Part shown: positions 1 to 43,723 of the stretch, one piece after another
How positions within the stretch are numbered: the first letter of the stretch is position 1
Layout: each line of letters begins with the position of its first letter
NCBI GenBank assembly: GCA_948436455.1
Contig: CAOJIB010000002.1
Coordinates: forward strand, 1-43,723
Origin: an uncultured Blautia sp.
Lineage (GTDB): Bacteria > Bacillota > Clostridia > Lachnospirales > Lachnospiraceae
Direction of reading: 5' to 3'
Length of the DNA: 43,723 nt
Position numbers and translations under genes: made by a program
Notes under the pieces: model-generated
Database searches by the model: none
Told to the model about the DNA's origin: nothing
The model's input: only the letters and a program-made list of their open reading frames with translations

Positions 1-49
1 ATCTACACCACCTGTTACACTCTTTCCCTACACGACGCTCTTCCGATCT
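1..49 (+). other. Illumina adapter contamination with i5 index at contig end
   Basis: Bases 1-8 and 17-49 match the Illumina TruSeq universal (P5-side) adapter, ending in GCTCTTCCGATCT at 37-49. Bases 9-16 (CACCTGTT) sit where an 8-base i5 index belongs. Read on the minus strand, the adapter extends the rpe frame with the peptide GRASCRERV, a familiar artefact of adapter read-through. This is not genomic DNA. Genuine sequence starts at base 50. Confidence 0.97.
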
Positions 50-545
50 CCTGTCGAATCAGTTCTTTCAATTCCCGGATCTTTTCCGTGCATTCATGTA
101 TATATTTCTGACCGCCAAAGCCCGGATTGACCGTCATCACCAATACTAGATCCACATCCTCCAAAAGATAGCTGATGTCGCTAACCGGCGTGGCGGGCTT
201 GATGGAGACGCCGACCTTTACGCCGGCGTCTCGGATACGCTGTACCGTGCGTTCCAGATCCTCGCAGGCTTCTGCATGGACGGTGATGGAATCGGCGCCG
301 CATGCTACAAAGTCCTGAATATACCGCTCCGGTTCCATAATCATTAAATGCACGTCGAAAAATAAGCGGGATTCCCGGCGGATGGATTGGATAAGCGGCA
401 TTCCAAAGGATATGCTGGGGACGAATTCTCCGTCCATCACATCAATGTGCACCCATTGTATACCTTCCTGTTCCAGAATCTGTAGCTGCTCTCCTAAGCG
501 GTTAAAATCCGCCGACAGTATCGAAGGGCACAATCGATCGTCCAT
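50..545 (-). CDS. rpe: Ribulose-phosphate 3-epimerase, C-terminus missing at contig end
   Basis: This enzyme interconverts D-ribulose 5-phosphate and D-xylulose 5-phosphate in the cytosolic pentose phosphate pathway. The TIM-barrel family signatures are visible: PSILSADF at the N-terminus, HIDVMDGEFVP (metal and catalytic Asp region), FDVHLMI, and MTVNPGFGGQ. About 165 genuine residues remain of the roughly 215-225 usual for the family. The C-terminal phosphate-binding and last barrel strands are lost where the sequence runs into the adapter, so the apparent C-terminal tail is artificial. The start codon is ATG, 4 bases after the rsgA stop. This is the last gene seen in the murE-to-rpe operon, and the rsgA-rpe order is the same as in Bacillus subtilis. 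Confidence 0.93.
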
Positions 546-549
546 AGAT

Positions 550-1428
550 CTAATATCTCCTCTTTTCTTTTAGCTGTTGGTAAAGTTCCAGATAATTTTT
601 GTACCGTTGCGGGCTGATATTTCCTTTTTCCAATGCCGCGGTAACGGCGCAACCCGGTTCGTGGATGTGCATGCAGCCGGTAAACCGGCAATCGGCCTCA
701 TAGGGAGCAAACTCCCGGAAGCAGGTTTTCAGTTCTTCGGTTTCTATATCCTGCAGGTACAAGGAGCTAAAGCCTGGCGTATCCGCCAGCCAGGTATCGT
801 CTTCCAGGAAAATGAGCTGCGCATGGCGAGTAGTATGTTTCCCCCGGCCCAGCTTACGGCTGATTTCCCCGGTTTCCATGTGGATTTCCTGTTGCAGCAG
901 ATTCGTCAGGGAAGATTTGCCTACGCCGGAAGGCCCGGCGACGGCGGTGGTTTTTCCATGGAAAAAGCGCTGCAGCTCACAAATACCGTCGCCTCTGGCA
1001 GCGCTGGCCAGTACCAACGGATAGCCACACTGCGCGTAGGTCTCCTGGAAAAAGACAATATCCTCCCTGGCAGCCAGATCGACTTTATTGAGACAGAGCA
1101 GCGCCGGAATCCGGCAACGCTCCAGCATGGCCAGAAATTTGTCCAGCAGCAGATAGTTTGGCTTGGGATCGGCGGCGGCAAAGATCACCGCCGCCTGGTC
1201 GATATTCGCTACGGCCGGTCGGAGGGGGGCGTTTTTCCGGGGAAGGATCCCCGTTAGATTACCGGTCTTTTCCTGAGCGTCCAGAAGAGCCATTTCCACG
1301 AAATCGCCCACCAGAGGCTTTACGCCTTCTTTACGGAAGATTCCTTTCGCCTTGCATTCAAAGACGCCCTCTTTTGGTACGGCCACGTAATAAAATCCTG
1401 CGACGCCTTTAATGATCCTTCCGCGCAT
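550..1428 (-). CDS. rsgA: Ribosome small-subunit-dependent GTPase A (circularly permuted GTPase)
   Basis: This 292-aa GTPase assists late maturation of the 30S ribosomal subunit. Seen in order: an N-terminal OB-fold (about residues 1-65), then circularly permuted GTPase motifs, with G4 NKVD before the P-loop AGPSGVGKSSL and G3 DTPGF after it. The C-terminal zinc motif is C-X4-C-X-H-X5-C (CRFTGCMHIHEPGC). The G4-G1-G3 order is diagnostic of RsgA/YloQ. Length is normal. It lies 3 bases after the prkC stop and 4 bases before rpe, so it is translated within one operon. In B. subtilis the homologue (cpgA) also follows prkC. Nothing is odd in it. Confidence 0.96.
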   Translation of the reverse strand: MRGRIIKGVAGFYYVAVPKEGVFECKAKGIFRKEGVKPLVGDFVEMALLDAQEKTGNLTGILPRKNAPLRPAVANIDQAAVIFAAADPKPNYLLLDKFLAMLERCRIPALLCLNKVDLAAREDIVFFQETYAQCGYPLVLASAARGDGICELQRFFHGKTTAVAGPSGVGKSSLTNLLQQEIHMETGEISRKLGRGKHTTRHAQLIFLEDDTWLADTPGFSSLYLQDIETEELKTCFREFAPYEADCRFTGCMHIHEPGCAVTAALEKGNISPQRYKNYLELYQQLKEKRRY

Positions 1429-1430
1429 AG

Positions 1431-3557
1431 TTAATTGGCCTTTGCAAAGGTCAGCGGGTAATGGCCCAGCTCGATATAGTCGCTGCCGATCAGTTCAGAC
1501 AGATAGAGCGTTCCTTCCGTAAGGCCCGGTTCGCCGGTAATATTGAGCTGATAGGGAAATTCTACTTCCTTGCCGTCGATGATCGTGGTTACTTTTGGCG
1601 AACCGTTGACCATCTGCACCAGTTCCATTCGTACGACGCCGCCGCTATAGCCGATGGGCGTATCCAGCTTCTGAGTACATTTCCAGGTGCCGGTGGCGTC
1701 AATCGCGCCGGTTGTGGAAGGCGCGGCGGAGGGTGTCGGGGTGGAGGCGCTGGCGCTTACGGTGATTGTGATGGTAGTTCCCTTTTCTACGGTAGTGTCT
1801 GCTTCTAGACTCTGGGAAAGGACTCTGCCCGGCTCCGTCGTTTCATCTACCTGGGACTGCACGATGGCCATTAGGGCCGCGCCGGCCAGTGCGTTTTTCG
1901 CTTCATTTTCCGTCATGCCTATCACATAGGGCACCACGGCGTCATAGCCTTCCTCGCCCATGCTGACGGTCAAGGTTACGGTGGAGCCGGCGTTTACTGT
2001 GCTGCCCACCGCCGGGTTGACGGCCATGACCTGGCCGATCTCATATTCATAATCTTCATCGTAGGCCTGTGTGACGGAAACTACAAGCCCCATATCCTCC
2101 AGCGTCTGCTGGGCGTCGCCCTGGGTTCGGCCAATGACGTCCGGAATGTTCAGGGAAGGGCTGCCGCTGCTACGCCAGTATTTGATGGTGGAGTACATGG
2201 GCACCTGGCTGCCGGGAGCCGGATCCTGGGAGCTGATCAGACCCTTTTCCAGGTCGGAAACTTCTTCATCCTGATAGCTCATGCCTAGGCCGACGGTTGT
2301 GACCATTTCCTGGGCCGTATCCTCGCTCTGACCGGTAAGATCCGGTACCTCTACCAGGTTTTCGTCGTCCGCATCCGCATCTTCTTCAGGGAGAGTTTCC
2401 TCTTGTTGGGTATTGTCGCCCCGGCCCATCAGCGTGGCGAAGAAGCCGGATTTATTGCCAATCACAATGATCAGGACGATGATAATGATAATGCCCACGA
2501 GAATCGCGCCGATCGTCATGGCTTTTTCCAGCCCGCGGCTTAAGCCTCCGTGTCGTTCATATTCTTCTTCATAGTCTGTATCGTCGTTAATCTCTTCTTC
2601 TACCCGGCTGATACGGCTTTCCCCGGAGGAAAGACTGCCGGCGCCGTTGGCGTTTTTAATGGCGTTTCTTTCTGATTCGGAAACGACGACGGTTTGGGCA
2701 TGGGTATTTAAGGAGGCCAGCTTTACGAAATCCCCCTGGGGATCGATCAGGGAATGCTTCAGATCCGCGATCACGTCCTCCATATTACTGTACCGTCGGT
2801 CCACGCTTTTCTGGGTACATTTTTCGATGATTTTCTCTAGGCTAAAGGGCAGATTCGGGGTAAAGGTGCTGGGAGGAATCAGCTCCTCCTGCAAATGCTT
2901 GATGGCGATGGCTACAGTGGTTTCCCCGTCGAAGGGCACCCGGCCGGTAACCATTTCGTACAGGGTGATACCCAGAGAATAGATGTCGCTCTTTTCGTCG
3001 CTGTAGCCGCCCCGCACCTGCTCTGGGGAGCTGTAGTGCACGGAGCCCATGGCGTTGGAGCTGATGGTATTGGACGACGCGGCCCGGGCGATACCAAAAT
3101 CTGTCACCTTAACCTTTCCGTCGGTGGAAATAATGATATTTTGGGGCTTGACGTCCCGGTGTACGATCCCGTGGCTATGGGCCGCTTCCAGTCCCATGGA
3201 GACCTGGATCGCGATACTGGTGGCTTCCTTGATGCTTAAGCATCCTTTCCTGGAAATATATTCTTTGAGGGTAATGCCCTCGATGAGTTCCATGACAATA
3301 TAATTAATGCCTTCGCTTTCGCCTACGTCGAAGATATTGACGATATTTGGATGGGTCAATCCCGCCGCGGCTTGAGCCTCGGAGCGAAATTTCCGAATGA
3401 AGGTGGTATCCTCCCGGAATTCCTGTTTCATTACCTTGACGGCCACAAAGCGATTCAGCTTATGATCCTTTGCCTTGAATACGTCGGCCATGCCGCCGCT
3501 TCCCACTTTTTCGACGATCTCGTAGCGTTCGCCGATAAACATTCCCGCTTTTAACAT
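1431..3557 (-). CDS. prkC: PASTA-domain serine/threonine protein kinase (PrkC/Stk1 family)
   Basis: This membrane-anchored eukaryotic-type kinase senses cell-wall muropeptides and phosphorylates cell-division, wall and translation proteins. The 708 residues show: a kinase domain (about 12-270) with G-loop GSGGMADV, Lys41 in VAVKV, HRDVKPQN at 133-140 and DFG at 153-155; an acidic juxtamembrane linker; one transmembrane helix (about 347-367); and three PASTA repeats (about 402-605), each opening with a VPDLTGQ, IPDVIGR or VPYVIGM type motif. After a Ser/Thr/Pro-rich linker there is an extra domain of about 90 residues (about 615-708) that I do not recognise. The cognate PP2C phosphatase is directly upstream with a 2-base gap. 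The start is ATG with GAGGTG 5 bases upstream. Confidence 0.95.
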   Translation of the reverse strand: MLKAGMFIGERYEIVEKVGSGGMADVFKAKDHKLNRFVAVKVMKQEFREDTTFIRKFRSEAQAAAGLTHPNIVNIFDVGESEGINYIVMELIEGITLKEYISRKGCLSIKEATSIAIQVSMGLEAAHSHGIVHRDVKPQNIIISTDGKVKVTDFGIARAASSNTISSNAMGSVHYSSPEQVRGGYSDEKSDIYSLGITLYEMVTGRVPFDGETTVAIAIKHLQEELIPPSTFTPNLPFSLEKIIEKCTQKSVDRRYSNMEDVIADLKHSLIDPQGDFVKLASLNTHAQTVVVSESERNAIKNANGAGSLSSGESRISRVEEEINDDTDYEEEYERHGGLSRGLEKAMTIGAILVGIIIIIVLIIVIGNKSGFFATLMGRGDNTQQEETLPEEDADADDENLVEVPDLTGQSEDTAQEMVTTVGLGMSYQDEEVSDLEKGLISSQDPAPGSQVPMYSTIKYWRSSGSPSLNIPDVIGRTQGDAQQTLEDMGLVVSVTQAYDEDYEYEIGQVMAVNPAVGSTVNAGSTVTLTVSMGEEGYDAVVPYVIGMTENEAKNALAGAALMAIVQSQVDETTEPGRVLSQSLEADTTVEKGTTITITVSASASTPTPSAAPSTTGAIDATGTWKCTQKLDTPIGYSGGVVRMELVQMVNGSPKVTTIIDGKEVEFPYQLNITGEPGLTEGTLYLSELIGSDYIELGHYPLTFAKAN

Positions 3558-3559
3558 TC

Positions 3560-4300
3560 TTACACCTCGTCCGTAAATGACTCTATCAGTATTACTGCGA
3601 TATTATCTTTTCCGCCGTTTTCATTGGCGCGAATGACCAGCGTCCGCACTTTGTCCGGGACCTCTGCCGGTTCTTTTAAGATTTCCTGTATTTCCTCGTC
3701 TGTGAGCATGTTGCTTAAGCCGTCGGAGCATAGAAGGATTTGGACGTCGCCTTCGGCCGTTAGGTCGAAGAAGTCGACGTTTACATTTTCTCTGGCTCCC
3801 AGGGCTCTGGTAATGATATTCTTGTCCGGGTGGTTCCGGGCTTCTTCCGGGGTCAATTCCCCCAGGCGGACCATTTCCTGCACCAGGGAATGGTCGCGGG
3901 TTACTTGCCGGAATTCATCGTTTTGCATGATATACAACCGGCTGTCCCCTACGTTTGCTACGTATATATATTTTCCTGTAATGGTAGCGGCGACTACAGT
4001 GGTGCCCATGCCGGCCATCTGCGGCGCCTTAGCCGCCTCTGTAAGCAGCCGTGCGTTCGCCGTTTCGATAGCGTGGCGCATGATCTTGATCGGGTTATAA
4101 TCTGCGTCCTCATCGATCGTTGCGACAATGGTCTGTACCGCAAAGGAGGAGGCAAAATCTCCCGCGTTGTGGCCGCCCATACCGTCGGCAATAATAAAAA
4201 GATTCGGCAGATGTCCCACAGGGTTTTCTGACACGAACGCATAGTCCTGATTGACCTTCCGCCGCCGCCCTATGTCAGTGAGCGAATACGCTTTCATCAT
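3560..4300 (-). CDS. PP2C-family serine/threonine protein phosphatase (partner of PrkC)
   Basis: This is a soluble metal-dependent (Mn/Mg) phosphatase that reverses phosphorylation by the neighbouring PASTA kinase. The 246 residues carry the bacterial PP2C motifs: SLTDIGRRRKVNQDY at the N-terminus, IADGMGGHNAGD (metal-binding Asp), GMGTTVVAA, VGDSRLY, TRDHSLVQ, LLCSDGLSN (metal Asp) and GGKDNIAVIL (metal Asp). Length is typical of Stp/PrpC. Its ATG overlaps the rlmN stop by 4 bases (ATGA), which indicates translational coupling. The rlmN-prpC-prkC-rsgA order is conserved in Firmicutes. No transmembrane segment is present. Confidence 0.95.
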   Translation of the reverse strand: MMKAYSLTDIGRRRKVNQDYAFVSENPVGHLPNLFIIADGMGGHNAGDFASSFAVQTIVATIDEDADYNPIKIMRHAIETANARLLTEAAKAPQMAGMGTTVVAATITGKYIYVANVGDSRLYIMQNDEFRQVTRDHSLVQEMVRLGELTPEEARNHPDKNIITRALGARENVNVDFFDLTAEGDVQILLCSDGLSNMLTDEEIQEILKEPAEVPDKVRTLVIRANENGGKDNIAVILIESFTDEV

Positions 4301-5355
4301 CTGGTTCTCTCTTTCTGCCCGCCTGCAAACCGCTTTCGCAACTGGCCGCAGGCGCCGTCTATATCGCTTCCCATTTCTCTTCTAATAGTAACATTAATTC
4401 CGTATTTTTCAAGTTTTATTTTGAAATTCTGCGCCGCTTCCCTAGTAGGCCGCACGAAACGCCGCTCCCGTACCGGGTTGATCATGATCAGATTTACGTG
4501 GCCGTGCATAGGCAGGAGCAGCGTTGCTAGCTGCCGTGCGTCTTCGTCGGAATCGTTGATGCCGGCGGCCAGGCTGTATTCAAAGGTCAGGCGCCGGCCG
4601 GTATGCTCGAAGTAGTAACGGCAGGCGTCCAGCACTTCAAAAAGAGGATATTTCCGGGCGACGGGCATTAGTTTTTCCCGCTTTTCCTGATTGGGTGCGT
4701 GCAGGGAAAGGGCCAGGGTGATCTGCAGCTTTTCTTTTGCCAGCGCGCGGATCTGGGGCGCCAGGCCGCAAGTGGAAACGGTGATATTGCGCTGGCTGAT
4801 GTTTAGGCCTTCTGTTCCGGTGAGAATCTGCAAAAAGCGCAGCAGATTTTCGTAATTATCCAAGGGTTCGCCGGTGCCCATAACGACTACGTTGTGCACC
4901 CGCTCGCCGCTAAGGAGCTGAATCTGGTAGATCTGCTCCAGCATTTCCGCAGGCGTTAAGCTCCTAGAGAGGCCGCCGATGGCGGAAGCACAGAAGGTGC
5001 AGCCCATCCGACAGCCTGCTTGGGAGGAAATACATACGGAATTGCCATGTTTATATTTCATCAGCACGCTCTCGATCATATTTCCATCCGGCAGAACAAA
5101 CAGGTATTTTGTCGTTCCGTCGATCCTGGAGACCTGGGTATGCGCCGGCGAAAGGATGGTTAGAGGATAGTCCCTAGCCAAGCGTGCGCGCAGGGCGGCG
5201 GGCAGGTTTGTCATGCTGTCGTAGTCCCTGGCTAGCCGCTGGTGCAGCCACTGGTATAGCTGCTTGGCGCGGAAGGGCTTTTCCCCTAGTGTAGTAAAGA
5301 GCGTCTGTAATTCCTCAAGGGTTTTGGACTGAATGCCCTCCTGTTGTTCCGTCAA
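4297..5355 (-). CDS. rlmN: 23S rRNA (A2503-C2)/tRNA (A37-C2) methyltransferase, radical SAM
   Basis: This enzyme methylates C2 of A2503 in 23S rRNA (and A37 of some tRNAs) by radical-SAM chemistry. The cluster motif C-X3-C-X2-C is CRMGCTFC. MGTGEPLDNY binds SAM, and the methyl-accepting cysteine lies in GACGQLR near the C-terminus. I chose a TTG start at 5355 because AGGAGG stands 6 bases before it and it gives 352 residues, normal for RlmN. The upstream ATG at 5388 lies deeper inside rsmB and has no such site. With the TTG start the gene overlaps the end of rsmB by 41 bases. It overlaps the PP2C start by 4 bases, consistent with one operon. Confidence 0.93.
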   Translation of the reverse strand: MTEQQEGIQSKTLEELQTLFTTLGEKPFRAKQLYQWLHQRLARDYDSMTNLPAALRARLARDYPLTILSPAHTQVSRIDGTTKYLFVLPDGNMIESVLMKYKHGNSVCISSQAGCRMGCTFCASAIGGLSRSLTPAEMLEQIYQIQLLSGERVHNVVVMGTGEPLDNYENLLRFLQILTGTEGLNISQRNITVSTCGLAPQIRALAKEKLQITLALSLHAPNQEKREKLMPVARKYPLFEVLDACRYYFEHTGRRLTFEYSLAAGINDSDEDARQLATLLLPMHGHVNLIMINPVRERRFVRPTREAAQNFKIKLEKYGINVTIRREMGSDIDGACGQLRKRFAGGQKERTR

Positions 5356-6718
5356 TGTCTTCCTCCTGTTTCTTTCGGAATTTTGCAATAAAGAAGCCGT
5401 CGCAGGGATGCACGCCCGGCAGAAGCTGCAGATAGCCTTTCTTCGTCGTTTCGCCGCGCAGCTCTTCGGGAAGATAGGGATCTAGGCTGATCGGCTCGTA
5501 AGGATAATGTTCCAGAAACCACGCCACATTTTCTTCGTTTTCTTCCTGAGCAATCGTACAGGTAGAGTAAAGTAAGGTTCCGCCTGGGCGCACGTACCGC
5601 GCCGCCTTATCTAGGATAATCCGCTGTAAGAGCACCAGCTCTTCCTGCTTTTTTTTGTTCATCCGGTATTTGATATCTGGTTTTTTCCCGATAACGCCAA
5701 GGCCGGAGCAGGGTACGTCGGCCAAGACAATCTGGGCTAGATTTTCGGAAGTCTCGTCGAAGACCGTGGCGTCCTGGCACTTGACCTGCATGTTGATGGC
5801 GCCGGCCCGCTGCATGTTCTCCTGGATCAGGTCGGTTTTATATTCGGTGAGATCCCTGGCGTCCACGGTGCCGTAGCCGGCCATCTTATCCGCCATATGT
5901 AGGCTTTTCCCGCCGGGAGCGGCGCACAGGTCGATGATGTAATCGCCTCTTTGGGGATCTGCGATTTCCGCCACCAGCATGGAGCTGACGTCCTGTACCT
6001 GAATTCGCCCGTCCCGGAAGGCGTCCAGCGTCAGCAGGTGATCGTAGCCGGAAATGTAAAAGGCATAGTCCAGATATGGCGCCGGCTGCACTTCCACGCC
6101 CTGGTCTATGAGGCTTTGCAGCGTGTATTTTTGCGGAGTGAGGAATTGGCGGCAGCGTACAGTCGTAGGCTTTTCCGCAAGGAAATCCTGCAAAATTTTT
6201 TCTGTAGCCGGGATTCCGTAGGCGGCAGCCCAGCGTTCCACAAAGCGGCGGGGCATCGAGTAGGCGACGCTTAAGTACTCTAGCTCGTCGTCCTCTCTTT
6301 TGGGGAATTCCACCTCGTCCTGGTGGCGGACGATGGTGCGCAGCACGCCGTTGACAAAGGGCTTGAGATTGTAAAAGCCCTTCTTCTGCGTTAGCTTTAC
6401 GGCCTCGTTGCAGACGGCGGCTTCCGGAACCCCGTCCATATATTTCAACTGGTAGACGGAGCTACGCAGAATTTCCCGGATAGGCGCTTTCATTTTATTG
6501 ATCTTGACCTTAGAAAAGTAATCGATAATATAATCAATCTGGATTCGGTATTCCAGTGTGCCCTGACAGATCCGGGAGATAAAGGCCCGCTCCTTTTTGG
6601 GCAGGAATTGGTACTTGCTCAGGGCGTTTCGGATCGCCAGATGGCAGGGCACGTCTTCTTCCTGGATTTGTAAAAGGATGGCCAGTACAACTTCTCTGGT
6701 ATTGACTCCGCTAATCAC
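5315..6718 (-). CDS. rsmB: 16S rRNA (cytosine-967-C5) methyltransferase
   Basis: This SAM-dependent enzyme makes m5C967 in 16S rRNA. The N-terminal ~140 residues form a NusB-like RNA-binding domain (REVVLAILLQIQEEDVPCHLA...). The C-terminal Rossmann methyltransferase has the SAM motif LCAAPGGKSLHMA, the catalytic motif DVPCSGLG, and the second cysteine in YSTCTIAQEENEE. The 467-aa length fits the family. It overlaps the upstream metallopeptidase gene by 8 bases and the downstream rlmN by 41. Placement between fmt and rlmN agrees with Firmicute gene order. I see no frameshift or missing residue. Confidence 0.95.
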   Translation of the reverse strand: MISGVNTREVVLAILLQIQEEDVPCHLAIRNALSKYQFLPKKERAFISRICQGTLEYRIQIDYIIDYFSKVKINKMKAPIREILRSSVYQLKYMDGVPEAAVCNEAVKLTQKKGFYNLKPFVNGVLRTIVRHQDEVEFPKREDDELEYLSVAYSMPRRFVERWAAAYGIPATEKILQDFLAEKPTTVRCRQFLTPQKYTLQSLIDQGVEVQPAPYLDYAFYISGYDHLLTLDAFRDGRIQVQDVSSMLVAEIADPQRGDYIIDLCAAPGGKSLHMADKMAGYGTVDARDLTEYKTDLIQENMQRAGAINMQVKCQDATVFDETSENLAQIVLADVPCSGLGVIGKKPDIKYRMNKKKQEELVLLQRIILDKAARYVRPGGTLLYSTCTIAQEENEENVAWFLEHYPYEPISLDPYLPEELRGETTKKGYLQLLPGVHPCDGFFIAKFRKKQEEDIDGTTGGHSVQNP

Positions 6719-7418
6719 GATTTCGCCCTCCCGCTAAAACGATAAGACGCAGTAACTGCAAAATAGAAGAAGCCAAAGCCGCCACATAGGTAAGGGCGGC
6801 GGCGCTAAGCACCTTTTTCGCTCCACGGGTCTCTTCCGCCGCCAGTACGCCGGTATCCTCTAGCATAACGAGAGCACGGGAGGAAGCGTTGTATTCCACC
6901 GGGAGCGTGACGAGCTGGAAGATGACCGCCGCCGAAAACAGGAAAATTCCTGCTGTTAGAAGCGGCTGCATGGAAAACAGCAGGCCGGCCACAAAGATCG
7001 GCCAGGAAAGGCTGGAGCCGATATTGGCTATGGGCACGATGGCGCTGCGCAGATTCAGCGGCGCATAGCCGACGTGGTGCTGGATGGCATGACCGCATTC
7101 ATGGGCCGCTACGCCCACCGCCGCCAGCGAGGTCTGCTGGTAGCTGGACTGAGAAAGGCATACCTTGCGGGTGCGGGGATCGTAATGGTCGGTGAGCTGT
7201 CCCTGGATGGGCACCACCTCCACGTCGCGGATGCCGGCGGCCTGCAAGATCCGCTGGGCGGTCTGCGCGCCGGTCAATCCAGAACGGCTGCGGATTTTGC
7301 TGTATGTGGCAAAGACGGATTTTAGTTTTGCCGATGCCGCCAAAGATAAAAGCATTCCTACGATCAATAAAAGTATAGTGCTGTCAAATCCATAGTAAAA
7401 CCTGCTGTATCGGAACAT
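6711..7418 (-). CDS. Membrane zinc metallopeptidase, YugP-like family
   Basis: This 235-residue integral membrane protein has the zinc-metallopeptidase motif HECGH inside VAAHECGHAIQHH. A hydrophobic helix follows the start (about residues 10-30), with further hydrophobic stretches in the middle (about 115-165) and at the end (about 200-225). The family (YugP, often called neutral zinc metallopeptidase) has no well-settled substrate. I set the start at ATG 7418, where GGAGGA lies 5 bases upstream, instead of an in-frame ATG 24 bases earlier. It sits between fmt and rsmB, where such a gene is often inserted in Clostridia (recollection, not checked). Its 3' end overlaps rsmB by 8 bases. Confidence 0.88.
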   Translation of the reverse strand: MFRYSRFYYGFDSTILLLIVGMLLSLAASAKLKSVFATYSKIRSRSGLTGAQTAQRILQAAGIRDVEVVPIQGQLTDHYDPRTRKVCLSQSSYQQTSLAAVGVAAHECGHAIQHHVGYAPLNLRSAIVPIANIGSSLSWPIFVAGLLFSMQPLLTAGIFLFSAAVIFQLVTLPVEYNASSRALVMLEDTGVLAAEETRGAKKVLSAAALTYVAALASSILQLLRLIVLAGGRNRD

Positions 7419-7493
7419 ATGTCTCCTCCTTTCGTCGCGCACTTCCAGGGATTTTTTGCGGGAGCCCCTGTGGGAACGCGTTCTGGAAAATGT

Positions 7494-8450
7494 CTATCGT
7501 TCTTGGGATAATACGACGCCGGCGTCCAGCGCATAGCCACGCAGGAAAGCGGCGGCATCCATCTGCTTCTTTCCCTCCAGCTGCAGCTGGGTGATGCAAA
7601 GAGCGCCCGGCTGGCACTGGACGTACAGGCCTTTTTTATCCCAGCCCAGCACGTTTCCCGGGACGGTGCTTTTTTTGTCGAAGGGCAGGGGTTCGGTAAC
7701 GGCCCGCGCCTCCCAGACTTTCAGGGATTTTCCATTGAGATAGGTATACGCGCAGGGCCAGGGGTTCATGCCCCGCACCAGGCGTTCGATCCGCTGGCAG
7801 TCCCAGTCCCAGGAAATGCAGCCCTCTTTTTTTGAAAGGGTGGCGGCATAGGGCGTGGGACTGTTTTGGGGCTGTTTTTTGTAGACGGCGCTGCCGTCGG
7901 CGATAGCGGGCAGAGTTTGGGCCAGCAGGGCCGCGCCCGCCAGGCTTAATTTGTCAAAAAGGCTGCCGCTTGTTTCGGCAGGGGATAAGGGGATCACCTT
8001 TTGAGCGATGATCTCCCCGGTATCCAGGCCTTTATCCATACGCATGATCGTCACGCCGGAGACGTCTTCCCCATCCAGGACGGCTCGCTGAATCGGCGCG
8101 GCGCCCCGGTATTTCGGCAGCAGGGACGCGTGGACGTTGATGCAGCCGTAGGGGGGCAGCGTAAGGATTTCTTCAGGAAGTAGCTGGCCAAAGGCCACGA
8201 CCACGAGCATTTCCGGAGCAAGCGCGCGCAAAGTATCCAGAAAGTCTGGCGTGCGCACCTTTTCCGGCTGATAAATGGGAAGTCCCAGGCGCAAGGCTTC
8301 TTCTTTTACAGGAGAAAAGGCCATAGCCCGTCCCCGTCCTTTTGGCTTATCCGGCTGCGTAACGACGCCGATAATCTGGTGCCCGGCTTTTACAAGCGTC
8401 TGCAAGGTCGGCACAGAAAAGTCCGGCGTGCCCATAAATACAATTTTCAT
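7494..8450 (-). CDS. fmt: Methionyl-tRNA formyltransferase
   Basis: This enzyme formylates initiator Met-tRNA using 10-formyl-tetrahydrofolate. The 318 residues show MKIVFMGTPDFSVPTL at the start, the catalytic/folate motif HASLLPKYRGAAPIQRA with the upstream catalytic Asn in CINVHAS, GVTIMRMDKGLDTG, and a C-terminal OB-fold tRNA-binding domain from about residue 205. Length is normal. It starts 4 bases after the def stop, so the deformylase and formyltransferase genes form the usual coupled pair. About 75 bases separate it from the downstream metallopeptidase gene. Confidence 0.97.
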   Translation of the reverse strand: MKIVFMGTPDFSVPTLQTLVKAGHQIIGVVTQPDKPKGRGRAMAFSPVKEEALRLGLPIYQPEKVRTPDFLDTLRALAPEMLVVVAFGQLLPEEILTLPPYGCINVHASLLPKYRGAAPIQRAVLDGEDVSGVTIMRMDKGLDTGEIIAQKVIPLSPAETSGSLFDKLSLAGAALLAQTLPAIADGSAVYKKQPQNSPTPYAATLSKKEGCISWDWDCQRIERLVRGMNPWPCAYTYLNGKSLKVWEARAVTEPLPFDKKSTVPGNVLGWDKKGLYVQCQPGALCITQLQLEGKKQMDAAAFLRGYALDAGVVLSQER

Positions 8451-8454
8451 TGGC

Positions 8455-8931
8455 TTATTCCTCTTCTTCGGTTTCCACCGGATGCAGACCGCCGGTTACA
8501 AGCTCGGTATACATCCGCCCGACCAGATGATCGCATTCATGGCAGATGGCCCGGGCTAGAAGCTCCGTGCCCTCCAATTCGAATTCCTCCATATCTTCAT
8601 TCTGAGCAACGACCTTTACATAATTGGGGCGCGTTACCTCTCCGGCCATGCCCGGCACGCTTAAGCAGCCCTCGTCGCCGGTCTGGGAACCGGAGGTCTC
8701 TACAATGCGGGGATTGATCAGCACATAGGGCATGTCCTCCTCCACGTCGATGACTACGATCTGTTTCAGAATGCCTACCTGGGGAGCCGCCAGCCCTACG
8801 CCGGAAGCTTCGTACATAGTATCGAACATATCATCGATCAACTCTCGGATTTTGGGGGTCATTTCTGTTACCGGCCGGCACTTTTTCGACAGTACCGCGT
8901 CTCCTTCCAGTCGTATATTCCTTAACGCCAT
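8455..8931 (-). CDS. def: Peptide deformylase
   Basis: This metalloenzyme removes the formyl group from the N-terminal methionine of new proteins. All three deformylase motifs are visible in the 158 residues: GVGLAAPQVG, EGCLSVPG (metal Cys) and HECDH (metal His pair and catalytic Glu). I chose ATG 8931 because GGAGG sits 8 bases before it. The alternative GTG at 8946 overlaps the ribosome-binding site and is unlikely. It is followed 4 bases later by fmt and preceded 17 bases upstream by the priA stop. Length is typical of short type-1 deformylases. Confidence 0.96.
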   Translation of the reverse strand: MALRNIRLEGDAVLSKKCRPVTEMTPKIRELIDDMFDTMYEASGVGLAAPQVGILKQIVVIDVEEDMPYVLINPRIVETSGSQTGDEGCLSVPGMAGEVTRPNYVKVVAQNEDMEEFELEGTELLARAICHECDHLVGRMYTELVTGGLHPVETEEEE

Positions 8932-8948
8932 ATATTTTTCCTCCACCT

Positions 8949-11162
8949 CTAATAAAAGTCAAATTGAATCTGGATCTTTCGAAAACCGGTGTTTATTTCT
9001 ATATATTCTTCCAGTTTATCTTTGATATAAACCAATATTGCGTAATCTTTTTGTTTGATATAAAGTACCTTCCGATAAATATCGTTGATTTTGCGAATCT
9101 GCTGGTCGCTGGGGCCGATCAGCGCAAGCTCCCCCGCGTGTCGCAGCCGGAGAATGAATTTTTGGATGTAAGCCATGGCTGTGGCCAGATGATCTTCTTC
9201 CCGTCCAGCAGCCAGTATCGCCAGCAGATGGGAAGCCGGGGGATAGGAAAGAAGCTTGCGAAAAGCGATTTCCTGTCGGTAAAAGCTTTCATAATCCTGC
9301 CGGGCCGCGGCGAGGATGCTGTAATGGGCCGGCTGATAGGTCTGAATCAGCGCCTCGCCTTTTTTTTCGCCCCGTCCGGAACGGCCGACGGCCTGGGTTA
9401 GAAGCTGAAAGGTCCGCTCTGCGCTCTGGTAATCGGCGGCGTTTAAAGAGAGATCCGCCGCCAGCACGCCGACCAGCGTCACCTGGGGGAAGTCGTGTCC
9501 CTTGACGATCATCTGCGTCCCGATGAGGATGTCGCCTTCTCTTTGGGCAAAGGCTTCCAGGATTCTGCCGTAGCTTTCCTTTTGTCGGGTAGTATCCGCG
9601 TCCATGCGCAGGATGCGGGCCTTTGGAAAATGCTTCTGCACGATTTCCTGGATTTGCTGGGTGCCCGCCCTGAAGCCGCCGATGTGCGGGGAACCGCAGA
9701 CGGGACATTCTGCAGCTAAGGGCTGCTCGTAACCGCAGTAATGGCAGACGAGCCGGTTATGCTGGTGCTGGGATAAGGACACCTCGCAGTGGGGACATTT
9801 CATCACATGGCCGCATGAGCGGCAGGAAACGAAACCCGCGTAGCCCCGCCGGTTTAAAAAGAGCATAACCTGTTCGTTTTGCGTCAGCCGTGCGCCGATG
9901 GCCTTTTGCAGGGAACGGCTGAGAATCGAGCGGTTTCCGGCGCGCAGCTCTTCTCGAAGGTCGATGATTTTTACGGCAGGGAGGCTTTTTTCTCCGAAGC
10001 GGGAGGAAAGCTCTACAAGCCGGTACCTGCCGGCCTCGGCCCGGGAATAGGATTCCAGGGAAGGCGTGGCCGAGCCGAGCACCACGTGCGCCCCTTCTGT
10101 TTCTCCACGATGGATGGCGGTTTCCCGGGCATGGTATCGGGGAGAAGCTTCGCTTTTATACGTGCTTTCATGTTCTTCATCTATAATAATAAGGCCAAGC
10201 TGTGAAAACGGTGTGAACAGCGCCGAGCGGGGACCGATCATTACGCGGACTTCGCCGGATTTGGCCCGTCGGAACTGGTCGTAGCGTTCCCCCTTGGAAA
10301 GGCGGGAATTGATAATGGAAACCTGGCTGCCGAAAACCTCCAGAAAACGGCCGACCATTTGGTGAGTCAGGGAGATTTCCGGAATGAGTACGATCGCCTG
10401 CTTCCCTTGTAAGAGCGTCTGTTGGATCAGCTCCATGTAGACCCGCGTCTTTCCACTGCCGGTGACGCCAAAGAGAAGACAGGGCCTTGGGGAATCCATT
10501 TCCCATTCCTCGAAAATGGCCTTGGCCGCTGCCGCCTGTGCCGGGCTTAAGGGTGGAAGCGGCTTTTGCTCCATAGCCGTCGGTACGGGATTGCGCAGCG
10601 CTTCCTCCGTTTTTATATCGATCCAGCCTCGGGCAAGGGCCGCCTGGCAGATCGAAGCGGTGATGTGCAGTTCCTGGGCCGCCCGGGTATAGTCTAAAAC
10701 GGCGTTGTCTCGCAGCGCCTCCATCAGCCGCAGCCGCCCTTTTTGATTTTTTTGGGAAAGAGCGGCGATGATTTCTTCGCATTCCGGAACGGAAACCTTC
10801 CGGCAGATCAGGCGGCGGCTTTTCCCATGAATCTTTTCCCGGACGGGAAGGACGGTTTTTAAGGCCTGCAACATGGTAGAGCCATAATTTTCCCGCATCC
10901 AGGCGGCCAGGGCGATCAGCTGAGTTTCGACAGTTTCCTTGGCGGTTTTTGCGCCAAGGATGGTCTTTAGCTGGTTGGGCGGATAGGCGGGCGTTTCGGT
11001 TAGCTCGATCACGTAACCGTCGATCTGCCGGTTGCTCCGGCCGAAGGGAATTTGTACCACCATGCCGGGCAAAAGCGTTCCTTCCATGTCCGCCGGAACT
11101 GCATATTGGTAAGGGCGGTCCAGCCGTTCCTGGGAAATGTCTACGATAATATTTGCGTACAT
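8949..11162 (-). CDS. priA: Primosomal replication restart helicase PriA
   Basis: PriA is a 3'-to-5' superfamily 2 helicase that reloads the replisome at stalled forks. The 737 residues contain an N-terminal 3'-DNA-binding region, Walker A GVTGSGKTRVY, DEEH, the GSATPS motif and QAVGRSGRGEK (motif VI). Inside the helicase core is the eight-cysteine zinc module (CRSCGHVMKCPHC ... CHYCG ... CPVCG). Length is normal for PriA. It begins 4 bases after the murE stop and is followed closely by def, as in most Firmicutes. The annotated start is ATG in MYANIIVDIS, which matches the usual N-terminus. Confidence 0.97.
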   Translation of the reverse strand: MYANIIVDISQERLDRPYQYAVPADMEGTLLPGMVVQIPFGRSNRQIDGYVIELTETPAYPPNQLKTILGAKTAKETVETQLIALAAWMRENYGSTMLQALKTVLPVREKIHGKSRRLICRKVSVPECEEIIAALSQKNQKGRLRLMEALRDNAVLDYTRAAQELHITASICQAALARGWIDIKTEEALRNPVPTAMEQKPLPPLSPAQAAAAKAIFEEWEMDSPRPCLLFGVTGSGKTRVYMELIQQTLLQGKQAIVLIPEISLTHQMVGRFLEVFGSQVSIINSRLSKGERYDQFRRAKSGEVRVMIGPRSALFTPFSQLGLIIIDEEHESTYKSEASPRYHARETAIHRGETEGAHVVLGSATPSLESYSRAEAGRYRLVELSSRFGEKSLPAVKIIDLREELRAGNRSILSRSLQKAIGARLTQNEQVMLFLNRRGYAGFVSCRSCGHVMKCPHCEVSLSQHQHNRLVCHYCGYEQPLAAECPVCGSPHIGGFRAGTQQIQEIVQKHFPKARILRMDADTTRQKESYGRILEAFAQREGDILIGTQMIVKGHDFPQVTLVGVLAADLSLNAADYQSAERTFQLLTQAVGRSGRGEKKGEALIQTYQPAHYSILAAARQDYESFYRQEIAFRKLLSYPPASHLLAILAAGREEDHLATAMAYIQKFILRLRHAGELALIGPSDQQIRKINDIYRKVLYIKQKDYAILVYIKDKLEEYIEINTGFRKIQIQFDFY

Positions 11163-11166
11163 GTGG

Positions 11167-12624
11167 TTACTTTCCCGCCAGGATGTCCGCGATCAGAATC
11201 CGTTCGTCCATCGGATATTTTTTTCCGCGGATTTCCTGGTAATCCTCATGGCCTTTGCCGGCCAGGATAATGATGTCGCCCGGTTCTCCATGGTGAATCG
11301 CATAGGCGATGGCTTCTTTCCGGTCGATGATTTCCACATAGTTCCCGTTGGTCTTTTGGATGCCGGTCTTGATATCCTCTATGATCGCCTGGGGATCCTC
11401 ATTCCTGGGATTGTCGGAGGTAATGATGGTCAGGTCGGCCAGACGGCCGGATACCTCGCCCATTTCGAAACGCCGGTCCCGGGAACGGTTTCCGCCGCAG
11501 CCAAATAGGCAGACCAGCCGATGGGGCCGATATTCCCGCAGGGTGCTAAGGAGGCTTTCCAGGGCCATGGCGTTGTGAGCGTAATCGATCATCAGGGTAA
11601 AGTCGTCGGACACCTTGACCATCTCGATGCGGCCTTTGACCTTAGCGACCTGTAAGGCCTCCTGGATATTCCGGGGAGATACCTGGAAATGGCGGCAGAT
11701 GGCGATGGCGGTTAGAGAATTGTAGATACTGAATGTACCGGGGCTGTCGATCTCCACCGGGAAGTCCAAAAGCCCCTGAAGTTCATAGGCGATGCCCAGA
11801 TAGCCGGGACGGCTGATTAGCCGGGCGTTTGCGGCCCGCAGATCGGCCTTTTCGGAAAAGCCGAAGGTTTCCAGACGACAGGTACTGTTTTTAGTGATTT
11901 CGGCAAAGTGTTCGTCATCCCGATTGACAATGCCTACCTTGCACTGGGAGAGCAGCAGGGCCTTGCAGGCGAGGTAATGGGCAAAGCTGGTGTGCTCGTT
12001 GGGGCCGATGTGATCCGGCTCAATATTTGTAAAGATTCCAAAGTCAAAAACAAAGCCTGCAGTGCGGTGCAGCATCAGGCCTTGAGAAGATACTTCCATA
12101 ACTACGCAGTCGCAGCCTGCGTCCGCCATCTGGCGAAAATATTTCTGGATCAGGTAGGATTCCGGCGTCGTATTGGCGGCGGGAATCTTCTGCTCTCCAA
12201 TGATTGCTTCGATGGTTCCGATCAGGCCCACCCGGTAACCGGCGTTTTCCAGAATGGATTTTACCATATAGGTGGTGGTGGTCTTCCCTTTGGTGCCGGT
12301 GACGCCGATCGTCTTTAATTCCCTGGCCGGATGGCCGAACCAGGCGGCGGCCATGCAGGCCATAGCGTAGCGCGTGTCCTTTACCACAAGAACGGTTACG
12401 TTATCAGGCACCTGTACGACTTCTTCCACCACCAACGCCTTCGCGCCCTTTGCGGCGGCGTCTGCAGCAAAAGTATGGCCGTCAAAGGCGGCGCCCCGGA
12501 TACAGAAGAACAGGGAGCCTTCCGTGACTTTCCGGGAATCATAAACGAAATCAGCGATTTCCAGGTCTAAAGCGCCTTGTGGGCATGTATATTCCAAATC
12601 TTCTACCAGCGCGGATAGTTTCAT
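11167..12624 (-). CDS. murE: UDP-MurNAc-L-Ala-D-Glu:meso-diaminopimelate ligase
   Basis: This enzyme adds the third stem-peptide residue in cytosolic peptidoglycan precursor synthesis. Seen: the Mur ligase P-loop GVTGTKGKTTTT, the middle-domain TNIEPDHIG motif, IDYAHN, and the C-terminal substrate-selecting motif DNPRNEDP. The DNPR form predicts meso-diaminopimelate over lysine, in line with Clostridia. I set the start at ATG 12624 (485 aa), where GGGAGG lies 9 bases upstream. A longer in-frame start at 12657 has no better site. It is first in the operon that runs to rpe, behind the promoter at 12778-12806. Confidence 0.95.
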   Translation of the reverse strand: MKLSALVEDLEYTCPQGALDLEIADFVYDSRKVTEGSLFFCIRGAAFDGHTFAADAAAKGAKALVVEEVVQVPDNVTVLVVKDTRYAMACMAAAWFGHPARELKTIGVTGTKGKTTTTYMVKSILENAGYRVGLIGTIEAIIGEQKIPAANTTPESYLIQKYFRQMADAGCDCVVMEVSSQGLMLHRTAGFVFDFGIFTNIEPDHIGPNEHTSFAHYLACKALLLSQCKVGIVNRDDEHFAEITKNSTCRLETFGFSEKADLRAANARLISRPGYLGIAYELQGLLDFPVEIDSPGTFSIYNSLTAIAICRHFQVSPRNIQEALQVAKVKGRIEMVKVSDDFTLMIDYAHNAMALESLLSTLREYRPHRLVCLFGCGGNRSRDRRFEMGEVSGRLADLTIITSDNPRNEDPQAIIEDIKTGIQKTNGNYVEIIDRKEAIAYAIHHGEPGDIIILAGKGHEDYQEIRGKKYPMDERILIADILAGK

Positions 12625-12777
12625 GATGTGCGGCCTCCCTTTCCGGCAGAGCGTCAAAGCGCCGCTGCCAGGATTTCTTACATATGCAGCCCGGCGCCTG
12701 CCACAGGTTCTTTTTGTGTAATAAAAAAGTGGCGCGCCGGATTTTCATTTTCATGTATGGGTTTTCGTTACTTTACT

Positions 12778-12806
12778 AAGATAGCATATCTGCCTTCTTT
12801 TTTCAA
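12778..12806 (-). promoter_or_regulatory. Sigma-70-type promoter for the murE-to-rpe operon
   Basis: On the minus strand, -35 TTGAAA (12801-12806) and -10 TATCTT (12778-12783) are separated by 17 bases. The base triplet TGC directly precedes the -10 box, making it an extended -10. The promoter points at murE, leaving a leader of roughly 150 bases. I saw no recognised riboswitch in that leader. Confidence 0.75.
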
Positions 12807-12830
12807 TGCGTCTTTTCGCGGGAAATACGC

Positions 12831-12864
12831 AAAAGCCCGGCTTCTGCATATGAACAGAGGCCGG
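12831..12864 (-). terminator. Intrinsic terminator after rplT
   Basis: A 10-bp stem (12837-12846 with 12855-12864, one G-U pair) has an 8-base loop. On the minus strand it is followed by a short T-run (12831-12834). It lies about 50 bases past the rplT stop and separates that operon from the murE promoter. Confidence 0.7.
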
Positions 12865-12915
12865 ACCGGGATTTCTTCTTGTGCAATTTTGTTCTTATTC
12901 AAAAGCGGCGGCTTC

Positions 12916-13272
12916 TTACGCCAGTTTTTCCTTGGCGATTGTTGCCAGTGCGGCAAAGCCTTCCGCATCGCTGACTGCCATTTCCGCCAGCATTTTCCGG
13001 TTCATATCGATACCGGCCTGCTTTAAGCCGTACATGAAACGGCTGTAGGATAAACCGTTTAATCTGGCTGCCGCGTTGATACGGGCGATCCAGAGCTGAC
13101 GGAATTGACGTTTTCTCTGCTTACGCCCTGCATAAGAGCTGGCCAGCGCCCGCATAACGGACTGCTTTGCGATACGATATTGTTTAGAACGGGCTCCTCT
13201 GTAGCCTTTTGCCAGCTTTAATACCCGGTTATGTCTTTTTTTGGCGTTTAATCCGCCTTTAATTCTTGCCAT
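12916..13272 (-). CDS. rplT: Large ribosomal subunit protein bL20
   Basis: bL20 binds 23S rRNA early in 50S assembly, and in several bacteria it represses its own operon. The 118 residues start [30 protein letters not shown], broken here only by normal family variation, and end in the helical C-terminal domain ([17 protein letters not shown]). Length is standard. It is the last gene of infC-rpmI-rplT, 103 bases after rpmI, with a terminator behind it. The upstream leader at 14430-14494 is the probable site of feedback by this protein (inference from Firmicutes). Confidence 0.98.
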
Positions 13273-13375
13273 TTTAGATATTCCTCCTGTTCTTCCATAC
13301 AGAAAGCCCGCTACCGGCAGCCTTTCTGCATACTATAGTATCCAAAAGCCTTGTGCGTTATCGCAAAGCTATTTT

Positions 13376-13573
13376 TTATAAATAGGGTAATGCTTTTTTC
13401 ATGTTCTTTACGTTTGTCGAATCCGTTACTATAGATTTCCTGAGGTTTCTCTTTCTCTTCGGAGATTTTTTCGTTAAGATATGGCTTTTGTAAGCTTTAT
13501 TTCTGACTAATTTTCCTGTGCCTGTTTTTTTGAAGCGTTTTGCTGCCGCTCTGCAAGTTTTGATTTTTGGCAT
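13376..13573 (-). CDS. rpmI: Large ribosomal subunit protein bL35
   Basis: This is a small basic 50S protein of 65 residues, with the family pattern [20 protein letters not shown] at the start and the lysine/arginine-rich middle [12 protein letters not shown]. Length and position between infC and rplT are standard. A ribosome-binding site (GGAGGAATATTC) precedes the ATG. The gap between infC and this gene is unusually long (302 bases) because the 134-bp structured repeat sits in it. Transcription from the infC promoter must therefore cross that repeat. Confidence 0.98.
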
Positions 13574-13621
13574 TTGAATATTCCTCCTTCATCATCCTAA
13601 GTCTGCAAATATATCTATATT

Positions 13622-13755
13622 CAGAGTGTTGACAAAGCTGCCGCTCTGGTAAAATTTATGGCTGCGCTATAAATTTTAAGTACTTGCGGACAATTCCAAT
13701 TCAAGGGCTTGGCCCTTGAGTACCCATGGCTAAAAATTACTTTGTCTACAGCCTG
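13622..13755. repeat. MITE-like structured repeat, copy A, between infC and rpmI
   Basis: This fills the 302-base gap between rpmI and infC; no gene is seen there. The ends are near-inverted: TGTTGACAAAG on the left, and TGTAGACAAAG on the reverse strand of the right end. Two internal hairpins are present: a 12-bp stem around 13650-13676 (AAAATTTATGGC paired with GCTATAAATTTT) and an 8-bp stem (TCAAGGGC 13701-13708 with GCCCTTGA 13712-13719). The same 15-base word AAATATATCTATATT flanks both sides (13607-13621 and 13756-13770). It aligns along its length with copy B at 16314-16440, in the same orientation. Confidence 0.85.
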
Positions 13756-13875
13756 AAATATATCTATATTGAACGTTTTGCAGCCATGCGGTATTCTTCA
13801 TGGTTACTTGTATTTCTCGGGAATTAGGGGAAAGACGTCCCAAAACTCCTCGCAAAATATTGCCTTTAGAGATCG

Positions 13876-14382
13876 TTATCGCTTTTCCGTTAAAAACATA
13901 GTCATACTCCGGCCTTCTACCTTGGGCGCTTTTTCTACGACCCCCACGTCGGCGAGCTGCTGAGCGAAGTCGTCCAGAACGTGCTTGCTGCTGTGCATAT
14001 GGGCCATTTCCCGTCCACGGAAGCGGAGAGTTACTTTTACTTTGTTTCCCTTGCTCAGGAATTTACGGGCCGCGTTGACTTTGGTGTTTAAGTCGTTGCT
14101 GTCAATATTTGGTGAAAGCCGTACTTCCTTAATTTCGATTGTCTTTTGTTTTTTCTTTGCTTCTTTTTCTTTTCTGGCCAGCTCATAACGGTATTTTCCA
14201 TAATCGATGATCTTGCACACCGGCGGCTTTGCCGTGGGAGCGATTTTTACCAGATCCAGTCCGGCTTCCTGCGCCTTGGACATAGCCTCTCTGGCTGACA
14301 TGATTCCCAATTGTGCACCGTCAGATCCGATCAGGCGAACCTCTCTATCCCTGATCTGCTCGTTAATCATTAAATTGCTAAT
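13876..14382 (-). CDS. infC: Translation initiation factor IF-3, ATT start
   Basis: IF-3 keeps 30S subunits free and proofreads start-codon choice. The protein shows INEQIRDREVRLIGSDGAQLG, the linker KKKQKTIEIKEVRLSP and the C-terminal domain ending MTMFLTEKR. I set the start at ATT 14382 (168 aa). GGAGG lies 9 bases before this ATT, whereas the first nearby ATG is 12 bases further in, too far from the site. An ATT/AUU start for infC is well known in E. coli and Bacillus and allows IF-3 to repress its own translation. It leads the infC-rpmI-rplT operon. Confidence 0.95.
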   Translation of the reverse strand: MSNLMINEQIRDREVRLIGSDGAQLGIMSAREAMSKAQEAGLDLVKIAPTAKPPVCKIIDYGKYRYELARKEKEAKKKQKTIEIKEVRLSPNIDSNDLNTKVNAARKFLSKGNKVKVTLRFRGREMAHMHSSKHVLDDFAQQLADVGVVEKAPKVEGRSMTMFLTEKR

Positions 14383-14429
14383 GGCCTCGCACCTCCATAC
14401 CTCAAAAAGTAAATTCCTGTTTTGGCAAA

Positions 14430-14494
14430 TAAAAAAGTGCAGATTTTTCGATCCACACCGCAATAAAAGCCCACACTGTTTCTAGTACAGTATG
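14430..14494 (-). promoter_or_regulatory. infC leader with attenuator (L20-leader-like)
   Basis: The minus-strand leader of infC forms two hairpins in series. The first (14472-14494) has an 8-bp stem, CATACTGT with ACAGTGTG, and a 7-base loop. The second has an 8-bp stem (GTGTGGAT 14451-14458 with ATCTGCAC 14437-14444), loop CGAAAA, and is followed by six T (14431-14436), so it is a good intrinsic terminator upstream of the gene. In Bacillus the infC leader is a premature-termination control element bound by L20. I infer the same type of control here; an Rfam L20_leader search would decide. Confidence 0.72.
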
Positions 14495-14577
14495 AGTCCG
14501 CCTTATTGAACCGATAGTCGCCCTCTTGCGCTACGGTGAGAGTGGATACTCTTCTTTCTTTTCTTATTCGCACGTTT

Positions 14578-14606
14578 ACGTTAGCACATTTTTGCGCGTA
14601 AGTCAA
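14578..14606 (-). promoter_or_regulatory. Sigma-70-type promoter of infC-rpmI-rplT
   Basis: On the minus strand, -35 TTGACT (14601-14606), a 17-base spacer and -10 TAACGT (14578-14583) with TGC directly before it (extended -10). It lies about 120 bases upstream of the attenuator hairpins, giving the long leader expected for that control. Confidence 0.75.
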
Positions 14607-14643
14607 CAAAAAAATGGAAGTTTTGCCGGATTCCTATAACTAT

Positions 14644-14811
14644 TCAATCTTTTTGCTGTGAGGCGAACTTTTGATAGGACGAACAGGGGGGCGTTTCTTC
14701 TTTTTTATAAGTTGTATGTGCTTGGATGATCCGGCCAAGCAGTTCTTCGGCGGAGAGCTTTCCTAGAAATTCTCGTTCTACCGTATAGTGGCCTTCGTTT
14801 TTCTTTTTCAT
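14644..14811 (-). CDS. Small protein of unknown function, 55 aa
   Basis: An open frame of 55 codons starts at ATG 14811 with AGGAGG placed 8 bases upstream, a strong ribosome-binding site. The protein is charged and soluble: MKKKNEGHYTVEREFLGK at the start, then SAEELLGRIIQAH, and a polar tail. I do not know its function. The TVEREFLGK...EELLGRIIQAH pattern reminds me of short proteins found beside serine recombinase genes in Clostridia, but I cannot confirm that here. It lies upstream of the infC promoter on the same strand and divergent from the lipoprotein gene. The excellent start signal is the main reason to accept it. Confidence 0.6.
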   Translation of the reverse strand: MKKKNEGHYTVEREFLGKLSAEELLGRIIQAHTTYKKEETPPCSSYQKFASQQKD

Positions 14812-14924
14812 ACGCGTCGCCTCCTGCATATATGCGCTAGTATACGCTGCGGGGCTGTCCGTTATGTGTGCTCTTTTTTGGGAAAAGAAAATTTTGAAAA
14901 AAGGCAAAGTATCCGCCGTTTTCT

Positions 14925-14932
14925 GGTATACT
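14925..14932 (+). promoter_or_regulatory. Extended -10 promoter candidate for the lipoprotein gene
   Basis: TATACT at 14927-14932 is preceded by TG and one base, an extended -10. The -35 region is poor at 17-base spacing (GCAAAG). It sits 44 bases before the ATG at 14976. Confidence 0.5.
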
Positions 14933-14975
14933 ACTAGCAGGGAAATTAGATGCAAGAAAATAAGGGAGATCGATC

Positions 14976-15818
14976 ATGTCAAAAAAAAGAATATACATCC
15001 AGGCGGCGTGTCTTTTGCTTCTTTTGCTGCTTAGCGGCTGCAAAAGGGTAACGGCGCAGGAGCTTTTAAAGGACGCGGCGAGAAACGCCAAAAAGATTGA
15101 AAATGCGAAAGGGACGATGGATTTGGACGTAGGGCTTCGGGCCGGTCAGGGGGCCTTTTCCATGAATGTGGAGGCGGGCTTTGCCGGGGATTGGGAAGCG
15201 GCGTATACTCAGGGGCTTTTCCACATGGATGGCGTCGCGCGCGCAAACCTGTTGAATTTTTCCACAGATATGGAGGCGTATATCACCGGAGAAAAGGAAC
15301 AGGCGACGGCTTATGTAAAGCTAGGAAAGCAGTGGTTCCGGGAAGAAGCCGCCCGAGAGGAGGCATCGTCTATGGATGCGGCTCAGATTTGGAAAATCTA
15401 TACGACGCTGGAGGACTTTTCTCTGGAAGAGGAAACGCAGGACGTGGCCGGAGAGGAGGCGTATGTTGTTACCGGGACGCTGGAAGGGAAAGTCCTGGAA
15501 TCGCTGCTGGCGCGAAGCGGGGCGCTGCTGACCGGGCAGGAAGCCTTGACCAACGGAGTCAAGCTTTCCGGGATTTCGGCCGACGTAACGCTGCAGATTT
15601 ATAAGAAGTCCGGGAATCTGGCGTCCCTTACGATCGCCTGTACGGACGGCCTCGAGGGGTTGGCGGATGGAAGCGGCATATCGGTCACCTCTCTGTCCTT
15701 GACGATGGTCTTTGACGAATACAATTATGAAGGCAGCCTCCAGGTGCCGGAGGAAGCGCAGGAAGCGCAGGAATTCGGGAAGGCTTCTGTTCTGGGAAGC
15801 CTTTTGGGAATCGGCTGA
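14976..15818 (+). CDS. Secreted lipoprotein, possible LolA/DUF-type fold, 280 aa
   Basis: A signal peptide with a long leucine run ends in the lipobox LLSGC (Cys22), so the protein is exported, lipid-anchored and faces outward. The mature part has many alternating beta-type stretches, a motif QAYVKLGKQWFREE-like segment near residue 110, and phrases such as VTGTLEGKVLESLL. This resembles the DUF6612/LppX-LolA class of lipoproteins common in Clostridia (tentative). Such proteins are thought to bind hydrophobic ligands, but no ligand can be read here. GGGAG precedes the ATG. It stands alone between the infC region and the small transporter gene. Confidence 0.75.
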   Translation: MSKKRIYIQAACLLLLLLLSGCKRVTAQELLKDAARNAKKIENAKGTMDLDVGLRAGQGAFSMNVEAGFAGDWEAAYTQGLFHMDGVARANLLNFSTDMEAYITGEKEQATAYVKLGKQWFREEAAREEASSMDAAQIWKIYTTLEDFSLEEETQDVAGEEAYVVTGTLEGKVLESLLARSGALLTGQEALTNGVKLSGISADVTLQIYKKSGNLASLTIACTDGLEGLADGSGISVTSLSLTMVFDEYNYEGSLQVPEEAQEAQEFGKASVLGSLLGIG

Positions 15819-15887
15819 AAAAGGAGAATGCATAAAAATCCGGCTTTTGGGATATTGTAAATAAAAACAGGACCAAAGGAGCGGATT

Positions 15888-16319
15888 ATGTGGGGATTAT
15901 GCGTTGCGCTGCTATCGGGCGCGCTGATGAGTATTCAGGGAGTATTTAATACGGAGGTAACGAAGCAGACCAGTTTGTGGGTATCTACAGGCTGGGTGCA
16001 GCTTTCTGCCTTTGCGGTTTGCGTCGTCGCATGGTTTTTGACCGGCCGGGAAAGTATCGCCGCCCTGTGGCAGGTGGAGAGTAAGTACACGCTGCTGGGC
16101 GGCGTGATCGGCGCGTTTATTACGGTTACGGTGATTCAGAGTATGTCGGCTCTCGGCCCGGCCAGGGCGGCGATGCTGATTGTTATTTCCCAGCTGGCTG
16201 TGGCCTGGTTCATTGAGTTGTGGGGGCTTTTTGGCATGGAAAAGCAGCCCTTTGAGTGGCGGAAGCTGCTGGGGATGCTGATCGCCGTCGCCGGCATTGT
16301 GATCTTTAAGTGGGAATAA
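15888..16319 (+). CDS. Small DMT-superfamily membrane protein (YdcZ/DUF606-like)
   Basis: This 143-residue membrane protein has four strongly hydrophobic helices (about 1-17, 32-52, 68-90 and 95-113) and a fifth at the C-terminus (about 125-140). The pattern GALMSIQGVFNTEVTKQTSLWVSTGWVQLSAFAV and the late GPARAAMLIVISQLAVAWFIE match half-size DMT-superfamily transporters (DUF606), which act as dimers. Substrate unknown. AAAGGAGC stands upstream of the ATG. The final codons and TAA run directly into structured repeat copy B, so the stop may have been supplied or moved by that repeat. Confidence 0.8.
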   Translation: MWGLCVALLSGALMSIQGVFNTEVTKQTSLWVSTGWVQLSAFAVCVVAWFLTGRESIAALWQVESKYTLLGGVIGAFITVTVIQSMSALGPARAAMLIVISQLAVAWFIELWGLFGMEKQPFEWRKLLGMLIAVAGIVIFKWE

Positions 16320-16440
16320 AGTCGCCACTCTGGCAAAACTCATGGCTATGCCATAAATTTTAAATACTGGCGGGGGAAATTCCAATTCGAGGGCATAGCC
16401 CTCGGGCATCCATGGCGAAAATTTACTTTGTGTATAGTCT
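16314..16440. repeat. MITE-like structured repeat, copy B, after the DMT gene
   Basis: Second copy of the repeat seen at 13622-13755, same orientation, clearly diverged. The hairpins are preserved: AAAACTCATGGC with GCCATAAATTTT, and TCGAGGGC (16387-16394) with GCCCTCGG (16398-16405). In the second stem an A-T pair of copy A is a G-C pair here, a compensatory change. The left end has only AAAG of the terminal word. No flanking 15-base duplication is seen. Confidence 0.82.
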
Positions 16441-16463
16441 ATAAAGTTTTTTTGGTTTGCCCC

Positions 16464-16492
16464 TTGTAATCGGAGCGGCGATTGGATAAAAT
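16464..16492 (+). promoter_or_regulatory. Sigma-70-type promoter for comEA and downstream genes
   Basis: TTGTAA (16464-16469), a 17-base spacer, and TAAAAT (16487-16492). It lies 70 bases before the ATG at 16562, just after repeat copy B. Confidence 0.65.
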
Positions 16493-16561
16493 ATAGAATA
16501 GTTATGTACGACTGTCGGGAACTTTATAGCAAATCTGCGTTGCGGTAAAGGAGATGACAGA

Positions 16562-17158
16562 ATGAAAAAATGGATGTATACGCTGCTTTTGGCGGCGATG
16601 GTATGCGGCGGGCTTTTTGCGGGCTGTCGCAAGGAAGTGCCCTTGGAATTGCCTTCCCAAGAAGAAATAGAAGAAGTACCGGAAGAGGAAACCGCCCAGG
16701 CGGAGGAAGCTGGGGAGCTGCCGCCGATCTGGGTGGATATCTGCGGCGAGGTACGGCGTCCGGGCGTCTATGAAATGACGGACGGGGATCGTCTATACCA
16801 GATTGTGGAAAAAGCCGGCGGCATGACGGAAGAAGCGCAGCCTGTAAGCGTGAATCTGGCCCGGCAGCTTGTGGACGGGGAGCAGATCTATGTGTACAGC
16901 CGTAAGGAATACGAAGCGCTGCCAGAAGCAGAAACGCCTGTAAATCCTTTGGAGAACGCCGCGGGAAAGATCAATATTAATACGGCCAGCGCCGAGGAGC
17001 TGACGGCCCTAAGCGGCATCGGCCCCGCAAAGGCGGCTGCGATCGTGGCCTATCGGGAGGAAAACGGCGGCTTTTCGGAGATTGAACAGATCCGGGAGGT
17101 GGACGGCGTCGGCGACGGCACGTATCAGAAGATAAAGGATGAAATTGCAGTATCGTAG
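16562..17158 (+). CDS. comEA: ComEA-family DNA-binding protein (SLBB plus helix-hairpin-helix)
   Basis: ComEA binds incoming double-stranded DNA at the cell surface for natural transformation. The N-terminus has a hydrophobic segment ending FAGC (Cys22), so here it looks lipid-anchored; classical ComEA has a membrane helix. An acidic linker follows, then an SLBB-like domain (about 57-115, VDICGEVRRPGVYEM) and a C-terminal helix-hairpin-helix pair (about 135-198, INTASAEELTALSGIGPAKAAAIVAYREENG). Its ATG has GGAGATGACAG upstream. comEC is 3.2 kb downstream on the same strand, separated by a two-component system and a GerMN gene. Whether the cell is competent cannot be told. Confidence 0.85.
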   Translation: MKKWMYTLLLAAMVCGGLFAGCRKEVPLELPSQEEIEEVPEEETAQAEEAGELPPIWVDICGEVRRPGVYEMTDGDRLYQIVEKAGGMTEEAQPVSVNLARQLVDGEQIYVYSRKEYEALPEAETPVNPLENAAGKININTASAEELTALSGIGPAKAAAIVAYREENGGFSEIEQIREVDGVGDGTYQKIKDEIAVS

Positions 17159-17172
17159 GATGAGGAGCAAGC

Positions 17173-17856
17173 ATGAGCAAAAGAGTGTTAGTGGTAGATG
17201 ATGAAAAATTAATCGTAAAGGGCATCCGCTTTAGCCTGGAGCAGGACGGCATGCAGGTGGACTGCGCCTATGACGGAGAAGAAGCTCTGGCGATGGTGAA
17301 CGCCAACAAGTATGATATGGTGCTTTTGGATCTGATGCTTCCTAAGGTGGACGGCTTGGAGGTCTGCCAGCAGATCCGGGAATTTTCCAACGTGCCCATC
17401 ATCATGCTCACAGCCAAGGGCGAGGATATGGATAAGATCCTGGGACTGGAATACGGGGCGGACGACTACATAACGAAGCCTTTCAATATTTTGGAGGTCA
17501 AGGCCCGGATTAAGGCAATCATGCGCCGGGCGGCCAGCGACCACGAGGAAAAAGTGAAAAATATCGAAGCCGGCGGCCTGCGTCTGGACTGCGAGGGCCG
17601 CAGGGTCTTTATCGCCGGCAAGGAAATCAACCTGACGGCGAAGGAATTCGACGTATTGGAATTACTGGTATTTAATCCCAATAAGGTGTACAGCCGGGAA
17701 AACCTGCTCAACCTGATCTGGGGCTACGAATATCCCGGCGACGTGCGCACGGTGGACGTACATATCCGCCGCCTTCGGGAGAAGATCGAAGCCAATCCCA
17801 GCGAGCCGAAATACGTACACACGAAGTGGGGCGTGGGCTATTATTTCCAGGCGTAA
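17173..17856 (+). CDS. OmpR-family response regulator, WalR/PhoB-like
   Basis: The 227 residues comprise a receiver domain (1-120: acidic pocket DD at 9-10, phospho-acceptor Asp53 in VLLDLMLPK, Lys102 in TKPF) and a C-terminal winged-helix DNA-binding domain (about 130-227, LTAKEFDVLELLV ... VDVHIRRLREKIE ... WGVGYYF). It is paired with the histidine kinase gene 33 bases downstream. By similarity of phrases it resembles WalR (YycF), the cell-wall homeostasis regulator, but the family is large and the assignment is tentative. It starts 14 bases after the comEA stop with GAGGAGC before the ATG. Confidence 0.93.
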   Translation: MSKRVLVVDDEKLIVKGIRFSLEQDGMQVDCAYDGEEALAMVNANKYDMVLLDLMLPKVDGLEVCQQIREFSNVPIIMLTAKGEDMDKILGLEYGADDYITKPFNILEVKARIKAIMRRAASDHEEKVKNIEAGGLRLDCEGRRVFIAGKEINLTAKEFDVLELLVFNPNKVYSRENLLNLIWGYEYPGDVRTVDVHIRRLREKIEANPSEPKYVHTKWGVGYYFQA

Positions 17857-17889
17857 TTACGAATTTTACCGGAGCAAAGGAAGGACGGC

Positions 17890-19356
17890 ATGAATATACA
17901 GAAAAAAGAAGCGTCGAATTTTTTCAAAAGCCTTCGCTTCCGGATCCTGGTGATCCTGGTGATCCTGGGCTTTGTGCCCTGCATCGTCGTCGCCAAGGTG
18001 ATTATACATACCTACGAAGACCGGGCGGTATCTCTGCGGATCAGCAATGTAAAAAATCACTGCGACATTGTCTGTAATAAGATCGCGGTGGAAGATTATC
18101 TGGAAAATCCCGTTTCCGAGGACATTGCAAGCCGTCTGGAAACCCTTTCCAATGTCTACAGCGGAAGGCTGCTGCTGATTGATCAGGATTATAAGGTGGT
18201 GCGTGATACGTACCAGTTAGACGAGGGGAAAACCATGCTGTCCGCCGACGCGATCCGGTGCTTTCGGGGAGAGAATATAAGCGAATATCATAAGGACAGC
18301 CGGTATCTGGAGCTGACGATGCCGATCCAGGACCCGGAGGAGGGAAAGCTGGAAGGCGTCATGCTTTTTAGCGTTTCCACCAACGAAATTTTCACCAGCG
18401 TGCAGCTTTTGCAGCAGCAGGGAATTTTGATCTTGGGGATTGTCGCCGCCCTGTCGGTGGTGCTTGGCTTTGTCCTGTCCGGGTATCTGGTAAAGCCTCT
18501 GGCTCGGGTGACAAAATCCATCGAGGATCTGACGGACGGCTACCAGAAAGACGCGATCTCCGTCACCGATTATACGGAAACAGAGCTGATTACGGATGCC
18601 TTCAATAAAGTGCTGAACCGGATGAAGGTGCTGGACGATTCCCGGCAGGAATTCGTCTCCAACGTGTCCCACGAGCTGAAAACGCCGCTGACCTCCATGA
18701 AGGTGCTGGCGGATTCCCTGGTGGGCCAGGAAAATGTGCCCGAAGAGCTGTATCAGGAATTTATGCGGGATATTACCGAGGAGATCGATCGGGAAAGCGA
18801 GATTATCACCGATTTATTGACGCTTGTGAAGATGGACAAGAAGGCCTCGGACTTGAATATTGAGCATATGCATATCAACGAGCTTTTGGAAAGCATTCTA
18901 AAGCGGCTGCGTCCCATTGCCGATCAGCGGAATATCGATCTGATCTTGGAAAGCTTCCGGCCGGTGGAGGCGGATGTGGACGAGGTGAAATTTACGCTCG
19001 CCATTTCGAATCTGGTGGAAAACGGAATCAAATATAACGTGGAGGACGGCTGGGTGCGCGTAACCCTGGACGCCGACCACAAGTATTTCTATGTGACGGT
19101 GGCGGATTCCGGCATGGGGATCCCGGAGGATTCTCTGGAGCGGATTTTCGAGCGGTTTTACCGGGTGGACAAGTCCCATTCCCGGGAGATCGGCGGCACG
19201 GGCTTAGGGTTGGCCATCACCCGGAGTGCCGTCGCGATGCACCACGGCGTGATTAAGGTGTTCAGCCGGGAGGATGAAGGAACCTCGTTCTCCGTACGGA
19301 TTCCGCTGTCGTATATCCCCAACACGACGCTGCGCAAAGACGCCGCGGAAGTATAA
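17890..19356 (+). CDS. Membrane sensor histidine kinase, WalK-like
   Basis: The 488-residue kinase has two membrane helices (about 18-38 and 177-198) enclosing an extracytoplasmic sensor of about 140 residues. A HAMP linker follows (about 199-250), then HisKA with phospho-acceptor His261 in SNVSHELKTPLTS, and the ATPase domain with N-box SNLVENGIKYN, VADSGMGIPE and GGTGLGLAI. No PAS domain is evident between HAMP and HisKA, unlike classical WalK. It is co-transcribed with the response regulator before it. The GerMN lipoprotein after it could be an accessory or sensory partner (inference from position). Confidence 0.93.
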   Translation: MNIQKKEASNFFKSLRFRILVILVILGFVPCIVVAKVIIHTYEDRAVSLRISNVKNHCDIVCNKIAVEDYLENPVSEDIASRLETLSNVYSGRLLLIDQDYKVVRDTYQLDEGKTMLSADAIRCFRGENISEYHKDSRYLELTMPIQDPEEGKLEGVMLFSVSTNEIFTSVQLLQQQGILILGIVAALSVVLGFVLSGYLVKPLARVTKSIEDLTDGYQKDAISVTDYTETELITDAFNKVLNRMKVLDDSRQEFVSNVSHELKTPLTSMKVLADSLVGQENVPEELYQEFMRDITEEIDRESEIITDLLTLVKMDKKASDLNIEHMHINELLESILKRLRPIADQRNIDLILESFRPVEADVDEVKFTLAISNLVENGIKYNVEDGWVRVTLDADHKYFYVTVADSGMGIPEDSLERIFERFYRVDKSHSREIGGTGLGLAITRSAVAMHHGVIKVFSREDEGTSFSVRIPLSYIPNTTLRKDAAEV

Positions 19357-19368
19357 GGAGGTGCCCGG

Positions 19369-20352
19369 GTGAAAATATACAGGATCTGGGGGATCTGTCT
19401 TCTGATTGGGCTGCTGCTTACGGGCTGCGGGAAAGAAGAGCTGCCGGAGGGCGCCGCACAGAGTACGGCTTATTCCATTTATTATCTGAACGCGGACGCC
19501 ACAAAGCTGGAAAAAAGAGCTTACGAGCCGAAGGAAGAAACGAAAAATGTGATGATCCAGGAAATGTTGCTGCTCCTTGACGAGCAGGAGCCGGAAGGCA
19601 GCAATCTGACGCTGCTGCCGAAGGGCGTGGAAATCATGACGTACGAGATCCAGGATAAGACGATCACCATCGACTTTTCCGCGGATTATAATAAAATGTC
19701 CGCCGACCGGGAAGTACTGGTGCGGGCTGGCATCGTCCGGATGTTTTTGCAGGTGCCCGGCATCGTCTATGTGAAATTTACCGTAGGCGGGCAGGAAATC
19801 CTGGACGGTCGGGGGAATGCCGTCGGTATTATGAGCAACGACACCTTTGCGGAGCAGTCGGGCGGAGATATCAATTCCTACCAGTACACCACGCTGACCT
19901 TGTATTTTACGAACGAGGCGGGGGATATGCTGGTGCAGGAAAAGCGCAGCGTATACTACAGCCGGAATATTTCCTTGGAGCAGGTGGTACTGGAGCAGCT
20001 CTTGAAAGGGCCGCGGCTGGAGGGGTCTTATGCCACGTTGCCGGCGGATGTGAATATCTTAGGGATCACCAGTACGGACGGCAATTGCTATGTGAATCTG
20101 GATCAGAATTTTGTGGATAACGCCTTGCCGGTACAGGCGAAAATACCGGTCTATTCCATTGTGAATTCCCTGGTGGACGCCTGCAAGGTGGAGCAGGTAA
20201 AAATTTCCGTAAACGGCGAATCCAACGTAATCTTTCGGGAGAGCATGAATCTGGATAAATTTTATAAAAAGACGAAGCGTTTGGTAGAAACGCCGGAAGC
20301 AGAGGACGAGGAACTGCTGCAGGCGACGCCGGCAAATCAGCCAGAAGAATAG
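19369..20352 (+). CDS. GerMN-domain lipoprotein (spore germination/sporulation-type)
   Basis: A GTG start with AGGAGG 7 bases upstream gives 327 residues. The signal peptide ends LLLTGCGK (lipobox Cys), so it is a surface lipoprotein. Two GerMN-type domains can be read: the first around residues 50-155 (ending FTVGGQEILDGRGN) and the second around 175-290 (YTTLTLYFTNEAGDMLVQEKR at its start is broken here for length; VNLDQNFVDN; VKISVNGESN). GerM in Bacillus acts in sporulation and germination, while GerMN domains also occur in LpqB, the partner of the MtrAB two-component system. The position directly after a histidine kinase fits that second role. Both ideas are inference. Confidence 0.82.
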   Translation: MKIYRIWGICLLIGLLLTGCGKEELPEGAAQSTAYSIYYLNADATKLEKRAYEPKEETKNVMIQEMLLLLDEQEPEGSNLTLLPKGVEIMTYEIQDKTITIDFSADYNKMSADREVLVRAGIVRMFLQVPGIVYVKFTVGGQEILDGRGNAVGIMSNDTFAEQSGGDINSYQYTTLTLYFTNEAGDMLVQEKRSVYYSRNISLEQVVLEQLLKGPRLEGSYATLPADVNILGITSTDGNCYVNLDQNFVDNALPVQAKIPVYSIVNSLVDACKVEQVKISVNGESNVIFRESMNLDKFYKKTKRLVETPEAEDEELLQATPANQPEE

Positions 20353-20374
20353 GAGGAACATCTTCAAAAGAAAA

Positions 20375-22615
20375 TTGTGTATGCTGTGCCTTTTTGTGGC
20401 GGCAGCTTTCTATTTATGGGATCCATCGGGGGAGGCGTTTACTTCCCCGCCGGACGCCCGAATTGCCCGGTATGCAGCCGATCGGCCAACCGTTACGGTA
20501 TGGGGCCAGGTCAGCCGTCAGGCGGCCGGGGAAAACAGTATTTCTGTATATCTGCATAACGCATATCTGCGCAAGACGCCAGCCGGCGTCGATTCTAAAG
20601 CCTATCCGATTGGAAATCTGCGCGTTTTTTTCAAAGAGGAAATACAACTAAAAAGCGGTATGGACGTGGCAATCTGCGGGGAAATCTATCCGGTGCCGCC
20701 AGGGCGCAATCCGGGCGCTTTCGACGGCCGGACGTATTACGCCAGCCAGGGGATTTATTATCTGCCGGAGGGGCAGCGCATACTGGGAAAAAGTCCGGTG
20801 AGAAATCCGCTTCTATACGCCCGGGAGCGGCTCAAAGAGCAGGTACGGGCGATTCTTACCCAAATTGCGCCAAAAGAGGCGGGGCTTTTTGCAGCGGTGC
20901 TCCTAGGCGACAGTGTGGATGTGGAAAACGAAATCAAAGACGCTTATCGGGCGGGAGGAATTTTGCACCTTTTAGCGATTTCAGGCTTGCATCTGTCGCT
21001 TCTGGGTATGGGATTTTGCGGCCTTTTGGAGCGTTTAGGCGCCGGCCTTAGGCTGCGGGCGATTCTTTCTGTGCTGCTGGTGTTCGCCTATGAGCTGTTT
21101 ACCGGGGGAAGTGCTTCCGCGCTGCGGGCGGCAATTATGTTTTCAATACTTATGGGCGCGAGGCTTCTGGGACGCTGCTACGATATGCCAACGGCGCTGG
21201 CGGCGGCCGCTCTGCTGCTGCTTTTGAAAAATCCGGCGTATCTTTGGTATAGCGGCTTTTTGCTGTCCTTTCTGGCTGTGCTGGGCCTTGCTTTTTCCTC
21301 CTGGATCTTTGCAGAGAGGGAAGCCGCCGGGAAGCTCTCCGGGAACTTGGCCAAGAGGCTGACCGTTTTGCGGCGGGCCTTTGGGACGACGTTGGGCGTT
21401 TGGCTGGTGACGCTGCCGGCCGTTCTGTATTTCTATGGAGAAGTATCGGTGCTGGGAACGGCGTTGAATCTGTTGGTGCTGCCTACGGCGGGCGTAGCGC
21501 TGCTTTCCGGCTTTCTGGGCGTGCTTTGCGGAAGCTTTTGGCCGTTTTTGGGGCGGCTTTGCATCGGGCCGGGCCGGCTTTTATTCAAGGGCTATCTATT
21601 GGGCGCGAAGGGGATAGTCCGTCTGCCTGGCGCCGTCTGGGTGGGTGGGCGACCGGAATTTTGGCAGATTGTCGTGTATTATCTTTTGCTCGCGGCCCTG
21701 GCGTTCCTGTGGAAAAGGGAGAAGAAGTTTCTTGGCGTTTTAGCGGGCATTGCCGGGCTTTTGGCCGTCGGCTGGCGGGATCATAGCGGCCTGTTGCTTA
21801 CCAGCTTGGATGTGGGGCAGGGGGACGCGATGGTGTGGGAGCTGCCCGGCGGCGCGTCCTATCTGGTGGACGGGGGCAGCGACAGCCAGTCCCAGGTGGG
21901 CCGGTACCAGATTCTTCCCTATCTAAAGAGCCGGGGGATCGGCGTTTTGGAGGGGATTTTCGTCAGCCACACGGATGCGGATCATATCAGCGGCATTGAG
22001 GAAATCCTAAAGGCTCAGGCGGCGCATAGCGGCTCTGTACGGGTAAAGCGGCTCTTTTTGCCCCGCTGGGATTTTGAATCGGAGGCTTATCAGGAGCTAG
22101 TTTTGACGGCCCGGGCCGCCGGGGTTTCGGTGATCTATCTGCAAAAGGGCGACCGGCTGCGTCAGGGCGAGGTGCAGGTGGAGGCGCTCTATCCGGAGGT
22201 TTGGACAGACGCCGGGGATGTGAACGGCGGTTCTTTGGTGCTGCAGCTCACCTATCGAGACTTTCAAGGGATTTTCACCGGGGATACGGGCATTCCCCAG
22301 GAAAAAGAGATGGAAAAGGATCTGAATGCCTGCTATTTCTTAAAAGTGGCCCATCACGGCTCGAAAAATTCCAGCTCTGAAGAATTCCTTTCCAAGGTCT
22401 GTCCGGCGGTGGGGTTTATTTCCTGTGCGGAAAATAACCGCTACGGCCATCCTTCGCCGGAGGCCTTAGAGCGTCTGGAAGGAGCGGGATGCGTCTGCTA
22501 CAGCACGAAGGATCTAGGAGCTCTGAGCCTCTTTAGCGATGGATACCAGGTGAAAATCTGGGGATATCTTGCGGAAACTGCGCCTTTACGCCAAACAAAA
22601 AACATGGTACGATAA
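20375..22615 (+). CDS. comEC: ComEC/Rec2 DNA-uptake channel protein
   Basis: ComEC forms the membrane channel for single-stranded DNA in transformation. The 746 residues show an N-terminal OB-like region (about 30-130), the Competence domain with many helices (about 165-460, starting with LLGDSVDVENEIKDAYRAG and containing LLAISGLHLSLLG), and a C-terminal metallo-beta-lactamase domain (from about 470: LDVGQGDA, SHTDADHISG, VAHHGSKNSS). The start is unclear. AGGAGG lies at 20351-20356, but the best-spaced in-frame codons are ATC and TTC; the first usable codons are TTG 20375 and ATG 20381. Upstream is GerMN, downstream holA. Confidence 0.93.
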   Translation: MCMLCLFVAAAFYLWDPSGEAFTSPPDARIARYAADRPTVTVWGQVSRQAAGENSISVYLHNAYLRKTPAGVDSKAYPIGNLRVFFKEEIQLKSGMDVAICGEIYPVPPGRNPGAFDGRTYYASQGIYYLPEGQRILGKSPVRNPLLYARERLKEQVRAILTQIAPKEAGLFAAVLLGDSVDVENEIKDAYRAGGILHLLAISGLHLSLLGMGFCGLLERLGAGLRLRAILSVLLVFAYELFTGGSASALRAAIMFSILMGARLLGRCYDMPTALAAAALLLLLKNPAYLWYSGFLLSFLAVLGLAFSSWIFAEREAAGKLSGNLAKRLTVLRRAFGTTLGVWLVTLPAVLYFYGEVSVLGTALNLLVLPTAGVALLSGFLGVLCGSFWPFLGRLCIGPGRLLFKGYLLGAKGIVRLPGAVWVGGRPEFWQIVVYYLLLAALAFLWKREKKFLGVLAGIAGLLAVGWRDHSGLLLTSLDVGQGDAMVWELPGGASYLVDGGSDSQSQVGRYQILPYLKSRGIGVLEGIFVSHTDADHISGIEEILKAQAAHSGSVRVKRLFLPRWDFESEAYQELVLTARAAGVSVIYLQKGDRLRQGEVQVEALYPEVWTDAGDVNGGSLVLQLTYRDFQGIFTGDTGIPQEKEMEKDLNACYFLKVAHHGSKNSSSEEFLSKVCPAVGFISCAENNRYGHPSPEALERLEGAGCVCYSTKDLGALSLFSDGYQVKIWGYLAETAPLRQTKNMVR

Positions 22616-22677
22616 AATGCAAAGAGCCGGGAAAAATCAGGCACAAAGAGATTTTAAGCGTACATGAAGGAGGCAGG

Positions 22678-23658
22678 ATGAAACATATTCAGGAAGACAT
22701 AAAAAAACAGGAATTTCGCCCTGTCTATCTTTTTTACGGGGAAGAGCCTTATTTAAAGCAGCAGTATAGGGAAAAGCTGCAGGCCGCGCTGCTGCCTACA
22801 GAGGATACGATGAATTTTAGCCGCTTCGCAGGTCGGGGCGTCAGCATACGGGAGATCATCGACCTGGGGGAGACGCTGCCCTTTTTCGCCCCTCGCCGAG
22901 TGATTCTTTTGGAGGATACCGGCTTTTTCAAAAATAAGTGCGAGGAGCTGGCGGATTATCTGAAGGAAATGCCGGAGCATCTGTGCATGATCTTTTCGGA
23001 AAGCGAAGTGGACAAGCGCAGCCGCATGTATAAGGCGGTGCAAAAGGCCGGGCGCGTTTGCGAATGTAAGCGGCAGGAGGAGAAGGCGCTGATGCGCTGG
23101 GTCTTAAGCATTCTGGGAAAGGAAAAGAAAAAGATTACCCAGAGAGATATGGAACTGTTTTTGACGAAAACCGGCAATGATATGGGGAATATTCGTATGG
23201 AGCTGCAAAAGCTTCTGGACTATACGATGGGCCGGGAGGTGATCGCCCGGGAGGATATAGAGGCGGTGTGCGTGACGCAGACGAGCAGCCGGATCTTCGA
23301 GATGGTTCGGGCGGTGGCGGAGAAGAATCAGAAGAAGGCCCTGGAGTTGTACGGAGATCTTTTGCAGCTTCGGGAGCCGCCGATGCGTATTTTGTATTTA
23401 ATGGCCCGGCAGTTTTACCAGCTTTTGCTGACGAAGGAATTGCTGGCAGAAGGCCATGACCGCCAGGAAATCGCGGGGAAGCTGGGGCTGCATACGTTTG
23501 TGGCCCGTTCTTATATCAGCCTGGCGGGAAAGTATACGATGGAAGCGCTCCGAGAGGCCGTCCGGGATTTTGCCGACGGCGAAGAACAAGTGAAGACTGG
23601 TCGGCTGGGAGACACGTTGAGCGTGGAGCTGCTGATTGTTAAATATAGTAGCTGTTAA
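22678..23658 (+). CDS. holA: DNA polymerase III delta subunit
   Basis: Delta opens the beta sliding clamp as part of the clamp loader. The 326 residues begin MKHIQEDIKKQEFRPVYLFY followed by GEEPYLK, the usual HolA start. They contain the AAA+-like core without a functional P-loop, the IRMELQKL helix region and a C-terminal collar domain ending SVELLIVKYS. Length is right. AAGGAGG lies 5 bases before the ATG. It follows comEC by 62 bases, the order seen in many Firmicutes (comEC-holA). Confidence 0.92.
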   Translation: MKHIQEDIKKQEFRPVYLFYGEEPYLKQQYREKLQAALLPTEDTMNFSRFAGRGVSIREIIDLGETLPFFAPRRVILLEDTGFFKNKCEELADYLKEMPEHLCMIFSESEVDKRSRMYKAVQKAGRVCECKRQEEKALMRWVLSILGKEKKKITQRDMELFLTKTGNDMGNIRMELQKLLDYTMGREVIAREDIEAVCVTQTSSRIFEMVRAVAEKNQKKALELYGDLLQLREPPMRILYLMARQFYQLLLTKELLAEGHDRQEIAGKLGLHTFVARSYISLAGKYTMEALREAVRDFADGEEQVKTGRLGDTLSVELLIVKYSSC

Positions 23659-23678
23659 AAAGAGAAAGGATGTCCATT

Positions 23679-24290
23679 ATGGGAAAAGTAGAAAAAATTA
23701 CGCGATTGACGGACAATCCCTACGTGAATCTGTACGAATTGTCCACCAGGAATAAAAAGCAAAAGGCCGGCCGGTATTACGTGGCTTCCCGGGCGGCGAC
23801 GGAGGAAAAGCTAAAGCTGCGTACCGGGCGGATTTCGCCGGACGGCGTGGTAATTATTGGCTTATACGGAGAAAAAAGAGATCAAATCGTACTGATCCGA
23901 CAGTATCGCTGCAGCCTCGACGGCTATATTTACGAATTTCCCGCGGGGCTGATAGAGGAGAGCGAAGAATACCATCAGGCGGCCGTTCGGGAAATGAAGG
24001 AAGAAACCGGGCTTACGCTTACGCCGCTTTCGGTAGATAAGGCCTATGAAAAGCCCTATTTTACAACGATCGGTCTGACGGACGAGGCCTGCGCCACCGT
24101 TTACGGCTATGCCGCCGGGCAGCCTTCCACGGAAGGGCAGGAGGAATCCGAGGAAATCGAAATCGTGCTGGCGGACCGGACCGAAGCCGCTCGGATTTTG
24201 AAGGAGGAAAACGTGGCGATCATGTGCGCCTATATGTTGATGCATTTTATCCATGATGAAGATCCGTTTGCATTTTTGAACGGTATGTAA
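23679..24290 (+). CDS. Nudix hydrolase, ADP-ribose pyrophosphatase-like
   Basis: The Nudix box is complete: G-X5-E-X7-REXXEEXG, read in GLIEESEEYHQAAVREMKEETG. The surrounding pattern (VVIIGLYGEKRDQIVLIRQYR before it, EFPAGLIE at its start) matches the ADP-ribose/NDP-sugar pyrophosphatase subfamily (NudF-like), which removes free ADP-ribose. I place the start at ATG 23679 (203 aa) because GAGAAAGG is 9 bases before it; the ATG at 23670 touches that site. It follows holA by 20 bases. No signal peptide or membrane segment is present. Confidence 0.88.
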   Translation: MGKVEKITRLTDNPYVNLYELSTRNKKQKAGRYYVASRAATEEKLKLRTGRISPDGVVIIGLYGEKRDQIVLIRQYRCSLDGYIYEFPAGLIEESEEYHQAAVREMKEETGLTLTPLSVDKAYEKPYFTTIGLTDEACATVYGYAAGQPSTEGQEESEEIEIVLADRTEAARILKEENVAIMCAYMLMHFIHDEDPFAFLNGM

Positions 24291-24357
24291 GGAGGGAGGC
24301 GCCCCCAGACGGCGGGCGGCATATTCTATAGATAATGAAACATAAAGTGGGAAAACT

Positions 24358-24777
24358 ATGGAAAATCAGAAAATGGAGAATCTGCTGAACCTGGCGCTGG
24401 ACGCAACGGATGAAGAACGGGAAAAATCCCTGAATCTGGACGTGGGCTACGATCCCGAAGAGATGCAGTGGGACGTGATCGTCAAATACTCCGGCGATAT
24501 CACCTGGCTAGAAGAAGAGGGAATTACTGTAGTGCCGCTGCTAAACGAATACGCCGTGCTTACCGTTGCCCAGCGGCAGCTCGCCGCCCTTTCGACTAGG
24601 CCGGAAATCGAGTATATCGAAAAGCCTAAGCGATTATTCTTCGCGGTGAGCCAGGGGCGGGAAGCTTCCTGTATTCTCTCCGTCCAGGGAGCGCCGCTGC
24701 AGCTTACCGGCCGGGGCGTTTTGATGGGAATTGTGGATTCGGGGGCGCGTGTTTCCTTGTTGCGCCTGCGGGCATAG
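24358..24777 (+). pseudogene. Subtilisin-like S8 peptidase, 5' fragment ending at the catalytic Asp motif
   Basis: Residues 1-129 are the N-terminal part of a Clostridial cytosolic S8 peptidase: a prodomain-like segment (LDATDEEREKSLNLDVGYD, YIEKPKRLFF), then GRGVLMGIVDSG with catalytic Asp127. At base 24745 the frame leaves the peptidase and reads ARVSLLRLRA to a stop at 24777. The missing continuation (I-D-Y-R-H-P-D-F) is found 14.2 kb away at 38974. The gene was therefore cut inside the D-S-G-I-D motif by the element described at 24743-38971. The gene family includes the Csp-like germination proteases, but the substrate is unknown. The fragment alone cannot be active. Confidence 0.93.
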
Positions 24778-24824
24778 GACATTCTCAGGAAAGAATAGGA
24801 TAAAAGGAAAAAGAAGCGGGAGAA

Positions 24825-25136
24825 ATGTCTATGTTATCTATGGAAGAATTGCGACGCATGCAAAAGCAGGACATTATGGAGCTGGACAGGAAGAAATTGG
24901 CAAATGCTAAAGATGTGGTGATTGATATGGAAAAGAGCGTAGAGGGTCGTATCCAATCCTTTATCGAACAAACGGGAAATCCCTTCGCGCAGAATGTTGG
25001 GGAGTATATCGTGCAGGTGGGGTACCGGGAGGATACGAACGAGCAGCTGGACGACCGGATGGTGCTGCTTTTGCGGCGGATGGCCCAGCTTACCCTGCCA
25101 AAGCCGCCAGGGGAAGAGCAGGAGGGATGGGAATGA
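24825..25136 (+). CDS. Small protein of unknown function preceding the recombinases, 103 aa
   Basis: A 103-residue soluble, charged, mostly helical protein. The N-terminus is MSMLSMEELRRMQKQDIMEL, and the middle carries ESVEGRIQSFIEQTGNPFAQNVGEYIVQVGY-type sequence (shown here only as a description; the segment spans about residues 46-70). Short proteins with an RIQSFIEQTGNPY-like phrase commonly precede serine recombinase genes in Clostridia (recollection), and may be a DUF6870-type family. Its TGA overlaps the ATG of the first recombinase (ATGA at 25133-25136), so the two are translationally coupled. A role as a recombination directionality or accessory factor is conceivable but unproven. 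Confidence 0.75.
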   Translation: MSMLSMEELRRMQKQDIMELDRKKLANAKDVVIDMEKSVEGRIQSFIEQTGNPFAQNVGEYIVQVGYREDTNEQLDDRMVLLLRRMAQLTLPKPPGEEQEGWE

Positions 25137-25342
25137 ACGGACGGGAATTTTACCACGCGGCCGCGTATCTGCGCCTCAGCCGCGACGACAGAGATGCGGA
25201 CGGGCATAAAGCGGTGAGCGACAGCATCCGTTCCCAGAGGGAGATGATCTGCGCTTATATAGACGGACAGGAGGATATGGAGCTGTATGATATGTATATA
25301 GACGACGGCTGGACGGGGATGAATTTTGCTGGGGTCAGATAA
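25133..25342 (+). pseudogene. Large serine recombinase 1, 5' fragment (catalytic Ser part)
   Basis: Codons 1-65 encode the start of a large serine recombinase: AAYLRLSRDD with the nucleophile Ser16, SIRSQREMI, and YIDDGWTGMNF. After Phe65 the frame enters foreign DNA (A-G-V-R, stop at 25342). The matching continuation (NRPAFRRMM...) begins at 34442. I set the start at ATG 25133, 7 bases after AGGAGGGA and overlapping the stop of the small ORF. Joined, the two parts make a 535-residue recombinase, the same size as its two neighbours (531 and 522). As it stands, the fragment lacks most of the catalytic domain and all of the DNA-binding part. Confidence 0.94.
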
Positions 25343-25344
25343 CG
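25307..25344. other. attL-like left junction of the inner insert
   Basis: Recombinase-1 sequence up to the T-run (25324-25327) is followed by insert DNA. The insert half-site is TGCTGGGGTCAGATAACG (25327-25344). Its reverse complement matches the half-site at the other end (34421-34438) at 12 of 18 positions. The central dinucleotide is TT (25325-25326). Confidence 0.82.
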
Positions 25345-25389
25345 ATGGTAGTTGTTTTCCTACGATCGATACCTGGCCCCAGCTTTTTT
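25328..25389 (+). terminator. Long hairpin with T-run at the left end of the inner insert
   Basis: Outer stem GCTGGGGTCAG (25328-25338) with CTGGCCCCAGC (25373-25383), inner stem CGATGGTAG (25343-25351) with CTACGATCG (25360-25368, one mismatch), loop of 8, then six T (25384-25389). On the plus strand this is a strong intrinsic terminator. It would stop transcripts entering from the broken recombinase gene. It overlaps the left attP half-site. Confidence 0.75.
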
Positions 25390-25434
25390 GTTTTGATAAT
25401 TTCATCCGCGGGAGTTGGCTTTTCGGCCGCTTGT

Positions 25435-26151
25435 TTATCCTCGTCCCTTCATGTGAATGCTGTATTCGTATTTATCGGCCACGAGCTTGATGATGCTGTA
25501 TTCCAGCGGCCCCTGTACCGTATAGGAAATACGTTTGCTGCAAAGCAGCGGAGCGCCGGTGGGGATTTTCAATATTTGTGATTCCATAAAATCGGCGCTG
25601 ACCGCGGACAATGTTTCCGTAGCTTCCGTTAAAATAATGTTATATTTATTTTCCAGAAACTTATAAAGAGCGATAAATTTGCCCTGGTATTGTTCCAGGT
25701 TTGGCGCCAGATTTTCTTTTAGGTAATTAATGATCAAAGCGACCGGCTGGTCGTTGGCGCACTGTACGCGCTGTACCCGATATACCTTGGTATTCGGGGG
25801 GAGCAGGAGGCTTTCCTGTACGATGCTAGGAGCGACCACCTTGTCTACGTTCATGCCCTGGACAGTGACCTGGAAGCCTTTGCTTGTGAGCGTTTCTGTA
25901 ATGGATGTAATATAATTTAGCTTCTGTGTGGTAGATATATCGAGGATTTCAGTTCCGCGCCCCTGCCGCACCTTCAGATAGCCTTCCCCTGCCAGCAGGC
26001 TGATCGCCTTTCGGATCGTGGTCCGGCTGGCGCCGAATTCTTTTTCTAATTGCGTTTCGGTGGGAAGCATCGTTCCGGTTTTGTAAGTGCCCTCCCGGAT
26101 ACGGTTTTTAAGGGTTGTGTAGACTTGGCGATAAGCGGGAATTGTACTCAT
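25435..26151 (-). CDS. GntR-family transcription regulator with UTRA ligand domain
   Basis: The 238 residues have an N-terminal winged helix-turn-helix (about 8-70, IPAYRQVYTTLKNRI ... LPTETQLEKEFGASRTTIRKAISLL) and a C-terminal UTRA effector-binding domain (about 90-235, VQGMNVDKVVAP ... VYRVQRVQCANDQPVALIINYL). This is the HutC/YvoA type, which usually represses sugar or amino-sugar genes until a phosphorylated ligand binds. It is last in the minus-strand operon kinase-SDR-GntR. The GTAATTATGA words in the divergent promoter region at 28581-28787 are its likely operators (inference). GGAGG lies close upstream of the ATG. Confidence 0.93.
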   Translation of the reverse strand: MSTIPAYRQVYTTLKNRIREGTYKTGTMLPTETQLEKEFGASRTTIRKAISLLAGEGYLKVRQGRGTEILDISTTQKLNYITSITETLTSKGFQVTVQGMNVDKVVAPSIVQESLLLPPNTKVYRVQRVQCANDQPVALIINYLKENLAPNLEQYQGKFIALYKFLENKYNIILTEATETLSAVSADFMESQILKIPTGAPLLCSKRISYTVQGPLEYSIIKLVADKYEYSIHMKGRG

Positions 26152-26201
26152 AATATACCTCCAGTATTTCTCTTTTGAATGTTGCTGAAGCAGAATGAGG
26201 G

Positions 26202-26969
26202 CTAGTGGATCGTATAACCGCCGTCAATTACAAGGTTCGTGCCGGTGATCATATTCGAAGATTCACTTGCAAGAAAGACGGCGGCGGCGGCCACCTCCTC
26301 CGGCTTGCAAAAGCGTCCGGCCGGCGTATTGGCAATGGCGTCCTCATGAACCTTTCCCACATCCCAGTATCCGACGATCAGCGGCGTTTCCGTTGCGGTG
26401 GGAGAAATCGCGTTGACCTGTATTCCGTACTGCCCCCATTCATAAGCCAGGGACTTCGTCATGGAAATAATACCGGCCTTGCTCGCGCTGTACGCGACAT
26501 GCTTGTCAATCGATACGATGCCTGCCTGGGAGGCGAGGCTGATGATTTTGCCGCCGTTTCCAAGGCGGATCATTTCCTGGCCGATTCGCTGGGAAATATA
26601 AAACGTACCGGAAAGATTTACGGAAATTACCTTGTCCCAGATGGGGGTAGGCATATCCTTGGCCCAGTCGATATCGCCGACGCCGGCGCTGTTGACCAGG
26701 ACGTCAATACGGCCGAATTTGGCCATGATTTCCTCCACAGCTTTGGAAACAAGCGCCGGCTTAGAGATGTCTGCCTGTACGGTCGTCGCGTGGGGAAGGC
26801 TTTCTTTTGCATGTTCTATTTCTTTTTCGTTCAGGCATACCATGCAGATCGTGGCGCCCTTTTCGGCGAACATTTTGGAAATTGCCAGTCCGATACCGGA
26901 AGCGGCGCCTGTGATCACGGCAATTTTGTTATCAAGCCTGAATTCTGCGTCAGATAGTTTAGTTATCAT
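26202..26969 (-). CDS. Short-chain dehydrogenase/reductase (SDR), sugar or polyol type
   Basis: A classical SDR of 255 residues: cofactor motif TGAASGIG near residue 20, NSAGVG, catalytic Ser in ISLASQAG, and YSASK (Tyr and Lys), then PTATETP and the C-terminal GTNLVIDGGYTI. Such enzymes oxidise or reduce sugar, polyol or keto-acid hydroxyl groups with NAD(P). It starts 4 bases after the kinase stop on the minus strand and is followed by the GntR gene, so the three form one operon. Specificity cannot be read. With the zinc dehydrogenase at 33365 the cassette holds two oxidoreductases. Confidence 0.93.
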   Translation of the reverse strand: MITKLSDAEFRLDNKIAVITGAASGIGLAISKMFAEKGATICMVCLNEKEIEHAKESLPHATTVQADISKPALVSKAVEEIMAKFGRIDVLVNSAGVGDIDWAKDMPTPIWDKVISVNLSGTFYISQRIGQEMIRLGNGGKIISLASQAGIVSIDKHVAYSASKAGIISMTKSLAYEWGQYGIQVNAISPTATETPLIVGYWDVGKVHEDAIANTPAGRFCKPEEVAAAAVFLASESSNMITGTNLVIDGGYTIH

Positions 26970-26973
26970 AATA

Positions 26974-28512
26974 TTACCCTTTCTTTTCGATAAATGGAAG
27001 TAGATTTTTATGCATATAATCGCCTATATCGGCGGTTATATCGCTGATATGCGCAAATACCTGTAAAATATCCTGGTATATTTTGTGATTCTCTTCGTTG
27101 GGGGAGCAGCGCCGCTCGACGATATGGAGTTTTGGAATGCCGGTATAATCCTTCCAGGCGCCTACCGCGCGGGCGCAAATGGCTGCGGCTCCAAGGGAAG
27201 CGGCGTTTTGATCGATGTTTGTTTTCAGGATTTCCATGCCGAAAATATCGGCGAACATCTGCATCCAGAACGCGCTCTTGCTGCCGCCCCCGCAGAACAA
27301 AAGCTCTCCGGACAACGGCGTCTGCCTGCTAAGAAGATCCAGGGACATTTTCAGATTCAGGGCGATCCCTTCCATAGCCGCGCGGATAAGATCGCTTCTT
27401 GATACGCCCAGATGCAGGCCGATATAGGCGCCGCGAATGTGTATGCTTTTATCCTGACTTGTCCCGCCGGCAAGGCTGGGATTAAAGAGAATGCCGTTTG
27501 CGCCGATGGGCGATTGGCTGGCGAGCGTACTCATTTTGTCGTAGACGTCTGCCTCCCCGGCTAGATCCTTGCAAAGGGTATCACGTACCCATTTCAGGGA
27601 GCTGCCGCCGGCGAAAATGGAGTATGCGCTGGTGTACATATTTTCTTCAATGTGGGCGAATACATAGGGTCGTGTGGCCGGATCCAGAATCGGCTCTTTG
27701 GAATTGATCGGAATCCAGTTCGAAGAACCAAGGGAGGTATACGCCTTGCCTTCTACGGAACCGACGGCGCCCAGTGCCATGCAGGCGTTGTCCACGCCGC
27801 CGCAGGCCACGAGGGTGTCGGGCGTCAGGCCGATTTCCCTGGCGGCTTCTTCTGTAATATTGCCGACGATCGTATGAGAAGAGGTGATCGCCGGAAATAA
27901 AGAGGCAGGTACGCCGGCGGCGTCCAGAAAATCCTGCGCGAATTGATGGGCTTTCAGATCATACACGCCTGTGCTGGAAGCATAGGAGTGATCGGTGGCG
28001 ATGCGGCCGGTCAGTCGCATGTTGATGTAATCCTTGGAGCCGATGAATTTGTGCGTTTGACGGTATACCTCGGGCAAATGCTTCCGGTACCACATAATTT
28101 TAAATATCGCGTAACAGGAAGCAGGGAATCCGTTTCCTGTCGCTAGATACCAGGCGGTTTCATCTACAGCGCCGAAAAATTCCTTGGCCTCAGACTGCGC
28201 TCTGGTATCCGACCAGATCGGCACGGAATCCACCAGGAGATTTTGCCTGTCATCTATCGGTATAGCTACGCAACTGTGGCCGGACAGGGCCACGCAGGCG
28301 ATCTCCTTTGGGTCGGTTCCGGAGCGTTTCAGCAAGAGTTTCGTGCTTTCTATGACGCCCTGCCACCAGCTTTGGGGCTTCTGTTCGTGAAATCCAGGCT
28401 GCGGATAGTACGTTTCGTATTCGATGAAGCTTTTGCTCAACGTAGTCAAATGTTCATCGTGAAGAGATGCTTTCACACCTCCCGTTCCCAGGTCATAGGA
28501 AATAAATTTCAT
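26974..28512 (-). CDS. FGGY-family carbohydrate kinase, xylulokinase-like
   Basis: The 512-residue protein has FGGY features: phosphate motif YDLGTGGVKASLHD at the N-terminus, IPIWSDTRAQSE, and the catalytic Asp in VACGGVDNACMALGAVG. The C-terminal ATP motif is LLFCGGGSKSAFWMQMFADI (exact start about residue 405). It would phosphorylate a ketose or polyol taken up by the ABC importer. I set the start at ATG 28512, where GGAGG lies 5 bases upstream; a longer frame from 28551 has no such site. It is the first gene of the minus operon behind a perfect consensus promoter (28581-28609). Confidence 0.92.
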   Translation of the reverse strand: MKFISYDLGTGGVKASLHDEHLTTLSKSFIEYETYYPQPGFHEQKPQSWWQGVIESTKLLLKRSGTDPKEIACVALSGHSCVAIPIDDRQNLLVDSVPIWSDTRAQSEAKEFFGAVDETAWYLATGNGFPASCYAIFKIMWYRKHLPEVYRQTHKFIGSKDYINMRLTGRIATDHSYASSTGVYDLKAHQFAQDFLDAAGVPASLFPAITSSHTIVGNITEEAAREIGLTPDTLVACGGVDNACMALGAVGSVEGKAYTSLGSSNWIPINSKEPILDPATRPYVFAHIEENMYTSAYSIFAGGSSLKWVRDTLCKDLAGEADVYDKMSTLASQSPIGANGILFNPSLAGGTSQDKSIHIRGAYIGLHLGVSRSDLIRAAMEGIALNLKMSLDLLSRQTPLSGELLFCGGGSKSAFWMQMFADIFGMEILKTNIDQNAASLGAAAICARAVGAWKDYTGIPKLHIVERRCSPNEENHKIYQDILQVFAHISDITADIGDYMHKNLLPFIEKKG

Positions 28513-28580
28513 AAAGACCTCCTTCAAATGAAATACTAAAAAACAAAACATATCCGCGGTGTAAGAATGGCTTTCACATA

Positions 28581-28609
28581 ATTATAATAAAGGTAATTAT
28601 GAATGTCAA
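28581..28609 (-). promoter_or_regulatory. Perfect-consensus sigma-70 promoter for kinase-SDR-GntR
   Basis: Minus strand: -35 TTGACA (28604-28609), a 17-base spacer (28587-28603), and -10 TATAAT (28581-28586). The spacer contains TCATAATTACC, the reverse complement of the shared operator word. So strong a promoter would need tight repression, which fits an operator in the spacer. Confidence 0.88.
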
Positions 28610-28781
28610 TTAAAAATACAAATCTAAGATCGTAATTATGACATGAAACGAAAAAATTATATAAAAACGTTATTAAAAACAAATAAATTCGATATGAATT
28701 GGAGATAATTCACAAAATTACAGATAATTTGTTGTAGAATTTAGAATTAAAAGGACTATTGACGATAAAAGGTAATTATGA
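28592..28781. promoter_or_regulatory. Three GTAATTATGA words, probable GntR operators
   Basis: The word occurs at 28592-28602 (GGTAATTATGA), 28631-28641 (CGTAATTATGA) and 28771-28781 (GGTAATTATGA). The first lies in the spacer of the minus promoter and the third in the spacer of the plus promoter. The first also has an inverted partner CATAATTA at 28577-28584. The rest of this 341-base gap (28513-28853) is AT-rich with no gene seen. Confidence 0.75.
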
Positions 28782-28787
28782 TAACGT
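28759..28787 (+). promoter_or_regulatory. Sigma-70 promoter for the aldolase-importer-dehydrogenase operon
   Basis: TTGACG (28759-28764), 17-base spacer, TAACGT (28782-28787) with TGA directly before it (extended -10). The spacer holds the third GTAATTATGA word. It lies 66 bases before the proposed start of the aldolase gene. Confidence 0.75.
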
Positions 28788-28853
28788 AAGAGAAAGAACA
28801 TTACAACAAATGCGGGATAGGAAGGCTTTGGATTTGGAAAGGAGGTTTTAAAA

Positions 28854-29528
28854 ATTATTTCTGCAACAGAAGCTGCCAGATTCATAGATATCAGTGCAGT
28901 GAAAACACATCATACGTTGGCCGACATTGAAGAATTAGTTGCATACGCGAAAAAATATCGCTTTATCAATGTGCATGTTCTTCCGTCCTGGGTTTCTACA
29001 CTGGCTAAAATGTTAAAGGATGTGGAAGGGGTGTACGTAGGGTCGCCGGTGGGGTTTCCCTCGGGGGCGCAGTGCACAGCCATAAAATTATTAGAAGCGC
29101 AGCAGTTATTACAAGATGGTGTAGAAGAAATGGATATTGTAATGAATGTTGGGCGGTTTAAGAACAGAGAATATGCATATGTGCAAGACGAATTGAAAAA
29201 AATCATCAGTATAAAGGATGAAGGCGTCTTGACAAAGGTGATTATTGAGATCAACACATTGACAGACGATGAGATGTTAAAGGCATGTGAGCTCGCGATC
29301 GCCAGCGGGGCTGATTTTGTAAAAACCGGGACCGGATGGGTTCCGGGAGGCGCAAATATCGAAAGGATCCGCAAAATCAAAGAGTACTGCGGTACGGATA
29401 TCAAGATCAAAGCCGCGGGAGGTATCCGTACACAGGAAGATTTTCTAGCTTTATACGAAATGGGCGTGGAAAGAATGGGGATTAATACCCAATCGGCGCT
29501 GCAGATCGTAGAGTCGTTTCAAAAATAA
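28854..29528 (+). CDS. DeoC-family class I aldolase, apparent ATT start
   Basis: The 224-residue TIM-barrel aldolase shows the DeoC pattern: EMDIVMNVG (active-site Asp), Schiff-base Lys in VKTGTGW, and the second Lys in IKIKAAGGIRTQED. DeoC cleaves 2-deoxyribose 5-phosphate, but relatives act on other 2-deoxy or keto sugar phosphates, and here the substrate is unknown. The start is odd. The only near-standard codon is GTG 28899, which lies inside the conserved first strand (FIDISAVKTHHT) and has no ribosome-binding site. AAGGAGG at 28839-28845 points to ATT 28854, 8 bases on, and gives a normal DeoC length. No ATG, GTG or TTG exists in frame between the upstream stop and that point. Confidence 0.87.
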   Translation: MISATEAARFIDISAVKTHHTLADIEELVAYAKKYRFINVHVLPSWVSTLAKMLKDVEGVYVGSPVGFPSGAQCTAIKLLEAQQLLQDGVEEMDIVMNVGRFKNREYAYVQDELKKIISIKDEGVLTKVIIEINTLTDDEMLKACELAIASGADFVKTGTGWVPGGANIERIRKIKEYCGTDIKIKAAGGIRTQEDFLALYEMGVERMGINTQSALQIVESFQK

Positions 29529-29591
29529 TATAAGAGATTCGGTATTTGTAAGTAATGGACGAATGATTAAAACAAAAAAGGAGAATTGTAT

Positions 29592-30794
29592 ATGAGAAAT
29601 TTAAAAAGGTTTATGGCTTGTTTACTTGCAGCAACAATGATGTGCACATCTCTGGTCGGCTGCGGAGGCGGCAGCTCTTCGGACACAGCGGCTGAGGATA
29701 CGACGAAAGAAGAAGCGCCCGCCGAGGAAGCTCCTGCCGAAGAGGCGCCGGCAGAAGATACAGCCGAAGAAGCAGAAGCTCCCAGTGAAGAGGACAGCGG
29801 TATTAATGCGGAAGTAGAGGCGCTGATCGGCGGAAAAGGCGATGGAATGAAGGTAGGTATCGCAGTCAGCGACCTTTCCTCCACATATATCGTAGCGGCG
29901 GCGGAATACGCCAAGAAGCTGTTCGAATTCTCCGGCGCGGAAGTTACACTGGTCAATGCAGAGCAGAATGCGAATACGCAGGCTTCTCAGGTGGACGACT
30001 TTATTTCCGCCGGCTGTAATGTGATCCTGCTCCATGCGGCAGATTCTGATGCGCTGGCAGCATCCGTAGACAAAGCGACGGAAGCAGGCGTGAAGGTGGT
30101 AGGCTTTAATAAAGAAATCTCCAGCGACAATCTGACCTTCGCCGTCGTATCCAGCGATAACGTCGCCACAGGCGCTTCCGCTGCACAGTGGCTGGCTGAT
30201 AAGGCAAAGGAAGAAAACGTGGAAAATCCCAAGATTGCGGTTATTCAGGGAACGATGACACAGAGTGACGCCTACCTTCGTCAGGACGGTATCAATGAAG
30301 TAGCAGAAAAAGAAGGGCTTGTCCTGCTGGAAGAGCCGTGTGAATGGTTAAGCGATAAGGCGGAAAGCGCAATGAGCGACGTACTGACTGCCAATCCGGA
30401 TCTTTTCGGTGTTATTACACATTGCGACAGTATGGACCAGGGCGTAATCTCTGCTCTTCGCCAGAACGGCTTGGATGGCGCGGCAGGCTCCGACAATCAT
30501 GTGTACTGGTCAGGTATCGACGGCGACGCCACAGGCCTTGAATCTCTGGATTCCGGATTTATGGACGTGGCGGTAGAGCAGAACCCGATGGCTCTTTCCA
30601 CCGTGATCGTAAAGGGTGTTTTTGAATATCTGATGAACGATGTTGATCTGGAAGGCGAGATCATTCCTATCGAGACAAAGGTGCTTACTGCGGCGGATAC
30701 AGCGGACGAAACACGCTGGGCTTCCTATAACACAGATTCCGATACCTTATGGGCAGGAACCGTGGAAGCATGGGAGCATTACCTGAACAAGTAA
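29592..30794 (+). CDS. Sugar ABC transporter substrate-binding lipoprotein (RbsB-like)
   Basis: The signal peptide ends TSLVGC (lipobox Cys24), followed by a flexible Glu/Ala/Pro-rich linker of about 45 residues with repeats of PAEEA. The binding domain (type I periplasmic fold, Peripla_BP_4, about 75-395) has IAVSDLSSTYIVAAAEYAKK at its start, VILLHAADSDAL, GFNKEI and DVLTANPDLFGVITHCD. It captures a sugar at the cell surface and hands it to the permease. I set the start at ATG 29592 with AGGAG 8 bases upstream; an in-frame TTG at 29586 is less likely. It is separated from the ATPase gene by a hairpin (30820-30844). Confidence 0.93.
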   Translation: MRNLKRFMACLLAATMMCTSLVGCGGGSSSDTAAEDTTKEEAPAEEAPAEEAPAEDTAEEAEAPSEEDSGINAEVEALIGGKGDGMKVGIAVSDLSSTYIVAAAEYAKKLFEFSGAEVTLVNAEQNANTQASQVDDFISAGCNVILLHAADSDALAASVDKATEAGVKVVGFNKEISSDNLTFAVVSSDNVATGASAAQWLADKAKEENVENPKIAVIQGTMTQSDAYLRQDGINEVAEKEGLVLLEEPCEWLSDKAESAMSDVLTANPDLFGVITHCDSMDQGVISALRQNGLDGAAGSDNHVYWSGIDGDATGLESLDSGFMDVAVEQNPMALSTVIVKGVFEYLMNDVDLEGEIIPIETKVLTAADTADETRWASYNTDSDTLWAGTVEAWEHYLNK

Positions 30795-30819
30795 TGACGG
30801 GCATACTAGAATACATGCA

Positions 30820-30844
30820 CAAAGCGGGCGGTTTGCCCGCTTTG
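30820..30844 (+). promoter_or_regulatory. Intercistronic hairpin between binding protein and ATPase genes
   Basis: A perfect 10-bp stem, CAAAGCGGGC with GCCCGCTTTG, and loop GGTTT. No T-run follows, so it is not a full terminator. Such hairpins often stabilise the upstream mRNA end, giving more binding protein than transporter (known for many ABC operons; inferred here). Confidence 0.7.
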
Positions 30845-30864
30845 CTGCCAATGAGGAGGGTTTC

Positions 30865-32364
30865 ATGATTAAAGAAAGCCTTGAGTTAAGACATATATGT
30901 AAAAGCTTTGGAGCCGTGCAGGTATTGGACGACATTAATCTGACGCTGACGAGCGGGAAGATCTACGGGCTGGCCGGTGAGAACGGCGCGGGAAAATCGA
31001 CGACCATGAAGATCATCAACGGGGCGTATATTGCAGACAAGGGCGAAATACTGATAGACGGCGAGCCGACGCATTTTTCTTCGCCTCTTTCCGCACAGGA
31101 AGCCGGGATTGGCATGGTATATCAGGAATTAAATATGCTGCCGGATCTATCCATTACAGAAAATGTATTCATTTCACGTCTGGCGGATAATAAAGCGGGA
31201 TACATCCGTTGGAATAAGCTGCATGAAAAAACGAAAGAGCTGCTAAAAATGTTGAATCTGGAGCTGGATACGCATATAAAGCTGGGAGATCTAAAGGTAG
31301 CGCATCAGCAGCTGATCGCGATCGTGCGCGCGTTATCCATCGACTGTAAGGTCATCATTCTGGACGAGCCGACCTCTGCATTGACGGAAAAGGACAGCGC
31401 GCTCGTTCTGGATGCGATCAGGCGTTTGAAGGATCTGGGGTATATCATCATATATATATCTCACAAATTACAGGAAATGCTGACGGCGACGGATGAGATT
31501 ATCGTTTTTCGAAACGGCAGAAAGATCGGGCAATACGCGTCGGCGGAGCTGGACGAAGAAAAGCTTTCCGAGCTGATCGCCGGAAGAAAATTAGAGGCTA
31601 AATTTCCGAAGAAGCGCTACCCGCAGGGGAAAGAGCTGCTTCGCTTTGATCATGTTTCCGTAGAAGGGTATCTGGAAGATGTATCCTTTACATTATACGA
31701 AGGCGATATACTGGGATTTGCGGGATTGCTTGGCGCCGGGAAGACAGAAATAGCAAAAACCATATTCGGTGTTTTTGGAAAAAATACGTTTCATATCACA
31801 GGAAAGATCTATTTCGAGGGGAAAGAGCTCCATCCGGAAAATCCGGGGAAAAGCATACAGAATAAGATCGGGCTCGTGCCGGAGAACAGAGCCGCGGAAG
31901 GCCTGGTGACGGATATGTCCATTATGGACAACGCGATCATGGTTTCTCTAAAGAAAATGGCCAGATTTGGCTGGCTGGACAAAAAGGCCGCGAAAACATC
32001 TGTGGACGAGATGATACAATCCCTGGAAATAAAATGCAACGGCATGGGGCAGAAAGTGGGCGACTTAAGCGGCGGAAACCAGCAAAAGGTCGTGCTGGCA
32101 AAATGGCTGACCCTGGGAGCGAAACTGATCATTTTCGACGAGCCGACGAGAGGCATCGACGTGGGCGCGAAGGTGGCGTTCTACGAGCTGATGAATCAGC
32201 TGGTTTCTCAGGGGATCGGCGTGATCATCATGTCCTCGGAAACAGACGAAGTCGTCAATATGTCCGATACGGTCGTAGTATTAAAGGAAGGAAAGGTATC
32301 GGGAACAATCTCCATGAGGGAAAATGAGCAGCTTAGTGAAAAGGATTTCCAGAAATACATGTAA
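30865..32364 (+). CDS. Sugar ABC transporter ATP-binding protein (RbsA/MglA-like, two ABC domains)
   Basis: The 499-residue cytosolic ATPase holds two ABC domains. Domain 1 has Walker A GENGAGKSTT and Walker B VIILDEPTSAL. Domain 2 (from about 255) has the degenerate Walker A GLLGAGKTEI, signature LSGGNQQKV and Walker B LIIFDEPTRGIDVGAK. This layout is typical of CUT2-class importers for ribose, galactose, xylose and similar sugars. In domain 1 the signature region reads LKVAHQQLIAIVRAL, as in the family. AGGAGG precedes the ATG. It is co-directional with the permease gene 14 bases downstream. Confidence 0.95.
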   Translation: MIKESLELRHICKSFGAVQVLDDINLTLTSGKIYGLAGENGAGKSTTMKIINGAYIADKGEILIDGEPTHFSSPLSAQEAGIGMVYQELNMLPDLSITENVFISRLADNKAGYIRWNKLHEKTKELLKMLNLELDTHIKLGDLKVAHQQLIAIVRALSIDCKVIILDEPTSALTEKDSALVLDAIRRLKDLGYIIIYISHKLQEMLTATDEIIVFRNGRKIGQYASAELDEEKLSELIAGRKLEAKFPKKRYPQGKELLRFDHVSVEGYLEDVSFTLYEGDILGFAGLLGAGKTEIAKTIFGVFGKNTFHITGKIYFEGKELHPENPGKSIQNKIGLVPENRAAEGLVTDMSIMDNAIMVSLKKMARFGWLDKKAAKTSVDEMIQSLEIKCNGMGQKVGDLSGGNQQKVVLAKWLTLGAKLIIFDEPTRGIDVGAKVAFYELMNQLVSQGIGVIIMSSETDEVVNMSDTVVVLKEGKVSGTISMRENEQLSEKDFQKYM

Positions 32365-32378
32365 GGTGGTAGAAGATT

Positions 32379-33344
32379 ATGAATAGGGAAAAACTAAAGA
32401 AATTACTTTCGTCAGAAATGTCTATTATATTAGTACTGGTTCTGCTGTGCGTTATTATTTCCATCATCACGCCTACATTCGCATCAACGAGAAATATCAT
32501 GAGCCTGTTGCTGCGGACCTCCTCTACAGGCATACTTGCGATCGGTATGACGTTCGTGATCGCGACCGGTGGGATTGATCTGTCGGTGGGCGGGCAGCTT
32601 ACCCTGATGGCGGTTGTCGGGGCGCTTTTCTTTGAGAATAACTGGCCGGTTCCGGTAGTCATTCTTGTGATTTATGCGCTGGGTCTGCTGTTTGGCCTTT
32701 TCAATGGAGTAGGCGCGTCCGTATTGAAATTTCCTCCATTTATGGTAACGCTTGCCCTGCAGATGATTACCTATGGAGTTACGCTATATATCACAGAGGG
32801 ACGGTCGATTCTGATCAAGCAGGAAAGTTATGAATTCTTCGGGCTTGGAAAGATCGCCGGGATACCGGTGCCGGTATATATTTTCGTTCTTGTAATTATC
32901 ATCGGGACGCTGCTTTTGAAGCGATTTACCGTCGGAAGAAAAATCCTGGCCATCGGAAGCAACGCAAAAGGCGCATGGTATTCCGGGATCAACGTCGCGC
33001 TCACAACAATTATCGCCTATATAATCGCCGGGCTGACAGCTTCCACGGCCGCGATCATCTTAAGCTCAAAATTAATGTCGGCCGCGGCTACTCTAGGGGA
33101 AGGTATGGAGCTGGACGCTATCGCCGCAGTCGTGATCGGCGGTACGAGCCTTGCCGGAGGCAATGGCTATATCGTAGGGACGATCGCAGGCTCTCTGATC
33201 ATCGAAGTTATTTCCAATTGGATGACTTTGCAGAGTGTCAACCCGTTTTTGCGTAACGTAGTAAAGGGCGGAATCATCCTATTGGCGTTACTTATTGATA
33301 ATATTCGCCGCGGCAAGCTGACGAAGAATGAATTTGCCGCATAA
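32379..33344 (+). CDS. Sugar ABC transporter permease (RbsC-like)
   Basis: This 321-residue membrane protein has about eight to ten hydrophobic helices, with the CUT2 permease phrases GMTFVIATGGIDLSVGG near residue 55, NGVGASVLKFPPFMVTLAL, and the coupling-loop region KRFTVGRKILAIGSNAKGAWYSGINV (starting about residue 185), followed by IAAVVIGGTSLAGGNG. It forms the channel for the sugar with the ATPase gene 14 bases upstream. Length is normal for a single-gene permease working as a homodimer. The zinc dehydrogenase gene follows after 20 bases. Confidence 0.94.
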   Translation: MNREKLKKLLSSEMSIILVLVLLCVIISIITPTFASTRNIMSLLLRTSSTGILAIGMTFVIATGGIDLSVGGQLTLMAVVGALFFENNWPVPVVILVIYALGLLFGLFNGVGASVLKFPPFMVTLALQMITYGVTLYITEGRSILIKQESYEFFGLGKIAGIPVPVYIFVLVIIIGTLLLKRFTVGRKILAIGSNAKGAWYSGINVALTTIIAYIIAGLTASTAAIILSSKLMSAAATLGEGMELDAIAAVVIGGTSLAGGNGYIVGTIAGSLIIEVISNWMTLQSVNPFLRNVVKGGIILLALLIDNIRRGKLTKNEFAA

Positions 33345-33364
33345 GGGACGAAAGGAGAAGGATT

Positions 33365-34411
33365 ATGAAGACGATGCGAGCATGGCTGGCCTACGGCCAG
33401 GAAAAAATGGAATTAAAAGAAGTGCCGATGCCAGAGCCGGGACCGGGCGAAGTGCTGGTGAAAATCCGGGCCGTGGGGATCTGCGGGTCCGACATGCATT
33501 TTTATAAAGAAGGGCGTATTGGTCAGTTCATTGTAAACGATCCGATTATTCTGGGACATGAGTGCTCCGGCGATATCGCGGCGGTAGGGTCCGATGTGCA
33601 GGGGCATACCATCGGGGATCGGGTGATCATCGAACCCGGGATTCCCTGCTTCCATTGCCACGACTGCAAAACCGGACGTTACCACTTCTGCAACGATATG
33701 AAGTTTATGGGAACGCCGCCGACGGACGGGTGCCTGTGCGAATATGTGGCATGGCCGGCGGAGCTGGTATACCCGATGCCTGACGGGATGTCCTATGAGG
33801 AAGGGGCGATGGTAGAGCCCTTCGTCGTGGGGATGCAGGCTATGCGCAACAGTGAGATCGGCTTTACGGATAACGCTGTTGTTATCGGCACCGGTCCGAT
33901 CGCCATGATGACAGTTCAGAGTCTGAAGGTCATCGGCGCCAATAAAATCATCTGCGTAGGAAGGAATCCCTGGAAGCTGTCCCTTGCAAAGCGGATGGGA
34001 GCGACCCATCTGATCGACAGCACGAAAGAGGACGTGCAAAAGCGCGTTAAAGAGCTGACGGACGGCTATGGCGCCATGCATGTTTTTGAGGCGGTTGGAA
34101 GTGATCAAACCTACTGGCAGACGACGGAGCTGGTACGCGACGGCGGCACAGTGACTCTTTTAGGGCTGATGGCGCACGACAATACCCCGATGCCCATGGC
34201 CAGCGTTGTTATGCATGGCATTAAGTTTGTTCCGGTGATCCGTTACAGCAATCTTTTTGCAGAAGCCATCGAATCCCTGGAGTATAAGCGGGCGGAGATC
34301 CTGCCGGTGCTTTCCCATAAGTTCGACTTCGAACATAGCCAGGAAGCGTTCCAGAAGGTTGCCCACGAGAATAAAGATGTGATGAAGACGATCATTATGA
34401 TTGGAGAATAA
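33365..34411 (+). CDS. Zinc-dependent medium-chain alcohol dehydrogenase (sorbitol/threonine dehydrogenase type)
   Basis: The 348 residues show catalytic zinc ligands in GICGSDMHF (Cys), GHECSG (His and Glu), and four structural-zinc cysteines in CFHCHDCKTGRYHFC. The cofactor motif is VVIGTGPIAMM in a Rossmann domain. The family oxidises polyols or secondary alcohols to ketones with NAD(P). In this cassette it may convert an imported polyol to a ketose for the FGGY kinase, or act later; this is inference. It is the last gene before the right end, its TAA lying 30 bases from the junction. Confidence 0.94.
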   Translation: MKTMRAWLAYGQEKMELKEVPMPEPGPGEVLVKIRAVGICGSDMHFYKEGRIGQFIVNDPIILGHECSGDIAAVGSDVQGHTIGDRVIIEPGIPCFHCHDCKTGRYHFCNDMKFMGTPPTDGCLCEYVAWPAELVYPMPDGMSYEEGAMVEPFVVGMQAMRNSEIGFTDNAVVIGTGPIAMMTVQSLKVIGANKIICVGRNPWKLSLAKRMGATHLIDSTKEDVQKRVKELTDGYGAMHVFEAVGSDQTYWQTTELVRDGGTVTLLGLMAHDNTPMPMASVVMHGIKFVPVIRYSNLFAEAIESLEYKRAEILPVLSHKFDFEHSQEAFQKVAHENKDVMKTIIMIGE

Positions 34412-34420
34412 GCAGAGTTA

Positions 34421-34458
34421 CGTTACCAAATCCGGGCATTTAACCGCCCCGCCTTCCG
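34421..34458. other. attR-like right junction of the inner insert
   Basis: Insert half-site CGTTACCAAATCCGGGCA (34421-34438), then TT (34439-34440), then recombinase-1 sequence resumes (AACCGCCCCGCC from 34442). The rebuilt target also has partial symmetry: G/C-rich arms (GGACGGGG to the left, CCGCCCCGCC to the right). Confidence 0.82.
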
Positions 34459-35854
34459 CCGTATGATGGGGGACATAGAGGCCGGGAACGTCAACTGCGT
34501 GATCGTCAAAGACTTGTCCAGACTGGGACGGGATTATATTGAAGCCGGGAGGTTGATTCAAAAGACCTTTCCGGCTTTTTTGGTGCGCTTTATCGCGCTG
34601 ACCGATCAATTTGATTCCCTGACGGCGGATGACCATGAAACGTCCCTGGTGCTGCCGGTGAAAAATTTTGTCAACGATTCTTACTGTCGGGACATTTCCA
34701 ACAAGGTGAGAAGCCAGCAGAAAATCAAGCGGGAAAAAGGGGAATTTGTCGGAGCTTTTTGCGTATATGGCTACAGAAAGAGCGACGAAGACCGGCATGT
34801 GCTGACGCCGGATGCCTACGCCGCCGGTATCGTCCAAAGGATTTTTGCCTGGAAGCTGGAAGGCTGCAGCGCCGGCGCTATCGCCCGCCGGCTAAACGGA
34901 TGGGGGATTTCATCTCCGATGGAATATAAAAGGCGGCGGGGTGAAAATTTCCGGACCGGTTTCGCTGTCAATATCAGCCCTCGCTGGTCGGCGGTGGCAA
35001 TTCGGCGCATCTTAACCGATGAAACCTACATCGGAAACCTGGCCCAGGGAAAAGAAGAAAAGATCAACTATAAGGTGAAAAAATCCATCCGAAAACCAAG
35101 AGAGGCATGGATCAGAGTAGAAAATACTCATGAAAGTATCGTTACAAAGGAGGACTTTGATCTAGCGCAGGAGCTTTTAGCGGTGGATACCCGTGCGATC
35201 CGAGGGGAGAAAAAATTTCCGATGTACGCGGGCCTTTTGTTTTGCGGAGACTGCAAAAGGCCGATGGTCCGCCGTCGGGGAAAGGAGCGGACGCGCTTGA
35301 TCTGTTCCTCGCACAATCGCAACGGCTCCTGTGGCCGGCACGCCGTTTGGGAGGAAACGATCGAAGATCTGGTATTGAAAATTTTGCAACAGCAGGTATT
35401 TCTTTTGATGGAAAGGGAATGCGTGGCGGCCCGCACGGAAAATCTGGCGGTATCCTCTGGTGAAATTACCGCCGGAAAAAGGGAAATAGAAAAGTTGCGC
35501 CGGGAGCTTTTGGCCTGCCAATCCCTGCAAAGGGATATGCGAAAGGACTTGGAAAATGGAACGATCACCCGAGAAGATTTCCTCCTTTTTGGCGAAATTT
35601 ATGAAAAGCAGTCCGAGGCGCTGCAACAGATGATCTTGCGGCAGGAACAGATGCTTTGGGTGCTTTTGCAGTCGCTAAGGGAGGCCAAGGAGCGGCTGGC
35701 TTTGGCGAAAGAAACGCTGCAGATCTCGGGGCTGGATCGCCGGACGCTTCTTACGTTTGTAAGCCGTATTCTTGTCTATGAGGACCGTCGGATCTATCTG
35801 GAATTCCGGTACGGGGAGCCGTTTTCGGCCATCATCCGAAAGGAGGCAGGATAA
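34442..35854 (+). pseudogene. Large serine recombinase 1, 3' fragment
   Basis: This is the continuation of the gene started at 25133. It runs NRPAFRRMM, the catalytic-domain motif VIVKDLSRLGRDYIEAG, then the Recombinase DNA-binding domain (about 145-270 of the rebuilt protein), a zinc ribbon (FCGDCKRPM ... CSSHNRNGSCG) and a coiled-coil C-terminus rich in Glu, Leu and Arg. A new ATG at 34463 could in theory start a protein, but it would lack the nucleophilic Ser and most of the first catalytic strands. The frame is otherwise undamaged, suggesting a recent interruption. The stop TAA abuts the ATG of recombinase 2. Confidence 0.94.
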
Positions 35855-37450
35855 ATGCCCGGCGTATCAAAGATGGGAAAAGCGGCAAAGCCGACGTATT
35901 CTGCGGCGATTTATGCGCGGCTGTCGGTGGAGAAAGACGAAAGAAAGGCAGAATCCATCGAGACGCAGATTGCAATTGCAAAGGCGTTTATGGAAACCCG
36001 GCCGGAATTGGTTCTGTATGATTGCTATACCGATCTGGGAAAGACGGGAACGAATTTTCGCCGGGCAGGCTTTGCGCGGATGATGCAGGACGTGCGCCTG
36101 GGAAAAGTCAACTGCGTGATTGTCAAGGATCTGTCCCGTTTTGGACGGAACCACATTGAGACGGGGAATTATCTCGAAAAAATTTTTCCCTTTCTGGGCG
36201 TCCGCTTCATCGCGGTGACCGACGGCTTTGACAGTCTGTATGAAGAAAAAGATAACGCGATGGGCGTGCATTTGAAAAACCTGATCAACGAAATGTACGC
36301 CAGAGACATTGCCGCCAAAGTCCGCGCCGGCAAGCGGGTTCGCCGGGAGCAGGGCAGCTATATCGGAGGCATTTTGCCCTACGGCTATCGCGGAGTCTGG
36401 GAAGAGGGTCGAAAGCGCCTTGTAATAGATGAATCGCCGGCCGCCATTGTGAAAAAAATATACGAATTCTTTTTATCCGGCCAGAATCTGCAGGAAATCA
36501 AAAGCTGGCTGTATGAACAAAAAGTCCACCGTCCCCTGGATTACCGAAAGACGGGCCATGTATACTGGCGGGAGGGGGATATTTTACAGGAATGGCCGAA
36601 GACGACGCTTAAGGGGATTTTGAAAAATCCCGTGTATACTGGCCATTTCATAGGAAATTCGGACGGGGGCCAGAAGGTTCCTTCCATCCAGGAAAATACC
36701 CATGCGGCGATTATCAGTCGGGCGCAGTTTCTTCAGGCTATGGAAAAACTGACAAGGGCTTCCCAAAAATATGGCCGCAAAAAAACGGAGAAGAAAACGG
36801 CTTCGATAGAAGAAGATATTTTTGAAGGTCAAATTTTTTGCGGAATCTGCAACGTGAGAATGTCTGGAAATGTATGTCCCCATACCGGCCGCCTGGATTG
36901 GAAAAAATGTCGAACCGCCCCGATTTCCCGCCGTACGCTGGAGGGCCTGGTACAGATTGTACTGCGTCAGGTATTCGCTCTTTCTTCGACGCGCCTGGAG
37001 GATTTTCACGCAAAAATCTTGCAGGAGGAAAAGGCGCTGAGCCAAAAAATCAGTCGGCTGGATGGAAAAATAGAAAATATCCGCAGAGAGGACAGTCAAA
37101 CATATGCGAAATACCGCGCCGGCGCCCTTGACAGAGAGCAGTTTTTGCAGGAAAGGGAGGAAACAAAGGCCCGAACCATTCTTTTGCAGAGACAGCGAAC
37201 AGAAACCGCCGAATTTTTGAAGAGCCTGGAAGAGATGCGCCCAGAAGGAGAACGGCTTTGGCGTGCGCTGGCGTGGGGCGGTGAAAGGACGGCGCTGACA
37301 AAGGCAATGTGCCGGGCACTTCTTCACCGGATTGAAATTTATCCGGACAAACGGGTAAAGGTGCTTCTTGCCTTTGGCGATGCAAGAATAAAAAAGGAGG
37401 GGAAGCGCGATGAAGGTCTATCGGATCGCCCTATATCTGCGCCTTTCTAA
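35855..37450 (+). CDS. Large serine recombinase 2
   Basis: The 531-residue recombinase has the catalytic nucleophile in AAIYARLSVEKD, the helper motif SIETQI, GKTGTNFRRAGFARMM, and the Arg-rich motif VKDLSRFGRNHIETG. A Recombinase domain follows (about 165-290), then a zinc-ribbon region with CGIC near residue 330 and C-X-HTGRLDWKKC, and a long coiled coil (about 390-470). All expected catalytic residues are present. It overlaps recombinase 3 by 41 bases and starts directly after the stop of recombinase 1, so the three are one operon. Tandem serine recombinase sets occur on some Firmicute integrative elements. Confidence 0.95.
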   Translation: MPGVSKMGKAAKPTYSAAIYARLSVEKDERKAESIETQIAIAKAFMETRPELVLYDCYTDLGKTGTNFRRAGFARMMQDVRLGKVNCVIVKDLSRFGRNHIETGNYLEKIFPFLGVRFIAVTDGFDSLYEEKDNAMGVHLKNLINEMYARDIAAKVRAGKRVRREQGSYIGGILPYGYRGVWEEGRKRLVIDESPAAIVKKIYEFFLSGQNLQEIKSWLYEQKVHRPLDYRKTGHVYWREGDILQEWPKTTLKGILKNPVYTGHFIGNSDGGQKVPSIQENTHAAIISRAQFLQAMEKLTRASQKYGRKKTEKKTASIEEDIFEGQIFCGICNVRMSGNVCPHTGRLDWKKCRTAPISRRTLEGLVQIVLRQVFALSSTRLEDFHAKILQEEKALSQKISRLDGKIENIRREDSQTYAKYRAGALDREQFLQEREETKARTILLQRQRTETAEFLKSLEEMRPEGERLWRALAWGGERTALTKAMCRALLHRIEIYPDKRVKVLLAFGDARIKKEGKRDEGLSDRPISAPF

Positions 37451-38978
37451 AGAAGAGAAGCCCATCCACGGTCAAGGAGAGAGCGGCAGTATCCAGGCTC
37501 AGCGCCGGATGCTGCAAAGCTTTGTGGCGGAAAATTTCACGGATTATCAATTGTTGGAATTTTGCGACGATGGTTATACGGGAACGAATCTTTCTCGGCC
37601 GGGTCTGCAAAGGTTGCTTTCGATGGTGAAAGGATTGGCCGTCGACTGCATTGTAGTCAAGGATTTTTCCAGATTTTCCAGGGACTACATTGTGCTCGGC
37701 TCTTATCTGGAACAGATTTTTCCGTTCATGGGCGTCCGGTTTATTTCCCTCAACGATCATTACGATAGTGAAAATTTCAAAGGAAACACGGGGGACATAG
37801 ACGTGAATTTTCATGGCCTTTTGTATGATCTGTACAGCAAGGATCTTTCCAGGAAAGTGCGCGCCTCTTTAGCCGTCCGGAAGGAAAAGGGCGTTTGGGC
37901 AAGCGGCCACTGTCCTTTTGGCTACGAAAAGGCGCCGGAAGATCGGCATAAGCTCGTTGTGGCCGGGGAGGAAGCAAAAATCGTCCGGCGAATCTTTGCC
38001 CTTGCCGGCGAAGGGAAAACGTCTGTGCAGATTGCCCGGCTATTCAATGAAGAAAAGGTAAAGACGCCGGCGCAGTTCCAGATCGAAAAGGGCCGTATGC
38101 GGCGGACGCCTAAGGGCGGCGTATTTTTATGGAACGTCGCTTTTATTTGCCAGATGTTGAGAAATCCTGTCTATGTGGGCGATCTGGTATATGGAAAATA
38201 CGAAAAGGAGGCCGTCGGCGGGAAGAATCGCCTAAAGCCTCGGAAACAGTGGAAAATTCTTCCGGATCATCACGAGCCGCTCGTTCCCCGGGCGCTCTTT
38301 GAGCGGGTGCAGGCCAGGCGTGGGAAGTATCGGCCTGCGCAGTATCGGCCTGCGCAGTATCGGGAATCCCATCCGTTGGTGGGAACGCTTCTGTGCGGAT
38401 GCTGTAAAAGAAATTTACAGTATCGTCCCGGCCAAAATCCGTATTTTTTCTGTCCGCAGAAATATTCCGGCGCGCAGAAGCTTTGCGTACAGAAGGTAAA
38501 CGCGATGTATCTGGAAGAATATGTGCTTTACAAGCTGCAGCAAAAGCTTTCGGGAGACGGCGGTTTAGAAAGATTGCGAAGAGAATTGGAAACGGAAACA
38601 GAAGACACCAAACGGGCGCTGCAGACGAAGGAAAGGAAAGCGGCCGGGGAATGCCGTAGGCTGCGCCAGGAGCATCTGGAGGCGTACCAAAAATTTGCTT
38701 CCGGGGAAACGGAAGCCTTCCATTCAAAGCGAACGGAACTGCAGGAGGCCGAGCAAGAGCTGCAATGGCTGCGGGAAAAGCTTCTGGAGTTGGAGAAAGA
38801 GCCGGTCAAGCGTTCCGAGCCGCTGCTTGCATTATCAAGGGAAACGGTGGATCGGTATATTCAGCGTATTGTGATCTGGAGAGAAGACGATATAGAAATC
38901 GTTTGGAAATCCGACGAAGAGGATGAAGGGGTGTCCATGGAGCAGGAAAGACACTTAAAGAACAGGAGAGGGGATTGA
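37410..38978 (+). CDS. Large serine recombinase 3, stop codon supplied by the target gene
   Basis: The 522-residue recombinase has nucleophile Ser in ALYLRLSKEE, SIQAQRRML, DDGYTGTNLSRPGL and VKDFSRFSRDYIVLG, then a Recombinase domain (about 165-300), a zinc ribbon (CGCCKRNL ... FFCPQKYSGAQKLC) and a coiled coil. The last codons read R-R-G-D-stop, where the GAT and TGA come from the right-hand flank, i.e. the S8 peptidase gene. In an excised circle the frame would instead read on through the left end of the element for about 19 more residues to TAA at 24802-24804. An AAGGAGGGGAAGCGCG site precedes the ATG. The protein also has a 15-bp tandem repeat at 38328-38364. Confidence 0.94.
   Translation: MKVYRIALYLRLSKEEKPIHGQGESGSIQAQRRMLQSFVAENFTDYQLLEFCDDGYTGTNLSRPGLQRLLSMVKGLAVDCIVVKDFSRFSRDYIVLGSYLEQIFPFMGVRFISLNDHYDSENFKGNTGDIDVNFHGLLYDLYSKDLSRKVRASLAVRKEKGVWASGHCPFGYEKAPEDRHKLVVAGEEAKIVRRIFALAGEGKTSVQIARLFNEEKVKTPAQFQIEKGRMRRTPKGGVFLWNVAFICQMLRNPVYVGDLVYGKYEKEAVGGKNRLKPRKQWKILPDHHEPLVPRALFERVQARRGKYRPAQYRPAQYRESHPLVGTLLCGCCKRNLQYRPGQNPYFFCPQKYSGAQKLCVQKVNAMYLEEYVLYKLQQKLSGDGGLERLRRELETETEDTKRALQTKERKAAGECRRLRQEHLEAYQKFASGETEAFHSKRTELQEAEQELQWLREKLLELEKEPVKRSEPLLALSRETVDRYIQRIVIWREDDIEIVWKSDEEDEGVSMEQERHLKNRRGD
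38328..38364 (+). repeat. 15-bp tandem repeat within recombinase 3
   Basis: TATCGGCCTGCGCAG occurs twice in tandem (38328-38342, 38343-38357), followed by a third partial TATCGGG. It encodes YRPAQ-YRPAQ-YR directly before the zinc ribbon. The unit is a multiple of three, so copy-number changes keep the frame. Confidence 0.9.
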
Positions 38979-39459
38979 TTATCGCCATCCGGATTTTCAA
39001 AATCCCGACGGCACGACTCGGATCTTGACGTTGTGGGATCAGTCCAGGCCTGGAAATCCCCCCGAGGGCTACCGGCAGGGCACAGTGTACACCCAGGAGG
39101 AGATCAACGAAGCCTTGCAGGCGCCCACCCGGGCGGAGGGAGAGCAGATCGTGCCCAGCCGGGATTTAAGCGGCCATGGCACTCAGGTGGCGGGAATTGC
39201 CGCCGGCAACGGCGCTTCCTCCCAGGGCGTGCAAAAGGGCGTGGCGCCGGAGGCTACGTTGGCGGTGGTAAAGCTGGCGGCGCCGAAGGAAAATTCCTTT
39301 CCCCGGACGACGGAGCTGATCCAGGGAATCGATTACCTGGTCCGGCTGGCGCTCGCCCGGCAGATGCCGCTGGTAATCAACGTAAGCTTCGGAAACAATT
39401 ATGGCTCTCATGAGCCATATAACAAAGGGAAACGTATTTCTAGAAAATATTGTTTTTAA
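38974..39459 (+). pseudogene. Subtilisin-like S8 peptidase, middle fragment with catalytic His
   Basis: Directly after the element the peptidase frame resumes: IDYRHPDFQNPDGTTRI, then SRDLSGHGTQVAGIAAG with the catalytic His, and VINVSFGNNYGSH. The frame leaves the family at about base 39412 and ends in EPYNKGKRISRKYCF. The rest of the protease, including the oxyanion Asn and catalytic Ser (about 280 residues), is missing from the window. So even after excision of the element the gene would be non-functional. The break lies at a perfect palindrome (39400-39419). Internal TTG/ATG codons are not taken as real starts. Confidence 0.9.
39400..39419. repeat. Palindrome at the second break of the S8 peptidase
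   Basis: TATGGCTC (39400-39407), loop TCAT, GAGCCATA (39412-39419). The left arm is coding sequence of the peptidase, and the right arm begins where homology is lost. The source of the rearrangement is unknown. Confidence 0.8.
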
Positions 39460-40411
39460 ATAGGCAGGCGGGGATTTCCTCGGGCAGGTGCAGCGTGCGG
39501 TAACGCTCCAGCACGACCTGCAGGCTTTGAATGCCCGGCGAAAGTGCGTCACCGTCGGCAGGAGGGCAGAGGCGATCCGGATTTTCCGCGCCTTTTTTCA
39601 GATAGACCAGCTTGAAATACCGGTCCCATTCCCCTGTTTCATAGCGGAAGATTTTGACGGACTGATGCATACACTCATGTTTGACCAGTCGCTGGGACAT
39701 GACGGCCAGGGCGTTATTGTACAGAACGGCGTTCATGATCGTACGGGGGCAGTTGGCCTCCCAGGTAGTCTGGATATGGATATTATGGGTGGACAAGTAT
39801 TGCTCGAATAATTTCCGGGTGCCGCTTCCCCTCTCTCGGATAGCGAATGACTGCCCTTCCAGCTCGGAAGCATAGACGACGTCCTTATGATAAAAGGCGT
39901 GGTTTTTCCCGCAGACTAGAACGAGAGAATCTTCTACAATGGGGATGCTAGCCAGCTGGGGCGATGTAATGATGCCCTCCACGACGGCTACGTCCAGCTC
40001 ATGGCGAAGGAGCTTTTGCTCGATCTCTGCAGTATTGCTGACGAAGGAATAGATGTCCATCCGGGGATATTCCTTGTCCAGATCAGAAATTACGTTGGAC
40101 ATTAGGCAGGTGCCTACCGTCAGGGAGGAACCGATACGCAGATGCAGACGCTCCTGGAACCGCTGCATGGAAAGCTCCAGACTGTCGAAATTTCCTACGG
40201 CCCCGCGAGCCAGATTCAGCAATTGCTGCCCCGCCTCCGTGATATACAGCTTTTTGTGGAGACGCTCAAACAGCTGTACCTGGTAATGCGTCTCCAGATC
40301 CCGGATAGCCTGGCTGACAGTGGGCTGCGTCAGGTACAGCCGATGGGCGGCGGTGCTCATGGAACGGGTTTCTGCGACTACGATAAATATTTTTAAATGT
40401 CGGATGGTCAT
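39440..40411 (-). CDS. LysR-family transcription regulator (CysL-like)
   Basis: The 323 residues contain an N-terminal winged helix-turn-helix (about 1-60, MTIRHLKIFIVVAETRSMSTAA, LTQPTVSQAIRDLE) and a substrate-binding domain (about 88-295). Members with the LTQPTVSQAI phrase include regulators of sulfite/sulfur metabolism, and the divergent neighbour is a sulfite-reductase-like fusion, so control of that gene is likely (inference). The C-terminal part after FKLVYLKKG carries an extra stretch of about 17 residues before LSPGIQSLQVVLERY, and the last residues (LFKNNIF) run almost to the rearrangement point. The gene ends inside DNA that follows the truncated peptidase. Confidence 0.9.
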   Translation of the reverse strand: MTIRHLKIFIVVAETRSMSTAAHRLYLTQPTVSQAIRDLETHYQVQLFERLHKKLYITEAGQQLLNLARGAVGNFDSLELSMQRFQERLHLRIGSSLTVGTCLMSNVISDLDKEYPRMDIYSFVSNTAEIEQKLLRHELDVAVVEGIITSPQLASIPIVEDSLVLVCGKNHAFYHKDVVYASELEGQSFAIRERGSGTRKLFEQYLSTHNIHIQTTWEANCPRTIMNAVLYNNALAVMSQRLVKHECMHQSVKIFRYETGEWDRYFKLVYLKKGAENPDRLCPPADGDALSPGIQSLQVVLERYRTLHLPEEIPACLFKNNIF

Positions 40412-40500
40412 AGAGATTTCCTTTCAGAATTTTTGGATCTATAGATTTTTCCAATAGTATAAATAATATTTTACAATTTTCATTTGGGAATCGCAAGTAT

Positions 40501-40506
40501 TATAAT
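40501..40506 (+). promoter_or_regulatory. -10 box TATAAT before the fused reductase gene
   Basis: A consensus TATAAT lies 39 bases before the ATG at 40545. The -35 region is poor, as often seen at activator-dependent (LysR-type) promoters. A minus-strand pair ATGAAA-17-TATACT between 40455 and 40485 could serve the LysR gene. AGGAG precedes the ATG. Confidence 0.6.
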
Positions 40507-40544
40507 AGAAGAAATCAGAAGTAACGAAAGGAGAGGACAGTAGT

Positions 40545-43115
40545 ATGAAATATGTGATTCTAGGCGGCGTGGCGGCAGGCACGAAAGCTGCCGCAAAGCT
40601 GAAACGGTGCGATAGGGAGGCTGTTGTTAAGGTCTTTACGAAAGGAGAGGATATCTCCTATGCCGGCTGCGGGCTTCCCTATTATATAGGCGGCGATATT
40701 CCTTCCCGCGAGGGGTTAATCGTCAATACGCCACAGAAATATGCCGGTCTGACCGGTGTGGAGGTTCTGCCCGGGTGCGAGGCTACCGAAGTAGACAGTA
40801 CGGGGAAGAGCGTTCGCCTGCAGAAAGCTTCCGGAGAGACCTTTACAGAAACATATGACAAGCTGATTATCGCCACAGGCGCCGTTCCCTTTGTTCCGCC
40901 GGTGGATGGGACGTCGCTTCCCGGCGTATTTTGCGTACGTACGCCTGACGACGCTGTCAATATCCGCGCCTATGTGGAGAATGAAAAGTGCCGCAGGGCA
41001 GTTGTCTGCGGCGCAGGCTTTATCGGCCTGGAGGTGGCGGAAAATTTGTTGGCGCAGGGCCTGGAAGTAACGGTGATCGACGCGGCTTCCCAGATCATGC
41101 CAAACGCCTATGATGAAGAAATGGCTGGCTACGCGAAGAAACAGCTAAAGGCCGCCGGTATGCGGATTCTGACCTCTACTAGCCTGACAGGCATCGAGGG
41201 AGATGGCCGGGCCGAAAAGGTTGTGACCGATCAGGGAACGTTGGCGGCGGATCTGGTGATCCTGGCAATCGGCGTCCGTCCGGCAACGGATTTTCTGACC
41301 AATTCCGGCCTGGAAATGTTTAAAGGAACGATCCTGGTCGATGGGCAGATGCAGACGAATCTGCCGGATATTTACGCCGTAGGTGACTGCGCGATGGTCA
41401 AAAACGCGCTGACTGGACAGGACCAATGGTCGGCGATGGGGTCGACGGCAAATCTGGCCGCTCGTTCCATGGCAAAAGCCATTCATGGAATGGGAAAAGG
41501 CTACAGCGGATGCCTGGGTACCGGCGTCGTACGATTGCTTCCGACTTTAAACGGCGGCCGCACCGGTCTTACGGAAGCACAGGCAAAGGCGGCCGGTTAC
41601 GCGGCTACTTCTGTGGTCTGCGTACTGGATGATAAGGCGCATTATTACCCCGGTGCGTCCTCCTTTATCATAAAAATGACGGCGGAAACGGCGACAGGAA
41701 GGCTGCTGGGTCTGCAGGTATTCGGCGCGGGAGCTGTGGACAAAATGACCGATATCGCGGTCGTAGGTATTGCCCAGGGTATGAAATTAGAAGAATTTGA
41801 TACGTTGGATTTCGCGTATGCACCGCCGTTTTCCACTGCGATTCATCCGTTCGTTACCGCCTGTTATATTCTGGAAAATAAAATCGACGACGGCTTTACT
41901 TCCATGAGTCCCGTAGAGTATACCGCGGGTGCGGCAAAGGGATATACCGTGCTGGACGTACAGCCTGCGCCTGCGATTCCTAACGCCCGCTGGATCGATC
42001 TGGCCACGGTGAACGGGCCGTTGGACGGGCTGGAAAAGGATGCAAAGCTCCTGCTGGTATGCGCCAAGGGAAAGAGGGGCTATTTCCTGCAGAATCGCCT
42101 GAAAGCGTATGGCTATACAAATACAAAAGTCCTGGAGGGCGGCGCGTTTTTCAACGACGTAAAGGTGCCGCGCAATGGAAAGAAGCTTCCTCCCGAGGAA
42201 ATCAAGCGTGTCAAAGGTTTGGGGTGCCTGCAGGATAAGAGATACGATGACGTATTTAATGTGCGCGTCATTACACGAAATGGAAAGATCACGGCCGAAG
42301 AGCAGATCAAAATCGCTGAAGCGGCAGAGAAATTCGGCTCCGGCGAGGTGACGATGACGACCCGGCTGACACTGGAAATCCAGGGCGTGCACTACGATCA
42401 TCTGGAAGATATTTTTGCCTTTTTGGAGGAAGCAGGCCTTGAAACCGGCGGCACCGGCTCGAAGGTGCGACCGGTCGTTTCCTGCAAGGGTACGACCTGC
42501 CAGTACGGCCTGATCGATACGTTTGCGCTTTCCGAGAAGCTGCATCATTTGTATTACGTGGGATATCACGGCGTTTCCCTGCCGCACAAATTTAAGATCG
42601 CCGTAGGAGGCTGTCCGAATAATTGCGTAAAACCGGATTTGAATGATCTGGGGATTATCGGCCAGCGTTTGCCGGAAATTGATTTGTCAAAATGTAAAGG
42701 CTGTAAAAAATGCCAGGTGCAGAACAATTGCCCGATTAAGGTGGCGGAAGTGGTCGACGGAAAGATTCAGATCGCGCCGGAGAAATGTAACCACTGCGGC
42801 CGCTGCATCGACAAATGTCCGTTTGGCGCGGTAAATGAATCTCACATTGGCTACAAGGTCTATGTGGGCGGTCGCTGGGGCAAGAAGGCGGCGGAAGGCC
42901 GGACGCTGGACCGGATTTTTACCTCTGAAGAAGAAGTGATCGATGTAGTTGAGCGTGCGATTCTTTTCTTCCGTGACGAGGGTCTTTCCGGGGAACGCTT
43001 TGCAGATACGATCGCACGGCTGGGCTTCGACTATGTGCAGGACAAGCTTTTAAACAGCAAAATTGATAAAAAACAGATTCTGGAAAAGACGGTAATCGGC
43101 GGAGCTACCTGCTAA
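40545..43115 (+). CDS. Fused FAD disulfide reductase, rhodanese-like, siroheme reductase-like and ferredoxin protein
   Basis: This 856-residue protein has four modules. (1) About 1-450: CoA-disulfide-reductase/NADH-oxidase type flavoprotein, with GGVAAGTKAAA, the redox-active Cys42 in AGCGLPYY, CGAGFIGLEVAE (NAD) and YAVGDCA (FAD). (2) About 465-555: rhodanese-like domain with a cysteine loop CAKGKRGY. (3) About 570-710: sulfite/nitrite reductase type half-domain, with cluster/siroheme ligands CKGTTC near 647 and CPNNC near 690. (4) About 713-770: two [4Fe-4S] motifs, CKGCKKC...CP and CNHCGRCIDKCP. Electrons could pass from NAD(P)H via FAD and Fe-S clusters to a siroheme site, reducing sulfite, nitrite or a persulfide; the substrate is inferred. 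The divergent LysR gene is the likely regulator. Confidence 0.85.
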   Translation: MKYVILGGVAAGTKAAAKLKRCDREAVVKVFTKGEDISYAGCGLPYYIGGDIPSREGLIVNTPQKYAGLTGVEVLPGCEATEVDSTGKSVRLQKASGETFTETYDKLIIATGAVPFVPPVDGTSLPGVFCVRTPDDAVNIRAYVENEKCRRAVVCGAGFIGLEVAENLLAQGLEVTVIDAASQIMPNAYDEEMAGYAKKQLKAAGMRILTSTSLTGIEGDGRAEKVVTDQGTLAADLVILAIGVRPATDFLTNSGLEMFKGTILVDGQMQTNLPDIYAVGDCAMVKNALTGQDQWSAMGSTANLAARSMAKAIHGMGKGYSGCLGTGVVRLLPTLNGGRTGLTEAQAKAAGYAATSVVCVLDDKAHYYPGASSFIIKMTAETATGRLLGLQVFGAGAVDKMTDIAVVGIAQGMKLEEFDTLDFAYAPPFSTAIHPFVTACYILENKIDDGFTSMSPVEYTAGAAKGYTVLDVQPAPAIPNARWIDLATVNGPLDGLEKDAKLLLVCAKGKRGYFLQNRLKAYGYTNTKVLEGGAFFNDVKVPRNGKKLPPEEIKRVKGLGCLQDKRYDDVFNVRVITRNGKITAEEQIKIAEAAEKFGSGEVTMTTRLTLEIQGVHYDHLEDIFAFLEEAGLETGGTGSKVRPVVSCKGTTCQYGLIDTFALSEKLHHLYYVGYHGVSLPHKFKIAVGGCPNNCVKPDLNDLGIIGQRLPEIDLSKCKGCKKCQVQNNCPIKVAEVVDGKIQIAPEKCNHCGRCIDKCPFGAVNESHIGYKVYVGGRWGKKAAEGRTLDRIFTSEEEVIDVVERAILFFRDEGLSGERFADTIARLGFDYVQDKLLNSKIDKKQILEKTVIGGATC

Positions 43116-43148
43116 TTTCAGCAAATTTTTCAGATCTTATCATAGAAT

Positions 43149-43186
43149 AAAGGACAGAGTAACTAGATGGAAGCTCTGTCCTTTTT
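43149..43186 (+). terminator. Intrinsic terminator after the fused reductase
   Basis: An 11-bp stem AAAGGACAGAG (43149-43159) with CTCTGTCCTTT (43174-43184), 14-base loop, then TT ending at 43186. The T-run joins directly to the group II intron 5' end. The terminator belongs to the reductase gene whose stop is 33 bases upstream. Confidence 0.9.
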
Positions 43187-43723
43187 GTGCGCCCGGCGAG
43201 CGCACGTTCTAACGGGTGAAAGTCCCGAATCTGCCCGGTAGTGGGAAGGATACAGCCAACAGCAAGGGTGTCGTGGGTGACTGCGAATCTGAAGGAAGCT
43301 TTAGGCAAAACTCTGGTTCGACGAACAGAAATCATACCAGGCTGTAAATGAGGGTGAGGCTGCTGCACAAGCCAAAGCCCGATAACTACACGGAATCATT
43401 TGCAGTAAATATGGCGGACATAAGAGGGAAAGAACGTGTGAGTACCCGGGGAGGTCTGTGTGGGACGCTCCGAAAGGAGTAACCATAATCGAAAGGTTAT
43501 GCTGAACGCACAGAAGTCAGCAGAGGTCATAGTAAGCCGAAAGGAAGAAGGACCGAATCAATAGGAATTCTAAGTATGACCGGGAAAGGAGGAATGACCG
43601 GTAATGGCAGAAAACATGGGAAATAATGGCTGTCCGCAAAGAGATAGTGCGGAACACAAAGGGTATGCGGAAGCGTCAAGGTCATTCCATCGGATATGGA
43701 AAGAAAGGGACAGCGCACAGCCG
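43187..43723 (+). mobile_element. Group II intron, 5' part (ribozyme domains I-IV), cut by window end
   Basis: The sequence starts GTGCG, the group II intron 5' consensus, and continues with the stem GTGCGC-CCGGCGA-GCGCAC and AACGGGTGAAAGTCCCG, a typical domain I opening. The next 400 bases hold no long ORF and read as structured RNA. A maturase frame begins at 43604. The 3' end (domains V and VI) is outside the window. Placement right after a terminator stem-loop and T-run is the known habit of class C introns; the class is inferred from that. Confidence 0.9.
43604..43723 (+). CDS. Group II intron reverse transcriptase/maturase, N-terminal 40 residues
   Basis: An open frame from ATG 43604 (AGGAGG 11 bases upstream) runs to the window end without a stop. 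It reads MAENMGNNGCPQRDSAEH, then KGYAEASRSFHRIWKERDS. The CPQRDSAE...GYA phrase is what I recall at the N-terminus of maturases from Clostridial introns, upstream of the reverse transcriptase domain. The position, about 415 bases into the intron (domain IV), fits. The reverse transcriptase motifs themselves are beyond the window, so the call rests on context. Confidence 0.8.
   Translation, partial: MAENMGNNGCPQRDSAEHKGYAEASRSFHRIWKERDSAQP

Follow-up and report, generated by a model that had tools for sequence, protein, structure and literature searches.

Gene cassettes of integrons carry cargo without a recombinase gene and depend on an enzyme encoded elsewhere, a tyrosine recombinase that acts on the folded single-strand attC site. 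Other elements flanked by attachment sites have also been reported to lack recombination functions. CIMEs are described as retaining attL and attR with recombination and transfer genes absent (PMC5704250), 15 of the Dehalococcoides ssrA islands are reported without an integration module (PMC3146451), and excision of ACME by CcrAB given in trans has been demonstrated experimentally (PMC2768820). Multi-targeting large serine recombinases (LSRs) are reported to use many target genes, with a TT core given for one of them (PMC10083194). Recombinase-less elements flanked by att sites (CIMEs, ssrA islands) and excision in trans (ACME) are thus already described in these sources, and a sequence-only reading of the locus presented here, which saw in it a new kind of element, the serine-integrase equivalent of a gene cassette, was overstated in that respect.

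We analysed a window of 43,723 nucleotides from an uncultured Blautia sp. (contig CAOJIB010000002.1), in which a serine recombinase gene, recombinase 1, is interrupted after codon 65 by an insert. The 5′ part of the gene (25133..25326, plus strand) comprises codons 1-65, ends in DDGWTGMNF and supplies the left arm of attB, and the 3′ part (34441..35854, plus strand) starts at the last base of codon 65; a small DUF6870 gene (24825..25136, plus strand; PF21757, E 2e-21) lies upstream. The TT core of attL (25325..25326, plus strand) forms the first two bases of the Phe codon and is placed alike in a second element of this genome and in relatives, and that of attR lies at 34439..34440 (plus strand), giving a core spacing of 9,114 bp. 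Joining the flanks yields an open frame of 535 codons plus stop (GWTGMNF/NRPAFRRM at the junction), which confirms the earlier claims that recombinase 1 is split after codon 65, that removal of 9,114 bases regains the frame and that the insertion lies within a serine recombinase gene. Uninterrupted homologues of recombinase 1 occur in the genus sample (L165-L171, 46-50% identity), and others (L184-L187, 48-58% identity) are interrupted at the identical codon; since the latter were drawn from five records selected as carriers of DUF4368-family elements, they are no proof of a hot spot at recombinase 1.

The left half-site TGCTGGGGTCAGATAACG (25327..25344) and the right half-site CGTTACCAAATCCGGGCA (34421..34438), both given on the plus strand, each occur once. 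One, reverse-complemented, agrees with the other at 12 of 18 positions, as had been proposed for an imperfect palindrome, a degree of symmetry equalled by 20 of 20,000 random 38-mers of the window. Using a matrix built from nine left half-sites of other elements, the window being excluded, the left end scores 31.2 of 32.8 bits (runner-up place in the window, 12.0; best of 50 single-strand base shuffles, 18.9), in agreement with the suggestion of attP-like ends around a TT core. It matches the left half-site of one relative (L078) at 17 of 18 positions and those of the second element of this genome (C24) and four more elements at 16 of 18, and is therefore no nearer to C24 than to others. Judged by its matrix score alone, the right half-site is weak: against seven distinct sites (L064, L076, L078, L104, L184, L186 and C24, with the right end of L102 omitted) it scores 13.9 of 29.8, ranks fourth in the window and falls under the best shuffle (18.8). 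What fixes its assignment is the position, the restored frame and a slight resemblance to the right end of C24 (12/18, compared with 8-11/18 for six other elements). The left half-site and an inverted copy form a hairpin with a 17-pair helix followed by six T (25328..25389, plus strand). In an alignment of the window with eight relatives, picked because the hairpin was present, 87.9% of the helix cells are paired, with compensatory changes. Among 21 distinct left ends of relatives, each 76 bases long, 16 show the hairpin when their folds are read; it is absent from C24, L037, L039, L044, L056 and L104. A chance palindrome was ruled out by the left matrix score, the restored frame and the hairpin common to relatives.

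The insert consists of eight sugar, transport and regulatory genes, each matching non-recombinase Pfam families. Three are encoded on the minus strand: a GntR/UTRA regulator (25435..26151; Pfam), an SDR dehydrogenase of the GolD/DthD family (26202..26969; NF005309, 306 bits, cut-off 286) and an FGGY carbohydrate kinase (26974..28551; profile matches). On the plus strand follow a DeoC-type aldolase (28899..29528; TIGR00126, 182 bits, cut-off 117), a sugar-binding protein (29586..30794; Pfam), the ATPase (30865..32364) and permease (32379..33344) of a sugar ABC transporter (both by profile matches) and a zinc-dependent alcohol/polyol dehydrogenase (33365..34411), whose stop lies 9 bp before the right half-site. 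No recombinase was found by Pfam analysis of the eight genes or by tblastn with the LSR of the C24 element, which gave no match below E 3.7, so that a hidden or degraded LSR was rejected; the claim that no recombinase is to be found inside is supported. We recognised DUF4368-type elements by the left half-site TTYGYYRRGGTNAGATARCG, which is present at the insert boundary, and by an LSR of their own. As no LSR was found in the insert, it is at most a non-autonomous relative of these elements.

A second element of 5.0 kb, with cores 5,004 bp apart and ends matching those of the insert, lies on contig C24 of the same genome, at the identical codon of another LSR gene. It encodes an intact 557-aa DUF4368-type LSR with Resolvase, Recombinase, Zn-ribbon and DUF4368 domains. 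The only two places in this genome with GGGGTCAGATAACG at one mismatch or fewer are the left ends of the window insert and of the C24 element. A wider likeness between the two was discarded, as blastn-short aligned 16 bp at the left end and no more than 11-15 bp anywhere else. The expectation that the same ends would recur elsewhere was thus borne out at C24 for the ends and failed for the cargo, which differs. The genome holds 18 LSR matches, among which the C24 LSR is the sole family-level one, the remaining 17, including recombinases 1-3, having identities of 34% or less. An enzyme encoded elsewhere in the genome, as had been thought likely, therefore has a candidate in the C24 LSR.

These 17 further matches, and the position of recombinases 2 (35855..37450) and 3 (37410..38978), both identified by Pfam on the plus strand and adjoining the insert, could suggest that one of these two or another LSR of the genome outside the DUF4368 type is the enzyme. 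We regard this as highly unlikely, as the window left end matches the ends of DUF4368-type elements and Pfam scans at E 0.001 list no DUF4368 domain in recombinases 1-3. Moreover, recombinases 2 and 3 belong to an outer element with a G-rich junction that is bounded in its target, a Csp-type subtilase gene, of which the 5′ part (24358..24777, plus strand; CspB prodomain, PF18425, E 1e-33) lies on one side and a fragment (39025..39459, plus strand; profile positions 48-121 of 288) on the far side. The genome assembly comprises 187 contigs and is 87% complete, so that a further family LSR could be absent from it. The same figures are what might favour an assembly or binning artefact, with a sugar operon wrongly joined into a recombinase gene; however, the junctions coincide with family half-sites and restore the frame, the C24 element has matching ends at the identical codon and the left-end hairpin is common to the window and relatives, which makes such an artefact extremely improbable. 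The window ends may have a source other than C24, because the C24 left end lacks the hairpin that is present in the window and in many relatives.

Of the 80 best relatives (69-81% identical), 77 carry variants of the left half-site of the window insert, the other three (L038, L062 and L063) having no left end of the searched form. When distinct insertion flanks were compared, 62 of 89, window and C24 counted, lay in the DDGxxGxxF motif of recombinase genes, so the recombinase-gene target of the insert is probably not incidental. The window insertion, with its TT core at the Phe codon of DDGxxGxxF-x-RP, occupies the usual, not the sole, family target. We scored targets using a matrix from 26 non-recombinase flanks, with L126 and the window excluded from the test. 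As 26 of 61 recombinase targets exceed the 99th percentile of background and the window left target arm is in the top 3.75%, the attB signal, judged by these scores, is real but loose. At the motif position the C24 LSR has GVSFERE, as do the family LSR genes that were read. A claim that the LSRs avoid their own genes was dropped because the left arms of family LSR genes score within the range of used targets. The literature searched, largely outside subscription papers, held no statement that such elements prefer recombinase genes.

Considering the observed ends, core and site, the family membership of the left end, the lack of a detected recombinase inside and the intact family LSR in the genome, we favour, with a probability of roughly 60%, an insert that is a recombinase-less member of the DUF4368-type family and owes its insertion to a DUF4368-type LSR acting in trans, perhaps that of C24. 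The insert would be bounded by attachment half-sites of this TndX-like LSR family, which inserts mostly at the Phe codon of DDG(Y/W/F)(S/T)GxxF-x-RP in serine recombinase genes with a TT core. Unable to move by itself, it would most likely have circularised and then integrated as a passenger with an enzyme provided in trans, for which an autonomous member of the family, for example the C24 element of this genome, could be the source. The C24 LSR would then be predicted to bind the window ends, the cassette may have been assembled around att sites instead of decaying in place, and the insert may still be able to excise.

Alternatively, an autonomous CIME-like element with sugar cargo and an LSR by the left-end hairpin entered recombinase 1, the LSR was later deleted and the island became fixed, a history that we consider possible, if doubtful. 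A decayed element would look much like a cassette moved in trans, and CIMEs are described as arising by such decay (PMC5704250). In 75 of the 77 relatives with a left end the LSR stop lies within 120 bp of it, at the strand and place where the GntR gene now ends. A left-end pattern drawn from LSR-bearing elements, the window and C24 was searched in two overlapping genome samples, 397 from the family and 392 from the order, with this genome among them, and listed 28 left ends, 20 with an LSR inside, six cut by a contig end and two LSR-less, namely the window and L126. The latter is probably a chance match, about 0.5 being expected by hand calculation, and was set apart. With L126 excluded, an LSR was inside 20 of 21 readable left ends and lacking in one, so these counts do not establish recombinase-free cassettes as a standing class. 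Against decay, tblastn with the C24 LSR found no LSR remnant in the insert, and the GntR frame is open, with 45 bp between its end and the T run that follows the hairpin, so the loss of the LSR would have to be clean; in addition, the same genome has an autonomous element whose ends match but whose cargo differs.

The same ends with the same cargo were not found among 59 other genus genomes by DNA comparison, nor among the best kinase relatives in 396 other family genomes (E ≤ 1e-190), which came from three genomes and whose contexts were read, one on a short contig, and neither set contained an intact, LSR-bearing relative with this cargo. Kinase and DeoC relatives in six other genomes (the three family genomes and L153-L155) have no full left half-site nearby; 12-mers with one mismatch near kinase relatives (one in L220, two in L155) were rejected as having no family context. 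Two exact copies of GGGGTCAGATAACG found in 299 family genomes besides this genome (L030 and L031) likewise had no family context in their flanks and were taken as chance, and the pattern TTYGYYGGGGTCAGATAACGAT was not found in viral contigs.

We tentatively propose that this serine-integrase family favours landing where serine recombinase genes encode the conserved DDG-SG-NF motif, so that an insertion rides another mobile element while breaking its recombinase, and that resident members of the family act in trans to move metabolic cassettes that have no recombinase. If the step in trans is true, whole catabolic operons could be inserted by a resident integrase, none being carried along, at a landing site brought in by serine-recombinase elements. 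The target preference implies that family elements often break the recombinase genes of other mobile elements, an element-against-element conflict, and the attB preference informs the specificity of DUF4368 LSRs.

The DUF4368/TndX-like LSRs of PMC10083194 resemble the C24 LSR in domain content, in the TT core reported for one of them and in having many target genes; the target-gene analysis given there omits the multi-targeting clade, and the available text makes no mention of a preference for recombinase genes. Like a CIME, the insert keeps its att sites and has no recombinase or transfer genes that we could find; CIMEs, however, are described as products of decay that through accretion come to lie in tandem with an incoming element (PMC5704250), whereas the insert has its target gene to itself, with the family LSR on another contig. 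It shares with ACME/SCC a metabolic island and serine recombinases acting in trans (CcrAB2), a step that for the insert is only predicted, and differs in recombinase type, attB (orfX for ACME/SCC), size (typically about 30 kb) and host group (PMC2768820). The Dehalococcoides ssrA islands are likewise catabolic, use a serine-recombinase att site and in 15 cases lack the integration module, but they target ssrA, involve a CcrB-like enzyme and often stand in tandem with other islands (PMC3146451). Compared with the gene cassette of an integron, the insert has double LSR half-sites and eight genes, and stands outside any array.

Recombinase 1 starts at 25133 and is open up to the Phe at codon 65 (...DDGWTGMNF), after which its frame is lost and regained at 34441. 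TT cores are present at 25325 and 34439, a spacing of 9,114 bp, and exact removal of 9,114 bases mends the frame as the sequence-only reading had proposed, the joined flanks giving a single 535-codon frame with a stop. The half-sites named in that reading have one occurrence apiece, and their imperfect palindrome was recovered at 12 of 18 positions, which 20 of 20,000 random 38-mers from the window equal. The insert encodes a GntR/UTRA regulator, a GolD/DthD-family dehydrogenase, an FGGY kinase, a DeoC-type aldolase, a three-part sugar ABC transporter and a zinc-dependent dehydrogenase, so that its content is, as predicted, restricted to metabolism, transport and regulation with no recombinase among its genes. 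Its G+C content differs little from that of its surroundings (49.3 % vs 51.5-53.3 %).

The kinase, the DeoC aldolase and the two dehydrogenases suggest polyol or deoxy-sugar breakdown by the cassette (25435-34411). Six other genomes (L153-L155 and L218-L220) contain relatives of the kinase and DeoC genes, accompanied by a nearby GntR gene, at approximately 50-69 % protein identity. One of these (L218, genome G309) carries GntR, kinase and DeoC in the divergent layout of the cassette while the arrangement differs in the other five. Inspection of the contexts of these six loci revealed no full left half-site. No close donor of the cargo was found. Loci L153-L155 are bigger versions with at least two FGGY kinases and three DeoC-like matches.

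Searching the own genome at the DNA level with the insert as query returned matches within the cassette genes, mostly to the transporter ATPase, and two short matches on another contig, C24, which are counterparts of the two insert ends. Here a different large serine recombinase (LSR) gene is broken at the same codon as recombinase 1 (between ...DDGWTGTNF and ARPAFRRM...), with cores 5,004 bp apart. The C24 element (4847-9852) encodes, besides a hybrid histidine kinase, an intact LSR of 557 aa with Resolvase, Recombinase, Zn-ribbon and DUF4368 domains; the remaining 17 LSR matches in this genome have at most 34 % identity to it. The 14-mer GGGGTCAGATAACG, allowing up to one mismatch, has just two occurrences in the genome, the left ends of the window and C24 elements. 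Their right ends show partial likeness (GTTACGTTACCAAATCC and GTTACGTTCCCAAACCC), with 12 of the 18 bases of the right half-site identical vs 8-11 in comparisons with six other elements.

Scanning named genomes for relatives of the C24 LSR yielded 238, of which we retained the best 80 (69-81 % identity). The left half-site, of the form TTTG(C/T)T(A/G)(A/G)GGTNAGATA(A/G)CG, is present in 8 distinct variants at 77 of these best 80 loci, and was not found in this form at the other three (L038, L062 and L063). It follows the LSR stop within 120 bp in 75 of the 77, and 2.0 and 0.9 kb away in L096 and L104 respectively. The LSR is directly at the left end in 75 of 77 relatives; on C24 the hybrid histidine kinase gene falls between them. 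A matrix built from the 8 variants and the C24 site, with the window excluded, scored the window left half-site at 31.2 of 32.8, the runner-up in the window reaching 12.0 and the top score over 50 single-strand shuffles 18.9. Right ends, located in L064, L076, L078, L102 and L104 as well as L184-L187, L199 and L204, have the sequence CGTTA... and abut the target at the same Phe codon. Support is good for the insert, its left end, its family and its target. The window right end is placed by position, being weak by a matrix of 7 sites (13.9 of 29.8, rank four within the window) and assigned because of its position, the frame and the partial likeness to C24. Nineteen loci from many different genera (L039-L061) share one common left half-site and LSRs mutually 98.7-100 % identical, a pattern that suggests recent broad dispersal of one element.

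Among 21 distinct 76-base left ends from relatives, inspection of the folds showed 16 in which the half-site forms pairs with an inverted copy immediately interior to it; L037, L039, L044, L056 and L104 lack this pairing. The window left end has this hairpin; that of C24 does not. When the window was aligned with 8 relatives picked for showing the hairpin, 87.9 % of cells in the 17-pair helix were paired, vs at most 46.8 % on sliding. Double-sided changes at four pairs were equalled by 19 of 500 shuffles and the covariation score by none, while further pair types are unremarkable (12 vs a shuffled mean of 11.2; 199 of 500). One pair is C-G in the window alone and A-U, U-A or G-U elsewhere. The window stem is followed by six T, and may also terminate transcription arriving from the broken gene.

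Searches with a left-end pattern derived from LSR-bearing elements as well as from the window and C24 identified 21 ends in 397 family genomes and, with a stricter pattern that the window itself would escape, 7 more in 392 order genomes, the two samples overlapping and including the own genome. An LSR lies inside 20 of these 28 ends, counting C24, where it is deeper in, and L157, where just a short piece is seen ahead of the contig end. Six ends (L113, L123, L125, L159, L160 and L162) are truncated by contig ends, and two, the window and L126, have no LSR within 1.5 kb. L126 was rejected as a second recombinase-less case, having no family context, with approximately 0.5 chance matches expected by hand calculation. 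The window is the sole clear recombinase-less case among the 28 pattern-found ends, a finding compatible both with a passenger mobilised in trans and with a lone decayed element. Decay is the less probable of these, a possibility favoured by the rarity of the recombinase-less state and by the GntR gene occupying the place of the relatives' LSR. We consider action in trans the best reading (probability about 0.6), because the C24 element is resident in the same genome, because the layout is compact, with 9 bp from the ADH stop to the right half-site, and because no LSR remnant was detected in the insert (nothing better than E 3.7 with the C24 LSR as query). The cassette would then be a passenger of an enzyme supplied in trans.

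Pooling the loci of the best 80 of 238 relatives with the pattern-found loci (window and C24 included, L126 scored as a miss), D(D/N)GxxGxx(F/L) is encoded right up to the core in 62 of 89 distinct insertion flanks, and in 18 of the 28 pattern-found flanks alone. Ahead of the core, the other 27 have C at -11 in 21, G at -9 in 23 and G at -8 in 21, which fits the Ser/Thr-Gly codons of the motif. When scored by a target matrix made with 26 non-recombinase flanks, just 26 of the 61 recombinase targets exceed the background 99th percentile, which argues against sharp target specificity. Among 60 genomes of the genus, including the own genome, 17 gave a match at E ≤ 1e-80; the recombinase 1 homologs from this sample at 46-50 % identity (L165-L171) have no interruption at the target codon. 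Those at L184-L187 (48-58 % identity), from five records picked as carriers of family elements, are broken at the same codon. Together with L199 and L204, likewise from records picked as carriers, they combine recombinase genes broken at this codon with family right ends.

The array of three recombinases seems itself to break a Csp-type subtilase gene (24358-24777 and 39025-39459) between VDSG and IDYRHPDF at a G-rich junction, and the sugar cassette would therefore be the innermost layer of a nested insertion. The downstream subtilase fragment spans just profile positions 48-121 of 288. Further tandem LSR genes are present on contigs C89 (L221) and C136 (L222) of this genome; the recombinase 1-like gene on C89 has no interruption at the target codon, but a stop lies slightly upstream of it.

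In the excerpts of PMC10083194 drawn on here, the DUF4368 multi-targeting LSR clade includes TndX-like enzymes and is excluded from the target-gene analysis, and a TT core is reported for one multi-targeting LSR; the C24 LSR is of this DUF4368, multi-targeting type. The principle is already known, since earlier reports describe att-flanked elements without a recombinase, termed CIMEs (PMC5704250), 15 ssrA islands without integration modules (PMC3146451), demonstrated excision of ACME by CcrAB2 supplied in trans (PMC2768820) and, in C. difficile, LSR-bearing elements nested within a larger element (PMC3158075). A preference of such elements for recombinase genes was not found reported in the portions of the literature searched. 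What is new here is the combination of this LSR family, a landing site in recombinase genes and this metabolic cargo.
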